From Sphingopyxis fribergensis (GTDB taxonomy: Bacteria > Pseudomonadota > Alphaproteobacteria > Sphingomonadales > Sphingomonadaceae): 64,000 bases of DNA. Positions 1-64,000 of this stretch are shown in pieces. Each line of letters opens with the position of its first letter. The stretch's first letter is position 1. Where the stretch lies: NCBI RefSeq assembly GCF_000803645.1, contig NZ_CP009122.1, positions 1,216,501-1,280,500 on the forward strand, given 5' to 3'. The notes beneath the pieces are model-generated. The model had not been told where the DNA came from and made no database searches. It worked only from the letters and a program-made list of their open reading frames with translations. The position numbers and the translations under genes were made by a program.

Positions 1-247
1 CCCGCCCGAACGCATGATCAAATGGACGACGAGCAATCCCGCCAAGCTGTTGGGGATGGACAAACGGATCGGCACGCTGGCCTCCGGCTATCAGGCCGAC
101 GTCGTACTGTGGTCTGGCAATCCGTTCAGCGTTTACAGCAAGGCCGACCTTGTCCTGATCGGCGGCGCCGTGGTTCGCGACCGGACGCGGCCGCCGGCCG
201 AGCCGGTATCCGATTTCGAGATCGGCCGCGCGGGAGCCAACCGATGA
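1..247 (+). CDS. Amidohydrolase, C-terminal fragment (5' end outside window)
   Basis: Only the last 81 codons are present, read from base 2. They show the typical end of a metal-dependent amidohydrolase: a helix with TSNPAKLLGMD, then GTLASGYQADVVLWSGNPF, where the chain returns to the small beta-sandwich domain, and a final strand VLIGGAVVRDR. The active-site part is outside the window, so the substrate cannot be judged. The stop TGA (245-247) overlaps the ATG of the next gene in an ATGA junction, so the two amidohydrolases are translationally coupled and probably work as a pair. Other genes in the window suggest peptide or cyclic-amide substrates, but that is inference. Confidence 0.85.
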   Translation, partial: PPERMIKWTTSNPAKLLGMDKRIGTLASGYQADVVLWSGNPFSVYSKADLVLIGGAVVRDRTRPPAEPVSDFEIGRAGANR

Positions 248-1506
248 GGATGATGACAAGCCTGATCGCGCTGGCGATCGCAACGCCCGCGGCGGCGCAG
301 ACGCTCGCGGTGACCCATGCCGAAGCCTGGACGATGGAAGGCGCCGAGCCCGTCAAGGATGCGACGATTATCATAGAGAATGGCCGGATCGTATCGGTGG
401 ACGCGGCAGGCGGCGTTCCGTCGGGCGCGACGGTGATCGATGCGGGTGGCAAGCCGGTAACCCCGGGGCTGGTCAATGGTGCGACGCAGATCGGACTGGT
501 CGAAGTGTCGGGGTCGCCCGACACGCGCGACGACGCCTCGACCGACGAACGGGCACCCGGCTATGATCCGAGCCGCGCGCTCAACGGCAATTCGACGCTG
601 GTCAGCCTCGCGCGTGCCGACGGCATCACGCGCGCGCTGATCTATCCGTCGCCGTCGCGCCACGCGCCGATGAGCGGCGAGCCGGTCTTCGCGCGGCTTC
701 GCGACGGCGTCGATATTCTCGATCGCGGCGGCGTTGCCCTTTATGCGGTGATCGGCGGCGGGGCGTGGGAACGGCTTGGCGCGCGCGCGCAGCAATGGAC
801 TGCGCTGCGCAAGCTGTTGGGTGATACGAAACGCGGCATGGCTGCGCCGGCCGAGACGAATAAGAAAAAGCACAAGCGCGGCGGCGGTCCCCCCGGTGAC
901 CCGCTTGGTGGTCCCGACGACACGATCCGCGATGTCGTCGCGGGCAGGCTGCCGCTTGCGATCCAGACGCACCGCGAATCCGATATCCGCCAAGCCGCGG
1001 CACTCGCGTCGGACCTCGGGATCAAGGTGATTATCGTCGGCGGCACCGAGGCATGGCGCGCGGCGGATGCGCTCGCGGCGGCAAAGGTCGCCGTTGTGCT
1101 CGACCCGCAGGTCAATCTGCCGTTCAATTTCGACCAGCTCGGCGCACGGCAGGACAATGCCGCGATCCTGACCAGGGCGGGGGTGCAGGTCGCGATCGGG
1201 CAGGCGGGCGGCGCGATCCATGCGAATTACAATGCGGGCATGGCCTTGCGCGAAGGCGCGGGCATCGCGGTGGCGAACGGGCTGCCATATGTCGAGGCGC
1301 TGCGCGCGGTGACGGTGAACCCGCTCGCGATATGGGGTCGCGGCGGCGGTACGCTGGCGCCCGGCGCCGATGCGGACCTCGTCGTGTGGGACGGCGATCC
1401 GCTCGAACCCTCGACCAACGCCATGAACGTAATCGTCGAAGGGCGGCCGGTGTCGAACCGGTCGCGGCAGGACCTGCTCGCCGAACGCTACAAGGATGCG
1501 CGCTGA
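244..1506 (+). CDS. Exported amidohydrolase-like protein with degenerate metal site
   Basis: 420 residues from the ATG at 244, chosen because it follows directly on the previous stop and gives a clean signal peptide ending in ATPAAAQ. The fold is recognisable from the beta-sandwich strands (ATIIIENGRIVSVDAAGG), GKPVTPGLVNGAT and the C-terminal TVNPLAIWG...GTLAPGADADLVVWDGDPLE. The HxH motif that normally follows PGL(I/V) is absent (it reads NGATQIG), and the late catalytic Asp region reads AIGQAGGAIHAN instead of a TDS/TDG motif. A basic, Gly-rich insertion (NKKKHKRGGG) lies mid-protein. It may be a non-catalytic partner of the upstream amidohydrolase. The family call is firm; function is unknown. 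Confidence 0.85.
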   Translation: MRMMTSLIALAIATPAAAQTLAVTHAEAWTMEGAEPVKDATIIIENGRIVSVDAAGGVPSGATVIDAGGKPVTPGLVNGATQIGLVEVSGSPDTRDDASTDERAPGYDPSRALNGNSTLVSLARADGITRALIYPSPSRHAPMSGEPVFARLRDGVDILDRGGVALYAVIGGGAWERLGARAQQWTALRKLLGDTKRGMAAPAETNKKKHKRGGGPPGDPLGGPDDTIRDVVAGRLPLAIQTHRESDIRQAAALASDLGIKVIIVGGTEAWRAADALAAAKVAVVLDPQVNLPFNFDQLGARQDNAAILTRAGVQVAIGQAGGAIHANYNAGMALREGAGIAVANGLPYVEALRAVTVNPLAIWGRGGGTLAPGADADLVVWDGDPLEPSTNAMNVIVEGRPVSNRSRQDLLAERYKDAR

Positions 1507-1565
1507 GACGCGGCACCGATTGACTCAACAGATCGGCGTCCAGCGCCGGCATCGCGGAGAGAAGA

Positions 1566-2903
1566 ATGACCCAGATTCCTGGAATGATCGGCGTGCCCGC
1601 AGACGGGGACGCGCCCCTCGACACTCGTCCGGCGATCCGGCTCGAACTCGACCGCAAGACCCGTGCCCGCGCCGCGATCGCGGGTTCGGCGGGCAACCTC
1701 ATCGAATGGTATGATTTCTACGCCTATGCCTACACCGCGCTCTACTTCGCTTCGGCCTTTTTTCCCGAGGGTGATCGCACCGCGCAGCTGTTGAACGTCG
1801 CCGCCGTCTATGCCGCGGGCTTCCTGATCCGCCCGCTCGGCGGCTGGTATTTCGGCCGCTTTGCCGACCGCCGCGGTCGTCGCGCGGCGATGATCGCGTC
1901 GGTGCTGTTGATGGGTGCGGGGTCGTTGCTCGTCGCGATCCTGCCGACCTATGCGACGATCGGCGCTGCGGCCCCGGCGCTGTTGCTCGTGGCGCGGTTG
2001 ATGCAGGGCTTTTCGACCGGCGGCCAATATGGCGCGGCGGCGACCTATCTCAGCGAGATCGCCGAGCCGGGCAAGCGCGGCTTCTATGCCTCCTTCCAGT
2101 TCGTCACGCTGATCGGCGGTCAATTGTTCGCGCTGCTGACGATCTTCCTGCTCCAGACCGCGATGACCGACGCGGCAATCCGCGAATGGGGCTGGCGCAT
2201 CCCCTTCGTTCTGGGCGCGGTGCTGGCGGGCGTGTTCATTCTGTTTCGCGATGCGATGCACGAGACCGCCGAGCCGGCGGGCAAGGGTGAAGAGGCGGGG
2301 TCGATGAAGACGTTGATACAACATCCGCGCGCGATGCTGACCGTGATGGCGCTGAGCGCCGCGGGGGCGGTCACCCTCTATACCTTCACCACCTATATGC
2401 AGAAATATCTGGTTAACACGGCGGGAATGGACGTCGCGACGGCGAGCCGGATCATGCTGGTCGTCACCTTCGCCTTCCTGCTGCTCCAGCCCGTACTCGG
2501 AATGCTGTCGGACCGGATCGGGCGGCGCACCAATCTTTTGATTTTCAGCGGCGGGATGACCTTGTTCGCCGTGCCGTTGCTCGGCGCGATCGGCAAGGTG
2601 CAGACGGTGTGGACCGCGGGCCTGCTCATATTCGCCGCACTTGCGATCATGAGCTTCTACACGTCGGTTTCGGGTCTCTTCAAAGCGGAACTGTTCCCCG
2701 CGAGCGTGCGCGCGCTCGGCGTCGGGCTCGGCCATGCGATCGCGTCGGCGATCTTTGGCGGAACGGCCGAATATGCCGCGCTGCTGCTCAAGCAGATGGG
2801 GCATGAGCAGGCATTTGCCTGGTATGTCTCGGCGATCTGCGCGGTTGCCTTTGTCGTCGCGCTGCGAATGAAAGAACCGCGCGCACACGGCCATCTTCAT
2901 TGA
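1566..2903 (+). CDS. MFS transporter, metabolite:H+ symporter (MHS) family, KgtP-like
   Basis: 445 residues with about 12 hydrophobic helices. After a roughly 35-residue cytoplasmic N-terminus it has the MHS signature GNLIEWYDFYAYAYTALYF, the loop motif GRFADRRGRR after helix 2, and a matching LSDRIGRRTN in the second half. MHS proteins take up dicarboxylates, alpha-ketoglutarate, proline, shikimate and similar solutes by proton symport in the inner membrane. KgtP is the closest relative I recognise, but the substrate cannot be assigned from sequence alone. A GAGAGAAG ribosome site precedes the ATG at 1566. It lies 59 bases after the amidohydrolase and 25 bases before the propeller-amidohydrolase, so it probably imports products released by them. 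Confidence 0.9.
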   Translation: MTQIPGMIGVPADGDAPLDTRPAIRLELDRKTRARAAIAGSAGNLIEWYDFYAYAYTALYFASAFFPEGDRTAQLLNVAAVYAAGFLIRPLGGWYFGRFADRRGRRAAMIASVLLMGAGSLLVAILPTYATIGAAAPALLLVARLMQGFSTGGQYGAAATYLSEIAEPGKRGFYASFQFVTLIGGQLFALLTIFLLQTAMTDAAIREWGWRIPFVLGAVLAGVFILFRDAMHETAEPAGKGEEAGSMKTLIQHPRAMLTVMALSAAGAVTLYTFTTYMQKYLVNTAGMDVATASRIMLVVTFAFLLLQPVLGMLSDRIGRRTNLLIFSGGMTLFAVPLLGAIGKVQTVWTAGLLIFAALAIMSFYTSVSGLFKAELFPASVRALGVGLGHAIASAIFGGTAEYAALLLKQMGHEQAFAWYVSAICAVAFVVALRMKEPRAHGHLH

Positions 2904-2928
2904 TAGAGTTGAGGGCGAAGGGGGCGAT

Positions 2929-5900
2929 ATGACGCGAGCGGTTCGGGCGGTTTTGGGATTGGTGTCGGCAATCGGGCTGGCGGTTTCCCTAGCCCATGCG
3001 GACGATGGGACCGGATTGCCGATGAAGCCCGCGCGCACGCTCGACTATCAGGTGTCGAGCGGCACCTTCATGTCGCTTGCCGTCTCGCCCGATGGCAAGA
3101 CGATCCTTTTCGATATGCTCGGCGAAATCTATGCCATGCCCGCGAAGGGCGGCCGCGCGGTGCCGGTCGCGACCGGCATGGCGTTCGAGGTTCAGCCGAC
3201 CTTCTCGCCCGACGGCAAATGGATCGCTTATGTCAGCGACCGTTCGGGCGGCGACAATGTCTGGATCGCGCGCATCGACGGCAGCGGCGCGCGGCGGATC
3301 AGTGACGAGGACGATGGCGCAGTGCGCACCTCGCCCGAATGGAGCGCCGACGGCAAATCGGTCTATGTCAGCCGCTATCGCATCCGCATCGACCGGTATG
3401 AACTGTGGCGCCATCCGGTCGACGGGGCGCCGGGCGAACTGGTGGCACCGTCGAAACTCAAGGATGATGCGCCGCGCGCGGCGTGGCAGAGCACGCTCGG
3501 CGCCTCGGCATCGCGCGACGGCAAATATCTTTATTATGCGCGGCGCACCGGCGACCTGTCGTTCGACGAGCCCGTTCCTTGGGCGATCGTCCGCCGCGTG
3601 CTTGCGACCGGGGCCGAGGAAACCGTCGTCGGCAGCTCGGGCGGACGCGAGTCTGGGAGCGAGACCTTCTTCCGCCCCGCGATCTCGCCCGATGGCAGGC
3701 TGCTTGCCTATGCGACGCGGCGCATGGCCGAAACGCGGCTGCGCGTCCGCGATCTTGCAACCGGTGTCGATCGCGACCTCGGCCCCGCGCCGCTCGACCT
3801 GATGAACGGTGCGGCATGGCTCGACCTCATTCCGCGCTATGGCTTCACGCCCGACAGCAAGGCGATCCTGATCGCCTGGCAAGGCAAGATCGAGCGCCGC
3901 CCCGTCGACGGGTCTGCGGCGACCCCGATCCCGTTCAAGGCGCGGCTGCAACTCGCGGTCGGCGCGAGCACGCGCATCGGTTTCCGGGAAGACACCGGCC
4001 CGGTGCGTGCCAAATTGCTGCAAGGGACCGCGGCTTCGCCCGACGGCAAGCGCGTCGCTTATGCTGCGCTCGGCAGCGTCTATGTCCAGCGCGTCGATGG
4101 CGGAGCGGCCGTCCGGTTGCCGATCTTTGGCGATCCGCCCTCGCTGCCCGGCTGGAGCCCCGATGGGGCACGCATCACCTATGTGACGTGGGGCGAGCGG
4201 GCGGGCGGTGCCGTCTGGACGGTCGCGGCCGATGGCTCGGGGGCGCCGGCGAAGGTCAGCGATCTTGCCGCCTTCTACTCGCACCCTGCTTTCACCCCCG
4301 ATGGCAAGGCGATCCTCACGATGCGCTCGCCCGCTGCGGCGCGACAGCAATCAAGCTTCGAATTCGGTACCGTACGTCGGGGCGAGTTGGTCGCGATCCC
4401 GGCGGCAGGTGGACCGGCGCGGGTCGTGACACGCGGCACATTCGGGCAGCGCCCGCATTTCGTGCAGGGCCAACCCGGCGAGGTCTATCTGCTCGGCGAC
4501 GACGGGCTCGTCGCCATCGATCTTGGCCGCGGCACGCAGCGCGCGGTCGCCTCCGTCAAGGCGCAGGGCTATTATTTCACCGATCAGCCCGCCGACGCCG
4601 ACGACATCCGTATCAGCCCCGACGGCCAATGGCTCGCCGCGCAGACGAGCGAGCAGCTTTACGTGCTGCCCGCGCCGACCCATCCGAAGGTCGCGGTCGA
4701 CCTCACGACATCCGACGGTCCGGCGCGTAAGATCACCGCCATGGGCGCCGACTTCTTCGACTGGCGCGCCGACGGCAGCCTGATCTGGTCGGTCGGCAAT
4801 TATCTGCAACTGCTGCCCAAAGCGACCGCGCCGGCGCCCGTGACGCATATCGAATTGATCGCCGAATTGCCTCGCGCGCGGCCGACGGGAAGCATCCTGC
4901 TACGCGGCGCCCGCGCCTTGACAATGACGGACGGCGACAGGGCCGTCGCGGATGCCGATATATTGATCACCGGCGACCGCATCGCCGCCATCGGGCCACG
5001 CGGCAGCTTTACGGTTCCCGCTGGCACGCCGGAGCGTGAATTGGGCGGCAAGACCGTCGCGCCGGGGTTCATCGACGATCACGATCATATCGGCGGCGTG
5101 CGCCGTAACGTCATAGGCTATGAGGAATGGGGACTGCGCGCGCGGCTCGCCTTTGGCGTCACGACGTCATTCGACCCCTCGACGCTCGGAATCGACCAGA
5201 TTGCCTATCAGGATCTGATCGACGCGGGGCTTGTCGTCGGGCCGCGGCTGCGCTCGACCGGGCCCGCGCTCTTTTCGAAGGAGCGTTTCACCTCGCTCGA
5301 TCAGGTGCGCGGCGTGCTGGGCCGCTATCGCAATGCGTGGGGTCTTCGCAATATCAAGCAATATCGCGGCGAAAGCCGGATCGTGCGGCAATGGATTGCG
5401 ATGGCGGCGCGCGAAAAGGGCATCTTGCCGACGACCGAGGGCAGCCACAATCCAAAGCTGATCCTCACGCAGATCCTCGACGGTTATGCGGGCAACGAAC
5501 ATGCGCTGCCGATCGCACCCTTCGGCAAAGATGTGGTGAAACTCTATCAGTTGATGCGCACCAGCTATGTCTCGACTTTGCTCGTCAATACGAGCGGGCC
5601 GGCGGGACGGCACTATTATATTGCCAGATATGACCCGGCGCTCGATCCGAAGGTCAAGCGTTTCTGGTCGCCGCCCGCGATTGCGCACAAGCTTGCGCAC
5701 CGCGATTGGGGCTCGCTCGAGGCTTCAAGGATGCCTGCACTCGCTGCCGATGCGACGAAGCTCGCCGAAAACGGCGCGCTCGTCGGCATGGGCTCGCACG
5801 GCGATGAGCCGGGGATCGGCTATCACTACGAGATGGAAGCGCATATGCTGGGCGGGATGAAGCCGATGGCGGTTCTCCATGTCGCGACGGCGGGTGCGGC

Positions 5901-6144
5901 CGAGACGATCGGCAGGCTGGGCGATATGGGGACGCTCGAGCCGGGCAAATATGCCGACCTTGTCGTGTTCGACGCCGATCCGCTGGCCGACATTCGCAAC
6001 ACGAAATCGGTGAAGCTGGTCATGCGCGGGGGCCAATTGTTCGACGCCGATACGCTCGACGAACTTTGGCCGGTCGAACGGAAACTCCCCGCGCCGTGGT
6101 TCGCCGACGGCGCAAACGAAACGCAATGGCTGCCGTCCGAATAG
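2929..6144 (+). CDS. Exported TolB-like beta-propeller / amidohydrolase fusion
   Basis: 1071 residues with a signal peptide (residues 1-24, ending SLAHA). Residues about 35-640 contain repeated PD40/TolB-type blades (FSPDGKWIAYVSD, ISPDGRLLAYATR, FTPDGKAILTMRS). Residues about 655-1060 form an amidohydrolase domain with an intact HxH (GFIDDHDHIGG) and a closing GTLEPGKYADLVVFDADPL. Propeller plus hydrolase is the architecture expected of a periplasmic hydrolase that selects short peptides or similar small substrates, as in prolyl oligopeptidases. The start at 2929 follows a purine-rich GAAGGGGGCG. It is the last gene of a + strand set that includes the transporter. Catalysis on a dipeptide or cyclic amide is a family-based guess. 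Confidence 0.88.
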   Translation: MTRAVRAVLGLVSAIGLAVSLAHADDGTGLPMKPARTLDYQVSSGTFMSLAVSPDGKTILFDMLGEIYAMPAKGGRAVPVATGMAFEVQPTFSPDGKWIAYVSDRSGGDNVWIARIDGSGARRISDEDDGAVRTSPEWSADGKSVYVSRYRIRIDRYELWRHPVDGAPGELVAPSKLKDDAPRAAWQSTLGASASRDGKYLYYARRTGDLSFDEPVPWAIVRRVLATGAEETVVGSSGGRESGSETFFRPAISPDGRLLAYATRRMAETRLRVRDLATGVDRDLGPAPLDLMNGAAWLDLIPRYGFTPDSKAILIAWQGKIERRPVDGSAATPIPFKARLQLAVGASTRIGFREDTGPVRAKLLQGTAASPDGKRVAYAALGSVYVQRVDGGAAVRLPIFGDPPSLPGWSPDGARITYVTWGERAGGAVWTVAADGSGAPAKVSDLAAFYSHPAFTPDGKAILTMRSPAAARQQSSFEFGTVRRGELVAIPAAGGPARVVTRGTFGQRPHFVQGQPGEVYLLGDDGLVAIDLGRGTQRAVASVKAQGYYFTDQPADADDIRISPDGQWLAAQTSEQLYVLPAPTHPKVAVDLTTSDGPARKITAMGADFFDWRADGSLIWSVGNYLQLLPKATAPAPVTHIELIAELPRARPTGSILLRGARALTMTDGDRAVADADILITGDRIAAIGPRGSFTVPAGTPERELGGKTVAPGFIDDHDHIGGVRRNVIGYEEWGLRARLAFGVTTSFDPSTLGIDQIAYQDLIDAGLVVGPRLRSTGPALFSKERFTSLDQVRGVLGRYRNAWGLRNIKQYRGESRIVRQWIAMAAREKGILPTTEGSHNPKLILTQILDGYAGNEHALPIAPFGKDVVKLYQLMRTSYVSTLLVNTSGPAGRHYYIARYDPALDPKVKRFWSPPAIAHKLAHRDWGSLEASRMPALAADATKLAENGALVGMGSHGDEPGIGYHYEMEAHMLGGMKPMAVLHVATAGAAETIGRLGDMGTLEPGKYADLVVFDADPLADIRNTKSVKLVMRGGQLFDADTLDELWPVERKLPAPWFADGANETQWLPSE

Positions 6145-6303
6145 CGACCGCGTCGGCTTTCTCGGCGTCGCGCAGGGTGAGGTCGGTAACGGTCAGCCCG
6201 CGGTCGGACAAGTCGCGGTTCGAAATCGAACTTTCGGTCAGATCGTTGCGGATATCTCCGTACCCGAACTCTTCGGGGGATGCGGGTATAGCCCAGCCGA
6301 TAT

Positions 6304-6765
6304 TCAGCCGCGGCAATAGGTTTCGCCCCTGCTGGTCGATAGGCAGTCTTTGCGTTCGTGCAGGCGCGTGTCGCTGCTGGCCCCGCCGTCACTTGGCGCG
6401 AACTCATAGCGGCTCCCGTTACGCTGAACGAAGATAGATGTTCCTTCCATCTCCACCGGAAACTTCTGCTCGGCCTGATCGAGATCGTACCGCATCGTGA
6501 CCGCATATGGCTCCCGCTCGGTTTCGGCGTTCTTTTCGATCAGCATGAAACGGCCGTCGAGCCCTTCCCAGCGACCGATATAGTCGTCGCCGCCATTCTT
6601 CCTGACGACAGGCGCAGGCGAGGCGACCTTCGGCACGTCTTGCTCAGGCAGGGTCACGAGGGGAGGCGCACGGTTCTTCTTCTCGTCCGTTCCGGTGAAA
6701 AACCACAGCGCCAGCGCGACCGCCAATAGCAAGGCAGCACCTGTTCCTGTCCGCGATAGTGTCAT
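6304..6765 (-). CDS. Small membrane-anchored hypothetical protein
   Basis: 153 residues if started at the ATG at 6765, which gives MTLSRTG followed by one N-terminal hydrophobic segment (ALLLAVALALWFFTG) and has a purine-rich GAGGATCGA upstream. The rest is a small soluble domain with YIGRWEGLDGRFMLIEK and MRYDLDQAEQKFPVEMEGTSIFV, resembling a lipocalin-like or DUF beta-barrel that binds or senses a ligand, then two Cys near the end (KDCLSTSRGETYCRG) that could form a periplasmic disulphide. I do not recognise a named family. It lies 129 bases after the Nep1-like gene on the same strand and may be co-transcribed with it. Confidence 0.6.
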   Translation of the reverse strand: MTLSRTGTGAALLLAVALALWFFTGTDEKKNRAPPLVTLPEQDVPKVASPAPVVRKNGGDDYIGRWEGLDGRFMLIEKNAETEREPYAVTMRYDLDQAEQKFPVEMEGTSIFVQRNGSRYEFAPSDGGASSDTRLHERKDCLSTSRGETYCRG

Positions 6766-6894
6766 TCGATCCTCGATCCTGGCTTGCGTATCCGGCACAT
6801 CGCCGGTGGAGCGCGCGAAAAGCCGCGAAGCGCTGCCGGTACCGGACTACCGCGCCACCGCGCGATCGCCACGATACCGGCAGACGCTTCCGCC

Positions 6895-7743
6895 TCAGCA
6901 AATCGCCGGGAAGCTCGAAGGTTTCCAGCCGTTGACCTTGCCGCAGAAGGACAGGTCATTGAAATGATAGTCGGTGCCGGACTGCGGATTATTGAAAAGA
7001 TTCTTCATCGCGGCGTTGTTAAGCGAACCGTCGCCCGACATATTGTCCCACGAGACGAGGCCGTTCGACCACCACCGGCCCCAGTGATTTTCGACCGCAT
7101 CGTCACCCGCGTTTGCGAAGCGCAGGACATGCGTGCTGCCGCCGTCCTTGTGGTAGACGATCTTGGGATGCGTATTTCTGCCCGATGCGTCGGTCCACCA
7201 CCGGATCGTCGAAGAATTTGCGGGCAGCGTCTGCCTGTCCTTGTGGTGCGAAATGGTGACGTCGGTGATGACCTTGTTGTTCGGGTCGCTGTTCCAGTCT
7301 TCCTGGCTGATCGTCCAGATGATGACCGATTCGACGTCGTGACGATGGCCGCCGGCGTCGCAACCGTCGCAGGCGCTGAGCGGCAGCACCTGATCCTTCT
7401 GGAAATAGAGCGAGAAGATGGTGGCGCAATAAACGCGATTGCCCCACGCGCCGCCGCCGGTCTTGCACCGCGTCCGCGAATAGAGGTTAGAGTTGTTCAG
7501 ATCAGATAGGTCGCGGCATCGGGCTTCGGGATATCCCTTGCGATCCTCGCCGCCATTATAGGCCCCGTTGCGGCCGATCCCCACCGAGGGGTAGCAACCG
7601 TCCCCGTCGAAATCGAACACCGGGTGATAGATTGTCGCCATTGTATCGGCATTGGCCCACAGCATCGGCGGCGGTTCGGCCGCCCATGCCGCCGGGCCGC
7701 AAAAGGCAATCAGGAATGACAGAATTATCTTGAATATATTCAT
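6895..7743 (-). CDS. Nep1-like protein (NPP1 family), secreted
   Basis: 282 residues; GGAGGATATAGTG before the ATG at 7743 is a strong ribosome site. Residues 1-22 are a signal peptide (ending AAWAA). The mature part carries the NPP1 hallmarks: CATIFSLYFQKDQ (the family's MYxWYFPKD region) and GHRHDVE at residues 132-138, matching the heptapeptide GHRHDWE that forms the cation-binding acidic cavity, except Trp to Val. Many Cys residues (RCRD, RCKTGGG, SACDGCD) suggest disulphides. Nep1-like proteins of oomycetes, fungi and some bacteria bind plant sphingolipids and lyse dicot membranes. Whether this variant is cytolytic is unknown. It sits 125 bases behind a TonB receptor with its own FecI/FecR. 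Confidence 0.85.
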   Translation of the reverse strand: MNIFKIILSFLIAFCGPAAWAAEPPPMLWANADTMATIYHPVFDFDGDGCYPSVGIGRNGAYNGGEDRKGYPEARCRDLSDLNNSNLYSRTRCKTGGGAWGNRVYCATIFSLYFQKDQVLPLSACDGCDAGGHRHDVESVIIWTISQEDWNSDPNNKVITDVTISHHKDRQTLPANSSTIRWWTDASGRNTHPKIVYHKDGGSTHVLRFANAGDDAVENHWGRWWSNGLVSWDNMSGDGSLNNAAMKNLFNNPQSGTDYHFNDLSFCGKVNGWKPSSFPAIC

Positions 7744-7868
7744 CACTATATCCTCCGTTGCTTTGCAAAAATACTCATCGAAATATGGTGGTGATTTTTG
7801 AGGGCGAGGGTGCTCGGGCCATGCCGATCCTGTCGGTTCGGCCGTTCGAAAACCCGAGCGCCCATTCC

Positions 7869-10859
7869 TCAGAACTCGGCGCTGATCCCGAGCGCGAAGG
7901 TGCGGCCGCTGGTCGTGTAGACCTCGGTGCGGTCGGCATCGCTGACGAACTGCCGGATGGGTTCGTTGGTAAGGTTGATGCCCTCGGCGGTCAGGCGCAG
8001 GCCGGGGCGGAGCTTGATATGCGCTTCGAAGTCGATGTTGTGCGTGCCGTTGATGCCGCCGCCCGAATTGGCCAGCGCATTGCCCGCGCCCGTCAGATAT
8101 TTGCTGCGATAGGCGTCCGAAATGCGCGCGCCCCACAGATCGTCTTCATAATAGAGCGTGATGTTGGCCGCCCATTTCGAAAGATCGAACAGCGGCAGCC
8201 GCTTTGACGCGGTGCCGTAAAACACATCCTGATGCCCGTCGAACCAGGTGCCGTTCGCGACGATACCAAGATTGCTGAGCGGGCCGGGCAGGAAGGTGAA
8301 GTCGTGCTTGAACGCGGCCTCGATGCCCTTGATGTTCGCGCCGGGTCCATTGACCGGCTGGCTGACGTCGAAGATCGTGTTCCCATCCTGCCCCTGGATC
8401 AACAGCGAGAGCGGCAGGCCAGTCTGGCTATAGGGAATCTGCTTCGTCGCCGAGGTGATGAAGCTGTCCATCTTCTTGTAGAAGAAGCCGAGCGACGCGA
8501 ATCCGTCATTGCCCATATAATATTCGACCGATCCCTCGACCGACGTCGCCTTATAGGGCTGGAGGAACGGGTTGCCGAAGCTGACGCTGCCGCCGTTCGG
8601 CCGCGTCGTGATGGACCCCGCCGCGGCGAGATCGCCGAGGCCCGGGCGGTTGACGTTACGGCTCGACGACAGGCGAACGACCAGATTGTCGGTAACGTCG
8701 AGCGCCAGATTGGCCGCTGGCAGCCAGCCTTCGCTGCTTGTTTCGATTCGCACCGGCACAAGGCCGCCCGTCGTCGCGAGATTGCCCGTCGAGGCGAGGT
8801 CGGTCGAATAATAGCGTAGCCCCGCATTGGCGCGCAGCCGCAGGTCGCCGAGCATCAGGTCGAAATCGAGCTGCGCAAAGCCGGACCATGTCTTCTCGTC
8901 GACCCGAAAATCGCTGCCCGCCTGCAGATTGGCGGGGCCCAGTTTTCGCGGGTCGCCGATCAGCGAATAGATGCCGTCGATGTCGCCGACGATATACTGG
9001 ATCAGCGTGTCGGGCTTCACCAGATGCTTGAGGTCGTTCGGGATCGCGGTGTTCGCGGGGACGTTGTGGAATATCTTGTTGTTATACTGATAACCCCGAT
9101 TGACGAAATGCTTGAACTGGGCGCCGGTGCGAAAGGTGATTTCGTCATTGGCTTCATACGCGGCATCGAGCTTCGCATTCGCATATTTGCTCGTGATCTG
9201 GTTTTCCTGCGTGTCGAGGCGCTGGAGTGTCCAGTTGTTCGGATCGGTGAGATCCTTGCCGTAAGTGTTGACCGGGATCGTCGGCCGCGTGTCGTAACCG
9301 AAGGTCATATCCTTGGCCTCGAGAAAGACCTTGTCGAACACGGGCTGGCTGAAATCCGACTGTTCATAGCCGCCGAGAGCATTGATGGTCAGCCTGTCGC
9401 TGACCTTCCAGCTTGCATTGGCGACGCCCTGATAGAAGTCGGTGTGGTTTTCGACGACATGGTGCTCGCTGCGCTGGTCGATGCCCGAAAAACTTGCCGC
9501 GCGCAGCGTATTGGTGTCGTCGATCACCGCGCTCTGAATGACCTGGCCGCCGGTGATCGAGCCCCCGGTCAGCGCGTTGGTGCCCGCGCTCGCGATCGCA
9601 TAATCGTCGCGTTTGTCCCACAGGCGCCCATAGAGGAAGTCGACGTCGAGCTTGAAATCGTCGCCAGGGTGATATTGCAGCGACGAGGTAACGCCGAGCC
9701 GCTTGCGGTCGGTGTACCAGGTCGAGGGCGACTGCGCCGTCGGCTGGTAGACCCCGGCGAGCAGCTTTTCGCGCGTCGCGGCGTCGATGTTCGGGCCGAT
9801 ATTCGCGGCGCCATATTTGGTGAGGCCCCAACCCCAGTTGCGATAGCCATATTCATTGGTCTTAATCTGGCTGTAGGCGACCGAGACGAGCGCGCCGAAA
9901 TCGCCCGAGCGCACCGACGCGAGTCCGACGAGGCGCGGGGTTACGCCGCTGGTGTTGTCGTTGGTCTGCGCCTTGGCCGAAACGACGAATTTCGCGCCGC
10001 TGTAATCGAACGGCTTGGCGCTGGTCAGCTGGACGGTGCCGGCGATGCCGCCTTCGTCCTGGTCGGCCGAATAGGATTTCCGGACCGTGACGCGTCCAAA
10101 CAATTCCGAGGCGAACAGGCTGTAGTCGAACGCACGCGACCGGCTCACGCCGCCACGATTGTCCATACCCGAGGCGGTGTTGCCGAGCACCTCCATGCCG
10201 TTGAGCTGGGTGCGCGTGAAGCCTGCGCCGAGCCCGCGCAGCGCGATCTGCCGGCCCTCGCCGCCGTCGCGCGTGATCGCTATGCCTGGAACACGCTGCA
10301 ACGATTCGGCAAGGTTCAGGTCGGGAAAGGCAGCGATATCGGTCGCGACGATGAAGTCCTGCGAACCAACGGCGCGGCGCTTCAGGTCCTGTGCGCGGCC
10401 GAGGCTCTCGCGGTAACCCGACACGACGATCTCGTCCCCCTCTGCTTCGGGGACGGCCGCCAGCGGGGCGGGGTCGGCCGCGGCGGTTTTGGGCGCGGCG
10501 GCGCGGGCAGGGCGCGCGGAGCGGGCGGTAGGCCGCGTCGCCGCCGCCTTCAGGATGGCGACGTCACCGCTGATCGACGCGGTCAGGTCGGTGCCCCTCA
10601 GCAACCGATCGAGCCCGGCGCGGATGCCATGGGTTCCTTGCAGGCCAGCGGTACGGCGACCCGCGACCAGATCGGGGGAGACGATCACTTGCACGCCCGT
10701 CGCGCGCGAATAGCGCGAAATCGCCGAGCGCAGGTCCGACGCGGCGATATCGAACGCGACCTGCCGGTCAGGCGCCGCGTCCGCCTTTGCTTCAGCGACA
10801 ACCGGCGCAGCGAGCGCTATCGCCAGCGTGATCCACGAAAAACCCCTTATCCGATGCAT
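7869..10859 (-). CDS. TonB-dependent receptor with N-terminal STN signalling domain
   Basis: 996 residues; the ATG at 10859 has GGAGGAATATC in front. After the signal peptide (to about residue 23) comes a secretin/TonB short N-terminal domain (FDIAASDLRSAISRYSRATG ... about 30-100), a Pro/Ala linker, the pre-plug motif DEIVVSGYRES, a plug (LNLAESLQRVPGIAITRDGG, IALRGLGAGFTRTQLNGMEV) and a long 22-stranded barrel ending in FALGISAEF. The STN domain contacts FecR in the periplasm when ligand is bound, so this receptor both transports and signals. It belongs with the FecR and sigma genes immediately upstream. The ligand is unknown; STN/FecIR systems serve iron chelates but in sphingomonads also other polymers. 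Confidence 0.95.
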   Translation of the reverse strand: MHRIRGFSWITLAIALAAPVVAEAKADAAPDRQVAFDIAASDLRSAISRYSRATGVQVIVSPDLVAGRRTAGLQGTHGIRAGLDRLLRGTDLTASISGDVAILKAAATRPTARSARPARAAAPKTAAADPAPLAAVPEAEGDEIVVSGYRESLGRAQDLKRRAVGSQDFIVATDIAAFPDLNLAESLQRVPGIAITRDGGEGRQIALRGLGAGFTRTQLNGMEVLGNTASGMDNRGGVSRSRAFDYSLFASELFGRVTVRKSYSADQDEGGIAGTVQLTSAKPFDYSGAKFVVSAKAQTNDNTSGVTPRLVGLASVRSGDFGALVSVAYSQIKTNEYGYRNWGWGLTKYGAANIGPNIDAATREKLLAGVYQPTAQSPSTWYTDRKRLGVTSSLQYHPGDDFKLDVDFLYGRLWDKRDDYAIASAGTNALTGGSITGGQVIQSAVIDDTNTLRAASFSGIDQRSEHHVVENHTDFYQGVANASWKVSDRLTINALGGYEQSDFSQPVFDKVFLEAKDMTFGYDTRPTIPVNTYGKDLTDPNNWTLQRLDTQENQITSKYANAKLDAAYEANDEITFRTGAQFKHFVNRGYQYNNKIFHNVPANTAIPNDLKHLVKPDTLIQYIVGDIDGIYSLIGDPRKLGPANLQAGSDFRVDEKTWSGFAQLDFDLMLGDLRLRANAGLRYYSTDLASTGNLATTGGLVPVRIETSSEGWLPAANLALDVTDNLVVRLSSSRNVNRPGLGDLAAAGSITTRPNGGSVSFGNPFLQPYKATSVEGSVEYYMGNDGFASLGFFYKKMDSFITSATKQIPYSQTGLPLSLLIQGQDGNTIFDVSQPVNGPGANIKGIEAAFKHDFTFLPGPLSNLGIVANGTWFDGHQDVFYGTASKRLPLFDLSKWAANITLYYEDDLWGARISDAYRSKYLTGAGNALANSGGGINGTHNIDFEAHIKLRPGLRLTAEGINLTNEPIRQFVSDADRTEVYTTSGRTFALGISAEF

Positions 10860-10972
10860 GATATTCCTCCGTTCGGGCGACGATCGCCTCGATCGGAAGA
10901 CGGGGCCGGACAGCAATCTGGACAAAAGAATTTTGTTGCGGTGCAGCGTCAATATGATGGCAATTTCGTGAC

Positions 10973-11884
10973 TTATTCCGCGGTGGCGACCAGCCTCAGC
11001 TTGTTGCCTTCGACGACGAGATCGAAGCCATAGGCATTGCCGATTGCACTGAGCAAAACGCGCGGATTGTCGGTCCGAAAGCGTCCCGACAGCTTGAGAT
11101 TGGCGATCGCGCGCGGCGGGTCCATGATGATCGGCCCATCGCGACGGTTGAGCGCGTCGATCAACTCGGTCAGCCGCAAATCGTCGGTGTCGAGCCAGCC
11201 GCGGCGCCAATCCTCGCGCGTCGCGTCAAACCGCTTGGGCGCGGCAGCCGTGCCATTGCCGAAGCGCGAGCGCCATCCCGCAGGCACGTCGACGCCTCCC
11301 CCGGCCCCCGCTCCTCCGAACCGGACCTTGCCGCGATAGACCGCCAGTTTGACCTCGCCGCGCGCCATCTCGACGTCGAAAGCCGTACCGAGCACGCGGA
11401 TCTCGGAGGCGCCGGCGCGAACCGCGAACGGCCGGTCGGCGTCGTGCGCGACGTCGAAATAGGCCTCGCCGTACCCAAGCGTCGCGAAGCGGCGGTCGCC
11501 GTCCAGTCGCACATCGACGCGCGTGGCGCCGTTGAGATGCAGCGTCGAGCCGTCGGCGAGCCGCACGTCGCGCTGCTCGCCGCGCGCGGTTTCGTAGCGC
11601 CCGACGACCGGCGCGGGATCGAGGGCGAACCAGCCGCCGATGCCACTCGCTGACACGAGCAGCGCGAGGCCGAGCATCACGCCGCCACGGCGGCGCGCGC
11701 GCGTCGCGCGGATATCGCCGTCGGAAAGCCGGCCGATCGCCGCGGAGCGTTCGAGCGCTTCCGCCAGCGCGGGGTCGTCCAGCGTCGCCTGGATATCGGC
11801 CGCGCGCGGCGGCGGCTTCGCGGGTCCGTCGCCGTCGTGCAGCGCCCAGCGCGCCGCGTCGATCAGGGTGCTGCGAGCGGTCAT
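10973..11884 (-). CDS. FecR-type anti-sigma factor / signal transducer
   Basis: 303 residues, started at the ATG at 11884, which overlaps the sigma-factor stop in an ATGA junction. The N-terminal ~80 residues form the cytoplasmic FecR_N (LIDAARWALHDGDG), followed by one membrane helix (GVMLGLALLVSASGIGGWFAL) and a periplasmic FecR domain (DGSTLHLNGATRVDVRLDGDRR, GEAYFDVAHDADRPFAVRAG, VLGTAFDVEMARGEVKLAVYRGKV). The C-terminal part (LTELIDALNRRDGP..LKLSGRF) is the receptor-contacting STN-like domain. It would hold the sigma factor inactive or assist it until the STN domain of the receptor (7869-10859) signals ligand binding. Confidence 0.93.
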   Translation of the reverse strand: MTARSTLIDAARWALHDGDGPAKPPPRAADIQATLDDPALAEALERSAAIGRLSDGDIRATRARRRGGVMLGLALLVSASGIGGWFALDPAPVVGRYETARGEQRDVRLADGSTLHLNGATRVDVRLDGDRRFATLGYGEAYFDVAHDADRPFAVRAGASEIRVLGTAFDVEMARGEVKLAVYRGKVRFGGAGAGGGVDVPAGWRSRFGNGTAAAPKRFDATREDWRRGWLDTDDLRLTELIDALNRRDGPIIMDPPRAIANLKLSGRFRTDNPRVLLSAIGNAYGFDLVVEGNKLRLVATAE

Positions 11885-12444
11885 GCGCCTGCTCCGGCGG
11901 GAAGGCCGCGCCGTTCGAGCGCGGCGCGGAGGCCGGCAAGCGCGCGGCTGCAATGTTTTTCGATCGCGGCGATGCTGAGGTCGAGATCGGCGGCGATCAC
12001 CGCGGCGGGCACGCCGTCGAGCCGCCGGCGCAGGAAGACTTCGCGCCGCAGCGGCGGCATCGCGCCCAGCGCGCGGACGAGGATGTCGACGCGCTGACGA
12101 TAGTCGAGGATTTCGTCGGCGCGCGGCTGCGGGCACGCGATATCGTCGGACAGCTCGACCGCCGACCGCGTTTGGCGGCGGCGCAGAAGGTCGAACACGA
12201 GGTTGCGCGCGACGGCAAAACAGAAGGCGCCGACATTCGCGACCGGCCGGGTGCGACGATAGCTATAGAGCCGGACATAGGTTTCCTGGACGATATCCTC
12301 ACTGTCGCTCCGGTCGCGCAACTGGCCGTCGACGAAGCGCCGAAGCGCGTCGTGCAGCACGACCTCCTCATGCGCCGACGGCCGCGCGGCCAGCATCACC
12401 GTCCCGTCAAAAGAACGGCCCGGTGGCCGCACTGGCATCGTCAT
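11881..12444 (-). CDS. FecI-type ECF RNA polymerase sigma factor
   Basis: 187 residues. Region 2 is visible as LRRFVDGQLRDRSDSEDIVQ-ETYVRLYSY..VGAFCFAVARNLVFDLLRRR, and region 4 as LGAMPPLRREVFLRRRLDGVPAAVIAADLDLSIAAIEKHCSRAL, the FecI-like helix-turn-helix. The first in-frame ATG (12444) is used; an internal Met 17 codons later is also possible. It is the first gene of the sigma-fecR-receptor unit and diverges from the phosphoesterase gene; 129 bases separate the two starts. Likely targets are the receptor promoter region (10860-10972) and perhaps the genes behind it. Confidence 0.93.
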   Translation of the reverse strand: MTMPVRPPGRSFDGTVMLAARPSAHEEVVLHDALRRFVDGQLRDRSDSEDIVQETYVRLYSYRRTRPVANVGAFCFAVARNLVFDLLRRRQTRSAVELSDDIACPQPRADEILDYRQRVDILVRALGAMPPLRREVFLRRRLDGVPAAVIAADLDLSIAAIEKHCSRALAGLRAALERRGLPAGAGA

Positions 12445-12573
12445 TGTCGGTCCTCGGCGGGGATGGGCCCCGAATCGTCTGCTCCGCTAGGCCGCCTCTA
12501 TGAAGCTGACATGACAATGACATGGAGCCTGACTAGGCGCGCTCGCATCTTTCCCGCTCGCTTGGAGTTGCCG

Positions 12574-13458
12574 ATGCGATTTTTCATTGTCCTGGCTGCG
12601 CTGGTAACGCTCGGCGCGAGCGCGCCGCCGCCCTCCGTCCCGGAAGAGCCGCTGTTCAGCATTGGTGCGATCGCCGACGTGCAATATGCCGACGCCGACG
12701 ACAATGGCGAGCGCCGTTACCGCACCGCGCCCGGCAAGCTCGCCGCCGCCATCGACGACTTCAATCGCCAGCGGCTCGATTTCGTCGTCCACCTCGGCGA
12801 TTTCATCGACCGCGACTGGGCGAGCTACGACACGCTTCTGCCGGTGGCGAAGCGGCTCAAGCACCGCTGGCACTTCGCGCTCGGCAATCATGAATTTTCG
12901 GTCGACGACGCATATAAGTCGCGCGTCCCCGCGAAGCTTGGCATGAAGGCGCGCTATTACAGCTTCGTCCGCCACGACTGGATGTTCATCGTCACCGACG
13001 GCAACGACCTCAGCAGCTATGCGTGGCCGGCGGGCAGCGCCGAACATCGGCGCAGCATGGATGCGCATGCGGCGCTCTATCCCGACAAGCCGCTGTGGAA
13101 CGGCGCCATCGGCGACATGCAGATGCGCTGGATCGACGCGGAGTTGACCAAGGCCGACCGGCGCGGGCTGAAGGTCATGCTATTCAGCCATTTCCCGCTC
13201 TGGCCCGAAAACCCGCACAATCTGTGGAACGCGCCCGCGGTGATGACGCTGATCGAGCGCCATCCCTCGGCAAAAATCTGGCTCGACGGCCATAATCATG
13301 AAGGCAATTACGGTGTCCGTGCGGGGGTGCACTACGTCAATCTGGCGGCGATGCTCGACACCGGCGAAACATCCTATGCGCGCCTCGACGTCTTTCCCGA
13401 TCGCGTGATTGTCGACGGAACAGGCCGCCAGCGCGACCTGACCCTGATGCTCCGCTGA
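12574..13458 (+). CDS. Exported metallophosphoesterase, ADPRibase-Mn (ADPRM)-like
   Basis: 294 residues starting at the ATG at 12574, preceded by GGAG at a good distance and followed by a signal peptide (ending GASA). Metal-site motifs of the calcineurin-like fold appear in order: GAIADVQYADAD, LGDFIDRDW, GNHEF, FSHFPLWPE and DGHNHEGNY. The GxIADVQYAD form, with Gln in place of the usual His of the first motif, and the following RYRTAPGKLAAAI match Mn-dependent ADP-ribose/CDP-alcohol diphosphatases. It may hydrolyse nucleotide-diphosphate conjugates such as ADP-ribose or CDP-choline, here in the periplasm. The gene stands alone between divergent and convergent neighbours. Confidence 0.85.
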   Translation: MRFFIVLAALVTLGASAPPPSVPEEPLFSIGAIADVQYADADDNGERRYRTAPGKLAAAIDDFNRQRLDFVVHLGDFIDRDWASYDTLLPVAKRLKHRWHFALGNHEFSVDDAYKSRVPAKLGMKARYYSFVRHDWMFIVTDGNDLSSYAWPAGSAEHRRSMDAHAALYPDKPLWNGAIGDMQMRWIDAELTKADRRGLKVMLFSHFPLWPENPHNLWNAPAVMTLIERHPSAKIWLDGHNHEGNYGVRAGVHYVNLAAMLDTGETSYARLDVFPDRVIVDGTGRQRDLTLMLR

Positions 13459-13488
13459 TCGAAGTCGGGTGGCGGAGTCCGGAGAGCG

Positions 13489-14244
13489 TCAGGCCGTGGC
13501 TTCGCGGCCGCGCATCTTGGTCGGCGCCATGCCAAAGCGGCGCGCAAAAGCCCGCGTAAAGCTGGCGTTGCTCATATAGCCGCAATTATAGCCGATGCTC
13601 GATATCGGCAGGTCGCTTTGCGCGAGCAACTGACGCGCGCGTTGCAGCCGCCGTTCGCTCACCGCCTCGGCGACGCTGCATTGATAGAGTTCGCGAAAGC
13701 CCCGCGTCAGCTTGGCTTTGCTGAGGCCGCAGCGGCGGGCGACATTTCCGACCGTCAGCTTTTCCTGCCACTTCTCGTTGACCAGCTGGTGCGCTGCCGC
13801 GACGCGCGTGATGTCGAGTTCGCTCAGCGACGTGCTGCCGCCCACTTCGACCATGCGGTCGGCGGCGAGTTCGGCGAAAAGCTGGCAGAGCAATTCCTGG
13901 CTGCGCGCGCTGCGGAGCATGTCGTCGACTTCGCTCTCGCCCTCGACCGCGACCACGGCGCGGCCGAGTCCGCGAAGATTGGCGGGGAGGTACCAGCGAC
14001 CATCCGCCTTGGGGCGGAGGGCGAACAGGCGATCGCACGCGGCGCGGCTGATCGCGAATACAACCAGATGATCGTCGGCCGGGCCCACGACATCTTCGGG
14101 AAGAAGCATCGAGACCGCGGGCTCGCCAATATCGCCAAAGCCGAAGATGAGCGCGTCGGGCGGCAAAACCGCGGGGTCGCAGGGGCCGCGACCGACGAAG
14201 CTCGTGAACTCCGGAGAAATGCGAATGGATAGCTTGTTGGTCAT
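13489..14244 (-). CDS. AraC-family transcriptional regulator
   Basis: 251 residues from the ATG at 14244; a TTG 18 codons upstream would also keep the frame. The N-terminal ~150 residues form a ligand-sensing domain I cannot name. Residues about 155-250 are the AraC double helix-turn-helix: VAAAHQLVNEKWQEKLTVGNVARRCGLSKAKLTRGFRELY, then LPISSIGYNCGYMSNASFTRAFARRFGMAPTKMR. The Gly-Tyr-x-Ser/Asn-Phe-x-Arg-Ala-Phe signature of the family is intact. It is divergent from the XRE-cupin regulator gene, with about 180 bases between starts, so it could control either itself or the D-amino-acid island. Confidence 0.9.
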   Translation of the reverse strand: MTNKLSIRISPEFTSFVGRGPCDPAVLPPDALIFGFGDIGEPAVSMLLPEDVVGPADDHLVVFAISRAACDRLFALRPKADGRWYLPANLRGLGRAVVAVEGESEVDDMLRSARSQELLCQLFAELAADRMVEVGGSTSLSELDITRVAAAHQLVNEKWQEKLTVGNVARRCGLSKAKLTRGFRELYQCSVAEAVSERRLQRARQLLAQSDLPISSIGYNCGYMSNASFTRAFARRFGMAPTKMRGREATA

Positions 14245-14427
14245 CCTGTCATCCCAGCGAATCGGGGCATCAGTGGCGGCGTCATGCCATATGTGCAATC
14301 ATCTTGGTCCTATCCGATACGCAGATTTTCTTTGCCGATTGTCTCAACCCATGATGCGGTCCGGCTTGATTGATGCGATAAATGCGCAAATATATGCTAG
14401 ATGAGAAAATCGTTTGAAAGGATGCAA

Positions 14428-15093
14428 ATGCCGGCAACCCGCCAACCCAGTCCCACCGGAAGCGATCGGCGGACCGCCATCGACGGTAATCCGGGAATAT
14501 TCCTGAGGGAATTGCGGACGGAAAAGGGATGGACGCTTGCCGAGGTCAGCGAGCGCACGCGCATTCCGGTTTCAACTTTGTCGAAGATTGAAACAGGCAA
14601 GATGTCGCTCAGCTATGAAAAGCTGCTCAGGCTCAGCCAGGGGCTCGACATCGACATCACGCAGTTGTTCGCGGCGGCGACGTCGGTTCCCGCCGCCACG
14701 CATACCGCCACCGGCCGGCGCAGCATCACCCCCGCCGGCGAGGGGCCTTCGATCAAGACGGCGACCTATAATTACACCTACCCGTCGGCGGACCTGCTCA
14801 ACAAGACGCTCAATCCGATGATCATCGACATCAAGGTGCGCTCGATCGACGATTTCGGCGACCTGATGCGCCACTCGGGGGAGGAATATGTCCTCGTCCT
14901 CGAAGGCGAATGCGAATTTCACACCGACATGTATGCGCCATCGCGCCTGAAGACCGGCGATTCGGCCTATTTCGACGCGTCGATGGGGCACGGCTATGTC
15001 GCGGTGGGCGATGGACCATGCCGTATCCTGTCGGTTTGCTCGGCAACCGATGCCGATCTGAAGTCGGTGCTTCACCCGGTCGAAACCGAATAA
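14428..15093 (+). CDS. XRE-family regulator with C-terminal cupin domain
   Basis: 221 residues if started at the ATG at 14428, which has AAAGGA five bases upstream; the ATG at 14401 lacks a ribosome site. Residues about 15-75 are an XRE helix-turn-helix (LRELRTEKGWTLAEVSERTRIPVSTLSKIE..LSYEKLLRLSQGL). Residues about 135-215 are a cupin (HSGEEYVLVLEGECEFHTD, LKTGDSAYFDASMGHGYVAVG) that would bind a small effector. Such regulators commonly sit beside the catabolic genes they control. It is followed by the serine hydrolase and the dgcN operon, both of which carry a TTTC-N7-GAAA inverted repeat in their promoter regions; it is the most likely ligand for that site (inference). Confidence 0.9.
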   Translation: MPATRQPSPTGSDRRTAIDGNPGIFLRELRTEKGWTLAEVSERTRIPVSTLSKIETGKMSLSYEKLLRLSQGLDIDITQLFAAATSVPAATHTATGRRSITPAGEGPSIKTATYNYTYPSADLLNKTLNPMIIDIKVRSIDDFGDLMRHSGEEYVLVLEGECEFHTDMYAPSRLKTGDSAYFDASMGHGYVAVGDGPCRILSVCSATDADLKSVLHPVETE

Positions 15094-15163
15094 TCCTTTG
15101 GTGCCGCGCTCCCGGTAATCGGCTGTCGCTGCCGCTTCGGAAAAATCCGTCGTTCTGAAATTT

Positions 15164-15184
15164 GTCGCGGCGCCGCGCCGCGAC
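15164..15184. terminator. GC-rich hairpin behind the XRE-cupin gene
   Basis: Perfect 9-bp inverted repeat (GTCGCGGCG / CGCCGCGAC) with a 3-base loop, 70 bases after the regulator stop. No run of T follows, so it is either a weak terminator or a pause/processing hairpin. Confidence 0.4.
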
Positions 15185-15203
15185 GGCACGGCCGCGTCCG
15201 CCA

Positions 15204-15264
15204 TTGACAAATTTCCGTTCCGGATGCCTATATCCAGAATTGAAAATATTTCAAAAAGTGAAAT
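15204..15264 (+). promoter_or_regulatory. Candidate promoter and operator of the serine hydrolase gene
   Basis: TTGACA at 15204-15209 is a full -35 match; CTATAT/TATATC at 15228-15234 is a plausible -10 (18-19 base spacer). Just downstream, at 15248-15264, lies the inverted repeat ATTTC-N7-GAAAT, positioned to block the transcription start. Related repeats occur at 17357-17375 and 31584-31604. Confidence 0.55.
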
Positions 15265-15311
15265 TTCTGCGATAAGGCGGGCAAATGGCTACGTCGAAAG
15301 AGGAGGGGCGA

Positions 15312-17285
15312 ATGCGGTTTACATGGTCTCGCGCAATGCTGGCTGCGGCGATGATGGTCGGGGTCATGGCGCCATCGGTGAACCCGACCGCCGCGCGAAC
15401 GACGCCCAAACCGGTGGATGCGCTGGCCCCAAGCCCGTTACCCACCCCCGCGATGACCAAAAGCGACATCGATGCCTGGCTCGACGGCTATATGCCCTAT
15501 GCCCTGAAGCGCGGGGACGCGGCGGGGGCGGTCGTGGTGGTCGTCAAGGACGGCAAAGTGCTGACGCAGCGCGGCTTCGGTTACGCCGATGTCGGCGCGC
15601 GGCGGCCGGTCGACCCCGAAACCACAGTTTTCAAGCAGGCCTCGGTATCGAAACTGATTACCTGGACCGCGGTGATGCAGCTTGTCGAGCAGGGCAAGAT
15701 CGATCTCGACCGCGACATCAACGCCTATCTCGATTTCAGGATTCCGGCCTTCGCTGGCAAGCCGATCACGATGCGCAATTTGATGACGCATACCGGCGGC
15801 TTCGACGAAGTGCAGCGTGGGCTCAACAGCTATGACCCGAAGAAAATCCCTTCGCTCGGCGACGCGCTGAAGCGTCAGGTGCCCTACCGCATCTATGCAC
15901 CGGGAACGACGCCGGCCTATTCGAACTACGGCACCTCACTGGCGGGTTATATCGTCGAGCGTGTATCGGGGCTCTCGTACAATGACTATGTCGAGCGCCA
16001 CATCTTCGCGCCTGCAGGCATGACGCGATCGACTTTTCGCCAGCCGCTTCCCGCGCGGCTGCAGCCCTTGATGGCGAACGGCTATATGCTGGGATCGGGA
16101 AAGCCTGGGCCGTTCGAACTCAGCAGTCTCACGCCGTCGGGCGCGATGGCCGCGTCGGGCGCCGACATGGCACGCTTTATGATCGCACATCTCGACAAGG
16201 GCGGGCCGCTATTGAAACCCGCCACCGCGGCGCAAATGCACGACACGGTCCTGCGGCTGGTCCCACCGCTCAACGGCATGGCGCTCGGCTTTTATGAGCA
16301 AAATATCAACGGCCGCAGGGCGCTGTCGCATGCGGGCGACAGCCTCAATTTCCACAGCCAGCTCTGGATATTTCCCGAGGAGAAGGTCGGCATCTATATG
16401 TCGATGAACGCCGCGGGGACGCAGAATGTATCGGGGCCGATCCGTGCCTATCTGTTCGAAGCCTTCGCCGATCGCTATTTCCCGTTTGCGCAGCGGGACG
16501 GCCGCGTCGATGCCGCAACCGCGCGCGAACATGCGCGCATGATGGTCGGCACCTACAACAAGACCCGTCGGCTCGAAACGAGCTTTCTGAAAGCGATGGA
16601 ACTGGCCGGGCAGACGAAAGTCTTCTTGGATAGCGACGGTGGCATCCGGCTGAACGCGGTGCAGGGTATCGGCGGTCAGCCGCGCAAATGGGTCGAAATC
16701 GCCCCGTTCGTCTGGCGCGAAGCCGGCGGCAAGATGCGCCTCGCTGCCAGGGTCGAAAATGGCCGCGTCGTGCGTTTCAGCGTCGATTCGGCGTCGCCCT
16801 ATATCGCATTCGATCGCGTGCCCTGGTATCTGTCGACCGCCTGGCTGACGCCGGCGATGCTCGCCAGCCTCGGCGCGCTTTTACTGACAGCGATTGCCTG
16901 GCCCGCCGCGGCGCTCGCCCGTCGCCGCTACGGCGTGAAAGCCGACCTCGCGCCCGCCGCGCTCAAAAGCTACCGGCTGACGCGCGGCTTTGCGGCGCTC
17001 GCCGTCGCCGTGATGCTCGGGTGGATCCTGTTCGTGTCGACGCTGGTCCGCGATTTCTCGTCGCTGAGCGGCGAACTCGATTGGGCGCTGGTCACGCTCC
17101 AGATCGTAACGCCGATCATATTTCTCGGCCTGCTTGCCAGCGCGATCTGGAATATCCGGCACGTCTGGACCGGCAAACGCGGCCGCTTCGCCAAATTCTG
17201 GAGCATCGTCTTGCTGATCAGCGCGGTGGTGCTCCTCTGGATCGGCGCAGGCTTCCACCTGATCGGCTTCGGGACCCGCTTCTGA
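15312..17285 (+). CDS. Class C beta-lactamase-fold serine hydrolase with C-terminal membrane domain
   Basis: 657 residues; the start at 15312 is supported by GAGGAGGGG immediately upstream and a signal peptide (to about residue 28). The catalytic domain (about 60-400) has the nucleophile motif Ser111-Val-Ser-Lys114 and Tyr203-Ser-Asn205. The C-terminal third after residue 500 contains about four hydrophobic helices (WLTPAMLASLGALLLTAIAW, LAVAVMLGWILFVSTL and others), so the enzyme is tethered to a membrane. The family includes D-aminopeptidases, DD-peptidases and esterases. A tandem-type paralogue is at 26177-28168. Its place before dgcN suggests release of D-amino acids from peptides, but the substrate is inferred. 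Confidence 0.88.
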   Translation: MRFTWSRAMLAAAMMVGVMAPSVNPTAARTTPKPVDALAPSPLPTPAMTKSDIDAWLDGYMPYALKRGDAAGAVVVVVKDGKVLTQRGFGYADVGARRPVDPETTVFKQASVSKLITWTAVMQLVEQGKIDLDRDINAYLDFRIPAFAGKPITMRNLMTHTGGFDEVQRGLNSYDPKKIPSLGDALKRQVPYRIYAPGTTPAYSNYGTSLAGYIVERVSGLSYNDYVERHIFAPAGMTRSTFRQPLPARLQPLMANGYMLGSGKPGPFELSSLTPSGAMAASGADMARFMIAHLDKGGPLLKPATAAQMHDTVLRLVPPLNGMALGFYEQNINGRRALSHAGDSLNFHSQLWIFPEEKVGIYMSMNAAGTQNVSGPIRAYLFEAFADRYFPFAQRDGRVDAATAREHARMMVGTYNKTRRLETSFLKAMELAGQTKVFLDSDGGIRLNAVQGIGGQPRKWVEIAPFVWREAGGKMRLAARVENGRVVRFSVDSASPYIAFDRVPWYLSTAWLTPAMLASLGALLLTAIAWPAAALARRRYGVKADLAPAALKSYRLTRGFAALAVAVMLGWILFVSTLVRDFSSLSGELDWALVTLQIVTPIIFLGLLASAIWNIRHVWTGKRGRFAKFWSIVLLISAVVLLWIGAGFHLIGFGTRF

Positions 17286-17292
17286 CCCGCGT

Positions 17293-17323
17293 AGGCGGGA
17301 CGTCTTGCATAACCGTCCCGCCT
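17293..17323. terminator. Hairpin behind the first serine hydrolase
   Basis: 10-bp perfect inverted repeat (AGGCGGGACG / CGTCCCGCCT) with an 11-base loop, starting 8 bases after the stop codon. There is no T-run afterwards, so it may be a partial terminator that separates this gene from the dgcN operon. Confidence 0.5.
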
Positions 17324-17351
17324 GTCGGCAAAGAAAACTTCTCCAATCATA

Positions 17352-17378
17352 TTGCAATTATCAAATTTTGAAAATAAT
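17352..17378 (+). promoter_or_regulatory. Candidate promoter/operator of the dgcN operon
   Basis: TTGCAA at 17352 and AATAAT at 17373 give a short-spaced (15 base) promoter-like pair. The imperfect inverted repeat TTATC-N7-GAAAA (17358-17374, extended to A..T at 17357/17375) lies between and over them. The same half-sites occur before the serine hydrolase at 15312 and the TonB receptor at 31444. Confidence 0.45.
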
Positions 17379-17464
17379 GTCCCAAACAGGTCAACAGGAG
17401 TGATTGCAGGATCGATGTCGTGTAACCGGCCGATTCCGTGTCACTTCCGAATTTGGTGAGACAT

Positions 17465-18511
17465 GTGAACATTCAAACTTCCCTCGACGTCGCGGCCGGT
17501 GCCTTGCAATTGCCGCAACCCTATCTGCTGTTCCTCGGCGACACGACGATACGCGGCTATGCGAAAACCGCCTTTGGCCTTCGCGACTGGGCGCCCGAGA
17601 AATGCGTCGGCGAATATGCGCTGCCCGGCGCCACCGTCAGCGTGGGGCTGGAGCAGCTGGCGCCGGCCGAGGCGCGGGCGCGGGGCGCGCGTTCGATGCT
17701 CATCGGCGTCGCGAACAGCGGCGGCGTCATTCCTGAAAGCTGGATGCCCGCGCTGTTCGAGGCGCTCGATGCGGGGCTCGATATCGTCAGCGGCATGCAC
17801 ATGCGGCTGGCCGAGATGCCCGAACTCGCCGCACGGGCTGAGCGCCTCGGCCGCCAGCTGATCGACGTGCGCCACCCGCCCGCTGGCCTGCCCGTCGGTA
17901 CGGGACGCAAGCGGAGCGGCAAGCGGCTGCTTACTGTCGGAACCGACTGCGCACTCGGCAAGAAATATACGGCGCTCGCCCTCGCACGCGCTTTCACCGC
18001 GCGCGGCGTCGACGCCGATTTCCGCGCGACGGGGCAGACGGGCATCATGATCGCCGGCGGCGGCGTGCCGATGGACGCGGTGGTCTCCGATTTCGAGGCG
18101 GGTGCGGCGGAAACGGTGAGCCCTGACGCGGCCGACGATCACTGGGATGTCGTCGAAGGACAGGGGTCGCTTTATCATCCCGCCTATGCCGCGGTATCGC
18201 TGGGCTTGCTCCACGGAAGCCAGCCCGACGTGATCGTCGTGTGTCACGAGCCTGGCCGCGAAGAGATTTTGGGTTCGCCGGGCTACCTCTTGCCGAGCAT
18301 CGAGGAAACGATCGATCTCAACCTGCGCCTCGGCGCGCGGACCAATCCGGCGATCCGCTGCGCGGGCGTCTCCTACAACACGGCGCATATGGCGGAGGAT
18401 GAGGCAATCGCGCTGATGGCGGCCGATAGCGAACGGCTAGGCCTGCCGGTCGCCGACCCGATCCGCGGCGGCGACGCCTTTGCCCGCCTGGTGGATAGCT
18501 GCCTCGCATGA
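17465..18511 (+). CDS. dgcN: DUF1611 protein, D-glutamate N-acetyltransferase DgcN
   Basis: About 348 residues from the GTG at 17465, preceded by GGTGAG; an upstream GTG at 17438 is possible but lacks a ribosome site. Family features: YLLFLGDTTIRGYAKTAFGLRDW at the start, GVANSGGVIPESW, a P-loop-like TVGTDCALGKKYTALALARAF, FRATGQTGIMIAGGGVPMDAVVSDF, and VEGQGSLYHPAYAAVSLGLLHGS. DUF1611 proteins linked to a dipeptide-epimerase homologue have been described as DgcN, which acetylates D-glutamate; DgcA then epimerises N-acetyl-D-Glu to the L form. dgcA lies downstream in the same strand set (23861), supporting the assignment. The stop overlaps the transporter start (ATGA). Confidence 0.85.
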   Translation: MNIQTSLDVAAGALQLPQPYLLFLGDTTIRGYAKTAFGLRDWAPEKCVGEYALPGATVSVGLEQLAPAEARARGARSMLIGVANSGGVIPESWMPALFEALDAGLDIVSGMHMRLAEMPELAARAERLGRQLIDVRHPPAGLPVGTGRKRSGKRLLTVGTDCALGKKYTALALARAFTARGVDADFRATGQTGIMIAGGGVPMDAVVSDFEAGAAETVSPDAADDHWDVVEGQGSLYHPAYAAVSLGLLHGSQPDVIVVCHEPGREEILGSPGYLLPSIEETIDLNLRLGARTNPAIRCAGVSYNTAHMAEDEAIALMAADSERLGLPVADPIRGGDAFARLVDSCLA

Positions 18512-19665
18512 GCGCAGCGGCCACCCCGGCAGCGGCGACCGGATCCTCCTGGTTCCAGCGTTTCCTGTTGCCGGGGTTCGCCTTCAAGGCCGTCGTGATC
18601 GGTGGCGGCTATGCCACCGGGCGCGAACTCGCGGAATTTTTCCTGCCGAGCGGGCCGTGGGGCGGATTGGCCGCCATGCTGCTCGCGATGCTGCTGTGGA
18701 GCATCATCTGCGCCGCGACTTTCTCGCTCGCGCGGGTCATGGGCGCGTTCAATTATCGCAGCTTTTTTGAAGGACTTCTTGGTCGCGGCTGGATATTGTT
18801 CGAGGTCGCTTATGTTCTGCTCGTGACGCTGGTGCTCGCTGTGTTCGGCGCCGCGGCGGGCGAAATCGGCGCGTCGATCTTCGGCTGGCCGCCGCTCGCG
18901 GGCACCGCATTGCTCGCGGCCTCGATCGCGCTGTTCGTGACTTTCGGCAATGCGTCGGTCGAGGGATTGTTCAAATATGTCTCCTTCCTGCTCTACGGCG
19001 TCTACGCGCTATTCATGGTCTTTGCGCTGAGCAGTTTCGGTGATGAGATCGCGGCACGTTTCGCCATTCCGGCGCCGTCCGATGGCTGGATTCTCGGCGG
19101 GCTGACCTATACCGGCTATAATGTCATCGGCGCGGTCGTGATCCTGCCGGTGATCCGCCACCTGACGAGCCAGCGCGACGCGGTCGTCTCGGGGCTGATC
19201 GCCGGGCCGCTCGCGATGGCGCCCGCCATCCTCTTCTTTGTCGCGATGATCGCCTTCTATCCCGGCATCACGGATCAGACTTTGCCGTCGGATTTCATGC
19301 TGCGGCAACTCGACATGCCGCTGTTCCACCTGCTTTTCCAGTTCATGATCTTCGCTGCATTGCTCGAAAGCGGTGCCGGTTCGGTCCACGCGATCAACGA
19401 GCGCGTCGACGCCGCGCGCCGGTCGCGCGGCGGGGCGCCGCTTGGCAAACGCGCGCGGGCGGGTATCGCGGCGGCGCTGCTCATCGGCTGCATGTTCCTC
19501 GCCGACCGCTTCGGTCTCGTGACGCTGATCGCCAGCGGCTATCGCTTTCTCTCGTGGGTCTTTCTCGCCGTCTATGTCGTGCCATTGCTGACGGTCGGCC
19601 TGTACCGGCTGGTTCGCAGTCGGAAACAACAGCTTCAACCCGCCGTGCAGGGGAATATGACGTGA
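18508..19665 (+). CDS. YkvI-family (APC-type) inner-membrane transporter
   Basis: 385 residues, about 10 hydrophobic helices. The opening GFAFKAVVIGGGYATGRELAEFFLPSGPWGG is typical of the YkvI/COG3814 family, distant relatives of LeuT-fold amino-acid transporters; later helices contain GGLTYTGYNVIGAVVILPVIRH and LLESGAGSVHAINERVD. Members lack a proven substrate. Here it overlaps dgcN by four bases and the alpha/beta hydrolase gene by GTGA, so it probably carries the substrate of this operon, with D-glutamate or a D-glutamyl compound the obvious candidate (inference). Confidence 0.85.
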   Translation: MSAAATPAAATGSSWFQRFLLPGFAFKAVVIGGGYATGRELAEFFLPSGPWGGLAAMLLAMLLWSIICAATFSLARVMGAFNYRSFFEGLLGRGWILFEVAYVLLVTLVLAVFGAAAGEIGASIFGWPPLAGTALLAASIALFVTFGNASVEGLFKYVSFLLYGVYALFMVFALSSFGDEIAARFAIPAPSDGWILGGLTYTGYNVIGAVVILPVIRHLTSQRDAVVSGLIAGPLAMAPAILFFVAMIAFYPGITDQTLPSDFMLRQLDMPLFHLLFQFMIFAALLESGAGSVHAINERVDAARRSRGGAPLGKRARAGIAAALLIGCMFLADRFGLVTLIASGYRFLSWVFLAVYVVPLLTVGLYRLVRSRKQQLQPAVQGNMT

Positions 19666-20741
19666 CGAAAGCAACTGGCTGGGCGCGGGTTCGGCGCTGG
19701 GTGAAGCGTATCTTGCTGGGTCTGCTCGCGCTGTTATTGCTGCTCGTCGTCGTGGGCGCGATCTATGAGGCGCTCGGCCGCAAGAACGCGCAGGCGAAAT
19801 ACCCGCCCCCCGGAAAGCTCGTCGATATCGGCGGGCGCAAGATGCACATCGATTGCCGCGGCACCGGATCGCCGACCGTCATTTTGGAATCGGGCCTCGG
19901 CACGGGCGGTACGACCGACTGGACGCTGGTTCATGACGAGATTGCCGGTTTCACGCGCACCTGCGCCTATGACCGCGCTGGCATCATGTGGAGCGACGCC
20001 AAGGATAGTCCGCAGGATGCCGCGGCGGTGGCCGAGGATCTGCACAGGCTTTTGAAGGGGTCCGGAATATCGGATCGACTGGTGCTTGTCGGCCACTCGA
20101 TCGGCGGCCCCTACACGCGCACTTATGTGGGCAAATATGGCGAGCAGGTGGCCGGGCTGGTGATGGTCGATCCGTCCCACCCCGACCAGATCGCGCGGCT
20201 CGGCAAAGTGGTGAGCATCGACGTTCATCCCAGGCGCGCGTCGACGCTGATCCACACGGCAAAGGCTTTGGCGTGGACCGGCATCGTCCGCTTCGTGATC
20301 GCACAGGGCGACAAGCCGAAGCTGCGGACCGCGGCCGAAACCAAGCGGCTCGGCGATGCGCTGGTCAAGGCGGCCGCCTATGCCAGCACGTCGATACGGG
20401 GTTCGGCCTCCGAACTCGATGGCTTCGACCGCACGATGGATCAAGCGCGCGCGGTCCGCAGTTTCGGAAACCGGCCGCTGATCGTGCTCACCGCAATGGC
20501 GCCGATGAAGCCCGAACAGCTGAAGGCCTTGGACTTGAAGCCCGAAGCGGGCGCGCGCTTCAAGCAGGAATGGAAGGCGCTCCATAGCGAACAGGCGGCG
20601 TTTTCAACGCGCGGGCGTCAGCAGATCGTGCCCGACGCGACCCATTATATCCAGGTCGATCGCCCCGAAGTCGTGATCGCCGCGGTTCGCGAGGTCGTGG
20701 ACGAAGTGCGCGCCGACACGCAGGCTACGGCAAGGAAATGA
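19662..20741 (+). CDS. Membrane-anchored alpha/beta hydrolase
   Basis: 359 residues from a GTG start that overlaps the transporter stop (GTGA), with GGGGA upstream. An N-terminal hydrophobic segment (ILLGLLALLLLLVVVGAIYEAL) anchors it. The hydrolase core shows VDIGGRKMHIDCRGTGSPTVILESGLG, an oxyanion region, and the nucleophile elbow GHSIGG with Ser146, then VMVDPSHPDQ and a late DATHYIQVDRPE with the catalytic His. It may be an esterase, amidase or peptidase of the proline-iminopeptidase type. The context is an operon of peptide and D-amino-acid hydrolases; the exact substrate is not visible. Confidence 0.88.
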   Translation: MTKATGWARVRRWVKRILLGLLALLLLLVVVGAIYEALGRKNAQAKYPPPGKLVDIGGRKMHIDCRGTGSPTVILESGLGTGGTTDWTLVHDEIAGFTRTCAYDRAGIMWSDAKDSPQDAAAVAEDLHRLLKGSGISDRLVLVGHSIGGPYTRTYVGKYGEQVAGLVMVDPSHPDQIARLGKVVSIDVHPRRASTLIHTAKALAWTGIVRFVIAQGDKPKLRTAAETKRLGDALVKAAAYASTSIRGSASELDGFDRTMDQARAVRSFGNRPLIVLTAMAPMKPEQLKALDLKPEAGARFKQEWKALHSEQAAFSTRGRQQIVPDATHYIQVDRPEVVIAAVREVVDEVRADTQATARK

Positions 20742-20781
20742 AAGCAAAACCGTCTGCTCGGGCTGACGGCAAGGAGATGGA

Positions 20782-22410
20782 ATGATGAAGCGTAAGATCC
20801 TTTTGGGTGCGATGTCGATGCTGCCGCTGCTGCTCGCTGCGAACACCCCGGCGCCCGAATATGACATTGTGGTCCGCGGCGGCCGCGTGCTCGATGGCGC
20901 GGGCAACCCGTGGGTCAGCGCCGACGTCGCGGTCAAGGACGGCCGGGTCGTGCGGATCGGACGCGTTGCGGGGCGCGGCGCCAAGGAAATCGATGCGAAG
21001 GGCCGCTATGTCTCGCCCGGCTTCATCGACATGATGGATCAGTCGGGGCGCGTGCTGGTGAAGAATGGCGCGGCCGAGAACAAGCTGCTGATGGGCGTAA
21101 CGACCGTCATCGCGGGTGAAGGCGGCCCCCCCGCGGCCGCCACGGAAATCCCAGCCCATTTCAAAACGCTGGAACAGCAGGGCATCTCGGTCAATTACGG
21201 CACTTACTATTCGGCGACGCAGGCGCGCGTGAAGGTGATGGGCGACGGCGCGGGATCGCCGACGCCCGCTCAGCTTGAGGCGATGGGCCGCGAGGTGAAG
21301 ATCGCCATGGAAAATGGCGCGTTCGGCATCTCCAGCGCGCTGATCTATCCGCCGAGCAGCTTCCAGACGACGTCCGACCTCGTCACGCTGGCAAAGGTCG
21401 CGGCGCAGTGCGACGGCTTTTACGCGACGCACATGCGCGACGAGAGCGAAGGCTTGGTCCAGGCGATCGAGGAAGCGATCGAGATCGGCGAAAAGGGCGG
21501 GGTGAAGGTCGAGATTTTTCACCTGAAAGCCGCCTACGCCCCGGGCTGGGGCAAGCTGATGCCGCAGGCGGTCGCAACGATCAACGCGGCGCGCGCGCGC
21601 GGCGTCGACGTCGCGGCGGACCTCTATCCCTATACCGCGGGCGGCACGGGGCTCGAGATCATCGCACCCAGCTGGGTGTGGGCCGACGGCGTCGAGAAGG
21701 GGATCGAGCGGCTGCGCGATCCCAAGGTGCGCGAGCGGATGAAGAAGGAAGTCGCCGCGGGCTCGATGCCCGGCTGGTCGAACCTTGTTCACGCCTCCGG
21801 CGGCTTCGCCAATGTCCGGCTCGCTAATGGCTTCAGCGACAAATACCGGCCCTATCACGGCAAGAGCCTCGCCGAGATCGGCAAGGTGCTGAACCGCGAC
21901 CCGGCCGATGTGGCGTGGGACATCTTGCTCGAAGGTCTGCCCAACCGCTCGGTCGCGCTCTATTTCATGATGAGCGAGCAGGACATCGAAACCGCGATCA
22001 AGCAGCCGTGGGTCAGCATCGGCAGCGACGCCGCGGCCTCCGAAAAGGCGGGCGAGATGGACGCACTCGGCCTGCCGCATCCGCGCGCTTATGGCACCTT
22101 CCCGCGCATCATTGCCGAATATGTGAAGCGCCGCCCGGTCCTGTCGCTCGAGGATGCGGTGCGCAAGATGACGGGCTGGCCGGCGCAGCGCATGGGGCTG
22201 ACCGACCGCGGGCTGATCCGCGACGGGATGCGCGCCGACATGGTGGTGTTCGACCTGGACAAGCTCGACGATGTGGCAAGCTGGGACAAGCCCACCGCGT
22301 CGCCGACGGGGATCGAGACCGTCATCGTCAACGGTGTCGTCACCATCGCGAACGGCAAGCATACCGGCGCCAAGGCGGGCGCGGTGCTGCGCCACAGCTG
22401 CGGCGTCTGA
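20782..22410 (+). CDS. N-acyl-D-amino-acid deacylase-like amidohydrolase, exported
   Basis: 542 residues with a short signal peptide (MLPLLLAANTPAP). The D-aminoacylase pattern is clear: DIVVRGGRVLDGAGNPWVSADVAV, GVTTVIAGEGG, ATHMRDESEG (metal His), VEIFHLKA (second His), GSDAA (Asp) and AYGTFPRIIAEYVKRRPVLS. The canonical HxH after GFID is missing, reading Met84-Met85-Asp86-Gln87, and the Cys of the GNCG motif is Gly, with a Glu beside it. Only part of the binuclear site therefore remains, and the reaction may differ from N-acyl-D-Glu/D-aa deacylation. It lies 40 bases behind the alpha/beta hydrolase and 4 before the next gene. Confidence 0.87.
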   Translation: MMKRKILLGAMSMLPLLLAANTPAPEYDIVVRGGRVLDGAGNPWVSADVAVKDGRVVRIGRVAGRGAKEIDAKGRYVSPGFIDMMDQSGRVLVKNGAAENKLLMGVTTVIAGEGGPPAAATEIPAHFKTLEQQGISVNYGTYYSATQARVKVMGDGAGSPTPAQLEAMGREVKIAMENGAFGISSALIYPPSSFQTTSDLVTLAKVAAQCDGFYATHMRDESEGLVQAIEEAIEIGEKGGVKVEIFHLKAAYAPGWGKLMPQAVATINAARARGVDVAADLYPYTAGGTGLEIIAPSWVWADGVEKGIERLRDPKVRERMKKEVAAGSMPGWSNLVHASGGFANVRLANGFSDKYRPYHGKSLAEIGKVLNRDPADVAWDILLEGLPNRSVALYFMMSEQDIETAIKQPWVSIGSDAAASEKAGEMDALGLPHPRAYGTFPRIIAEYVKRRPVLSLEDAVRKMTGWPAQRMGLTDRGLIRDGMRADMVVFDLDKLDDVASWDKPTASPTGIETVIVNGVVTIANGKHTGAKAGAVLRHSCGV

Positions 22411-22414
22411 GGAC

Positions 22415-23839
22415 ATGGTGCGCTATATTTCCAGCCTTGGTCTCACCGCTCTGGCGTTCGTCGCCTCCGCGCCGTCTTTCGCCGCCGCCCCGGCGATTTC
22501 GACGCCCGAAGACCTCGGCACCGCCGTTTCCGCGCAAATTGCGTGCGCCAGCATCTTCGTGGCAGAGCGCGCCGAGGCCGATGTGCTGCGCGACGACATC
22601 CACGCGTTCGCGCCGTTCACGACGGCGGTGACGCTGGCGGTCGACCGCAAGGCGCGGACGGTCACCGCATCGGCGCCGGGCGCCGCGACGCGTACCGCGC
22701 TGTTCCGGCCCGTGGCGGGTTGTACATTGCTGACCGGCGATGTTTCGACCGCCGCGCTCGACGCGCAGGCGGCCAAGCTCAAGCCGACGCGCGGGAATGC
22801 AGCGAAGCCCTGGCCGATCGGCGATGCCCCGGTGCCCAAGCTGGCCGCCGCCGCCGAGGCAAAGCTCGACCGCGCGGCGCTCGACAAGGCGGTGATTGCC
22901 GCCTTCGACGAACAGAATAAGGGCGGCTATCCCGACACGCGCGCGATCGTCGTCGTGCAGGGCGGGGCGATCGTTGCCGAACATTATGCGCCGGGGTTCG
23001 ATCAAAATACCGAACTGCTCGGCTGGTCGGCGTCGAAGAGCATCATGGGGACGCTCGTCGGCCTGCTGGTCGACGACGGCGTGCTCAAGCTCGACGACCC
23101 CGCGCCGGTTCCCGAGTGGCAAGGCGAGGGCGATCCGCGGTCCAAGATCACACTGCGCCAGCTACTCACCATGTCGAGCGGCCTGACGTTCAGCGAAAGC
23201 TATGTCCCCGGCAATGATTCGATCAAAATGCTGTTCGAGGCGGGTGACATGGCGGCGATGGCGGCGGCCAAGCCGCTGAAGGACGCGCCGGGCACGAATT
23301 GGAGCTATTCGTCGGGCACGACAAACATCCTCTCTCGCATCGTGTTTCAGGCGACCGGCGGGACGCTGGAGGGCATGACGCGCTTTGCCCAGAAGCGCCT
23401 GTTCGAGCCCACGGGCATGACCAGCGCGCTGATCGAGCCCGACGAGACGGGGGTGCAGGTCGGCAGCTCCTATGCCTATGCCACCGCGCGCGACTGGGCG
23501 CGCTATGGGTTGCTGCACCTCAACAAGGGCAAGGTCGGCGGCAAGCAATTGCTCTCAAAGGAATGGCTCGATTTTGCGGTGACGCCGACCAAGGCCGCGC
23601 TGCGTCCCTTCTATGGCGCGCAGCTCTGGCTGAACCATGCCGAAGCCGAGGGCGAGCGCCGCAAGCTCTACCCCGACCTGCCGACCGATACCGTCATGGC
23701 GCGCGGGCACAGCTTCCAGATCGTCGCGGCGATCCCGTCGCAGGATGCCGTCATCGTCCGTCTCGGCTGGACTCCCGAGGGGCACACATTCGACTGGAAC
23801 AAATATCTCTCGCAGATCGCGGCGGCGCTCGCGCCCTGA
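22415..23839 (+). CDS. Exported serine hydrolase, class C beta-lactamase / NylB-EstB type
   Basis: 474 residues from the ATG at 22415, four bases after the previous stop. Signal peptide ends APSFAAA. An extra N-terminal domain (about 25-150) precedes the hydrolase. The nucleophile motif is Ser205-Ala-Ser-Lys208 in LLGWSASKSIMGT; YSSGTTNILSR supplies the Tyr, and GHSFQIVAAIP sits near the C-terminal end. This subfamily includes 6-aminohexanoate-dimer hydrolase and EstB esterases, acting on small amides or esters, rather than true beta-lactamases. With its neighbours it probably cleaves peptides or amides in the periplasm. Confidence 0.87.
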   Translation: MVRYISSLGLTALAFVASAPSFAAAPAISTPEDLGTAVSAQIACASIFVAERAEADVLRDDIHAFAPFTTAVTLAVDRKARTVTASAPGAATRTALFRPVAGCTLLTGDVSTAALDAQAAKLKPTRGNAAKPWPIGDAPVPKLAAAAEAKLDRAALDKAVIAAFDEQNKGGYPDTRAIVVVQGGAIVAEHYAPGFDQNTELLGWSASKSIMGTLVGLLVDDGVLKLDDPAPVPEWQGEGDPRSKITLRQLLTMSSGLTFSESYVPGNDSIKMLFEAGDMAAMAAAKPLKDAPGTNWSYSSGTTNILSRIVFQATGGTLEGMTRFAQKRLFEPTGMTSALIEPDETGVQVGSSYAYATARDWARYGLLHLNKGKVGGKQLLSKEWLDFAVTPTKAALRPFYGAQLWLNHAEAEGERRKLYPDLPTDTVMARGHSFQIVAAIPSQDAVIVRLGWTPEGHTFDWNKYLSQIAAALAP

Positions 23840-23860
23840 ACAGACCCAAGGACAAACTCG

Positions 23861-24865
23861 ATGACGCTTCCCCTCTCGCTCGACCTCGCGATCGAATCGC
23901 TCCCCCTCGCCAAGCCGTTCCGCATCTCGGGGCATGTCTTCACCGACACCCCGGTCGTGCTGGTCACGCTCTCGGACGGCACGCATAGCGGGCGCGGCGA
24001 AGCGTCGGGGGTCTATTATCTCGGCGACGATGTGCCCGCGATGGCGGCCGCCATCGAAAGCGTGCGCGGCGCGGTCAAAGCCGGAGCGACGCGCGAGCAG
24101 TTGCAGACGCTGCTCCCCGCGGGCGGCGCGCGCAACGCGCTCGATTGCGCGCTCTGGGAACTCGACGCTCGGCGCAGCGGCGTTCCCGTCTGGGAAGTCG
24201 CCGGGCTCGCCGAACCGCGCCCGCTCCGAACCACCTTCACGCTCGGCGCCGACGATCCCGGCGTGATGGCCGAGGGTGCGCGTGGCTATGCGCAGGCGCG
24301 CGCGCTCAAGCTCAAGCTCACCGGCGACCTCGATCTCGACATCGCGCGCGTGCAGGCGGTTCGCGCGGCGCGGCCCGAATGCTGGATCGGCGTCGATGCC
24401 AATCAGGGTTTCGCGATCGGCGACCTCGATAAGCTCGTCGCGGCACTGGTCGCCGCCGACGTCAAACTGCTCGAACAGCCGCTGGCGCGCGGGCGCGAAG
24501 CCGACCTCACCGGCTACCAGTGCCCGATCCCGATCGCGGCGGACGAGAGCGCGCTAACGCTCGCCGATGTCGAAGGGCTGGTCGGCCGGTTCGATGTCGT
24601 GAACATCAAGCTCGATAAGTGCGGCGGGCTGACCGAGGGGCTGGCCATTGCACAGCGCGCCCGCGAACTCGGACTCGGCGTGATGGTCGGCAATATGGTC
24701 GGCTCCAGCCTTGCGATGGCGCCCGCATTCATTGTCGGACAGCTATGCGACATCGTCGATCTCGACGGCCCGATCTTCCTGGCGGACGATCGCAAGCCCT
24801 CGATCGAATATACGGGCGGCGATGCGTGGTGCGGCGAGGCGATATGGGGCCGCGAGGTCGGCTGA
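23861..24865 (+). CDS. dgcA: Enolase-superfamily N-acetyl-D-glutamate racemase DgcA (dipeptide-epimerase family)
   Basis: 334 residues, the size of Ala-Glu epimerases. Muconate-lactonizing-type features: a capping domain with PFRISGHVFTDTPVVLVTL, the KxK catalytic pair in ALKLKLTGD, metal ligands in IGVDANQGF, LLEQPL and PIAADES, and the second catalytic Lys in VVNIKLDKCGGL, ending FIVGQLCDIVDLDGP. The fold racemises the alpha carbon of acylated glutamate or of dipeptides. Beside a dgcN homologue it is best read as DgcA, giving D-Glu to N-acetyl-D-Glu to N-acetyl-L-Glu. L-Ala-D/L-Glu epimerase of muropeptides is the alternative. It follows the serine hydrolase by 21 bases. Confidence 0.85.
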   Translation: MTLPLSLDLAIESLPLAKPFRISGHVFTDTPVVLVTLSDGTHSGRGEASGVYYLGDDVPAMAAAIESVRGAVKAGATREQLQTLLPAGGARNALDCALWELDARRSGVPVWEVAGLAEPRPLRTTFTLGADDPGVMAEGARGYAQARALKLKLTGDLDLDIARVQAVRAARPECWIGVDANQGFAIGDLDKLVAALVAADVKLLEQPLARGREADLTGYQCPIPIAADESALTLADVEGLVGRFDVVNIKLDKCGGLTEGLAIAQRARELGLGVMVGNMVGSSLAMAPAFIVGQLCDIVDLDGPIFLADDRKPSIEYTGGDAWCGEAIWGREVG

Positions 24866-24893
24866 AAGCGATAATGGGACAGGGAGAGGCACA

Positions 24894-26180
24894 ATGAAGA
24901 AAACGATTTTCGCGGGGCTCGCGCTGGTGGCGCTGATCCAGCCTGCCGCTGCGCAAGAACCGTCGGCAACCTATATCCACGCCGGGCGCCTGCTCGCCGA
25001 TCCCGCGAACGGCCGCGTCGAAACGAACAAGACGATCGTTGTCGAAGGCGGAAAGATCGCCGCGATCCGCGACGGCTTCGTCGGCGAGGGCCGGATTGTC
25101 GACCTTCGCGATCAGTTCGTTATGCCGGGTTTCATCGACAGCCATGTCCACCTGACCTTTGAATCGAGCCCGACGAGCCGCCTCGATGCGGTGACCAAGT
25201 CGACCGTCGATCAGGCGTTCGATGGCGTCGTCTTTGCCAAGCGCACCGTGCGCGCAGGGTTCACCACCGTGGTCGACCTGGGTTCCGATCCACAGGCGAT
25301 CAATGCGCTGCGCGATGCCACCGCGACGGGCAAGGTCATCGGGCCGCGGATTATCGCCGCGGGCGGCGTCGCGGCGCACGGCGGGCATGGCGACGTCCAC
25401 GGCTATCGGCAGGAAATCATCGACCTGTTCCGCTCTCCCACGCTCTGTTCGGGCGCCGACGATTGCGCGCGCGCGGTGCGGCTGGCGGTGCAGCAGGGCG
25501 CCGACGTCATCAAGACCGCCTCGACCGGCGGCGTGATGTCGAACACCGCGGCGGGCCTCGGCCAGCAGATGAGCGACGCCGAACTCGTCGCGATCGTCGA
25601 CACCGCGCACCGCCTCGGCCGCAAGGTCGCGGCGCACGCGCACGGGACCGACGGCGTCAATGCCGCGCTCCGCGCCGGCGTCGATTCGGTCGAGCACGGG
25701 ACGTATCTGGATGCGGAATCGATCAGGCTGTTTAAGGCGAAGGGCAGCTATCTGGTTCCGACCTTGCTCGCCGGCGACACCGTTGCTCGGCAGGCCGAAG
25801 AGGCCGAATGGATGCCAGCAGCAGTCCGCGCCAAGGCGCGCACCGTCGGCCCGCTGATGGTCGATGCCTTGCGCCGCGCGCATCAGAGTGGCGTCCGCAT
25901 CGCATTCGGGACCGACAGCGCGGTGTCGAAGCATGGCGAGAACGCCCGCGAATTCGCGCTGATGGTGAAGGCGGGGCTGACCCCGCTGGAGACGATCAAG
26001 TCCGCGACCGTGTGGGCGGCAGCGCATGCCGGGCTCGAAACCGAAATCGGCACCCTCGCGGCGGGCAAGTCGGCCGACATCGTCGCGGTAAAGGGTGATC
26101 CGCTGGCCGAGGTGCGCAGCCTTGAAACCATGGGATTCGTCATGGCGCGCGGCGTGGTCGCGCGGGAAGCAGGCGAATGA
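24894..26180 (+). CDS. Exported amidohydrolase, Xaa-Pro/imidazolonepropionase-like dipeptidase family
   Basis: 428 residues from the ATG at 24894 (AGGGAGAG upstream), signal peptide ending PAAAQ. All expected metal motifs are intact: HxH in GFIDSHVHLTFE, the bridging carboxyl-Lys in ADVIKTASTGG, His in VAAHAHGTDG and SVEHGTYLD, and Asp in AFGTDSAV; the end is GTLAAGKSADIVAVKGDPL. Close relatives hydrolyse L-Xaa-L-Pro or other small dipeptides. It is co-directional with dgcA (28-base gap) and overlaps the next gene by four bases. Confidence 0.9.
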   Translation: MKKTIFAGLALVALIQPAAAQEPSATYIHAGRLLADPANGRVETNKTIVVEGGKIAAIRDGFVGEGRIVDLRDQFVMPGFIDSHVHLTFESSPTSRLDAVTKSTVDQAFDGVVFAKRTVRAGFTTVVDLGSDPQAINALRDATATGKVIGPRIIAAGGVAAHGGHGDVHGYRQEIIDLFRSPTLCSGADDCARAVRLAVQQGADVIKTASTGGVMSNTAAGLGQQMSDAELVAIVDTAHRLGRKVAAHAHGTDGVNAALRAGVDSVEHGTYLDAESIRLFKAKGSYLVPTLLAGDTVARQAEEAEWMPAAVRAKARTVGPLMVDALRRAHQSGVRIAFGTDSAVSKHGENAREFALMVKAGLTPLETIKSATVWAAAHAGLETEIGTLAAGKSADIVAVKGDPLAEVRSLETMGFVMARGVVAREAGE

Positions 26181-28168
26181 CGATGCGCTCGCTCAAGCTG
26201 TTCGCGCTGCTGCCGCTCGCCATGATGCTTGGCACCGCGGCGACGAAGCCCGCAACGCAGCTGGCGCCTGCCATCGCGCCCAAGCCCGCGGCCGAAGCAC
26301 AAAAAGCCGCGCCTCCGGTCACAACCCCGCTTGCCCCGCCGGCAACACTGACCAAGCAGGATGTCGACAGCTGGCTCGACGGCTTTATGCCCTTTGCCCT
26401 CAAGCGCGGCGATCTCGCCGGCGCCGTGATCGTCGTCGTCAAGGACGGGCAGGTGCTCACCCAGCGCGGCTTCGGCTATGCCGATGCCGCCAGGCGCACG
26501 CCGGTCGATCCCGCGCGCACCTTGTTCCGTCCCGGATCGGTATCGAAGCTGTTCACCTGGACCGCGGTGATGCAGCAGGTCGAGGCCGGCAGGATCGACC
26601 TCGACGCCGACGTCAACACCTACCTCGATTTCAAGATCCCGCTGAAGGACGGCAAACCCGTCACGATGCGCCAGTTGATGACGCACACTGCGGGTTTCGA
26701 GGAGCATGGCAAGCTCACCATGTTCGAGGACAAGAAATTCCAGATCCCGCTCGGCGATCTTGTGAAAGGCGGGATTCCCAGCCGCATCTATGCGCCGGGC
26801 ACGACGCCCTCCTATTCGAATTACGGCACCGCACTCGCGGGCTATATCGTCGAGCGCGTTACGAAAATGTCGTTCGACGACTATGTCGAACAACGCATCT
26901 TCCAGCCCCTCGGCATGGCGAACTCGACCTTCCGCCAGCCGTTGCCCAAGAGCTTCGCGCCGTGGATGGCGACGGGGTATCGCCAGCTTTCGGCCGGCCC
27001 GTCGAAGTTCGAAATCGTCGGTCCGTCGCCCGCGGGCGGTCTTTCCTCGACCGGCGCCGACATGGGCAAATTCATGATCGCGCATCTGAACCAGGGCGCG
27101 GGGTTGATGAAGCCCGAAACCGCGCGGATGATGCACGACACGCCGCTCACCATCCTGCCGCCGCTCAACCGCATGGAGCTCGGCTTTTTCGAAACCAACA
27201 TCAACGGCCGTCAGGTGATCGCGCATCTCGGCGACACGCAGCTGTTCCACACCGCGCTCCACCTTTTCACGAACGAAAATATCGGCCTCTATATGTCGTT
27301 CAACGCGACCGGTGAGCAGGCCTCGGTCGGCCCGGTACGCCGCGCCTTGTTCGAGGATTTCGCCGATCGCTATCTTCCGGGCAACGAAATGCCCGCCACG
27401 CGCGTCGATGCGAAAACCTCGGCCGAACATGCGCGGATGCTCGCGGGAAACTGGCTCAACAGCCGCCGAGCCGAAACCAATTTCTACGCGATCGCCTCGC
27501 TGCTCGGGCAGGTGAAGATCAGCGTCGGTCCCAAGGGCGAACTCATCGTCCCGGCCGCGCGCGACCTTAACGGAAAACCCGCCAAATGGGTCGAGACCGC
27601 GCCCTTCGTCTGGCACAATGCCGACGGCCACGGTCGGCTTGCCGCTGAGGTCGTGGGCGGCAAGGTCATGCGTTGGAGCATCGACGGCATCTCGCCCTTC
27701 ATGGTGTTCGATCGCGCGCCCGCGTCGAAGTCCGCGGGGTGGATCAAGCCCGCGCTCTATGTCAGCTTCGCTATCCTGCTGATCACCTTGCTGCAGTGGC
27801 CCGTGTCGGCACTGGTTCGCCGCCACTACAAGGCGCCGCTGACGCTCCAGCGCCGGTCGCTGCTCGTTTATCGCGGCGTCCGCATCGCGGCAGGTCTGGT
27901 GCTCGCGCTGGTTGCTGCCTGGCTGGTAAGCCTGTCGACGCTGAAGGCGCTGCCCTCCTATGATCCGTGGCTGTGGTTCCTCCAGATTGCCGGGCTGATC
28001 ATCCTTGTCGGCGGCACGGTGCTCGCGGCATGGAATCTGCGTATCGTCGTGCGGGAAAAACGCGGCTGGTTCCGGACGCTCTGGGCGTTGCTCCTGCTGT
28101 TTGCCGTGCTCGCGCCTTTCTACGTGGCGTGGACCTTTGGCCTCATCGCGATGACGGTGAATTACTGA
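26177..28168 (+). CDS. Serine hydrolase with C-terminal membrane domain, paralogue of 15312-17285
   Basis: 663 residues. The start overlaps the amidohydrolase stop (ATGA). A signal peptide is followed by a Pro/Ala-rich stretch, then a class C beta-lactamase domain with Ser121-Val-Ser-Lys124 and Tyr213-Ser-Asn215, then four hydrophobic helices from about residue 525 on. It is closely similar along its whole length to the gene at 15312 (shared blocks include DSWLDGFMPFALKRGD, SYSNYGTALAGYIVERV and VGPVRRALFEDFADRY versions), so a duplication flanks the dgc genes. Probably a D-aminopeptidase or DD-carboxypeptidase-like enzyme; the substrate is inferred. Confidence 0.88.
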   Translation: MTMRSLKLFALLPLAMMLGTAATKPATQLAPAIAPKPAAEAQKAAPPVTTPLAPPATLTKQDVDSWLDGFMPFALKRGDLAGAVIVVVKDGQVLTQRGFGYADAARRTPVDPARTLFRPGSVSKLFTWTAVMQQVEAGRIDLDADVNTYLDFKIPLKDGKPVTMRQLMTHTAGFEEHGKLTMFEDKKFQIPLGDLVKGGIPSRIYAPGTTPSYSNYGTALAGYIVERVTKMSFDDYVEQRIFQPLGMANSTFRQPLPKSFAPWMATGYRQLSAGPSKFEIVGPSPAGGLSSTGADMGKFMIAHLNQGAGLMKPETARMMHDTPLTILPPLNRMELGFFETNINGRQVIAHLGDTQLFHTALHLFTNENIGLYMSFNATGEQASVGPVRRALFEDFADRYLPGNEMPATRVDAKTSAEHARMLAGNWLNSRRAETNFYAIASLLGQVKISVGPKGELIVPAARDLNGKPAKWVETAPFVWHNADGHGRLAAEVVGGKVMRWSIDGISPFMVFDRAPASKSAGWIKPALYVSFAILLITLLQWPVSALVRRHYKAPLTLQRRSLLVYRGVRIAAGLVLALVAAWLVSLSTLKALPSYDPWLWFLQIAGLIILVGGTVLAAWNLRIVVREKRGWFRTLWALLLLFAVLAPFYVAWTFGLIAMTVNY

Positions 28169-28229
28169 CCGCATAACGCGATTGGGGGAGGGGCCCAGCC
28201 TGGGCCCGTCTGTCCGTGCTCCGTTCTGC

Positions 28230-28260
28230 AACCTCCCCGTCGCCGCGCGACGGGGAGGTT
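28230..28260 (+). terminator. Strong hairpin behind the dgc operon
   Basis: Perfect 14-bp stem (AACCTCCCCGTCGC / GCGACGGGGAGGTT) with a 3-base loop, followed by TTCTTCT-type sequence, 62 bases after the stop at 28168. It is the likely terminator of the operon. Hairpins of this CTCCCC-GACGGGGAG type recur behind many alphaproteobacterial genes. Confidence 0.75.
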
Positions 28261-28350
28261 TCTTCTGCTCGTCATCCGGGCTCGGCCAACGATGACTGAA
28301 GCATTGAATTACCGGGAGGGGACATAGCGCCTGACCATGCCCATTCGCAT

Positions 28351-28413
28351 CGAGCGAAGTCGAGATGCCCCTTGCGCCAAGCACCACATCGATGGGTGTT
28401 TCGACTTCGCTCG
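28351..28413. repeat. Intergenic inverted repeat, arms CGAGCGAAGTCGA
   Basis: 13-bp perfect arms at 28351-28363 and 28401-28413 around a 37-base loop; CCC/GGG and other partial matches continue inward. The arm sequence is familiar as a dispersed intergenic repeat of sphingomonad genomes, so this is probably one copy of a mobile or REP-like hairpin element rather than a gene-specific signal. Confidence 0.6.
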
Positions 28414-28515
28414 ACAGGAACGGAAACGGGAATGACTTGAAACCACCCCCAAAATCTGCCGCCTTCAAATAGGCCTTTCCTACATTATCCGGCTGTGCCA
28501 GTCCTCATCCAGCTC

Positions 28516-28530
28516 TTTCATTTTGTGAAA
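28516..28530. promoter_or_regulatory. TTTC-N7-GAAA inverted repeat without an adjacent start
   Basis: TTTCATTTTGTGAAA matches the half-sites and spacing of the repeats at 15248, 17357 and 31584, but it lies between two convergent gene ends. It may be a decoy site, a remnant, or chance. Confidence 0.25.
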
Positions 28531-28672
28531 AGGCGGTCGCTGTCCGGCGCGCGGCAACGACTACGGTCGCACGCGTCGGGCACGACCCGACGTCCAAATC
28601 GGGGACGCGTTGGGCTGACCTTTCCTTACCTTTGAAACTGCTTGCGACGATCGAATCCCGGATCTCGCCGTC

Positions 28673-28711
28673 AAAAAAACAAGGGCAGCGGTATCGTCGA
28701 TACCGCTGCCC
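28673..28711 (-). terminator. Rho-independent terminator of the TonB receptor gene
   Basis: Perfect 13-bp stem (arms 28683-28695 and 28699-28711, GGGCAGCGGTATC and its complement) with a 3-base loop. Read on the - strand it is followed by TTGTTTTTTT (28673-28682), and it starts 25 bases after the stop at 28736. Confidence 0.9.
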
Positions 28712-28735
28712 CGGGGACTAGCTGATGGGGAAGGG

Positions 28736-31444
28736 TCAGAAGCTCAGCTTCACTCCGCCCGAAATATAGCGGCCGATCACGTCGAAATTGGGACTGGTAT
28801 ACGGCGTGATCGGCGGATCGCGGTCGAACAAATTGTTGACGTTGCCGAACAGGGTGAACGGGCCGGCTTTGAACTGGGCGCCCAGATCGACATAGGTGCG
28901 GCTGCCCACCTTGTTGTTCACAATCTCCACCGGGACATTGTTGATAACCGTCAAGGGGCGGTCGAGTCCGCCATCGACATAACGGATGCGCAGGTTGGCC
29001 CCGAAGCTGTCGTTGTCAAAGGCGATCGTGCCCGTGCCGCGCCATTTGGGGGTCGAGAAGGCGGTGTCGCCGCCGACGTAACCTGACACGTCCGCCCCGT
29101 TGATCTTCAGGTTGAAGACATGGTTGGCCAGCACGCGGAACGAGAGGTTTCCGTCGCTCAGCTGCATGCGGTATGATGCCTCGATGTCGATACCCTGCGT
29201 GCGGTAATTGGCGAGGTTGCGATAGGTGTTGGTGATCGACCCGATCGTGCCATTGGCTTCGCGGATGATGACGCCGCCGCAGGTGTCGTCGTTCGGCGCA
29301 TTGGCGAAACACTGTTTGAGCAGGTCATTCGCGGTGACCGTCGTGATCACATTGTCGATGTCGATATCATAATAATCGACCGACAGGCGCAGGCCGGAGG
29401 CAAAGGACGGGGAGTAGGATCCACCGAGCGTCAGCGTGTGCGAAATTTCCGGGGTCAGGTTGATGTTGCCGCCGCCATAGACGAACACATTATTCTGCAC
29501 CGTGCCATTCTGGCCCCGGAAGGGGTCGAGGACGGTGCCGATATTGGTCGACCGGGTAAGGAAATATTCGTTGATGCTGGGCGAGCGGATGTCGCGCGAA
29601 TAGACGGCGCGCAGCAACAGGTCATTGACGACGCGCAGGGTGCCGCCGGTCTTCCACGACCAGATTCCGCCGCTGGTGCTATAATCCGAATAGCGCGCGG
29701 CGCCGTTGATTTCGAGCTTCAGCGTGTCGGTGATGTCGACCAGCGGCACATTCACTTCGGCGAAGGCTTCCTTGACGTTGAAGCTGCCATTCGTCGCCGA
29801 CGAATTGAGCGTGCCGAGCGCGCCCGCGAGCGAGAGCGGGTCGACATAGTTGGTGACCTGCTTTTCCCAGCGGACGTCGGTGCCGAAAGCGATGTCGACG
29901 GGCCCAGCCCAAGTCGAGAAGGGCTGACCCGAAACGCTGGCGCCCGCCGCGTCGAGCTTGATCGTATAGATCAACTGCGAACCGCCGAACGCCCACGCCG
30001 CCGCCGCGTCCGAGATGCTGCCATTGCCGAACAGGTTGATCGGGACGCAATTGGGATCGTCGTTGGCCGTCGACGCATCGGTGTTGATGCGGCACGTCGG
30101 CGTATTGCCGACCAGCACAGCATCGACGCCATTGTTGAAGCGCGATTTGATCCGCTGGTTATTGAGCCCCTGGTTGAGCCGGATTTCACCGTGGTTATAA
30201 TAGGCGCCGTAGGTCCAGCCTTCGCCGAAACTGCCGTTGAGTCCGATCGCGCCTTCCAGATTCCGGCGGCTATATTCGAAAGTCATCACCCTGTCGGCAC
30301 CCACATCGTCCAGAACGCGGCCGAGCAGGAACGGACCGGTAACCCCCGCGGCGCCAAGTTGATCGCGGTTCGCCTGGGTCAGGAAGGCATTGTCGGGCAT
30401 GATGACCGCTGCCGGCGTTTCCGGGAAGAAGCTGTAGTCCGCCGACATGCGGTGATAGCTGAAATTGGCCCAGATTTTCAGCGTGTCGGTGATGTCATAG
30501 CTCGCGCGGGCAAAGCCATTGATGCGCTCATAGGGGGTGCTGACCGCGACATAGTCGAAGATATTCTGGCCGCCCCCGCCGATGGTCGTGACACCGTTTG
30601 TGACGCTGCCGAGCGGGAAGGCGACGATATTGCCGTCGGGGTTGAACACCAGATTGCGGGGCGCGCCCGCGGTGCTGAGGATCGAGCCGCCGTTGTAAAG
30701 CTGCGTTGAATTGGGATCGCGCACCAGTTCGAGCTTGCCGTCGGCGCGCTGGAACAGCCCCGCCACCAGATTGGGCCGGTCGTCGCGGCTGAGCGCGCCG
30801 CGCTCGTTCATATATTCGCCCGCAACCATGAAATGGCCGCGCCCGCCCGCAAAATCGGTACCCCATGCGATGTCGGCGCCATAGCGCGCTGCGTCACCGC
30901 GCGACGAGATGCCCGACTGCACCCCCATGCGCCAGCCGTCGAAATCGTCATCGAGGATGATGTTGACCACGCCCGCAACGGCACCCGAGCCCCAGGCGGC
31001 CGATGCGCCGCCCGTGACGACGTCGATCCGCTTGACCAGGCTTTGCGGCACGATGTTGAGGTCATTGGCCCCGGCAAAACGATGCCCGTTGAGCAGCGTC
31101 AGGGTGCGGACCGACCCCAGGCCGCGCATGTCGGCGGTCGAAACGCCGCTGCTGGTGTTGCCCGGCGTCGTGGACGGCGTCGACGTCGCGCGAAATTGGG
31201 GAGCGTCGTTCAGCACCTGCGCGATGCTCGGGCGGTTGCCGAGCGCCAGCTCGGCCTCGCCGATCACCGTCGTCGGGGTCGGTGCGTCGAAACCTTCGCG
31301 CTGAATGCGCGAGCCGCTGACGACGATCTCTTCGTCCGAAACAACGTCGGCCGCGGCGTCGACCGACTGTGCATGGGCCGGGCTCAGACTGACCAGCATC
31401 GACAGCGCGGTGCCCGCATACCAGCCGGATTGAACGAGTTTCAT
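28736..31444 (-). CDS. TonB-dependent outer-membrane receptor
   Basis: 902 residues from the ATG at 31444, chosen for AAGGGG six bases upstream and the signal peptide (ending SPAHAQ). The pre-plug motif DEEIVVSGSRIQREG is followed by a plug (SIAQVLNDAPQFRATSTP, TADMRGLGSVRTLTLLNGHRF, IVPQSLVKRIDVVTGGASAAWGSGAVAGVVNIIL) and a large barrel ending GRYISGGVKLSF. There is no STN domain, so regulation is not of the FecIR type. It imports a large or scarce substrate with TonB energy. Its terminus faces the dgc operon, and its upstream region carries the same inverted repeat as that operon, so peptides containing D-amino acids are a reasonable guess. Confidence 0.95.
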   Translation of the reverse strand: MKLVQSGWYAGTALSMLVSLSPAHAQSVDAAADVVSDEEIVVSGSRIQREGFDAPTPTTVIGEAELALGNRPSIAQVLNDAPQFRATSTPSTTPGNTSSGVSTADMRGLGSVRTLTLLNGHRFAGANDLNIVPQSLVKRIDVVTGGASAAWGSGAVAGVVNIILDDDFDGWRMGVQSGISSRGDAARYGADIAWGTDFAGGRGHFMVAGEYMNERGALSRDDRPNLVAGLFQRADGKLELVRDPNSTQLYNGGSILSTAGAPRNLVFNPDGNIVAFPLGSVTNGVTTIGGGGQNIFDYVAVSTPYERINGFARASYDITDTLKIWANFSYHRMSADYSFFPETPAAVIMPDNAFLTQANRDQLGAAGVTGPFLLGRVLDDVGADRVMTFEYSRRNLEGAIGLNGSFGEGWTYGAYYNHGEIRLNQGLNNQRIKSRFNNGVDAVLVGNTPTCRINTDASTANDDPNCVPINLFGNGSISDAAAAWAFGGSQLIYTIKLDAAGASVSGQPFSTWAGPVDIAFGTDVRWEKQVTNYVDPLSLAGALGTLNSSATNGSFNVKEAFAEVNVPLVDITDTLKLEINGAARYSDYSTSGGIWSWKTGGTLRVVNDLLLRAVYSRDIRSPSINEYFLTRSTNIGTVLDPFRGQNGTVQNNVFVYGGGNINLTPEISHTLTLGGSYSPSFASGLRLSVDYYDIDIDNVITTVTANDLLKQCFANAPNDDTCGGVIIREANGTIGSITNTYRNLANYRTQGIDIEASYRMQLSDGNLSFRVLANHVFNLKINGADVSGYVGGDTAFSTPKWRGTGTIAFDNDSFGANLRIRYVDGGLDRPLTVINNVPVEIVNNKVGSRTYVDLGAQFKAGPFTLFGNVNNLFDRDPPITPYTSPNFDVIGRYISGGVKLSF

Positions 31445-31539
31445 AAATATCCCCTTCGCCTGTGGACGGCAGTTGCTGCCCAATGTTCGCTTATGTTTTT
31501 TACGACGAGGCTCTAGCGGTCCTCGCGTTTGCGAATTTC

Positions 31540-31568
31540 TATAAAGTCGGAATTTTGTGAAAAATCAA
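31540..31568 (-). promoter_or_regulatory. Candidate promoter of the TonB receptor
   Basis: On the - strand TTGATT (31563-31568) and TTTATA (31540-31545) are separated by exactly 17 bases, about 95 bases before the start codon. Both boxes are only partial matches to the consensus. Confidence 0.35.
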
Positions 31569-31583
31569 CCCCAATCAAGACAT

Positions 31584-31604
31584 AATTTTCAATTACAGAA
31601 AATT
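31584..31604. promoter_or_regulatory. Inverted repeat AATTTTC-N7-GAAAATT upstream of the TonB receptor
   Basis: Perfect 7-bp arms with a 7-base spacer, 140 bases before the receptor start and 16 bases upstream of the candidate -35. Half-site and spacing match the repeats before 15312 and 17465. Confidence 0.45.
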
Positions 31605-31791
31605 TGAGGTCTGACAGGCAGGAGATTCAGCCCGAAAGGCTTGTGAATCAGGCATTTTCAACCCTGTTTCAAAAAATATGTCTTGCCAACCGCTGTCTTG
31701 CCCGATGCGCGCTCAAGACGCACCGCATATCGGCAGGACGAGGAGGCGGGTTTTTGAGAGCAGCCAGCGGGTCGCTAGCGCGCTTGTCGTA

Positions 31792-33216
31792 TCAAGCCGG
31801 AGCGGCGCCTTGGGTAACCGGCGAACACGACGCTTCCGGAATCTCGCACATCGTCCAACCGCCGCCCATCGCCTGGAACAGCTGGATGCGCGCCGAGAGT
31901 GCGTCGGCGCGGAGCTGGATCAACGACAGCTCGGCGCCGAGCAGGCCGCGCTGAGCGTCGAGTTGTTCGAGGTAGGGCGAATAGCCTTCGCGATAGCGGT
32001 TGGTTGCCAGCCGGAGTCCTTCGGCAAGCGCGTCGCGCTGCGACTGGGCGTACGCGATTTGTGCGTCGATCAGACGGACCGACGCGAGCGCATCCTCGAC
32101 TTCGCGGAACGCAGTGAGCGCGGTGCGGCGGTACGCAAAGGCGGCCTGGTCTCGCTGCGCCCCCGCCGCATCGGCCTGTGCCGTCAGCCGCCCGCCCTGA
32201 AAGATCGGCGCGAGGATGCTGCCGCCGACCGACCAGATCGTGATCGGGTCGCCGAGCAGCGTCGAAAAGGCCGCGCCAGCGGCCGAGGTGAGGCGCACCT
32301 GTGGCAGGAAGCGCTTGCGCACGGCGGAGAGATTCTTGTCCGACGCCGCGAGCTGATATTCGGCCTGCGCGACGTCGGGCCGGCGGCGCAGCAGTTCGGA
32401 CGGCAGGCCTTCGGGAACGGCGGGCACGGCAAGCTGCTCAAGCGCCGTGCCGCGGTCGATGGCGCGCGGCGTGTCGCCGACCAGCAGGCTAAGCCCGTCT
32501 TCAGTGCGCGCGATGGCGAGTTCGATCTGCGGCACGATTTGCGCGGTTGCGTCATATTCGGCCTGCGCTTGCTGAAGCTCGAGCTTGGGCGAATAACCCC
32601 GACCGACTCGAGATTTCGCGATCCGCAGCGATTCCGATCGTGCGCGCACGGTCTCGCGCGCGACCTCCAGCCGTGCGTCGAGGCCGCGTAGCGTGACATA
32701 ATTGCTCGCGACCGCCGCCGCGACCGACAGCTGCACGCTATCGTGCGCCGCTTCGCTCGCAAACCAGCTATCGCGCGCCGCCGATTTTTGGTCGGCGAGG
32801 CGGCCGAACAGATCGACTTCATAGGCGATCTGCACCTGCGGCTGCGCAAAATTCTGCTCGGACGGCTGGCCAAAGGCGCTCACCGACCGCGATCGCCCGC
32901 CGCTGATCGTCGCGTCGATCGCCGGCAGTGTCTGCGCACGTGCGAGCGCCAGATTGGCGCGCGCCTCGCGCACGCGCCCCGCGGCGACCCCGATGTCGCT
33001 GTTGTAGGCCAGCGCCTTGTCGATCAAGGCGGCCAAGGCCGGATCGCCAAACGACTTCCACCAGTCGCGCTGCAGCGGCGCGGACGGCCCGGCATCGGTG
33101 CGCCACGCCACGGGCGGCGCGACGGGTGCCACCGGGGCGGTCGCAACCTTCGGCCCGGTGCAGGCGGCGAGCACCCCGGCGAGCAAGGTCGTCAGCGCGA
33201 ACCGCGACATTTTCAT
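31792..33216 (-). CDS. Outer-membrane efflux lipoprotein, NodT/OprM family
   Basis: 474 residues. The N-terminus is a lipoprotein signal with lipobox LAAC, so the protein is lipidated. Two outer-membrane efflux repeats follow (DWWKSFGDPALAALIDKALAYNSDIGVAAGRVREARANLALAR, and LPSELLRRRPDVAQAEYQLAASDKNLSAVRKRFLPQVRLT), the usual build of a trimeric TolC-like channel. The start (33216) overlaps the stop of the membrane-fusion gene, so the three genes 36051-31792 form one operon. It should provide the outer-membrane exit for the pump. Substrate unknown; this class exports drugs, dyes or organic acids. Confidence 0.93.
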   Translation of the reverse strand: MKMSRFALTTLLAGVLAACTGPKVATAPVAPVAPPVAWRTDAGPSAPLQRDWWKSFGDPALAALIDKALAYNSDIGVAAGRVREARANLALARAQTLPAIDATISGGRSRSVSAFGQPSEQNFAQPQVQIAYEVDLFGRLADQKSAARDSWFASEAAHDSVQLSVAAAVASNYVTLRGLDARLEVARETVRARSESLRIAKSRVGRGYSPKLELQQAQAEYDATAQIVPQIELAIARTEDGLSLLVGDTPRAIDRGTALEQLAVPAVPEGLPSELLRRRPDVAQAEYQLAASDKNLSAVRKRFLPQVRLTSAAGAAFSTLLGDPITIWSVGGSILAPIFQGGRLTAQADAAGAQRDQAAFAYRRTALTAFREVEDALASVRLIDAQIAYAQSQRDALAEGLRLATNRYREGYSPYLEQLDAQRGLLGAELSLIQLRADALSARIQLFQAMGGGWTMCEIPEASCSPVTQGAAPA

Positions 33217-34385
33217 CGCCTGGATCCGCTGTTCGTGTCGACATGAACCTCCACCGACATGCCGGGCCTCAGTCGCGCTGCCATCGGTTGCTTGTCGTCG
33301 ATCTTGATCCGCACCGCGATCCGCTGCGCCACCTTGACGAAATTGCCGGTCGCATTGTCGGCTTTCAGTACCGCAAATTCGGAGCCCGCGGCCGGCGACA
33401 GATTTTCGATCCGTCCGGTCAGCTCAGCGTCACCGAGGGCGTCAACGGTGAACCGCGCTCGCTGGCCGATCGCCATGTCGCCAGTCTGCGCTTCCTTGAA
33501 GTTCGCGATGACCCACACATGATGCGGGACGACCGACAACAATTGCGTTCCCGCGGTGACATAGGCGCCCACGCGCACGCCGATCTCAGACAATTGGCCG
33601 TCGGCTGGCGCACGGATGATCGTATTATCGAGGTCGATCTGCGCGAGGCGGAGCTGCGCCTTCGCCGACTCGACCGCGGCTTCGAGCCCGGCGCGGCCGA
33701 CAACGACGGTGCGGACGTCCTGAGTGCCGATCGCCCGGCTGGCGCGCGCCTGTTGCACGCCCGCCTGGGCCGCGAGCAGTGCTGCGCGCGTCTGGTCGAA
33801 TTCGCGGGTCGAGATCGATCCGTCGGCAACGAGCGCGCGCGCGCGGCGCATGTCAGCTTCGGCCCGGACCAGCTGCGCCTGCGCGTTAGCGATGCCAGCG
33901 TTCTGGCTGTCGGTGGCGACCTCGCGCGACCGCTGTGCCTGGGCCGAATTCGCGAGGGCGGCCTGCTGCGCCGCGACGTTTGCTTCGGCTTGCGCGACGC
34001 GGGCGCGATAGATGCGGTCGTCGATCGTCGCGAGGATCTGGCCGGCCTTGACCTCGGCGAAATCCTGCACGGGGACGCTGGTGACATAGCCGCTGACCTG
34101 CGGGCTGATGATCGTCACGCGCCCGCGCACATAGGCATTGTCGGTCCGCTCCGCGCCGCCCGCGAAGGGTGGGAGCTGCCACGAATAAAGGATCGCGAGG
34201 ATCGCAAACACGGCGACCGCCACAATGACGATCACGGTCGTTCGCTTCTTGTCGGGCGGGCGCCACGCTGACGGGCGCGCTTCGACTTGCGGATCGGATG
34301 CCGGAGCTGTTTCGGGCGGGGCAGGCGGCAGGGCTGCCTTTTCAGGCTCGGTTTTCGGCACGTTCGCCTTTGGCTCGTCGCTCAC
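33213..34385 (-). CDS. HlyD/EmrA-type membrane-fusion protein
   Basis: 390 residues. A Pro/Glu-rich cytoplasmic N-terminus (about 1-45), one membrane helix (TTVIVIVAVAVFAILAILYSW), then the biotinyl-lipoyl half (TDNAYVRGRVTIISPQVSGYV, VQDFAEVKAGQILATIDDRIY), a long alpha-hairpin rich in Ala/Gln (about 130-230), and DNTIIRAPADGQLSEIGVRVGAYVTAGTQLLSVVP. TDNAYV and the closing GMSVEVHVDT are typical EmrA features. It links the inner-membrane MFS pump to the NodT channel. It starts one base after the pump gene. Confidence 0.93.
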   Translation of the reverse strand: MSDEPKANVPKTEPEKAALPPAPPETAPASDPQVEARPSAWRPPDKKRTTVIVIVAVAVFAILAILYSWQLPPFAGGAERTDNAYVRGRVTIISPQVSGYVTSVPVQDFAEVKAGQILATIDDRIYRARVAQAEANVAAQQAALANSAQAQRSREVATDSQNAGIANAQAQLVRAEADMRRARALVADGSISTREFDQTRAALLAAQAGVQQARASRAIGTQDVRTVVVGRAGLEAAVESAKAQLRLAQIDLDNTIIRAPADGQLSEIGVRVGAYVTAGTQLLSVVPHHVWVIANFKEAQTGDMAIGQRARFTVDALGDAELTGRIENLSPAAGSEFAVLKADNATGNFVKVAQRIAVRIKIDDKQPMAARLRPGMSVEVHVDTNSGSRR

Positions 34386-34386
34386 C

Positions 34387-36051
34387 CTATTGCCCCTGCT
34401 GAGCCTGTGCCTGCGCTTGCAGGCGCTGTACCAATAATATCACCGGCGACGGTTCATGCCGCCGCCGGATGCCTCGGCTGATCATGAAGCCCCATATCGT
34501 CGTCAAGACCGCGAGTACCCCGACCAGAAGGAATACGTCATTATACGCAAGGATGTTGGCCTCGCGCGTGACTTGCTGGCTTAGCAGGGCGGCGCCCTCT
34601 GCACTGCGCAGCACCGGATCGCCGACGGTTCCGGCAACGACGCGGCTGCCGGCGCCCAGCCGCGCCGTGACCAGCGGATCGCTCGCGACGATATTCTGGA
34701 CCAGTTCGTGCGAATGATATTTCTCCCGAACCGTCTGGAAGGTTCCGAGCAGCGTGCCGCCGGCAAGCCCCCCGATGCTCTGGCTCATGCTGAACAGCAC
34801 GACAAAGCTGATGAAATTTTTCCCGCCCGCAAGCAGGGTTCGCGCAATGCCGATTACCATCGCCTGCGCGAGGAAGAGCAAAGATGCAAAACCGATCAGC
34901 GCTTGGCTTAGATAGAATTGGCTCGGCCGGGTAAGGTTGGTCGCGTTCGCATCCATGAAGGATGCGATCACGATCAGCACGACCGCGATGATGATGGGTC
35001 GCGTCAGATTGTCGGGACGAAAGGTCAGCACTGCGGTCGCAAGGCCGGCGATCGACGCGAAGACGACGATCAGGTTCAGCGTGACCATCTGATCGTTGAT
35101 CATGCCGACGCTATTGAGAAACCCGACCGATCCGAACGCCTGTTCGGACAGCAGGATACGGATCGATGCGGCGACCGCTATCAGCCGCATCATCTCGCGC
35201 GTGCCGAGCCATCGCGTGTTGATGAGCGGATTCCTGCGATGATGCTCGACGAGTATGGCGGCGGCGATCAGCGCGACACTGGCGGCCAGCGAACAGCCTA
35301 TCCACGGCCGCTCGGTCCACCATTGGATCCGCCCTTGCGAGAGGACGGCGATCAGCAACCATAGTCCGGGTGCGAAAAGCGCGAAGGTCAGGAAATCGAG
35401 CGGTTCGAACACTTTCTGCCGCTCGCTCGGCGGCAGCGGCTGCGCCCACACGGCGGCGAGCGTCGCGAGCGCGAGCCCGAATTCGAACCAGTAGAGATTG
35501 TGCCAGTCGCCCCATATGAGCAGCCCTGGCGACAGCACACGCGCAAGCGGCGTCGCGATCTGGGGGATGCAGATGCCGATCATCACCGCGGCAAGCCGCT
35601 TCGATGCCGGAAGCGCCTGGAAGAAATAGAGAATGGTGAGGGTCGAGAGGCCGCTCGCCGCAATCCCGCTCATCGCCCTGACCGCAACCGAGGTCCAGAA
35701 ATCGTGGATGAACAGGTGCATCAGCGTCGTCACGGCATAGGCGACGAGCATGTAGCGGATAAACGGCTGAAGTCCGAATTGCTGGCGATATTTGACGAGC
35801 AACAGGTTCGCGGTGACGTTGGTCATGAAATAGGCCGCCGTCAGCCAAGCCGCCTCGTCGCTGTTGAGCCCCAACGTCCCTTGCGCGAAGTTGAGGTTGA
35901 CCGTGACGAGGGCGTTGCCGAGCCCGCCGGTGATCCCGATCAGACAGCCGATCAGGAAATGGCGCACCATGCGCGACTTCGGATGATCGGGATTAGCGGG
36001 CGATCCTGGAAGCGTTGGCCGTTCGTGGGGTTTGAAGACATAGTCCGCCAT
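34387..36051 (-). CDS. MFS multidrug transporter, DHA2/EmrB-like
   Basis: 554 residues with about 14 hydrophobic helices, as expected for the DHA2 group. Seen: LGLNSDEAAWLTAAYFMTNV near helix 2, ILYFFQALPASKRLAAVMIGICIPQIATP, and a long periplasmic segment before the final helix (YHSHELVQNIVASDPLVTARLG...EANILAYNDVFLLVG), common in EmrB-type pumps. It uses proton motive force. The ATG at 36051 has no good ribosome site of its own. A 32-codon ORF with a strong site ends five bases upstream, so translation is probably coupled to it. Confidence 0.92.
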   Translation of the reverse strand: MADYVFKPHERPTLPGSPANPDHPKSRMVRHFLIGCLIGITGGLGNALVTVNLNFAQGTLGLNSDEAAWLTAAYFMTNVTANLLLVKYRQQFGLQPFIRYMLVAYAVTTLMHLFIHDFWTSVAVRAMSGIAASGLSTLTILYFFQALPASKRLAAVMIGICIPQIATPLARVLSPGLLIWGDWHNLYWFEFGLALATLAAVWAQPLPPSERQKVFEPLDFLTFALFAPGLWLLIAVLSQGRIQWWTERPWIGCSLAASVALIAAAILVEHHRRNPLINTRWLGTREMMRLIAVAASIRILLSEQAFGSVGFLNSVGMINDQMVTLNLIVVFASIAGLATAVLTFRPDNLTRPIIIAVVLIVIASFMDANATNLTRPSQFYLSQALIGFASLLFLAQAMVIGIARTLLAGGKNFISFVVLFSMSQSIGGLAGGTLLGTFQTVREKYHSHELVQNIVASDPLVTARLGAGSRVVAGTVGDPVLRSAEGAALLSQQVTREANILAYNDVFLLVGVLAVLTTIWGFMISRGIRRRHEPSPVILLVQRLQAQAQAQQGQ

Positions 36052-36056
36052 CGCGG

Positions 36057-36155
36057 TCAGGCCGGCTTCGCGGTTACGGACGCGCCACGGGCGGACTCGT
36101 GACTGCCATCATCGCGGCGCCCCAGCGGGCTACGGCGAATCGGTTCGATAATCAT
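36057..36155 (-). CDS. Short upstream ORF (32 codons), possible leader of the efflux operon
   Basis: Starts at the ATG at 36155 behind TAAGGAAAATC, a good ribosome site, and encodes MIIEPIRRSPLG...ASVTAKPA (Arg-rich, no known motif). Its stop lies five bases before the pump ATG, which has no site of its own. It may be a leader peptide or coupling ORF; a non-coding explanation (longer 5' leader) remains possible. Confidence 0.4.
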   Translation of the reverse strand: MIIEPIRRSPLGRRDDGSHESARGASVTAKPA

Positions 36156-36254
36156 GATTTTCCTTACCGCATCGCAGGGAACCATGCAGCCTATTCGGTG
36201 GAATAGGAGACCCGCGACGCGGGCATAGAGGCCGTCGAGCACGCCCCCGGATCC

Positions 36255-37208
36255 TCAAGCGCGGTGCGTCTTCCAAAGATACGCCGCGCACGCCAAATCC
36301 TGAACGATCGAGCCGAGCGATTTATAGATGGTGACGTCCGATGCCGCGAGGCGACCTGGCGCGGCGCCCGAAAAGACATGCCCGATCTCGGGCAGGACAT
36401 GCGCCTCGGTGACGAGCCTCGCCGCGCTGGCGCGCAGATATTCCGCTCCCTGCGCCAGCACGCCCTCGCGATGATCGGGCACGAAACGCGCCCGCGCGAC
36501 CAGCACTTCGTCGATTTCGGATGGACCCGCGCGGCTTGAGCCGACGGCGTTAACGTGTATGCCGTCCGCAATGTGCGCGCTGAGTAGGATCGGCTCGGCG
36601 GCGCCGGTGAGCGTGCAGATGATGTCTACGCCGCTCACGGCGTCGGCAACTGAGTCCGCGCTACGGGCCGCAAGCCCAAGATCGCGCGCGATCCGACCGG
36701 CCAGCGCGTCCGCCTTTTCGAGCGACCGACCCCATATATGCACCTCGTCGAGCGCGCGGACATGGCGGATGGCGGCGACATGGTGCCAGGCCTGTTCGCC
36801 AGTTCCGAGGATCGCGAGACGGCGGGCGTTGGTGCGCGCGAGCGCGTCGGTGGCCGCGGCGGAGGCGGCGGCAGTGCGGATCGCGGTAACCTCGCTCGCG
36901 TCGATGACGCAGACGGGCGCGCCGCTCGCGCGATCGAACAGGATGATGACGCCCTGATGCGAACTGCCGTGTGCGGCCGCCGCCGGAAAGACGCTGATGA
37001 TCTTCGCCCCGAAACCCGCGCCGTCGAGCGCGCCGGGCATGACCCCGAACAGATCGCCTTCGCCAAGATCGATGATGCCGCGCAGCAATTGCTGGGTTCG
37101 CCCTTCGGCGAGTGCGATCATCGCGCGGCGCATAAGGTCGATGCACGTCCGGTGATCGAGCTGGGCGCGGACTTCGGCGGCATCGATGAAGCGGATCGGA
37201 TCAGCCAC
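36255..37208 (-). CDS. Ornithine cyclodeaminase / mu-crystallin family NAD(P)-dependent enzyme
   Basis: About 317 residues from a GTG at 37208 that overlaps the end of the dipeptidase gene; no strong ribosome site, so coupling is assumed. Family marks: FIDAAEVRAQLDHRTCIDLMRRAM, GIIDLGEGDLFGVMPG, AKIISVFP, VTAIRTAAASAAATDALARTNARRLAILGTGEQAWHHVAAI (Rossmann GTGEQ) and VNAVGSSRAGPSEID. Relatives act on ornithine, on L-arginine as a dehydrogenase, or as ketimine or alanine reductases. It lies with a dipeptidase-like protein and an amidohydrolase and may process the amino acid or imine they release. The exact substrate is not visible. Confidence 0.88.
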   Translation of the reverse strand: MADPIRFIDAAEVRAQLDHRTCIDLMRRAMIALAEGRTQQLLRGIIDLGEGDLFGVMPGALDGAGFGAKIISVFPAAAAHGSSHQGVIILFDRASGAPVCVIDASEVTAIRTAAASAAATDALARTNARRLAILGTGEQAWHHVAAIRHVRALDEVHIWGRSLEKADALAGRIARDLGLAARSADSVADAVSGVDIICTLTGAAEPILLSAHIADGIHVNAVGSSRAGPSEIDEVLVARARFVPDHREGVLAQGAEYLRASAARLVTEAHVLPEIGHVFSGAAPGRLAASDVTIYKSLGSIVQDLACAAYLWKTHRA

Positions 37209-38319
37209 CCCAGACGCTTTCGGCGTGGCGCAGGAAATTGAGCCCCATGATCTTCTCGATTCGGCGGCTCGAATAGCCGCGCGCGGCAAGCAGCCCGATC
37301 AGTTTGCGAAACTGGTCGGGCCCGCGAAGGTCGACGACGAAGGGATAGGTGTCGGGGCGTTCGCCCGCCGCGCTGATTCCCGCCGCCCGGCGCTCGGCGA
37401 TCTCCTTGGCGAGCACCGCTTCATAGGCCTGGAGATCGTCGATCTGACCGACTGTGCCATCGGTGCCGATCCCGACATGATCCTCGCCGCAGATATTCAC
37501 CGCATGGTCGATGTGGCGGAGGACATCCTCGGCGCGCGCGTGGCCCGAGATATTGAGGAACGGCATGAAATAGATGCCGATAAAGCCGCCCCTTTCGGCA
37601 ACGAGCCGCAGCTCGGCATCGGTCTTGTTGCGCGGCAGGTCGGTCACCGCGCGGCAGCCGGTGTGGTTGATCGAGATCGGTGCCTTCGAGGCGCGCGCGG
37701 CTTCGAGGCAGGTCTTCTCTCCGCTATGCGACAGGTCGACGATCATCCGCTGCGCGTTCAGCCGCTCGATCACGTCGCGCCCGAATGGCGTGAGGCCGCG
37801 GTTACCGGGCGCCATCGAACCGTCGCCAAGCTGGTTCGCCGGATTATAGGTGAGCTGGAAGATGCGGACGCCCATGTTGGCGAAGATGTCGACGCGGGCG
37901 GCGTCCTTGCCCATCATTGCGCCGTTCTGAAAGCCGTAGATGATCCCGACCTTCTTTTCAGCCTTGGCGCGGCGGATGTCGGCGATGCTCAATATCTTGA
38001 GGAGTTCGCGCGGATAGCGGCGCAGCAGCATGTCCATTTCGGCGACATCGGTGACGCTCTTTTCGAACGGTTCGGCCGGTCCCGCTACATAGCCGAGGGT
38101 GCAGTTGATCGCGGTGACGCCCGACGCATGCGCTTCGCCAAGCACGCGCGGTGAAAACGGGTCGGCGACGCCCTGTATATTCGGGTCGGCAAGGCCGCCG
38201 AGCGCATTGACGATCACCCATTTCCGACCGTCGGGGGCCGCGCTTGCGGCCGCCGGCAGGAGAGATGTCGCGGCCAGTCCCGCCGCGCCTGCGAGCATCG
38301 CACGGCGTTCAATCGTCAT
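37201..38319 (-). CDS. Peptidase M19 (membrane dipeptidase) family protein, Tat/Sec exported, atypical metal site
   Basis: 372 residues from the ATG at 38319 (GGAG upstream), overlapping the preceding gene by 11 bases. The N-terminus IERRAMLAGAAGLAATSLLPAAASAA resembles a Tat-type signal. The family fold is seen in VRIFQLTYNPANQLGDGSMAPGNRGLTPFGRDVIERLN, MIVDLSHSGEKTCLEAA, ISINHTGCRAV, HIDHAVNICGEDHVGIGTDGT and IEKIMGLNFLR. The usual HxD near the start is replaced by VNALGGL, and the bridging Glu of GxEG by FQNG, so metal binding must differ. Canonical members cleave dipeptides, including those with a C-terminal D-residue. Activity here is uncertain. Confidence 0.85.
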   Translation of the reverse strand: MTIERRAMLAGAAGLAATSLLPAAASAAPDGRKWVIVNALGGLADPNIQGVADPFSPRVLGEAHASGVTAINCTLGYVAGPAEPFEKSVTDVAEMDMLLRRYPRELLKILSIADIRRAKAEKKVGIIYGFQNGAMMGKDAARVDIFANMGVRIFQLTYNPANQLGDGSMAPGNRGLTPFGRDVIERLNAQRMIVDLSHSGEKTCLEAARASKAPISINHTGCRAVTDLPRNKTDAELRLVAERGGFIGIYFMPFLNISGHARAEDVLRHIDHAVNICGEDHVGIGTDGTVGQIDDLQAYEAVLAKEIAERRAAGISAAGERPDTYPFVVDLRGPDQFRKLIGLLAARGYSSRRIEKIMGLNFLRHAESVWGG

Positions 38320-39685
38320 TTCCAAGCTCCTTCGCGGTCGGGGCGACATAATCGGCGCGTCGATATTCGCGGCCGCGCTTCACCGTCATTTCGATCTTTT
38401 CGATATTGTCGATGTCGGCCAGCGGGTCCGCCGACAGTATGACAAAATTCGCAAGCTTGCCCGGCTCGATCGACCCCATCTCCTTGTCCTGCCCCGCGGC
38501 GCGTGCGCCGACCAGCGTGGCCGAATGGATGACCGCGAGCGGCGGCATGCCGACATCTTTCGCCAGATAGCGAAGCTCGGCGTGGACTTCGGGCCAGGCG
38601 TCGCCGGCGGGATTAACGAAGTCGGTGCCGGTCGAAATCGGCAGGCCGGCGCGCCACGCTTGCTGGGTCATCTGGATCGTCCGTGCGCCGCTGCAACGCA
38701 GCGGCTTGGCTTTCGGATCGGCCTTGCGCGCGGCCTCGAACTTGACGAACAGGCTGCCCGTCGCATCGAGGATGGTGCCACGTTTCCGCATCGCGTCGAA
38801 GAGGCGGGCGACCACCGGATCATCGCCGGTCGGGGCGAGGCGCGCTTCGTCGACCGGGGTGCGGTCCTGATAGGCGGCGAGCATCTCGGGCTGCGCTTCA
38901 TAGCCGAGATAACAGACATGGCTGACCGAATCGACGCCCGCTGCAATCACCTCTGCGGGGCGCGCGGGGAAGACCGCGCTGTGCGCCCAGATCATCAGCT
39001 TCTGGCGATGCGCTTCGGCGGTGATCGCCTTGACGCGCTCGGCGGGCAGGTTGGCGTAGATCTTGATCGCGCTCGCCGACGTGCCGCGCGCCAGCGTGAC
39101 CGCGGTGCGCAGGTCGGTCCTTTCATCGATCGCCTGCATCCACGGCGCGGTGCCCGGCGTGAAGCCGCGGCTGACCGCAAGGACGCGCGTATCCTCGAAA
39201 AAGGACGGCCCCGCCATCAGCGCGGCGTAAAATATGTCGGGCGCCGGCATCTCGCCGACCAGCGACGCGCGCGAAAGCTCGCCAACCGCGCGCAGATCGT
39301 CGGCCATGTCGCGCACTGCGGTCACGCCGCCATAAAGCTGACGGCGCAGGATCGCCTCGGCGCGCGCGCGGTTCGGCGGGGTGGCGAGATGGACGTGGCT
39401 GTCGATCAGGCCGGGGATGACGAAGCGCCCGGACAGGTCGACCCGGCGTGCGGTTCCCGCCTGAGACAGCCCGTTATGCGCGCCGATCGCCACGATCCGC
39501 TCGCCGTCGATCAATATGTCCTGATTGGCGCGGGCCGGCGTGCCGGTCCCGTCGATCACAGTCGCATTGGCGTAAAGTATCTGTTGGGCCGCCGCCGAAG
39601 GTGCAGCCGCCATCAGCGATGCGGCAACGCCAAGCGAATGGATGGCAGCGAGGAGCGCTGGCGGACATGAGCCGAGGAATGTCAT
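38309..39685 (-). CDS. Exported metal-dependent amidohydrolase
   Basis: 458 residues with a signal peptide (ending APSAAAQ). The beta-sandwich start ANATVIDGTGTPARANQDILIDGERIVAIG is followed by an intact HxH in GLIDSHVHLATPP, SAIKIYANLP (Lys region), MIWAHSAV (His), DSVSHVCYLG (His) and STGTDFVNP (Asp), then MGSIEPGKLANFVILSADPL. A complete binuclear site makes it a probable hydrolase of small amides or dipeptides. It is first in a three-gene overlapping set with the M19-like and cyclodeaminase-like genes. Confidence 0.9.
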   Translation of the reverse strand: MTFLGSCPPALLAAIHSLGVAASLMAAAPSAAAQQILYANATVIDGTGTPARANQDILIDGERIVAIGAHNGLSQAGTARRVDLSGRFVIPGLIDSHVHLATPPNRARAEAILRRQLYGGVTAVRDMADDLRAVGELSRASLVGEMPAPDIFYAALMAGPSFFEDTRVLAVSRGFTPGTAPWMQAIDERTDLRTAVTLARGTSASAIKIYANLPAERVKAITAEAHRQKLMIWAHSAVFPARPAEVIAAGVDSVSHVCYLGYEAQPEMLAAYQDRTPVDEARLAPTGDDPVVARLFDAMRKRGTILDATGSLFVKFEAARKADPKAKPLRCSGARTIQMTQQAWRAGLPISTGTDFVNPAGDAWPEVHAELRYLAKDVGMPPLAVIHSATLVGARAAGQDKEMGSIEPGKLANFVILSADPLADIDNIEKIEMTVKRGREYRRADYVAPTAKELGNDD

Positions 39686-39791
39686 GCGCTCGTGGCTAGC
39701 GCGCTCATTTCATGTCCGCAATCGCCGAGCCAATATCGTGCGAATTAGCTGCATGAGACGGACACCATATCTGTTCTGGCGCGTATTAGTA

Positions 39792-39803
39792 TGATAGCTA
39801 TCA
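39792..39803. promoter_or_regulatory. Perfect palindrome TGATAGCTATCA upstream of paoABC
   Basis: 12-bp perfect palindrome 122 bases before the paoA start, in the only gap between the divergent amidohydrolase and paoA genes. Its placement fits an operator for an unlinked regulator; no regulator gene adjoins it. Confidence 0.4.
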
Positions 39804-39924
39804 CCCAAGAATCCGAAATTTTCTGTGCCGACGCGGTCCCTATAAGCTGCGCGGTATCGACTGCCTGAACCTTCCCGTGGGCCTCCGCGCTCATTGGCAA
39901 ACAGAACAGAAACGGACGAACGCG

Positions 39925-40563
39925 ATGCAGACCCCAGAAGAATATGAGCTGTCCCGGCGCGGTGTGCTGGTGGGCGGCGCGGCCTCGGTCGCGACGGTGA
40001 CGCTGGTTCCTATCGGGACGGCGGCGGCCGCCCCCACGGCAAAGGCTCCGCCGACTGCCAAGGTAGCCTTTGAGGTGAACGGCAAGGTCCATGAGCTCGA
40101 TCTCGACAACCGGACATCGTTGCTCGACGCGTTGCGCGAGCATCTGCACCTGACCGGGACCAAGAAGGGATGCGACCACGGCCAGTGCGGCGCGTGCACC
40201 GTCATCGTCGACGGACGTCGCATCAACAGCTGCCTGACATTGGCGGTGATGCACGGAGGCGACAAGATCACAACGATCGAGGGTCTCGGCAGCCCCGACA
40301 AGATGCACGCGATGCAGGACGCCTTCGTGACGCACGATGGCTTTCAATGCGGCTATTGCACCCCCGGCCAGATTTGTTCGGCGGTCGCGGTGCTCGACGA
40401 GATCAAGGCGGGTATCCCGAGCCACGTCACCGCCGACCTGACCGCCGCACCGCAAGTCACCAATATGGAGATACGCGAGCGGATGAGCGGCAACATTTGC
40501 CGCTGCGGTGCCTATTCGAACATCATTGATGCAATCAGCGACGTGGCAGGAGTGAGGGCATGA
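39925..40563 (+). CDS. paoA: Periplasmic aldehyde oxidoreductase, 2Fe-2S subunit PaoA
   Basis: 212 residues from the ATG at 39925; a Tat signal with [11 protein letters not shown] exports the folded enzyme. Two 2Fe-2S clusters are visible: the plant-type [13 protein letters not shown] and the helical [17 protein letters not shown]...[12 protein letters not shown]. The sequence from [13 protein letters not shown] through GLGSP is very like E. coli PaoA (YagT). It passes electrons from the Mo site of PaoC to the FAD in PaoB. It is the first gene of a three-gene operon; its stop overlaps the paoB start. Confidence 0.93.
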
Positions 40564-41510
40564 AGAGCTTCACCTATGAGCGCGTCGATAGCGCTGCTGC
40601 GGCGACGGCCGCCTTCGCACGGACGTCGGGCGCGCGTTTCCTCGCGGGCGGCACCAATTTGCTCGACTTGATGAAGCTCGAGATCGAAGCGCCGCAGCAC
40701 CTGATCGACGTCAGCCGCGTCGCGCTCGACAAGATCGAGGCGACGCCCGAGGGCGGACTTCGCATCGGCGCGATGGTACGCAACACCGATCTCGCGAGCG
40801 ATGCGCGTGTGCGGCGCGACTATGGTCTGTTGACCCGCGCGCTGGTCGCGGGCGCATCGGGGCAACTGCGAAACAAGGCGACGACCGCGGGCAATCTGCT
40901 CCAGCGGACGCGCTGCCCTTATTTTTACGACACCAATCAGCCGTGCAACAAGCGCAAACTAGGTAGCGGCTGCGCCGCCATCGGCGGCTTCAACCGGCTG
41001 CACGCAGTCGTCGGTGCGAGCGACGCGTGCATCGCAACGCACCCGAGCGACATGGCGGTGGCCATGCGCGCGCTTGATGCTGCGGTCGAGACGGTCGATG
41101 CGGCGGGCAAGGCGCGCACGATTCCCATCGCCGAATTCTACCGTGCGCCGGGGAAGACCCCGCATTTGGAGACGGTGCTGGCGCCGGGCGAGCTGATCAC
41201 CGCGGTCACGCTGCCAAAGCCCGTCGGGGGCACGCATATCTATCACAAGGTCCGCGACCGCGCGTCCTATGCCTTTGCGCTGATTTCGGTCGGTGTGATC
41301 GTCCAGCGCGATGGAACGGGACGCGTCGCGCTTGGCGGCGTCGGCTATAAGCCGTGGCGCGTCGAAGCGGCCGAGGCGGCGCTGCCGCGCGGGGCGAAAC
41401 CGGTCGCCGACGGCCTGCTCGCGGGCGCCAAGACCACCCATGAAAACGCCTATAAGCTGCCTCTCGTCGAGCGCACGCTCGCCGGGGTGCTGGCACAAGC
41501 AAAGGGCTGA
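40560..41510 (+). CDS. paoB: Periplasmic aldehyde oxidoreductase, FAD subunit PaoB
   Basis: 316 residues, the usual size. FAD-binding motifs [15 protein letters not shown] and [25 protein letters not shown] are followed by the PaoB-specific Cys-rich insertion ([20 protein letters not shown]) that holds an additional 4Fe-4S cluster in E. coli PaoB. The later [15 protein letters not shown] and [20 protein letters not shown] fit the family. ATGA overlap with paoA, three bases before paoC. It has no signal peptide and would be exported together with PaoA. Confidence 0.93.
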
Positions 41511-41513
41511 GTC

Positions 41514-43718
41514 ATGAAATTCGACACGCCCGCAACCACCAACCCGATTGATCAGATGAAGATCGTCGGCAAACCCACCAACCGCATCGAGGGGCCGCTC
41601 AAGACGACGGGGACCGCGCACTACGCCTATGAACGCCACGATGTCGCGGCGAACCAAGCCTATGGCTATGTCGTCGGATCGGCGATCGCCAAGGGGCGGA
41701 TCGCGTCGATGAATCTCGATGAAGCCAAAGCGGCGCCGGGGGTCATTGCGATCGTCACCGCGGACAATGCGGGCAAGCTGGCGAAAGGCGATTTCAACAC
41801 CGCCAAGCTGCTCGGTGGCCCGACGATCGAGCATTATCATCAGGCGGTCGCGCTTGTCGTTGCCGACAGTTTTGAACAGGCGCGCGCCGCCGCGTCGCTC
41901 GTTCGCGTCGAATATGCGCGCGAGAAGGGCGCTTATGATCTTGCGGCCGCCATCGACACCGCGGTCAAGCCCAAGGCGGTCTTTGGCACCGAGCCTGACA
42001 CCAGCGTCGGCGACTTTGCGGCCGCTTTTGCCGCCGCGCCGGTGCAACTCGACGCGCGCTACACGACCCCCGACCATAGCCATGCAATGATGGAGCCCCA
42101 TGCGACGATAGCCGCTTGGGAGGGCGACAAGCTGACCGTTTGGACGTCGAACCAGATGATCGCCTGGTCGGTCGGCGACATGGCCAAGACGCTTGGCATG
42201 CCGAAGGAGAATATCCGTTTCGACTCGCCCTATATCGGCGGCGGTTTCGGCGGCAAATTGTTCAATCGTGCCGATGTATTGCTGGCCGCGCTCGGCGCGA
42301 AGGCGGCAAAGCGGCCGGTCAAGGTGGCACTCCCCCGTCCGTTGATGATCAACAACACGACGCACCGGCCCGCGACGATCCAGCGCATCCGCCTTGGCGC
42401 GACCGCTGACGGCAAGCTGACCGCGGTCGGGCACGAAAGCTGGTCGGGCGATTTGCCCGGCGGCGGTCCCGAAACCGCAGTGGCGCAGACGCGCCTGCTT
42501 TACGCTGGCGAAAATCGCATGACCGCGATGCGCCTCGCAGTGCTTGACCTGCCCGAAGGCAATGCAATGCGCGCGCCTGGCGAAGCGCCGGGGTTGATGG
42601 CGCTCGAGATCGCCGTCGACGAACTGGCGGAAAAGCTCGGTATGGACCCGATCGCCTTGCGCGTCCTCAACGACACGCAGGTCGACCCCGAAAAGCCGAG
42701 CCGACCCTTTTCGCAGCGGCAGCTCAACAAATGTATGCAGACCGGGGCCGAGAAATTCGGCTGGGCGAAACGCAATCCGAAGCCGGGCGTGACGCGCGAC
42801 GGCCGGTGGCTGGTCGGAATGGGGATGGCGGCCGCCTTTCGCAACAACATCAACGGCCCGTCCGCCGCGCGCGTTCGCCTCGCCAAGTCGGGTGTGGTGA
42901 CGGTCGAGACCGACATGACCGACATCGGCACCGGCAGCTATACGATCATCGCACAGACCGCCGCCGAAATGATGGGCGTGCCGCTCGACAAGGTCGTCGT
43001 GAAACTCGGTGATTCCGCTTTTCCGGTGTCGGCGGGTTCGGGCGGGCAGTGGGGTGCCAACAGCTCGACGGCGGGCGTCTATGCCGCGTGCGTAAAGCTG
43101 CGCGAGGCCGTGGTGGCGAAGCTCGGCCTGGCGTCCGATGCGGTCTTTGCCGACAGCAAGGTCAAAGCCGGACGGCGCAGCGTCGCGCTCGGTGATGCCG
43201 CCGCCGACGGCGAACTCGTTGCCGAAGACAATATGGAATATGGCGACCTGGCCGAGAAATTTCAGCAATCCACCTTTGGCGCGCATTTCGTCGAGGTCGG
43301 CGTCGATGCGATGACGGGCGAAATCCGCGTCCGCCGGATGCTTGCAGTCTGCGCCGCCGGACGCATCCTCAATCCCAAGGCCGCACGCAGCCAGGTGATC
43401 GGCGCGATGACGATGGGCGCGGGCGCGGCGCTGATGGAAGAACTCGCGGTCGACAAGCGTTTCGGCTTTTTCGTCAACCACGACCTCGCCGGGTATGAAG
43501 TCCCCGTCCATGCCGATATTCCGCATCAGGACGTCATTTTCCTCGACGAAGCCGATCCGACGACGTCACCTATGAAGGCGAAGGGCGTCGGCGAACTAGG
43601 CATCTGCGGCGTCGCGGCTGCGGTCGCCAATGCGGTCTATAATGCGACCGGAGCGCGCGTGCGCAACTATCCGATCACACTTGACAAGTTCATAGACAAA
43701 TTGCCGGAGATGACGTGA
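41514..43718 (+). CDS. paoC: Periplasmic aldehyde oxidoreductase, molybdenum subunit PaoC
   Basis: 734 residues, matching PaoC. The Mo-cofactor binding motif GGGFGGKLFN, the substrate-channel region (EGNAMRAPGEAPGLMALEIAVDEL), QTAAEMMGVPLDKVVVKLGDSAFP and the active-site Glu in AKGVGELGICG are present. The enzyme oxidises a broad range of aldehydes, especially aromatic ones, to acids and thereby detoxifies them. It needs MCD (cytosine dinucleotide) molybdopterin with a sulfurated Mo, which explains the MocA-like and XdhC-like genes that follow. Confidence 0.93.
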   Translation: MKFDTPATTNPIDQMKIVGKPTNRIEGPLKTTGTAHYAYERHDVAANQAYGYVVGSAIAKGRIASMNLDEAKAAPGVIAIVTADNAGKLAKGDFNTAKLLGGPTIEHYHQAVALVVADSFEQARAAASLVRVEYAREKGAYDLAAAIDTAVKPKAVFGTEPDTSVGDFAAAFAAAPVQLDARYTTPDHSHAMMEPHATIAAWEGDKLTVWTSNQMIAWSVGDMAKTLGMPKENIRFDSPYIGGGFGGKLFNRADVLLAALGAKAAKRPVKVALPRPLMINNTTHRPATIQRIRLGATADGKLTAVGHESWSGDLPGGGPETAVAQTRLLYAGENRMTAMRLAVLDLPEGNAMRAPGEAPGLMALEIAVDELAEKLGMDPIALRVLNDTQVDPEKPSRPFSQRQLNKCMQTGAEKFGWAKRNPKPGVTRDGRWLVGMGMAAAFRNNINGPSAARVRLAKSGVVTVETDMTDIGTGSYTIIAQTAAEMMGVPLDKVVVKLGDSAFPVSAGSGGQWGANSSTAGVYAACVKLREAVVAKLGLASDAVFADSKVKAGRRSVALGDAAADGELVAEDNMEYGDLAEKFQQSTFGAHFVEVGVDAMTGEIRVRRMLAVCAAGRILNPKAARSQVIGAMTMGAGAALMEELAVDKRFGFFVNHDLAGYEVPVHADIPHQDVIFLDEADPTTSPMKAKGVGELGICGVAAAVANAVYNATGARVRNYPITLDKFIDKLPEMT

Positions 43719-43734
43719 TCGCGATACGCCGCGA

Positions 43735-44313
43735 TCAGCGGGCGGGCAGATCGTCCGGCCGGTCGATGTCCAGCAGCTCGTCGGGGTCGGCGTGGACGAG
43801 GGCGGCGTCCGCCAGCAAGGCTTTGCCGCCCCGGTCGCCTTCGCCGTTACGAAGTTTGTCGAACAGCGCGCGGGAAAACAGTGCCGGGGGCATCGCCGCG
43901 TTGCCGTTCGACGAGGCGACCGCGGGCGCGGTTCGGGGATCGAAGCGCGTCAGCAACTCGCGCAAATGGCGAGTGCTGACGAAGGGCATATCGGCGAGGC
44001 AGATCAGCGCCGCGGCCTCCCGACCCAGCGCGGCTTCGGCAATGCCGCACGACAGGGATTGCGACAGCCCGTGTTCGGGGTGTGGGTTAACGATGATCTT
44101 GAAACCGTTCGACGCCAGCAACTGCGCGAGCGCGCCGTCCGTGTCTTTGCAGACCGCGATCCGCCGCTTCGGCAACAGCTCGACGATCCGCCGTGCGGCG
44201 TGCAGTGCCAGCGGTTCGCCCGCGAGCGGCGCCAGCAGCTTGTCCTCGGCGCCGAACCGGTTCGACGTACCCGCGGCAAGCAGGATCGCGGAGACGTCCG
44301 CAACTTGGACCAT
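43735..44313 (-). CDS. MocA-like molybdenum cofactor nucleotidyltransferase
   Basis: 192 residues from the ATG at 44313. The nucleotide-binding signature AILLAAGTSNRFGAEDKLLAPLAGEPL and the later ALICLADMPFVSTRHLRELL, NGNAAMPPALFSRALFDKLRNGEGDRGGKALL are those of MobA/MocA enzymes. MocA attaches CMP to molybdopterin, giving the MCD form used by xanthine-oxidase-type enzymes such as PaoC. It lies on the opposite strand, convergent with paoC (16-base gap), and its start is only 51 bases from that of the XdhC-like gene, so the two share a short divergent promoter region. Confidence 0.9.
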   Translation of the reverse strand: MVQVADVSAILLAAGTSNRFGAEDKLLAPLAGEPLALHAARRIVELLPKRRIAVCKDTDGALAQLLASNGFKIIVNPHPEHGLSQSLSCGIAEAALGREAAALICLADMPFVSTRHLRELLTRFDPRTAPAVASSNGNAAMPPALFSRALFDKLRNGEGDRGGKALLADAALVHADPDELLDIDRPDDLPAR

Positions 44314-44364
44314 GGCTCTTGTTCCTTCCGTCACTCTTTGCGTCCCTTCCAGAGCAAATATCGG

Positions 44365-45378
44365 ATGATAGCAACCACGCCAGCCGACATATTGCGCTTT
44401 GCCCTCGACCGGAGCCGGGAGGGCGCCGGAACGATCCTCGTCACGCTGACCGCGATCGAGGGATCGTCGCCGCGCGCGATCGGCGCGCAGATGGCGGTGG
44501 CAGAGGACGGACGATATGTGGGGTCTTTCTCGGGCGGCTGCATCGAGGCGGCGGTCGTCGCCGAGGCGATCGGAACGCTGGCCGATAGCCGCGCCAAGCG
44601 CGTGCGGTTCGGCGCCGGGTCGCCCTATCTCGACATCCGGTTGCCCTGTGGCGGCGGCATCGATCTTCTGTTCAACCCGAGGCCCGATCCGGACGCGATC
44701 GCGGGGGTGCTCTGCCGGCATGACCGCCGCAAGCCGGCCGCGTTGCGGCTCGCGGAAGACGGCGTGTTTTTGGAGGCCGTGTCGGAAGGCGATTGCGCCG
44801 ACTGGCGCGATGGCGGCTTCCGTCTTTACTATGCGCCGACGCTCCGCATCGTCGCGATCGGGCAGGGCGAAGAACTCACGGCACTCGCGCGCCTTGCGAA
44901 GAGCTACGGCGCCGATGTCAGCCTGTTGTCGCCCGACGAACGCGCCTTGGCGGATCTGACTGCCGAAGGCTTCGACACCGTCCGGCTGACCGTGCGCACG
45001 TCGCTGCCGCCGGTGCGTACCGATGCTTGGACCGCGATCCTTTCGGTGTTTCACGATCGCGACTGGGAGGAAGAACTGCTGCCGTTAGCGCTGCGTCTTC
45101 CCAGCTTTTACATCGGGGCGATCGGGAGCCGGCGAACGCAGGATATCCGGCTCGACACCTTGCGGGCAGCCGGCGTGCCGGAGGATTTGCGCCGCAAGCT
45201 CCGGACGTCGGTCGGCCTCATCCCTGCAACACGCGACCCGGCGACGCTGGCGCTGTCGGCGCTGTCGCAGATCGTGCAGGAATATCACCGGATCGGCTGC
45301 ATATCCGCGAGCTCGGATGAGGCGGCTGACGCCTACGCACAGCACGACGATCTCATCGATCAAGCGCTTCGGGCCTGA
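44365..45378 (+). CDS. XdhC/PaoD-type molybdoenzyme maturation chaperone
   Basis: 337 residues. XdhC_CoxI motifs: ILVTLTAIEGSSPRAIGAQMAV, GSFSGGCIEAAVVAEA, LPCGGGIDLLFNP, and the Rossmann-like C-terminal half (LRIVAIGQGEELTALARLAKSYG, FYIGAIGSRRTQDIRLDTL, LRTSVGLIPATRDPATLALSALSQIVQEY). The protein binds the matured Mo cofactor, promotes its sulfuration and inserts it into the target enzyme, here surely PaoC. E. coli has the equivalent PaoD beside paoABC. It ends one base before the stop of the convergent TPR gene. Confidence 0.9.
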   Translation: MIATTPADILRFALDRSREGAGTILVTLTAIEGSSPRAIGAQMAVAEDGRYVGSFSGGCIEAAVVAEAIGTLADSRAKRVRFGAGSPYLDIRLPCGGGIDLLFNPRPDPDAIAGVLCRHDRRKPAALRLAEDGVFLEAVSEGDCADWRDGGFRLYYAPTLRIVAIGQGEELTALARLAKSYGADVSLLSPDERALADLTAEGFDTVRLTVRTSLPPVRTDAWTAILSVFHDRDWEEELLPLALRLPSFYIGAIGSRRTQDIRLDTLRAAGVPEDLRRKLRTSVGLIPATRDPATLALSALSQIVQEYHRIGCISASSDEAADAYAQHDDLIDQALRA

Positions 45379-46440
45379 TTAGTCCGGGCGCGGTGCCGCC
45401 TGATATCGGTTGTCGAGGCTGACCGCACGGCGCTCGTCGACGTCGGCGCGGCGGACCTCACCTTGTTTCCGCAAGAGAAGGCTGCGGTTATAATAAGCGC
45501 GCGCCGATTGCGGTGCATGGCGGATCGCGCGGTCGAGATCGGCGATTGCGCGTGTGCTCTCGCCTTGACGGTCGTAAGCGAGGCCGCGATTGAGGTAGGC
45601 CACCGAAAGGTCGGGCGCGACGGCAATCGCCTGATCGAACGCGACAATCGCCTCATCCAGGTCGCCTTTCCACGCGTGTTTCAGCCCTTCGGAAAGGTGC
45701 GCGTCGGCCTGCTCCCGGACGTCCTTCGCGCCCTTGTTCGCCAGCCTCTTGCATTTGGACAGCGTCCGGCTCGGGTCGTTGACGGTGCAGGCGTTCCAGT
45801 CGCCGCGCCGCGGCGGTTTCGAGATACGCGTGCCGGTGACGACGACATCGTTCTCGGACGCCCTGTCGGCCGAAATCGCCGAAACGGCGCTCGGTGTATC
45901 TTGCAACGGCGGCGCATAAGCTCGCCCCTGAACGACAATGGGTGCGGCCTCTTCGGCCTTCGCTGCAACGGCCGTCGGCGCGGCGGTTTCCGCCTGCGCC
46001 AGTTCGACACGCTTCGCTGGTGGCGCGGCCGGAGCCGCGGGGGGCGCAGCGATATTTGGCTCAACGCGATCGGCTTCCGCGGACGGCGGTGTTGCGATCG
46101 AGACCGCAGCCGGCGCGTCGACTATGTCGCGTGCGACGATCCGCTCCTTTTCGCGGCTGCTGGGTGGAACCTGTTCGTCGGCGGCGGGCGCGGCCGGATT
46201 GAGCGTGGTCCAGGCAAAGGGCAGGCTGATTGCGGCCACCAGCGCGGCGGTTGCGAACAGGCCGGCCTGTGGGCCCCGAAGCGATTTCCACCATGCTGTG
46301 CCATCCCGTCGCGGCCGGTGCTCCGCGACGGATGTCCCGTCGAAGCGCGCGAGCGCATCGGCGATGGCCGCCTCGCGCCGTTTCGGCGCGGGCGGCGGTG
46401 GGTCTGGCAGAAGGGAATGGAGATCGTCGTCGCCGGTCAT
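45379..46440 (-). CDS. Single-span membrane protein with C-terminal TPR repeats
   Basis: 353 residues. Cytoplasmic N-terminus (about 1-55), one membrane helix (AGLFATAALVAAISLPFAW), an Ala/Pro-rich stretch, then about three TPR repeats (DAHLSEGLKHAWKGDLDEAIVAFDQAIAVAPDLSVAYLNRGLAYDRQGE and following). Unusual are two motifs IVVQGRAY and DVVVTGTRISKPP in the linker, of the kind found at the start of TonB-receptor plugs. It lies behind the von Willebrand lipoprotein and an ECF sigma gene, so it is a candidate anti-sigma or partner of that system. I do not recognise a named family. Confidence 0.75.
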   Translation of the reverse strand: MTGDDDLHSLLPDPPPPAPKRREAAIADALARFDGTSVAEHRPRRDGTAWWKSLRGPQAGLFATAALVAAISLPFAWTTLNPAAPAADEQVPPSSREKERIVARDIVDAPAAVSIATPPSAEADRVEPNIAAPPAAPAAPPAKRVELAQAETAAPTAVAAKAEEAAPIVVQGRAYAPPLQDTPSAVSAISADRASENDVVVTGTRISKPPRRGDWNACTVNDPSRTLSKCKRLANKGAKDVREQADAHLSEGLKHAWKGDLDEAIVAFDQAIAVAPDLSVAYLNRGLAYDRQGESTRAIADLDRAIRHAPQSARAYYNRSLLLRKQGEVRRADVDERRAVSLDNRYQAAPRPD

Positions 46441-46549
46441 CGTCTGGCCTTATACTCAATATTGGACGACGGGCGAACATCTCGATCGAAAAGCGCAAGC
46501 GGCGAGGCGGATGCGGCGGCGCTCGCTCGGATACGCCGCCGCACCATGC

Positions 46550-48310
46550 TTAACGCTCCAGCTTCGCCATCGATCCGGCCGTCTTGGCGGCGCGGACCAT
46601 CTGCGTCAGTTCCATGCGATATCCGAAATCGTCGGTACCGCGCGATGCGCCGACGATCTGGAGCACATCGTCATAGGTCATCGATCCGCTATATTTTCCG
46701 CCGCGGAGCAGTTCGGCGAACGCCGCCACCCCGGTCGCAAAGCGCGCATCCTGCGGCGCGTCGGCGAAGCGGGCGAATTCGACGCGGCGATCGATCGGCG
46801 TCGAGATGAGCTGGCTGCGGTCCGATTTCGGCAGTTTGTACCGGATTTTCAAAAAGCCATATTCGCTCGCCCCTGCTGCAACAGCGCGCGGCGCGGGGTT
46901 GCTGTAGCGCAAGTCGCCCATCGTGCGCGGCCCACCAACGGGGACGATTTCGTATATCGCAGTCACCGTTTGCCCCGAACCCACATCGCCCGCATCGACC
47001 TTGTCATTGTCGAAATCGTCGCGGTTCAGCATCCGCGTTTCGTAACCGATAAGCCGATATTCGGCGACGGTCGCCGGGTTGAACTCGACCTGGATCTTCA
47101 CGTCCTTCGCGATCGGAAATAGGGTCGAGGTCGCCTCGTCGACCAGTGTTTTGCGCGCTTCGCCCAGCGTGTCGATATAGGCGGCGGCACCATTGCCATT
47201 CTGGGCGAGCGTCTGCATCAACGCGTCGTTATAATTGCCCATGCCGAAGCCGAGCACCGACAGGAAAATACCTTTGCCGCGCTCGCGCTCGATATAGCCT
47301 TTGAGCTCGTTCTGGTCGGTGATGCCGACATTGAAGTCGCCGTCGGTGGCGAGGACGACGCGATTGACGCCGTTCGGGTCGATATTGCGCTCGGCCAGCG
47401 CATAGGCCTGGCGGATGCCTTCGGCGCCCGCAGTGCTCCCGCCCGCGCCGAGTTGGTCGATCACCGCACGGATTTTGTCCCTCTGGCTCGCCGGCGTCGG
47501 TTCGAGCGCGGTGCCCGCATTGCCGGCATAGGTCACGATCGCCACGCGGTCGTTGGGGCCCAGCTGGTCGAGCAGCAGGCCGAGCGATTTCTTGACAAGC
47601 GGCAGCTTGTTCGGCGCGTTCATCGATCCCGAGGTGTCGATCAGGAAGACGAGGTTCGCGCGCGGCCGCGTCGCGCGTTCGATCGCATAGCCCTTGATCC
47701 CGATGCGGACGAGCTTGCGGCCCGCCGTGAACGGACTGGGAAAGACCGCGACATTCGAGGTGAACGGCTGTTGCGCGCTGCGCGGCGCCGCATAGTCATA
47801 GGGAAAATAATTGATCAATTCCTCGGTCCGCACCGCCGCCGGTTGTGGCAGGGCATTGTTGTTCAGCGACGCGCGAACAAAGGAATAGGAGGCGGTGTCG
47901 ACGTCGATCGAAAAGGTGGAAACGGGCTCGTTTTGAGCGATCTTGAACGAATTTTCCTGCGTCGAGGTGAATTTATCGCGGCCGAAATCCTGATAATAGG
48001 GCATCATCCTGTCGGGATGCGGGGCGCGAATGGCTGTGCCGGTTACGACAACCTGCCGGCTTTGTGGAGGCGGCGGTGGCGCCGCGATCTGCTCGGAACT
48101 GATCACCGAAATCGGCATTGCGCTGTCCATTGAGGGTGCGCTCACCTTTCGGCCGGTGACGACGATTGCCGACGCACCCTCCTCAAGCTCGGCCCTGTGC
48201 GCGGAGGCTTCGGACGACGGGGACGCAATATCGGGTTCGTTCGATTGCGAGCAGGCGGTGATCAGCGTGATCGACAGTCCTGCGGTAAGCGTCAGATAGA
48301 AACGGGACAT
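46550..48310 (-). CDS. Lipoprotein with von Willebrand A domain (YfbK-like)
   Basis: 586 residues from the ATG at 48310 (AGGGAGAC upstream). Lipoprotein signal with ITAC as lipobox. After a linker holding two TonB-plug-like motifs (AIVVTGRKVSAP, VVVTGTAIRAPHPDR) comes the N-terminal YfbK-type domain (FSIDVDTASYSFVRASLNNNALPQ, VRTEELINYFPYDY), then a von Willebrand A domain with intact MIDAS (LVFLIDTSGSM ... LATDGDFNVG), then a C-terminal DUF3520-like region. Such lipoproteins often pair with ECF sigma factors, as here (sigma gene 108 bases upstream). It probably acts at the envelope in protein-protein contacts; its exact role is unknown. Confidence 0.88.
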   Translation of the reverse strand: MSRFYLTLTAGLSITLITACSQSNEPDIASPSSEASAHRAELEEGASAIVVTGRKVSAPSMDSAMPISVISSEQIAAPPPPPQSRQVVVTGTAIRAPHPDRMMPYYQDFGRDKFTSTQENSFKIAQNEPVSTFSIDVDTASYSFVRASLNNNALPQPAAVRTEELINYFPYDYAAPRSAQQPFTSNVAVFPSPFTAGRKLVRIGIKGYAIERATRPRANLVFLIDTSGSMNAPNKLPLVKKSLGLLLDQLGPNDRVAIVTYAGNAGTALEPTPASQRDKIRAVIDQLGAGGSTAGAEGIRQAYALAERNIDPNGVNRVVLATDGDFNVGITDQNELKGYIERERGKGIFLSVLGFGMGNYNDALMQTLAQNGNGAAAYIDTLGEARKTLVDEATSTLFPIAKDVKIQVEFNPATVAEYRLIGYETRMLNRDDFDNDKVDAGDVGSGQTVTAIYEIVPVGGPRTMGDLRYSNPAPRAVAAGASEYGFLKIRYKLPKSDRSQLISTPIDRRVEFARFADAPQDARFATGVAAFAELLRGGKYSGSMTYDDVLQIVGASRGTDDFGYRMELTQMVRAAKTAGSMAKLER

Positions 48311-48418
48311 GCTATGTCTCCCTGGCAACAGCGGCGCACAATCGCCCGCATGTCCCTGGGACGCCCCGGCGCGGGAAATCCTTGGTGGTGTGTCGAAAAA
48401 TTATCAGAAGCTTGGCGA

Positions 48419-48955
48419 TCAATCGTCGGCTCCCGAATTTGCCGCGAGCTGGCGCCGAATCTCGTGCATCCGCCATGACACCGTGGCTTCAGCGACCCCG
48501 AGGATTTGCGCGGCTTCGGCGTGGGTCAGCTGCTGTCGGGCAATCAGCACTGCGGTATCGCGAAGGTCGGGTTTCAGCTGGGCGATCGCGCTTTCGATCC
48601 ACAGCGCGTCGTAAAGGTCGCGTCCATCGGGCCCTCGCGTCAGCCCGACCATGATACTGAGCCGCCCGGTGAAGCGGGTCAGCGCCGACCGCCGCCGGTG
48701 AAAATCGCGGCAGGCATTATAGACGATGCTGCACAGCCAAGTCGTGAATTTGGCGTCGCCGCGAAAGGCGGGGAGCTTTTCCGCGAGAATGCAGCATACG
48801 TCCTGCGCGATATCGTCGGCGTCGGCGCGCGATCCGGTGAGCTGCCACGCGAGGCCATGGATGCGATCATAGTGGCGCCGCAGCAGGGCTTCGAAAGCGT
48901 CGCGGTCCCCGGCGATGGCCGCAGCGAGAATATCCGCGTCTTCGGCCTCGGCCAT
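48419..48955 (-). CDS. ECF RNA polymerase sigma factor
   Basis: 178 residues. Region 2: [35 protein letters not shown] and [19 protein letters not shown]; region 4: [44 protein letters not shown]. The order sigma - vWA lipoprotein - TPR membrane protein on one strand suggests that the two downstream products sense envelope state and regulate this sigma factor. No classical zinc-type anti-sigma gene is present. The ATG at 48955 fits the length of the family. Confidence 0.92.
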
Positions 48956-49081
48956 GCGTCAGGATCCGTCGGCGGACAGAAGGCCCTCCACCGGCCCAGT
49001 TGATCCCCCGCATCCTGCCATCGGGGCGGGTTGTGCCTCATTCGCCGCGCGAAGGCCATCGCTGACTTTGGCGCTGCGCGG

Positions 49082-51439
49082 CTAGGCTTCGGCGTCGCGC
49101 TTGTCGAGGTGGGGCGAGCCGAGCGACCATTCTTCGGCTTGAAAGGGATCGGCCGCGGGCCGTCCGAAATAATAACCTTGCGCCTGCGGACAGCCCTCGT
49201 CGAGGAGCATCTGGCGCTGTTCCTGCGTTTCGACCCCTTCGGCGACGATCGGCATGTTGAAACTGCGGCCGAGCCCGATGATCGCGCGCACGATCGATCG
49301 CGCCGCCTCGTCGTCCGAAATCGAGGCGACGAAGCTCTTGTCGATCTTGATCTTGTCGAACGGGAAAGCCTTGAGATTGCTCAGCGACGAATAGCCCGTG
49401 CCGAAATCGTCCATCGCGATCCGCACCCCGAGCGCGCGGATTTCGTGGAGCGCCTTCAGCGCGCTGTGCCGGTTGCGGAGAAAGGCGGTTTCGGTGATTT
49501 CAAGTTCGAGCCGATGCGCCTCCAGCCCCGATTGCGACAGCGCGTCGCGAACCACCGCCGGCAGGTTCGGCACCTGGAACTGGATCGTCGACACGTTGAC
49601 CGCGACCGAGACATTCTTGGGCCAGCTCGCCGCGGCGCGGCAGGCCTCGCGGAGCACCCACTCGCCGATCGGAACGATGGCGCCGATTTCCTCGGCAACC
49701 GGAATGAAATCGTCGGGCGCGATCTCGCCCCGCTCGGGGTGGTTCCAGCGGAGCAAGGCTTCATACCCGATGACCGAAGCGAAGGCAGTCGCGACGAGCG
49801 GCTGGTACACGACATAAAGCTCGCCGCGGGCGATTGCGTGCCGCAGGTCATGTTCGAGCGCGCGGCGCTCCTGCGCCAGCTCGTCCATTTCCTGGTCGAA
49901 GAAGGCAGCGTTGCCCTTGCCGTTGTTCTTGGCGCGATAAAGCGCCGTATCGGCATTGCGCTGTAGCACCTCCGCATTGGTTCCATCCTGTGGGAACAGC
50001 GCGACGCCGATGCTGACCCCGACCGCCATCGGGTCGCGCGCGACGTCCATTTCGATCGCCAGCGTATCGAGGATGCGTGCCGAAAGTTTGCGGGCGTCGT
50101 CCGGTCCCGAAACGCCGGTCTGGATAACGAGGAATTCGTCGCCGCCGATGCGCGCGATGACGTCGTCGGCGCGCACCACAGACCGGAGAATGTCGGCAAT
50201 GCGGCGCAAGATTTCGTCGCCCGCGCCATGGCCGAATATGTCGTTCACCGCCTTGAACCGGTCTAGGTCGAGCGCAAGCAGGGCAAAGGGCTTCTTCGCA
50301 TCGATCGCCGCGTCGAGTGCCCGGCCAAAGTGCGCGCGGTTCGACAGGTCGGTCAGCGCGTCGTGCGACGCCAGATGCTCGATCGCCCGCTGCGCGCGTT
50401 TCCGGTCGGACAGGTCGCGGATCGCCAGCACCTGACAGCTTCGGCCGCGATATTCGATCGTCTGGGTCGCGACCTCCAAAATATGGTCGTCATCGGTGCT
50501 GCCTCGGATGCCCGCCTCGGCCGAATGGCCTTCGGGCGCTTCGAACGCGCTGCCGTCGCTGGCGACGAACCAGTCGGACGGCGTGCTGCCGACGATCGCG
50601 CCGCTGCTGACGCCCAGCATGGTGCAAAGCCGAGTGTTCACTTCGATGATTCGCCCGTCATACGTGATCGCGAGCGCCTCGAGCGTAGCATCGGCAAGGC
50701 CGTGCGCGTCGGTGAGCCAGCGGTCGACGAGCGAGCCGGTGAGCGCCAGCGCCACCAGCGCCAAATTGGCAATCACGATCGCCGGGACGAGCCAGTCGCG
50801 GCTGCTTCCCACGCCCAATGCACCGCCGCGCGTCGGATCGGGGAGGAGAATCGTGGCCGACATCGCGGTGAAATGCATCACGACGATGGCGAGAAGGGCG
50901 AACCCTGCGGGCAGCGCGACCTTCGCCCAGCCCCTCGTTCTTGCGAATGCCAGGAAGGCGGCAAAAAAGCACAGCCCCGACAGCAGCACCGAGATGAAGA
51001 TCGGAGCCCAGTCATAGGACACGCGCGCTGGCGCAATGATTGACGCCATGCCGGTGAAATGCATCGCCGCGACGCCGATCGCCGCACCAGCCGCCGCGAT
51101 CGCGCAGCGCGCCGCGCTTGGCGCTTTGCCGAGCAATCGGAAGCTGCCCCAGAAAAAGCCGATCGCGATTGCGACCGACAAAATGGTCAGGCCGACGTCG
51201 AAGCGGATCGGCATCGATCCGCGATAAGCGAGCATCGCGACAAAATGCGTCGCCCACACCCCGACGCCCTCGGCAATCGCCGCGACGACGAGCCAGTGGC
51301 GCCGACGGGCATCGACACAGTGAGTCGAGCGATTGAGAACGACGAAAAGGCTGATGTTTCCTAGGATACATACGAGTGCGGCAATCAGAACAAATCGCAG
51401 ATCGTGCTGATAGACGACGCACTCGAGGACGCTGAACAT
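49082..51439 (-). CDS. MHYT-GGDEF-EAL cyclic-di-GMP signalling protein
   Basis: 785 residues. The N-terminal seven-helix MHYT sensor (about 1-240) has three repeats visible as THFVAM, MHFTGM and MHFTAM, proposed to bind copper and sense oxygen, CO or NO. A PAS-like segment follows (about 245-345), then GGDEF (about 350-510) with intact GGDEF, an I-site RADD five residues upstream, and EAL (about 525-775) with YEALLRW, DDFGTGYSSL and EGVET. Both synthesis and breakdown of c-di-GMP are therefore possible. It sits alone, divergent from the LeuC-like gene. Confidence 0.93.
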   Translation of the reverse strand: MFSVLECVVYQHDLRFVLIAALVCILGNISLFVVLNRSTHCVDARRRHWLVVAAIAEGVGVWATHFVAMLAYRGSMPIRFDVGLTILSVAIAIGFFWGSFRLLGKAPSAARCAIAAAGAAIGVAAMHFTGMASIIAPARVSYDWAPIFISVLLSGLCFFAAFLAFARTRGWAKVALPAGFALLAIVVMHFTAMSATILLPDPTRGGALGVGSSRDWLVPAIVIANLALVALALTGSLVDRWLTDAHGLADATLEALAITYDGRIIEVNTRLCTMLGVSSGAIVGSTPSDWFVASDGSAFEAPEGHSAEAGIRGSTDDDHILEVATQTIEYRGRSCQVLAIRDLSDRKRAQRAIEHLASHDALTDLSNRAHFGRALDAAIDAKKPFALLALDLDRFKAVNDIFGHGAGDEILRRIADILRSVVRADDVIARIGGDEFLVIQTGVSGPDDARKLSARILDTLAIEMDVARDPMAVGVSIGVALFPQDGTNAEVLQRNADTALYRAKNNGKGNAAFFDQEMDELAQERRALEHDLRHAIARGELYVVYQPLVATAFASVIGYEALLRWNHPERGEIAPDDFIPVAEEIGAIVPIGEWVLREACRAAASWPKNVSVAVNVSTIQFQVPNLPAVVRDALSQSGLEAHRLELEITETAFLRNRHSALKALHEIRALGVRIAMDDFGTGYSSLSNLKAFPFDKIKIDKSFVASISDDEAARSIVRAIIGLGRSFNMPIVAEGVETQEQRQMLLDEGCPQAQGYYFGRPAADPFQAEEWSLGSPHLDKRDAEA

Positions 51440-51606
51440 GCATGCTCTCCCTGGTCCCCGTCGCTCTTTTGCCTCTCAATTCTAAAGATTGCCTTATTGC
51501 GCGGCCGCAGCTTGGTCGGGGGGCGGGTGACGGGGCCACCGCGAAGGCGGAAGAGGGTGGCATAAATTCCAAAAATCCTTGCTCCACCCATTTCTTCACG
51601 ATAACA

Positions 51607-51622
51607 ACTTAGATATCTAAGT
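51607..51622. promoter_or_regulatory. Palindromic MarR-type operator before the LeuC-like gene
   Basis: ACTTAGATATCTAAGT, a perfect 16-bp palindrome, 87 bases before the start at 51709. It is the first of five related sites (also 53716, 54433, 55601, 63407) with core TTAG-N4-CTAA. Confidence 0.7.
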
Positions 51623-51708
51623 ATATTGGCGCGCGTTCGGCGTTCGAGGCAAGCGATGATCGAGTTTGGAGATTTGGCGTGGAGGGCCAGGATTTGCGCG
51701 GGATAACC

Positions 51709-53121
51709 ATGGGGCGCCTGCGCACGCTTTACGACAAAATCTGGGACGCGCATGCGGTCGCGGAGGATGATGGCGAGACTTTGCTTTATATCGACCTGCA
51801 TTTGCTCCACGAGGTGACCTCGCCGCAGGCGTTTGCCGGGATGATCGCTGCGGGGCGGCCGGTGCGGCGCCCCGAGCGGGCGCTGGCGTTATCCGATCAT
51901 AATGTGCCGACCGTCGGTCAGGCACAGGGGCCCGCCGGCGTCGCCGACGCCGAGGCGCGCGCGCAACTCGAGGCGCTGGTCAGCAATACGCGGCGCTTCG
52001 GGATCGAAAATTTCCCGATGGGCGATCCGCGTGGTGGCATCGTCCATGTGGTCGGCCCCGAGCAGGGACGATCGCAGCCGGGGATGACGATCGTCTGCGG
52101 TGACAGCCACACGTCGACGCACGGCGCTTTTGGGGCGCTCGCGTTCGGGATCGGCACGTCGGAGGTCGAGCATACGCTTGCGACGCAGACGATCCGCCAG
52201 CGCCGGTCGCTCAACATGCGCGTTACCGTCGACGGGCTGCTAGCACCGCACGTCCATGCAAAGGATCTCGCGCTACACCTGCTCGGCGTGGTCGGTGTCG
52301 ACGGGGCGGCAGGGCATGTCATCGAATATGCCGGCGAAGCCGTCCGCGCGCTGTCGATGGAGGCGCGGATGACATTGTGCAACCTCAGCATCGAGATGGG
52401 CGCGCGCGCAGGACTGGTCGCGCCTGATACGACGACATTTGCCTATCTGGAGGGGCGGCCCGCGGTGCCGACGGGACCTGATTGGGACACGGCGACCGCG
52501 CGCTGGCAGGCGCTGGGGAGTGACGACGAAGCGGTATTCGACCGTGAGTTTTGGGTCGACGCACGCGACGTCCAGCCGATGGTAAGCTGGGGTACCAACC
52601 CTTCGCAAGTCGTCGCGATCGATGGATATATCCCCGATCCGGCGGCGCTGACGGACGTCGATGCGCGCATGGTTGCCGGACGCGCGCTGGCCTATATGGA
52701 CTTGGTGCCCGGCACGCCTGTCGCCGGGCTGCGGCTCGACCGCGTGTTCATCGGCAGCTGCACGAATAGCCGGATCGAAGACCTGCGCGTGGTTGTGGAG
52801 GTCGTGCGCGGCCGCCGCGTGGCACCGCACGTTCGGGCGATGGTCGTTCCGGGATCGGGGCTGGTGAAAAGACAGGCCGAGGAAGAGGGGATCGACCGCG
52901 TGCTGCGCGATGCGGGTTTCGACTGGCGCGAACCCGGCTGCTCGATGTGCGTCGGCATGAACGCCGACCGGCTGCAGCCCGGCGAACGCTGCGCCGCGAC
53001 GTCGAACCGCAATTTCGAAAACAGGCAGGGGCGCGGTGGACGGACCCACCTGATGAGCCCCGCGCTGGCTGCGGCGAGTGCGATTGCGGGCTGCATCGCG
53101 GCCCCCGAAATGCCGGGTTAG
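51709..53121 (+). CDS. leuC: 3-isopropylmalate dehydratase (aconitase family) large subunit, LeuC-like
   Basis: 470 residues from the ATG at 51709 (GGGATAACC before it; a GTG at 51679 is an alternative). The three 4Fe-4S ligands are Cys351 (GSCTNSR), Cys411 and Cys414 (GCSMCVG), the spacing of LeuC. Other marks: [44 protein letters not shown], and [10 protein letters not shown]. The enzyme with a small subunit isomerises 2-hydroxy to 3-hydroxy dicarboxylates. The gene is not in a leucine operon. It faces its small-subunit partner tail to tail and has a MarR-type palindrome, so it is probably a catabolic paralogue acting on another 2-alkylmalate. Confidence 0.88.
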
Positions 53122-53702
53122 AGTGCTGCTTCGAATCGTGCGATCGCGTCGGCGTGGCGCAGCGTGCGGCCGATATCGTCGAGACCTTCCATCAGGATGC
53201 GGCGATCGCCAGCATTGATGTCGAAATCGATCGCCTCGCCCGAAGCGAGGAGGATTTTTCGGGCTTCGAGGTCGACTTCGATCGGCCCATATTGCGCGAG
53301 AGCGATCTCGTCACGCAGGCGCGCGCATATTTCGTCCGGCAAGCGGATCAGTAGCAGGCTGTTCTTGCGTGCATTAGCGGAAAATATGTCGCCGAAACTC
53401 GGTGCGATGACGCAGCGGATACCGAAGTCGGTCAGCGCCCACACAGCATGCTCGCGCGACGAGCCGCAACCGAAATTGCGGTCGGCGATCAGGACTTGGG
53501 CGTTGCGGCAAACGGGACCATTGAGGATGAAATCGCTGCGTTCGCTGCCATCCTCGGCAAAGCGCAGCTCTTGAAACAGATGTTTTCCCAGCCCCGTCCG
53601 AGTGAGTGCCTTCATATATTGCGCCGGGATGATCATGTCTGTGTCGACATTGGCGAGCGGCAGCGGAACCGCGACTGCATTGATTCGAACAAATTTCTGC
53701 AC
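53118..53702 (-). CDS. leuD: 3-isopropylmalate dehydratase small subunit, LeuD-like
   Basis: 194 residues. Family features: [39 protein letters not shown], the swivelling-domain motif [45 protein letters not shown]. It completes the active site over the Fe-S cluster of the LeuC-like protein. It is transcribed against leuC, with the stops overlapping by four bases (53118-53121), unlike the usual leuCD order. The operator-like palindrome at 53716 lies 14 bases before its start. Confidence 0.9.
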
Positions 53703-53715
53703 ACTGCCTCCATTA

Positions 53716-53731
53716 ACTTAGTATTCTAAGT
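53716..53731. promoter_or_regulatory. Palindromic MarR-type operator before the LeuD-like gene
   Basis: ACTTAG-TATT-CTAAGT with perfect 6-bp arms, in the gap between the divergent LeuD-like gene and the MarR gene, so it may serve both. Confidence 0.7.
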
Positions 53732-53892
53732 AAATATGGGGATCGATCTTGTCCAACATAATCGCGGGGTTGGGATGACGCCGCGATGCAAGATGGCGAT
53801 GAAGATAGTTGCCGCGCGAATCTTCGCGTCCTAAGGTTCGCACTTGCGCAGGTCGGCGCCCGACGCCGGGGACCGCGACAGGGGAACAGGAT

Positions 53893-54399
53893 TTGGCAAA
53901 GAAATCACAGGATTACCGGCATCCCGCCGAATATTACACCGATCCTGAAAACAGCATCGGTTATCTGGCGCGCGTCGTCTTCCGATCCTTTTCGCGGCTG
54001 CTCGAGCGCCGCACGCTGACGCATGATGTGTCGGCGGGACAGTGGCGGTTCCTCCGCCAGCTGTGGCGCGAAGATGGGATCACCCAGCGCGAACTCAGCG
54101 AACGCGTCGGGATGCGCGAGCCTACGACGGTAGTCGCACTGAAGGGACTCGAAAAGGCCGGACTGATCACGCGCAAGAAAACGACCGACGACCGCCGTAA
54201 GACCTTCATCCACCTGACTCCGCACGCCAAGAAGCTCGAACTGATCCTTGCGCCGATGAATGCCGAGATTCACGAGATCGCGACCAAGGGCATGACCGAC
54301 GAGGAGGTCGAGGTGCTGCAGGGGCTGATGCGCCGCGTCATCGACAATCTCGGCGATGAGACGCGCAAGCTGGCGGTGCTGTCCGACATCAAGGCTTGA
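53893..54399 (+). CDS. MarR-family transcriptional regulator
   Basis: 168 residues if started at the TTG at 53893 (GGGGAACAGGA upstream); an ATG-like start at 53809 would add 28 residues with no family match. The winged helix spans about residues 45-125: SAGQWRFLRQLWREDGITQRELSERVGMREPTTVVALKGLEKAGLITRKKTTDDRRKTFIHLTPHAKKLE. MarR dimers usually repress catabolic genes until an aromatic acid or acyl-CoA ligand releases them. It is the prime candidate to bind the five TTAG-N4-CTAA palindromes in this region, one of which lies directly upstream of it. Confidence 0.88.
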   Translation: MAKKSQDYRHPAEYYTDPENSIGYLARVVFRSFSRLLERRTLTHDVSAGQWRFLRQLWREDGITQRELSERVGMREPTTVVALKGLEKAGLITRKKTTDDRRKTFIHLTPHAKKLELILAPMNAEIHEIATKGMTDEEVEVLQGLMRRVIDNLGDETRKLAVLSDIKA

Positions 54400-54432
54400 T
54401 CGCTTGCAATTTGCCGATCATCCGAACAATAG

Positions 54433-54446
54433 GTTAGTATTCTAAC
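54433..54446. promoter_or_regulatory. Palindromic MarR-type operator before the FMN reductase gene
   Basis: GTTAG-TATT-CTAAC, perfect 5-bp arms, 20 bases before the ATG at 54466 and close to its ribosome site, where a bound repressor would block transcription. Confidence 0.7.
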
Positions 54447-54465
54447 TATATTGCCCGGAGGGAAT

Positions 54466-55041
54466 ATGACCAGCATCGCCGTTATCGTGGGCAGCACGCG
54501 CGAGGGATCGTTCAACCGCGCACTGGGCGAGCTCGCCGCGGGCCGCCTCGAATCTCGAGGCGCGAACGTGACGCGGGTCGACCTCGCGGCGTTCGATCTA
54601 CCGCTCTATTCGGCGGCGCTGGAGGCGAATGCATTTCCGCCCGATGCTTTGAAGCTCAAGGCGCTGTTCGCCGCACAGGACGGGCTGCTGTTCGTCTCGC
54701 CCGAGTATAATGGCTCGCTTTCGCCCCTGCTCAAGAACGCGATCGACTGGGCATCGCGCCCGACCGGCGACGAGAGTCTTGTCGCGCTCACCGCCTATCG
54801 CGGCAAGCCGGCGGCGATCATGTCGGCATCGATCAGCCCCTTCGGCGGGCTACGCGGGCTGATGCACTTGCGCCAGATCTTGTCGACGATCCAGATGCTG
54901 GTGATCCCCGAACAGGTCGTGGTGCCGAACGCGCACGCGGCGTTTGCCGAGGATGGCAGTTTGAAGGAGGCGCTGCCGGCGTCGCTCGTCGAGATGACGG
55001 CCGGACGGTTGATCGCCGTCGCAAAGGCGCTGACGGCTTAA
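54466..55041 (+). CDS. NADPH-dependent FMN reductase family protein
   Basis: 191 residues from the ATG at 54466 (GGAGGGAAT in front). Flavodoxin-like fold: IAVIVGSTREGSFNRALGELAAGRL (phosphate loop for FMN), LFVSPEYNGSLSPLLKNAIDWASR, and KPAAIMSASISPFGGLRGLMHLRQILSTI. Relatives reduce FMN, quinones, azo dyes or chromate with NAD(P)H. In this regulon it could supply reduced flavin to a monooxygenase encoded elsewhere, or reduce a quinone intermediate. Its stop overlaps the convergent MarR gene by four bases. Confidence 0.9.
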   Translation: MTSIAVIVGSTREGSFNRALGELAAGRLESRGANVTRVDLAAFDLPLYSAALEANAFPPDALKLKALFAAQDGLLFVSPEYNGSLSPLLKNAIDWASRPTGDESLVALTAYRGKPAAIMSASISPFGGLRGLMHLRQILSTIQMLVIPEQVVVPNAHAAFAEDGSLKEALPASLVEMTAGRLIAVAKALTA

Positions 55042-55496
55042 GCGCCGCGCCGCCGTGGCGCCGGGACGTCGCGGACGATATTGTCGCCCCAGTCGGCCTC
55101 GAGCGCGGCAAGCAGTGCATCGAACTTGTCCTGCCCGAGCACCGCGGCGATTTGCGTGGTGAGCGCGTCCATCGAACGCTGTGCATCCTTGCGCATACGG
55201 GCGCCGAGATCGGTCAGCGAGACGATCATGTGGCGGCGGTCGGCGGGGTCGACCTCCAACTGCACGATGCCGAGCTTCACCATCTGGTTGATCGTGCTGT
55301 GGATCGCCTGCCGCGAGACGCCGAGGTTGCGGGCGATGTCCGACGGGCGCACGATGCCGCTGACGATATTGGTCATCACCATCGATTGCGGACGGTTGAC
55401 GTCGGGCCAGCCATGATCGTGGAGCCGCGCCTGCAGCCCTTCGTCGAGCCAGCAGAAACGCTGGAAAAGGGCGATGATAAGCTGATTCGTGCGCAT
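55038..55496 (-). CDS. Second MarR-family transcriptional regulator
   Basis: 152 residues. The winged helix is seen in PQSMVMTNIVSGIVRPSDIARNLGVSRQAIHSTINQMVKLGIVQLEVDPADRRHMIVSLTDLGARMRKDA. It is clearly different from the first MarR gene. It diverges from the acyl-CoA ligase operon (about 150 bases between starts, with the palindrome at 55601 in between) and is convergent with the FMN reductase gene. It may control the ligase operon or itself. Confidence 0.9.
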   Translation of the reverse strand: MRTNQLIIALFQRFCWLDEGLQARLHDHGWPDVNRPQSMVMTNIVSGIVRPSDIARNLGVSRQAIHSTINQMVKLGIVQLEVDPADRRHMIVSLTDLGARMRKDAQRSMDALTTQIAAVLGQDKFDALLAALEADWGDNIVRDVPAPRRRGA

Positions 55497-55600
55497 ATGA
55501 CGCTTTGATTTGCCCCTGGTGCCCGCGGAGTGCCGACGGCGCCACGCTAGAAGAGCGAGACGGGCGAAGCAAGGCAGAGCGGCGTTGCAAAGGCAAAATG

Positions 55601-55614
55601 CTTAGTATACTATC
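55601..55614. promoter_or_regulatory. MarR-type operator before the acyl-CoA ligase operon
   Basis: CTTAG-TATA-CTATC. The inner 10 bases TAGTATACTA are a perfect palindrome. The site lies 30 bases before the start at 55644. Confidence 0.65.
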
Positions 55615-55643
55615 TATTGCAACGAGAATGGAGAGAGGGCCGC

Positions 55644-57278
55644 ATGGACGGGTTGATGCAGAATGTGCCGCTGACGGTCGACCGGATCATCGATCATGCC
55701 GCCAACTGGCACGGCGCGCGCGAGATCGTGTCGCGCGATGCCGAGGGGCGCGTCGCGCGGTCGACCTATGCCGATGTCCACGCCGACGCAAAGCGCGTGT
55801 CGAACGCGCTCGCCGCGGAAGGAATCAAGCCCGGCGACCGCGTCGCGACGATGGCGTGGAACGGCGCGCGGCACCTCGCGGCCTGGTATGGAGCCGCGGG
55901 GATGGGGGCGGTGCTCCACACACTCAACCCGCGGCTGTTCCTCGAACAGATTGCCTATATCGCGAACCATGCCGGCGACCGGCTGTTAATTGCCGACCCG
56001 GCGATCGCCGACCTCGTCGAGGAACTGTTGCCGCAAGTGCCGTCGATCGAAAAGGTGATCTTTTTCTGCGATCGCGCTTCATTGCCGCAGACGAGCTTTG
56101 AGGCGGTCGCCTTTGACGACTGGATCGCGGGACAGTCGGCGGAATATCACTGGGGCGCCTTCGAAGAAAATGCCGCCTGCGGGCTTTGCTACACCAGCGG
56201 CACCACGGGCAATCCCAAGGGGGTGCTCTATTCGCATCGCTCCAATTACATCCACGCGCTGATGACGCTGCAGCGGGACGCGCTTGCACTTTCGGCGCGC
56301 GACACGGTGCTGCTTGTCGTGCCGATGTATCACGCCAACGCGTGGGGCGTCGTCTATTCGGCGCCCGCGGTCGGCGCGAAGCTGGTGCTGCCGGGGCAGC
56401 GGATGGACGGCGAATCCATCTATAATCTGATCGAGCAGGAGGGCGTCACCTATTCCGCCGCCGTGCCAACCGTGTGGCAAATGTTGCTGCAATATATGCA
56501 GGAAAACAGCAAACGCTTCACGACATTGGAGCGCGTGACGATCGGCGGATCGGCGTGCCCCGAATCGATCATTCGCACCTTCCGCGATGATTATAGCGTC
56601 GACGTCATCCAGGGCTGGGGCATGACCGAAACCTCGCCGCTCGGCACCGTGTCGGTGCCCAATGCGTCGGTTGCTGCGAAGTCCGATGCCGAGCAGATGG
56701 CCTATAAGCTGAAGCAAGGCCGGCTGCTCTGCGGGCTCGAAATGAAGCTGGTCGACGATTCCGGCAATCGCCTGCCGCATGACGGCAAGACGCCGGGACG
56801 GCTGATGGTGAAGGGGCCGACGATCGCGGGTGCTTATTATGGCGGCGAGGGCGGCGAGGTGCTCGACAGTGAGGGGTTTTTCGACACCGGCGACGTCAGT
56901 ACGATCGATGCCGAAGGCTATATGCAGATCACCGACCGCGCCAAGGACGTGGTAAAGTCGGGCGGCGAGTGGATCAGCTCGATCGAGATCGAGAATATCG
57001 CGATGGGGCACGATGCGGTCGCCAATGCCGCCGTCGTCGGTGTCGCGCACCCGAAATGGGACGAACGGCCGATCCTGCTGTGCCAGCTCAATGCAGGGGC
57101 GAGCGCCTGCGCCGACGATCTCAAATCCTATCTTGAGGGCAAAATCGCAAAATGGTGGATGCCCGACGATGTGCTCTTCGTCGAAGAAATCCCGCTCGGC
57201 CCAACGGGAAAGATCGACAAGAAAGCCATTCGCGCGGGGCTAGAGGGGTATGAATTGCCCTTCGACGCCACACGCTGA
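55644..57278 (+). CDS. Acyl-CoA synthetase (AMP-forming, FadD/medium-long-chain type)
   Basis: 544 residues from the ATG at 55644, with GAGAGAGGG upstream. ANL motifs are complete: [12 protein letters not shown] (P-loop), [59 protein letters not shown], and the catalytic Lys in [13 protein letters not shown]. It activates a carboxylic acid to its CoA thioester through an acyl-AMP. It opens the operon 55644-62324. A second ligase follows at 63455, so two different acids, or two stages, may be activated. Confidence 0.92.
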
Positions 57279-57301
57279 TACCAACGAAAACAGGAGAGAC
57301 A

Positions 57302-58432
57302 ATGATGGACCCGAACGGGATCGAGGGACTGGGCGCGCAATTTATCGGGCGTGGGTCGCCGACGGCGCCGCGCATTCAGGCGGGCGGGCACCCGTGTCAG
57401 GGCATCTACTGGACGGAAAGCGGCAAGCGTCCGAAGATCGCGATCATTGCGACCCACTATAATGTCGATTTCTCCGAACATTATATCGCCCCCTATTTCG
57501 CGCGGCAGGGCTTTGGTTTCCTTGGCTGGAACACGCGCTATCGCGGGTTCGAAGATCAGTTCCTGCTCGAACATGCGGTGCTCGATATCGGCGTCGGCAT
57601 GAAATGGCTGAAAGAAGAGGCCGGGGTAGAGCAGATCGTCATCCTTGGCAATTCGGGCGGCGGGTCGCTGATGGGTGCTTATCAGGCCGAGGCGATCGCG
57701 CCGACGCTGACCGACCGACTGCCGGCGGTGGGTCAGGATGCGCTGGCACAGATGATCAAGGGTGATCTCTACATCAGCTTCAACGCGCATCAGGGGCGTC
57801 CCGAAGTGCTGACCGACTGGATGGACGCGTCGGTGATCGACGAGAATGACCCGACGCTGGCCGATCCCGAACTCGATCCGTTCAACCTCGACAATGGGCC
57901 GCCCTATTCGGACGCCTTCATCACAAAATATCGCGCCGCGCAGCGCGCCCGCAACCAGCGCATCACCGACTGGGCAAAGGCCGAGCTCAAGCGTCTGAAC
58001 GATGCGGGCATCCCCGACCGCATCTTTCCGATGTTTCGTTGCTGGGGCGATATCCGCTGCGTCGATCCGGCGATCGACCCGTCGGACCGCAAGCCCAACT
58101 GGTGCTATCGCGGCGACCCCGCGACCGCGAACCGCACCCCGAGTATCGGCCGCGCCAATACGATCAAGACGTGGCTCAATATGTGGAGCCTCGAAACCTC
58201 GCCGTGCCAGGGCCAACCGCATCTCGCGAAGCACGATACCCCTGCACTAGTCGTGCAGGGGCTGGCCGATACGGGCGTCTTCCCAAGCGATGCGCGCAAG
58301 ATTTTCGACTTTCTCGGCTCGACCGACAAAAAGATCGAACTGATCCCCGGCGCGCATTATTTCGAGGATTCGATTGAAGAGCGCCAGAATGCCGCCGATC
58401 TTGTTGGCGCTTGGATACGGGAGAAGCTCTAG
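57302..58432 (+). CDS. Alpha/beta hydrolase of unassigned substrate
   Basis: 376 residues; AGGAGAG precedes the double ATG at 57302/57305. Fold features: KIAIIATHYNVDFSEHYIAPYFARQGFGFLGWNTRYRG and the nucleophile elbow GNSGGG with Ser118; DTPALVVQGLADTGVF carries the acid and PGAHYFED the His. A long insertion (about 130-290, NEDPTLADPELDPFNLDNGPPYSD and Cys/Trp-rich MFRCWGDIRCVDP) caps the active site. No signal peptide. It could be an esterase, lactonase or thioesterase acting on the ligase product. One base separates it from the kinase gene. Confidence 0.85.
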   Translation: MMDPNGIEGLGAQFIGRGSPTAPRIQAGGHPCQGIYWTESGKRPKIAIIATHYNVDFSEHYIAPYFARQGFGFLGWNTRYRGFEDQFLLEHAVLDIGVGMKWLKEEAGVEQIVILGNSGGGSLMGAYQAEAIAPTLTDRLPAVGQDALAQMIKGDLYISFNAHQGRPEVLTDWMDASVIDENDPTLADPELDPFNLDNGPPYSDAFITKYRAAQRARNQRITDWAKAELKRLNDAGIPDRIFPMFRCWGDIRCVDPAIDPSDRKPNWCYRGDPATANRTPSIGRANTIKTWLNMWSLETSPCQGQPHLAKHDTPALVVQGLADTGVFPSDARKIFDFLGSTDKKIELIPGAHYFEDSIEERQNAADLVGAWIREKL

Positions 58433-58433
58433 C

Positions 58434-59414
58434 GTGACGGCCGACGCCGACATAGTCGCAGAATTGCGGGCCGCCCGGCTGGTGGGCGAGGGCGATGTCG
58501 TCCTTGAACCGCTAACCGGCGGCGTGTCATGCGACGTCTGGAAGGTCGAGACGCCGTTGGGCCCGATCGTCGTCAAGCGTCCGCTGCCGCGACTGCGTGT
58601 CGCCGCTGAATGGCTGGCTCCGGTCGAGCGCGGAGTCAGCGAGGTCCGCTGGCTCCGCCGCGCACGCGGCGTCGACCCCCGCCTCGCGCCCGAGGTGTTG
58701 GCCGAACTGCCAACGGGTCATGCTTTCGCGATGCGCTTCCTACCCGGCTGCCCGGTCTGGAAGGACGAGCTGATGGCGGGCCGCGTCGACATCGACTTTG
58801 CTACACAGGTGGGGCAGGGCATCGCTGCGGTTCATGCCGCGACCGCGCATAGCGAAACCGACCGCGCTGCCTTCCCTAACGACGAGATGTTCCGCGCGCT
58901 GCGCGTCGATCCTTTTCTGCTTTATGTTGCGCGGCATGACGCCGTCTTGGCGTCGGCCCTGATCGCGCTCGCCGACGATCTGGTGTCGCGCAAGATCGCG
59001 CTCGTCCACGGCGACGTCAGCCCCAAGAATATCCTTGTCGGCCCCGACGGGCCCGTGTTCCTTGACGCAGAGTGCGCCGCTTACGGCGATCCAGCGTTCG
59101 ATCTCTCTTTCTGCACGACGCATTTGTTGATCAAGGCGGTGTGGCTGGACGATGCGCGATTGACGCAAGCCGCGACGGCGCTCGTCGATGCGTATCGGGC
59201 GGGGATCGACTGGGAAGACGCCGGCGGACTGCTGCTCCGCGCCGGCAAGCTGACCGCGGCGCTGCTGCTCGCCCGGGTCGAGGGCAAGTCGCCCGCGCCC
59301 TATCTGACCGATCCCGAACATAAGCGCTTTGTGTGCGACCAGGCGCGCGAACTGATCCTTGCGTCGCAGCCACTCGACGCGCTGGTGACCAACTGGAAAA
59401 GGACCCTTACATGA
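58434..59414 (+). CDS. APH/choline-kinase-fold small-molecule phosphotransferase
   Basis: 326 residues from the GTG at 58434 (GGGAGAAG upstream). The kinase core shows PLTGGVSCDVWKVETPLGPIVVKRPLPRL (ATP lobe with Lys), the catalytic loop HGDVSPKNILVG and the metal motif DAECAAYGDPAFDLSF. Families with this fold phosphorylate a hydroxyl of aminoglycosides, choline, homoserine, methylthioribose or fructosamines. Here it abuts an enolase homologue and a D-2-hydroxyacid dehydrogenase, so phosphorylation of a hydroxy acid made by the dehydrogenase is a plausible role (inference). The stop overlaps the enolase-like start. Confidence 0.85.
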   Translation: MTADADIVAELRAARLVGEGDVVLEPLTGGVSCDVWKVETPLGPIVVKRPLPRLRVAAEWLAPVERGVSEVRWLRRARGVDPRLAPEVLAELPTGHAFAMRFLPGCPVWKDELMAGRVDIDFATQVGQGIAAVHAATAHSETDRAAFPNDEMFRALRVDPFLLYVARHDAVLASALIALADDLVSRKIALVHGDVSPKNILVGPDGPVFLDAECAAYGDPAFDLSFCTTHLLIKAVWLDDARLTQAATALVDAYRAGIDWEDAGGLLLRAGKLTAALLLARVEGKSPAPYLTDPEHKRFVCDQARELILASQPLDALVTNWKRTLT

Positions 59415-60709
59415 CTTCGCGTATCGCCTCCGTCACCGGCCGCCAGATATGGGATTCGCGCGGCCGGCCCACCGTCGAGGCCGAGGTCGTACTCGAATCG
59501 GGCGCCGTCGGCCGCGCCATCGCGCCTGCAGGCGCCTCGCGCGGGGCGCATGAGGCGATCGACCTGCGCGACGGCGGGTGGGCGTTCGGCGGCTTTGGCG
59601 TCAATCGTGCGGTCGCGGGGATCGGCGCCGAGATCGCGGGGGCGGTCGCGGGCATGGATGCACGCGAACAGGCGACAGTCGACGCCGCGCTCTGCGCGCT
59701 CGACGGGACGCTGAACAAGGGGCGGCTGGGCGCCAATGCCGTGGTTGCGGTGTCGATGGCGGTTCTGCATGTGGCGGCGTCCGATGCGCGTGAGCCGCTC
59801 TGGCGCTATCTCGCCAACGGTCAAAAAGTCCACATTCCGCTCCCCGAAATCCAGATTTTCGGTGGCGGCGCGCATGCCGGGCGGCGCACCGATGTACAGG
59901 ATTTCATGATCATGTGCCCGAAGGCGGGAAGCTTCCGCCGCGCGCTCGAGATCACCGACGATGTCTATCGCGCTGCGGGCAGGCTGATGGAAGCGAAGGG
60001 GCCACTGTCGGGGGTCGCCGACGAAGGCGGCTGGTGGCCGAATTTCGCGTCGAACGAGGATGCGCTGGATACGCTGACGAAGGCGATTGAGGCGAGCGGG
60101 CACCGCGCGGGCGAGGATGTCTTCATCTCGCTGGATATCGCCGCGAACGAGCTGGGCGATGCCGATGGCTATCATCTCGCGCTCGACGACCGGCGGCTGT
60201 CGGGCGAGGAAATGGCGGCGCGCATTATCGAATGGACCAGGGCTTATCCGATCCTGTCGGTCGAGGATCCGGCAGGGCAGGACGACTGGACGACGATGGC
60301 GGCGGTGACTGCCGCGATCGGCGAGCACGTCCAGATCATCGGCGACGATGTCCTCGTCACCAACGCCGCGAGGGTCGAACGAGCGGGCGATGCCGGGGTG
60401 TGCAATGCCGCGCTGATCAAGGTCAATCAAGTCGGCACCGTCACCGAAGCGAAGGCCTCACTCGACGCCGCGGTCGCACGCGGCTGGGGCGCCATCGTCT
60501 CGGCGCGCTCGGGCGAGAGCGAGGATGTCACTATCGCGCACCTCGCGACGGGCTGGAACGCTGGGCAGTTGAAGGTGGGCAGCTTCACGCGGTCCGAACG
60601 CATGGCGAAGTGGAATGAGATGCTGCGGATCGAAGAAGCGATGGGCGGCGACGCCGTGTTCGCGGGCTTCTCGGCCTTTGCGGGATCGATAGGGGCCGTG
60701 CACGCATGA
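59411..60709 (+). CDS. Enolase (phosphopyruvate hydratase) paralogue
   Basis: 432 residues, same length as enolases, ATGA overlap on both sides. Conserved catalytic and Mg residues: DEGGWWP (Glu), SLDIAANE, SVEDP, IIGDD, ALIKVNQVGT (Lys) and AGQLKVGS..RSERMAKWNEMLRIEE. Departures from true enolases: the QEF motif is QDF (Asp164), HRSGE is ARSGE (Ala365 for the substrate-binding His), and SGAST is AGASR (Arg44). These change the substrate pocket while keeping the metal site. It probably removes water from a 2-phospho-3-hydroxy acid other than 2-phosphoglycerate. Enolase homologues with altered substrates are known (carboxy-PEP synthases). Confidence 0.85.
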   Translation: MTSRIASVTGRQIWDSRGRPTVEAEVVLESGAVGRAIAPAGASRGAHEAIDLRDGGWAFGGFGVNRAVAGIGAEIAGAVAGMDAREQATVDAALCALDGTLNKGRLGANAVVAVSMAVLHVAASDAREPLWRYLANGQKVHIPLPEIQIFGGGAHAGRRTDVQDFMIMCPKAGSFRRALEITDDVYRAAGRLMEAKGPLSGVADEGGWWPNFASNEDALDTLTKAIEASGHRAGEDVFISLDIAANELGDADGYHLALDDRRLSGEEMAARIIEWTRAYPILSVEDPAGQDDWTTMAAVTAAIGEHVQIIGDDVLVTNAARVERAGDAGVCNAALIKVNQVGTVTEAKASLDAAVARGWGAIVSARSGESEDVTIAHLATGWNAGQLKVGSFTRSERMAKWNEMLRIEEAMGGDAVFAGFSAFAGSIGAVHA

Positions 60710-61626
60710 TCGCGCTCCACGCCCGCCCGAGCCCCGGTTTCCGTGAGGCGGTCGATGCGGTGTTCGGCCCCGGCGTTGTCGTACATGTCGACGAGGCTGC
60801 CCCCCTCGATGACGTGACGGCAGAGATCACCGCGCTGCTTCATGTCCTCACTCCGGTCACGCCTGAATTCATCGCCTCGGCGCCGAAATTGAAGCTGATC
60901 CAGAAACTCGGCGTCGGTGTGAACACCATCGCGCTCGATGCCGCTCGCGACCACGGCGTTGCCGTCTGCAACATGCCGGGCACGAACAGCCAGGCGGTCG
61001 CCGAAATGGCGCTGGCGCTGATGATGGCGGCGCTGCGCCGTACCTGCTTCTTCGACGCGCGCACGCGGGCGGGCGAAGGATGGACCGCCGATCCGTCCGA
61101 ACTCGACAGCGTCGGGGAGATCGGGGGGCGGACCGTGGGACTCGTAGGGTTCGGCAATTCGGCGCAACTGCTTGCGCCGGTGCTCGCGGCGCTCGGGGCG
61201 AAGGTCGTCTATACCGCGCGCAATCGCCGCGATGGCCCCTATGAATATCGGCCATTCAATGATTTGATCGCCGAAGCCGATATCGTTTCGCTGCATATCC
61301 CGCTCACCGATGAGACCCGCGCTAGCGTCGATCCGTTCGCGATGAAGAAGGGCGCCGTGCTGGTGAACACCGCGAGGGGCGAACTCGTCGATCAGGCGCA
61401 ACTCGTTGCGGCATTGACCTCGGGCCATCTGCGCGGTGCCGGGCTCGATGTCTTCGCAGAAGAACCTCTGCCGCGCGGCAATCCGTTGCTCGGCCTGCCG
61501 GGCGTCGTCCTCGCGCCGCATATCGCGTGGCTGACGCCCGAAACGCTGGTGCGCAGCCTGACGGTTGCGCATGAAAATTGCCGCCGTCTGGTGGCGGGGG
61601 AAACCCTTCTTCATCAGGTGGTCTAA
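60706..61626 (+). CDS. D-isomer-specific 2-hydroxyacid dehydrogenase
   Basis: 306 residues. NAD-binding fold: GRTVGLVGFGNSAQLLAPVLAALG. Catalytic residues are the Arg in VNTARGELVDQ, Glu in DVFAEEPLP and His in LAPHIAWLT. Typical substrates are 2-keto acids such as hydroxypyruvate, glyoxylate or phenylpyruvate, reduced to D-2-hydroxy acids, or the reverse. ATGA overlap with the enolase-like gene and one-base overlap with the next gene place it in the kinase-enolase module. Confidence 0.9.
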   Translation: MIALHARPSPGFREAVDAVFGPGVVVHVDEAAPLDDVTAEITALLHVLTPVTPEFIASAPKLKLIQKLGVGVNTIALDAARDHGVAVCNMPGTNSQAVAEMALALMMAALRRTCFFDARTRAGEGWTADPSELDSVGEIGGRTVGLVGFGNSAQLLAPVLAALGAKVVYTARNRRDGPYEYRPFNDLIAEADIVSLHIPLTDETRASVDPFAMKKGAVLVNTARGELVDQAQLVAALTSGHLRGAGLDVFAEEPLPRGNPLLGLPGVVLAPHIAWLTPETLVRSLTVAHENCRRLVAGETLLHQVV

Positions 61627-62324
61627 TGTCGATTCCTATCGTTTTGATTACAGGTCAGCTTTTGACCAAAGCCGTATGGCAGCCGCTGCTCGACGCATGG
61701 ACCGATCGGGAGGTGATCGTCGCCGACAATCAAAGTGACGACACGATCGAGGGTTTTGCGCAGCGCCTGCTCGACAATGCGCCGCCGAAGTTCATCCTGA
61801 TCGCGCACGCGATGGGGGGCTTCGTCGCCTTCGAGGTCATGCGCCGCGCGCCCGAACGCGTTGCCAAGCTGGCGCTGATTTCGACGCTCGCCTCGGCCGA
61901 CGGCCCGGCGCAGACCGCGCGGCGGCAGGGCTATATCGACCTCGTTGAAAGCGGCCGGTTCGATCAGGTGGTCGAGGAACGCATCCCAATTCTCTTTCCC
62001 GAGGAAAAGCGCCGCGACGAGCGCCTTCTCGGCATTGCGCGGCAGATGGCGGCTGATACCGGCGCCGATACCTTCCTTACGCAGCAGCGCGCGATCATGG
62101 CACGCATCGACAGCCGCCCGCGGCTCGGCGAGATAAGGGTGCCGACCTTGCTGATATGGGGCGAGAAGGACGGCATCACCAGCCGCGCGCACCATGACGA
62201 GATTTTGGACGCGATTGCGGGGGCGCGGCTTGAAGTGATTCCCGGCGCCGGGCATCTGCCGACGGTTGAGGCGCCGGAATTGGTCTTGGCGCTGCTGACC
62301 GAGTTTATCGACGAATTAGGTTAG
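61626..62324 (+). CDS. Alpha/beta-hydrolase-fold protein with Ala at the nucleophile position
   Basis: 232 residues. The fold is normal: PIVLITGQLLTKAVWQPLLDAW, LISTLASADGPAQTARR, VPTLLIWGEKDGITSRAHHDEI (acid) and IPGAGHLPTVEAPE (His). The nucleophile elbow, normally G-x-S-x-G, reads AHAMGG with Ala62 in place of Ser. Hydrolysis by the usual serine route is thus impossible; non-nucleophilic mechanisms are known in this fold (for example cofactor-free dioxygenases and some lyases). It is the last gene of the operon; its stop overlaps that of the convergent MetE-like gene by nine bases. Confidence 0.85.
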   Translation: MSIPIVLITGQLLTKAVWQPLLDAWTDREVIVADNQSDDTIEGFAQRLLDNAPPKFILIAHAMGGFVAFEVMRRAPERVAKLALISTLASADGPAQTARRQGYIDLVESGRFDQVVEERIPILFPEEKRRDERLLGIARQMAADTGADTFLTQQRAIMARIDSRPRLGEIRVPTLLIWGEKDGITSRAHHDEILDAIAGARLEVIPGAGHLPTVEAPELVLALLTEFIDELG

Positions 62325-63374
62325 CTCCGCCCGCACCAGCGCCGTCCCGTCGACCATGGCCTTCAGCTTCGCCTGCGAATGTTCGCGGCTGTGATATTTC
62401 ATCCCGCAATCGGGCGCGATCCACAGCCGCTCGGCGTCGACATAGCGCAGCGCCTCGCGAATGCGCCCAGCGACAACCTCTGGCGTTTCGATCTCGGGGA
62501 TCGACAGGTCGAGCACGCCATACATGATCGTCTTGGTCGGCAATTCGGCGAGGATCGCGGGGTCTAGCCCCGGCTGCGCCGCCTCGATCGAGATCACGTC
62601 GATCGACGACGCTTCGAGTTCGGCGAGGAAATCATAGGCCTTGGGTTTCGGCCCCGTTGCCCCTGCGCCGTGATGCACCATAGCATAACCGAAACAGATA
62701 TGCAGCGCGGTCGTCCCGCCTACCCCGTCGAGCGCGCGGTTTATCGCCTCGATCGCATAGCTGTTCGCCTCTGCCGCGCGTGCCTGCAAATAGGGTTCGT
62801 CGAGCTGGACGACGTCGACGCCCGCCGCGAACAGATCCTTCACCTCGGCATTGACCGCATCGGCATAGTCCATCGCGAGCGACCGTGCGTCGGGATAATA
62901 GCCATTCTCGGCCTGTTGCGTCATCGTGAACGGGCCGGGCAGGGTGAGCTTCACCGGCTTGGTCGAATGGCGGCGGAGGAAGGCGGCATCCTGCGCCTCG
63001 ATCGGGGCGACGCGGCGGATCGGGCCGGAAACGAGCGGCACCGGATTGGCGTTGCCGGTGCGGTCTATCGCGGTGCCGTGCTTCTCGCGGTCGATTCCGG
63101 ATAGCGCGGTCGCGAGGCGGTTCGAATAGCTTTCCCGGCGCATTTCGCCGTCGCCGACGATGTCGATGCCAAGCTCTTCCTGATCGCGAATCGCCATCAG
63201 CGTCGCCGCTTCCTGTGCGTCGGCGAGCCATGGTTCTGGGATGCGCCACAGCGTTTCGGCGCGGACGCGCGGGGGCAGGCTGGCCTTCAGCCGCTTGCGG
63301 TCGATCAGCCAGTCAGGCTGGGGGTAGCTTCCGACGATGGTTGTCGGCAGGATGGGGTGGTCGAACAAGGCCAT
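62316..63374 (-). CDS. MetE C-terminal domain family (cobalamin-independent methionine-synthase-like) protein
   Basis: 352 residues, equal to the C-terminal catalytic half of MetE, without the N-terminal half. TTIVGSYPQPDWL starts the barrel; KLTLPGPFTMTQQ and VVQLDEPYLQAR follow. The four zinc ligands are all there: His and Cys in LHICFGY, Glu in ISIEAAQ and Cys in APDCGMK. The zinc activates a thiol for alkyl transfer. Relatives include methionine synthases acting on small methyl donors and epoxyalkane:coenzyme M transferase. In a catabolic regulon, alkyl or methyl transfer from a substrate is more likely than Met synthesis (inference). It is divergent from the second ligase. Confidence 0.87.
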   Translation of the reverse strand: MALFDHPILPTTIVGSYPQPDWLIDRKRLKASLPPRVRAETLWRIPEPWLADAQEAATLMAIRDQEELGIDIVGDGEMRRESYSNRLATALSGIDREKHGTAIDRTGNANPVPLVSGPIRRVAPIEAQDAAFLRRHSTKPVKLTLPGPFTMTQQAENGYYPDARSLAMDYADAVNAEVKDLFAAGVDVVQLDEPYLQARAAEANSYAIEAINRALDGVGGTTALHICFGYAMVHHGAGATGPKPKAYDFLAELEASSIDVISIEAAQPGLDPAILAELPTKTIMYGVLDLSIPEIETPEVVAGRIREALRYVDAERLWIAPDCGMKYHSREHSQAKLKAMVDGTALVRAELT

Positions 63375-63406
63375 TCCTCTCGATTTTTGGACTGGTCAAG
63401 CATTTG

Positions 63407-63420
63407 CTTAGTATTCTATC
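63407..63420. promoter_or_regulatory. MarR-type operator between the MetE-like gene and second acyl-CoA ligase
   Basis: CTTAG-TATT-CTATC, nearly identical to the site at 55601 including the asymmetric right arm. It lies 32 bases from the MetE-like start and 34 from the ligase start and can serve both. Confidence 0.65.
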
Positions 63421-63454
63421 TAATTCAAGTCGAAACGACGGTTGGGAGAGCAAA

Positions 63455-64000
63455 ATGATCGATCTGGAGGCCATCCGGACGCTGGCGGATATTCCGGCGG
63501 CGCAGGCGTGCGTGCGGGGGCAGGCGACCGCAGTGAAGTTCGGGGAACGCGAGACGAGCTTTGCCGAGCTCGATGCGCGTTCCAACCGTGTCGCGCATGC
63601 CCTGATCGCCGCGGGGCTCGCGGCTGGCGACCGCGTTTCGGCGCTGACCAAGAACCACGACAGCTGGTATCCGCTTTTCTTCGGCACGGCGCGCGCGCGC
63701 GCCTGTTTCGCGCCCATCAACTGCCGCCTTGCGCCTGCCGAGATCGGCTTCATCCTGGGCGATGCGGGGCCGAAACTGCTGTTCGTCGGCGAGGATTTCT
63801 TCGACTGTGCGCTGGCTGCGGTCGCCGATCTGGCTGTGCCGCCCCGGTTGATCGCACTGTACGGCGCGCATCCCGCGTTCGAACCCTTCGAGACCTGGCT
63901 GGGCGAGGCACCCGACGCTCCGCTCGCCGACCCGCCGCAACTCACCGACGATGTGCTCCAGCTCTACACCAGCGGCACGACCGGCCTGCCGAAGGGCGTC
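63455..64000 (+). CDS. AMP-forming acyl-CoA ligase, N-terminal part (3' end outside window)
   Basis: 182 codons from the ATG at 63455 (GGGAGAG upstream); the frame is open at the window edge. Features: TSFAELDARSNRVAHALIAAGLAAGDRVSALTKNH, FFGTARARACFAPINCRLAPAEIGFILGDAGPKLLFVGED, and the ATP/AMP motif YTSGTTGLPKGV just before the end. It is only moderately like the ligase at 55644, so it is a second, different enzyme of the regulon. Substrate class (fatty or aromatic acid) cannot be set from the N-terminal part. Confidence 0.9.
   Translation, partial: MIDLEAIRTLADIPAAQACVRGQATAVKFGERETSFAELDARSNRVAHALIAAGLAAGDRVSALTKNHDSWYPLFFGTARARACFAPINCRLAPAEIGFILGDAGPKLLFVGEDFFDCALAAVADLAVPPRLIALYGAHPAFEPFETWLGEAPDAPLADPPQLTDDVLQLYTSGTTGLPKGV

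Follow-up and report, generated by a model that had tools for sequence, protein, structure and literature searches.

The window, by which we mean the entire 64,000-nucleotide stretch of Sphingopyxis fribergensis DNA analysed here, contains an operon in which the genes for a small-molecule kinase (KIN), an enolase paralogue (ENO2) and a D-2-hydroxyacid dehydrogenase (HADH) follow one another (Table 1). These family calls, made in an initial annotation of the same DNA, are confirmed by profile matches, and the flanks that it described, two α/β-fold genes and a CoA ligase, are confirmed by the DNA and by profile matches. With the start codons that we chose, the KIN/ENO2 and ENO2/HADH junctions in the window DNA are each a 4-base ATGA overlap, in agreement with that annotation, ABH1 is separated from KIN by a 1-bp gap (TAG-C-GTG), and HADH overlaps ABH2 by one base (TAATG). 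The three genes had also been called fused; they are coupled by overlap but are separate genes. The acyl-CoA ligase gene upstream of ABH1 is probably the first gene of the operon.

Table 1. Features of the operon and its surroundings in the window.
Feature	Coordinates	Strand	Remarks
LeuC-like large subunit	51679..53121	+	second LeuC copy; 57% to the other one in this genome
LeuD-like small subunit	53118..53702	-	convergent with LeuC-like gene; ends overlap by 4 bases
MarR-like regulator 1	53809..54399	+	named by inspection; 36/119 loci
NADPH-dependent FMN reductase family	54451..55041	+	PF03358; 29/119 loci
MarR-family regulator, divergent from operon	55038..55496	-	PF12802; same place in relatives
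Acyl-CoA ligase	55647..57278	+	NF004674 subfamily, 854 bits (cut-off 766)
ABH1, α/β-hydrolase fold, island gene	57302..58432	+	376 aa; at best marginal matches to families (PF00326 at 22.9 bits, cut-off 22.6)
KIN, APH-fold small-molecule kinase, module core	58434..59414	+	326 aa, GTG start; PF01636, 62 bits
ENO2, enolase paralogue, module core	59411..60709	+	432 aa; TIGR01060, 460 bits
ENO2 D164 codon, at yeast Glu168 position	59900..59902	+	E to D in linked relatives (alignments)
ENO2 A365 codon, at yeast His373 position	60503..60505	+	H to A in linked relatives (alignments)
HADH, D-2-hydroxyacid dehydrogenase, accessory module member	60706..61626	+	306 aa; PF02826/PF00389
ABH2, α/β hydrolase, island gene	61626..62324	+	PF12697/PF00561
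MetE-catalytic-domain protein, island gene	62316..63374	-	PRK09121-like, under that cut-off; top PDB match 3rpd
Second acyl-CoA ligase, runs past window end	63449..64000	+	by inspection

Conservation of the kinase–enolase–dehydrogenase set

That KIN, ENO2 and HADH form a conserved coupled set, as initially proposed, is supported by 119 loci, or 116 after dereplication, which was applied since some genomes occur twice (e.g., L088/L187 and L054/L027). The 119-locus counts exclude the window itself as well as L035 and L036, which have weak kinase matches and no ENO2 match; L247–L254 were added after these counts, and L155–L173 and L209–L215 lie outside the context reading. The set of 80 loci comprises the best 80 of at least 571 confirmed loci, those nearest to the query. 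Of the 103 loci with both genes, 97 have ENO2 in the same orientation as KIN and no more than 200 bp away, and with starts set by rule, a 4-base overlap is found at 52 of 77 KIN/ENO2 junctions and at 33 of 46 ENO2/HADH junctions. A HADH match is present in 61 of the 116 dereplicated loci, this count and those of FAH and the other neighbours being tblastn matches anywhere in the fetched stretch rather than adjacent genes. A gene order conserved nowhere else had been named as grounds for abandoning the proposal, and the order of the window module was found again in unrelated genomes. The linked clade is seen in records titled as Alpha-, Beta- and Gammaproteobacteria, Acidobacteria, Chloroflexi and Actinomycetes, and a large share of these records are MAGs.

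A canonical enolase is present in all 50 genomes tested, and a second enolase in 38 of the 40 kinase-positive genomes versus none of the 10 kinase-negative ones. Sixteen KIN loci have no ENO2 match, among them L083, scored in this way only because the contig stops inside that gene. In 10 of the 16, including L058, in which HADH lies directly 3' of KIN, the available sequence extends for 7 kb or more downstream, which shows that ENO2 is not always present where KIN is.

An expected co-occurrence with LeuCD-like and MetE-like genes holds within one island type only. A MetE-like match is found in 27/119 loci, including three Phenylobacterium loci (L062, L069 and L107), and a LeuC-like match in 20/119, all of them Sphingomonadaceae by record title or kinship. 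Matches to ABH1 and ABH2 are found in 34/119 and 33/119 loci, respectively. The LeuCD-like, MetE-like and CoA ligase genes belong to the island type of the window and lie outside the wider KIN–ENO2 core.

Active-site changes in ENO2 and the families of KIN and HADH

ENO2 scores 460.3 bits against TIGR01060 (cut-off 300) and 282 bits against PF00113, and also matches PF03952. The 50 best matches of its structural model (pLDDT 89.7) among solved structures are without exception enolases, with TM-scores of 0.92–0.95. ENO2 is the second copy in its genome, 43% identical to the canonical enolase (G000:C1:1503871-1504716). In yeast enolase numbering, ENO2 has the metal ligands D246, E295 and D320, the catalytic pair K345/E211, and S39, H159, R374, S375 and K396. 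Across the window and 76 further loci, the catalytic and metal positions are conserved in every row but two, of which one is truncated and the other contains unread bases, and the alignment shows S39, H159, E211, K345 and K396 kept in the linked enolases, so that ENO2, judging by these residues, looks active as an enzyme.

ENO2 shares the fold, the metal ligands, Lys345 and Glu211, and a TIGR01060 score above the cut-off with canonical enolase (EC 4.2.1.11), whereas it differs in being an extra copy near KIN (38 genomes) and in carrying E168D, G209A, H373A and T397V, which are each found in 42/42 linked enolases and in 0/31 canonical ones. Position 168 is Asp and position 373 is Ala in all 42 linked rows but Glu and His in all 31 canonical rows, ENO2 thus departing from EC 4.2.1.11 at active-site Glu168 and His373. 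Three further positions are changed in 41 of the 42 linked rows. A tree of 31 canonical rows and 42 linked rows (the window and 41 of the 101 long linked loci) splits the ENO2 clade from canonical enolases by one branch with an SH-aLRT of 100; L034, L132 and L181 have long end branches and an unsure placement. Public annotation labels proteins of the ENO2 type plain phosphopyruvate hydratase. The kept catalytic and metal residues, the enolase fold and a TIGR01060 score far above the cut-off would fit ENO2 being a mere isozyme for 2-phosphoglycerate and KIN an ordinary glycerate kinase, with the fixed residues reflecting drift or kinetic tuning. The fixation of four positions and near fixation of three more across several phyla (by record title), and the restriction of ENO2, among 50 genomes tested, to those that have the kinase, make this very unlikely.

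Enolase paralogues can take on new roles, as in phosphinothricin synthesis, where an enolase homologue makes carboxyphosphonoenolpyruvate. No phosphonate genes were recognised by eye in the window operon. A gene of the PEP-mutase family lies beside KIN–ENO2 in L066, and by inspection, a similar gene is present in L249. E168D and H373A shorten or remove active-site side chains, and the loop-1 residue T40 is variable among relatives (R18, T17, M4 and K3 of 42 rows), as might be expected of a pocket suited to varied substrates. These features would fit a C3-substituted or different 2-hydroxy acid, or one with another leaving group such as sulfite, as the substrate, from which ENO2 would form phosphoenolpyruvate (PEP) or a substituted enol phosphate. 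However, A215W together with an aromatic residue at position 214 may refill the space. The loop-1 residue shows no clean correlation by eye with gene context.

KIN matches PF01636 alone at E ≤ 0.001, and its HGD.SPKN and DAE residues are invariant in 38 aligned sequences. Its AlphaFold model has a pLDDT of 94.7, and the nearest solved folds are 5-methylthioribose kinases. The PF01636 match, the fold and the HGD...N and D.E motifs place KIN in the APH/choline-kinase superfamily. 5-Methylthioribose kinase, a member of this superfamily, is also the top NCBIfam match, but the score of KIN is only 46.8 bits where the cut-off is 275, and the identity is 14–19%. By profile, KIN belongs to neither of the D-glycerate 2-kinase families GarK (PF02595) and GCK (PF13660). 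In the family to which the window belongs, none of the 12 kinase-positive genomes has either of these, suggesting that KIN could fill a glycerate kinase gap there. GCK is absent from the kinase-positive genomes of families f1 (0/12), f7 (0/6) and f15 (0/1; 0/19 together), and GarK exceeds its cut-off in only two of 80 genomes, the kinase-positive G945 and the kinase-negative G687. GCK is present in kinase-positive genomes of families f14 (8/9) and f11 (11/11), where a D-glycerate module would therefore be redundant; for these two families, the presence of a glycerate kinase is a suggestive indicator of D versus L substrate.

HADH has the two-domain profile of D-2-hydroxyacid dehydrogenases and their Arg/Glu/His triad, whose residues R224, E253 and H272 do not vary between the window protein and its 17 aligned relatives. 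This family yields D acids. HADH falls short of the glyoxylate/hydroxypyruvate reductase equivalog, the best score being 175 bits against a cut-off of 455 for PRK13243.

Genomic contexts and a proposed route to PEP

The readable neighbourhoods are of three kinds, namely sugar-acid clusters, ring-cleavage clusters and the Sphingomonad/Caulobacter island of the window; most loci have no readable pathway in their neighbourhood. The sugar-acid clusters contain LacI, importer, SDR and FAH hydrolase genes, and the arrangement LacI–KIN–ENO–FAH–SDR with a sugar ABC importer is found on plasmids of Paracoccus seriniphilus and Roseibium aggregatum and in L131 and L191. UxuA, SDR and FAH genes lie near the module in L088/L187, and UxuA-like, SMP-30, SDR and FAH genes in L184. 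An HpaD-like dioxygenase occurs with HADH in Sphingobium sp. TomTYG74, together with FAH, and in Rhizobium sp. CIAT894, with no FAH in the stretch. In CIAT894, a PEP carboxylase gene lies directly upstream of HADH–KIN (one plasmid), and by inspection, L061 and L070 have pyruvate-kinase-like genes some 2 kb away from the module; both kinds of neighbour fit PEP as the product. By inspection, the extended context of L206 (genome G731) holds a full sugar-oxidation set that is silent on stereochemistry.

These observations lead to the hypothesis, to which we give a probability of about 0.5, that KIN and ENO2 are a portable catabolic end piece that turns a glycerate-type acid, most simply D-glycerate, into PEP. 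The adjacency of the two genes, their 4-base overlaps and the occurrence of a second enolase only with the kinase count for such a two-enzyme unit. KIN would add a phosphate at the 2-hydroxyl of the acid, and ENO2, as a specialised enolase, would take off the 3-OH to give PEP. HADH, present in about half of the loci, would reduce a hydroxypyruvate-type 2-keto acid to the hydroxy acid, and the initially suggested order of keto acid, hydroxy acid, 2-phospho acid and enol phosphate is consistent with the enzyme families. In the sugar-acid clusters, an FAH-type hydrolase would split a 2,4-diketo-3-deoxy acid into pyruvate and glycerate, and the glycerate would feed KIN directly, which may account for the absence of HADH from most of these clusters (a HADH match is also present in 3 of 11 FAH-match loci). 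In the Sphingopyxis operon, the source compound of the acid would probably be activated as a CoA thioester. Against the end piece stand the minority status of its informative contexts (FAH in 10/116 dereplicated loci, UxuA in 5/119 and pyruvate kinase in 2/119) and the occurrence of KIN without ENO2. If D-glycerate were the acid, an ordinary enolase would do, and a dedicated enolase with invariant changes counts against it.

The serine pathway ends with hydroxypyruvate reductase, glycerate 2-kinase and enolase, and the chemical order would be the same here if the substrate were unsubstituted, but the kinase is of the APH family rather than GarK or GCK, and the enolase is dedicated and modified. 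The initial annotation knew of no described pathway with this set, and likewise no description of KIN–ENO2–HADH was found in searches of open-licence PMC papers, including PMC10619443 and PMC12632266.

A dedicated kinase and enolase, despite the canonical enolase of every genome tested and the D-glycerate kinase of f11 and f14, would be accounted for if the acid were L-glycerate, with KIN producing 2-phospho-L-glycerate and ENO2, of opposite C2 stereospecificity, delivering achiral PEP into central metabolism. ENO2 retains both Lys345 and Glu211 but has replaced E168 and H373, and Glu211 could, for example, act as the base and Lys345 as the acid. L-Rhamnonate and L-fuconate are degraded by an SDR dehydrogenase and an FAH hydrolase to pyruvate and L-lactate, and the same route acting on L-hexonates would be a source of L-glycerate. 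Consistently, the two FAH members scanned from sugar-acid loci have 2,4-didehydro-3-deoxy-L-rhamnonate hydrolase as their closest family, although at 334 and 370 bits they remain under the cut-off of 500, and KIN and ENO2 are additional here and needless for lactate. HADH, in contrast, is of a D-specific family, KIN is also found without ENO2, and the contexts yielded no confident identification of an L-sugar enzyme. UxuA, of the D-mannonate dehydratase family, would yield D-glycerate, and the sole UxuA of genome G1046 adjoins KIN, favouring D-mannonate there. L-Glycerate is an unlikely candidate.

A C3-substituted or otherwise altered substrate, which is rather improbable, would suit those island and ring-cleavage loci that lack sugar genes. 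However, the acid left by the hexonate contexts is unsubstituted at C3, few loci have genes for sulfite handling close to the module, and unmodified PEP is the product suggested by the neighbouring pyruvate kinase and PEP carboxylase genes. Sulfolactate, with sulfite as leaving group, was rejected as a main reading, given TauE-like matches in 2/119 and persulfide-dioxygenase-like matches in 3/119 loci. The substrate larger than glycerate that was suggested earlier is one possibility among several; the FAH and SDR sugar-acid loci point to glycerate itself (D or L).

Few enzymes match enolase in conservation and specificity. A clade in which all examined members share the same active-site changes, and which almost always adjoins a single kinase family but in differing catabolic neighbourhoods, points to a new substrate or a dedicated PEP-forming module. 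We tentatively suggest, with rather less than even confidence, that the substrate of ENO2 has changed, for example to 2-phospho-L-glycerate or a C3-modified 2-phosphoglycerate, and that KIN and ENO2 may constitute an undescribed, widely transferred route from an otherwise unusable acid to PEP. The function of KIN and ENO2, if settled, would complete several sugar-acid and ring-cleavage pathways together.

Organization and conservation of the KIN–ENO2 module

The APH-family kinase (KIN), the enolase paralogue (ENO2) and the D-2-hydroxyacid dehydrogenase (HADH) are encoded between the α/β-fold gene ABH1 and the α/β hydrolase gene ABH2. The 4-base overlaps that the initial annotation described at the KIN/ENO2 and ENO2/HADH junctions are both seen in the window DNA as ATGA, and the outer junctions are a 1-base gap (ABH1–KIN) and a 1-base overlap (HADH–ABH2). 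An acyl-CoA ligase gene and a divergent MarR regulator gene lie upstream of this run; beyond ABH2 follow a MetE-domain gene, encoded on the other strand, and then a second CoA ligase gene. The nearest named relatives of the kinase assign the genome to Sphingopyxis. The canonical enolase of the same genome is encoded elsewhere, away from ENO2. The LeuC-like gene of the window is a second copy in the genome, with 57% identity to the other LeuC.

Features of the window and of two further locus stretches (L134 and L250, own coordinates)
Feature	Positions	Strand	Remarks
ABH1 to ABH2 run	57302–62324	+	order ABH1–KIN–ENO2–HADH–ABH2
ABH1	57302–58432	+	
KIN	58434–59414	+	
ENO2	59411–60709	+	
HADH	60706–61626	+	
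ABH2	61626–62324	+	
LeuC-like and LeuD-like extra genes	51679–53702		convergent, ends overlapping by 4 bases; opposite strands in relatives too
Amidohydrolase-, beta-lactamase-fold- and dipeptide-epimerase-like gene run	20782–28168		by inspection
Perhaps a further enolase-superfamily member	23861–24865		by inspection
Island continued past the window	L134, 3350–17734		four GST-like genes, TonB receptor, MFS, CMD-like gene, SMP-30 lactonase, VOC gene, CaiB-like CoA-transferase, HMG-CoA-lyase-like gene; SMP-30 by Pfam, CMD by Pfam in the relative L032 only, the rest by inspection
Distant KIN relative beside enolase-like ORF	L250, 7253–9978		Enterobacter chuandaensis plasmid NZ_CP097174.1

The module is conserved across genomes. 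In the window's family, 16 of 298 genomes gave a match in a kinase search, including the window's own and two weak ones; among the 13 stronger loci, seven (L022–L026, L028 and L030) keep the order CoA ligase–ABH1–KIN–ENO2–HADH–ABH2. The set is rearranged in L032, L033 retains KIN–ENO2, and L034 has the order HADH–ENO2–KIN; KIN with a MarR gene is found in L027, L029 and L031, the last on a contig ending at KIN. A scan of species genomes with the kinase alignment gave at least 571 confirmed stretches, and the records of the best 80, which were kept, name Alpha-, Beta- and Gammaproteobacteria, Acidobacteria, Chloroflexi and Actinomycetes, many being MAGs. ENO2 is present in 103 of the 119 pooled loci, counted as a tblastn match anywhere in the stretch. 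Co-occurrence elsewhere, which the initial annotation had proposed to check, is borne out for KIN–ENO2, the two genes being on the same strand at a distance of 200 bp or less in 97 of these 103 loci. After merging of kinases at least 99% identical, 116 loci remain, of which 102 have ENO2, 61 HADH and 10 an FAH hydrolase. The 4-base overlap recurs at 52 of 77 KIN/ENO2 and 33 of 46 ENO2/HADH junctions measured, with start codons set by rule.

The kinase and the second enolase travel together: 38 of 40 kinase-positive genomes have two enolases and two (G085 and G242) have one, and all 10 kinase-negative genomes have a single enolase. The module is patchy, because the kinase alignment at E ≤ 1e-60 matched 9 genomes, including the window's own, in a sample of 398 from the phylum, and 10/198, 11/199 and 25/149 genomes of families f14, f11 and f7, respectively. 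ENO2 is absent from 16 of the 119 loci; the sequence 3′ of KIN ends within 2 kb in six of them and reaches at least 7 kb in ten, which count Sphingosinicella twice (L027/L054 and L029/L055). HADH lies immediately 3′ of KIN, without ENO2, in L058. No ENO2 or other island gene was found in the Sphingosinicella stretches L027 and L029 (the genomes of L054 and L055), where the KIN frame is still open and adjoins the MarR gene.

ENO2 as a distinct enolase

ENO2 is a distinct enolase, as judged from its sequence. A tree of 42 KIN-linked and 31 canonical enolases (quick search, LG+G4; long branches L034, L132 and L181) separates the two groups along one branch with an SH-aLRT of 100. In yeast numbering, E168D, G209A, H373A and T397V occur in 42/42 linked versus 0/31 canonical enolases, N152Q, N155G and A215W in 41/42 linked enolases and S36A in 40/42. 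His373 has a part in enolase catalysis. Over 101 loci and the window, Asp is found at 168 in every row and Ala at 373 in every row covering the site; Trp-215 is missing in L034 and in the plasmid relatives L248, L253 and L254, which share D168 and A373. S39, H159, E211, K345 and K396 are unchanged in all tree enolases, and D246, E295, D320, R374 and S375 are conserved in 76 loci and the window, save gaps in one truncated row; ENO2 thus retains the metal ligands, the base and the phosphate residues.

According to a study of Mycobacterium enolase, the C2 proton is abstracted by Lys335 (yeast 345) and the C3 hydroxyl is removed by Glu204 (yeast 211), while the equivalent of Glu168, Glu163, contacts the carboxylate and, through a water, cooperates with Glu204 at the terminal carbon (PMC10619443). 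Therefore, the ENO2 changes touch the C3-leaving side and, at 168, possibly the carboxylate. The AlphaFold model of ENO2 (pLDDT 89.7) has TM scores of 0.92–0.95 to solved enolases. Since the sole stretch with pLDDT below 50, residues 154–158, lies within the second active-site loop, the pocket is not readable from the model.

KIN falls outside both bacterial glycerate kinase families tested, GCK (PF13660) and GarK (PF02595), and the nearest folds to its model (pLDDT 94.7) are 5-methylthioribose kinases, which act on a small sugar-like substrate. Seventeen linked-type HADH relatives are 50–79% identical to the window HADH and keep Arg224, Glu253 and His272. Public annotation names KIN a phosphotransferase or aminoglycoside phosphotransferase family protein and ENO2 a phosphopyruvate hydratase.

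Neighbourhood types

Most loci have no readable pathway, and the readable ones are of three kinds. The first, of sugar acids, combines LacI, KIN, ENO2, an FAH hydrolase, an SDR and a sugar ABC importer; the loci of Paracoccus seriniphilus and Roseibium aggregatum additionally have TTT or TRAP importers, which L131 and L191 lack. UxuA accompanies it in L088, L187, L099 and L108 and a UxuA-like gene in L184 (profile-tested in L088 and L184 only), and IlvD/EDD in L131 and, by inspection, L206. For the FAH proteins of L133 and L184 the closest family is 2,4-didehydro-3-deoxy-L-rhamnonate hydrolase, but both score under its cut-off. HADH is matched in 3 of 11 FAH-matching loci (L073, L075 and L116). 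The second kind, of ring cleavage, has an HpaD-like dioxygenase, a cupin, an alcohol dehydrogenase, HADH, KIN and ENO2. FAH is present in the cluster of Sphingobium sp. TomTYG74 but not in that of Rhizobium sp. CIAT894; the Rhodococcus pseudokoreensis stretch carries FAH, HADH, eno, KIN and FAH, without the dioxygenase. The third kind is the window's island, found in Sphingomonadaceae and Caulobacteraceae; of its accompanying genes, VOC occurs in 27, CMD-type in 22 and GST in 8 of the 119 loci.

Other settings were also seen. In L066 and in L249, the latter from Azospirillum brasilense Sp 7, KIN–ENO2 is adjoined by a TRAP importer and by a gene of the PEP-mutase/isocitrate-lyase family, identified by profile match in L066 and by inspection in L249. 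By inspection, L249 has a PhyH-like dioxygenase as well. Near KIN in 5/119 loci (L074, L079, L082, L083 and L112), four of them Betaproteobacteria records, lies a gene that by inspection is PdxH-like (pyridoxamine phosphate oxidase). The enolase-like ORF of L250 is strongly diverged (34%), and the RSGE motif was not found in it; its setting, with an aminotransferase, an oxidoreductase, an iron-containing redox enzyme, a nucleotidyltransferase and MFS, resembles a small-molecule biosynthesis cluster.

Proposed pathway and identity of the acid

The families and neighbours suggest a pathway with two entries. If an FAH-type enzyme splits a 2,4-diketo-3-deoxy hexonate, pyruvate and glycerate would result directly, and a reductase would be superfluous; a chain bearing more hydroxyl groups would, on cleavage, yield hydroxypyruvate, which HADH would reduce to glycerate. 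Both routes would meet at glycerate, from which KIN and then ENO2 would lead to PEP. Pyruvate-kinase-like genes in 2/119 loci (L061 and L070) and the PEP carboxylase gene upstream of HADH–KIN in Rhizobium sp. CIAT894 agree with PEP as the product.

Among the candidate acids, D-glycerate is placed narrowly first. It is favoured by the D-specific HADH family, by UxuA, by the loci with KIN without ENO2, and by the lack of alternative glycerate kinases in the window's family, where GCK and GarK are found in 0/12 kinase-positive genomes and GCK in 1/14 kinase-negative ones. However, kinase-positive genomes of f14 (8/9), f11 (11/11) and f43 (1/1) already possess GCK, as do kinase-negative genomes of f14 (9/9) and f11 (9/9), and a canonical enolase occurs in 50/50 genomes tested. 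L-glycerate would account for the need of both special enzymes, KIN and ENO2, but would leave HADH and UxuA without explanation. The ENO2 pocket would be accounted for by a C3-modified acid, which would leave the hexonate contexts unexplained. No description of a second enolase acting together with an APH-family kinase was found in the open-licence literature searched; the enzyme families are already known, and within that literature the clade, the residue signature and the module appear undescribed.
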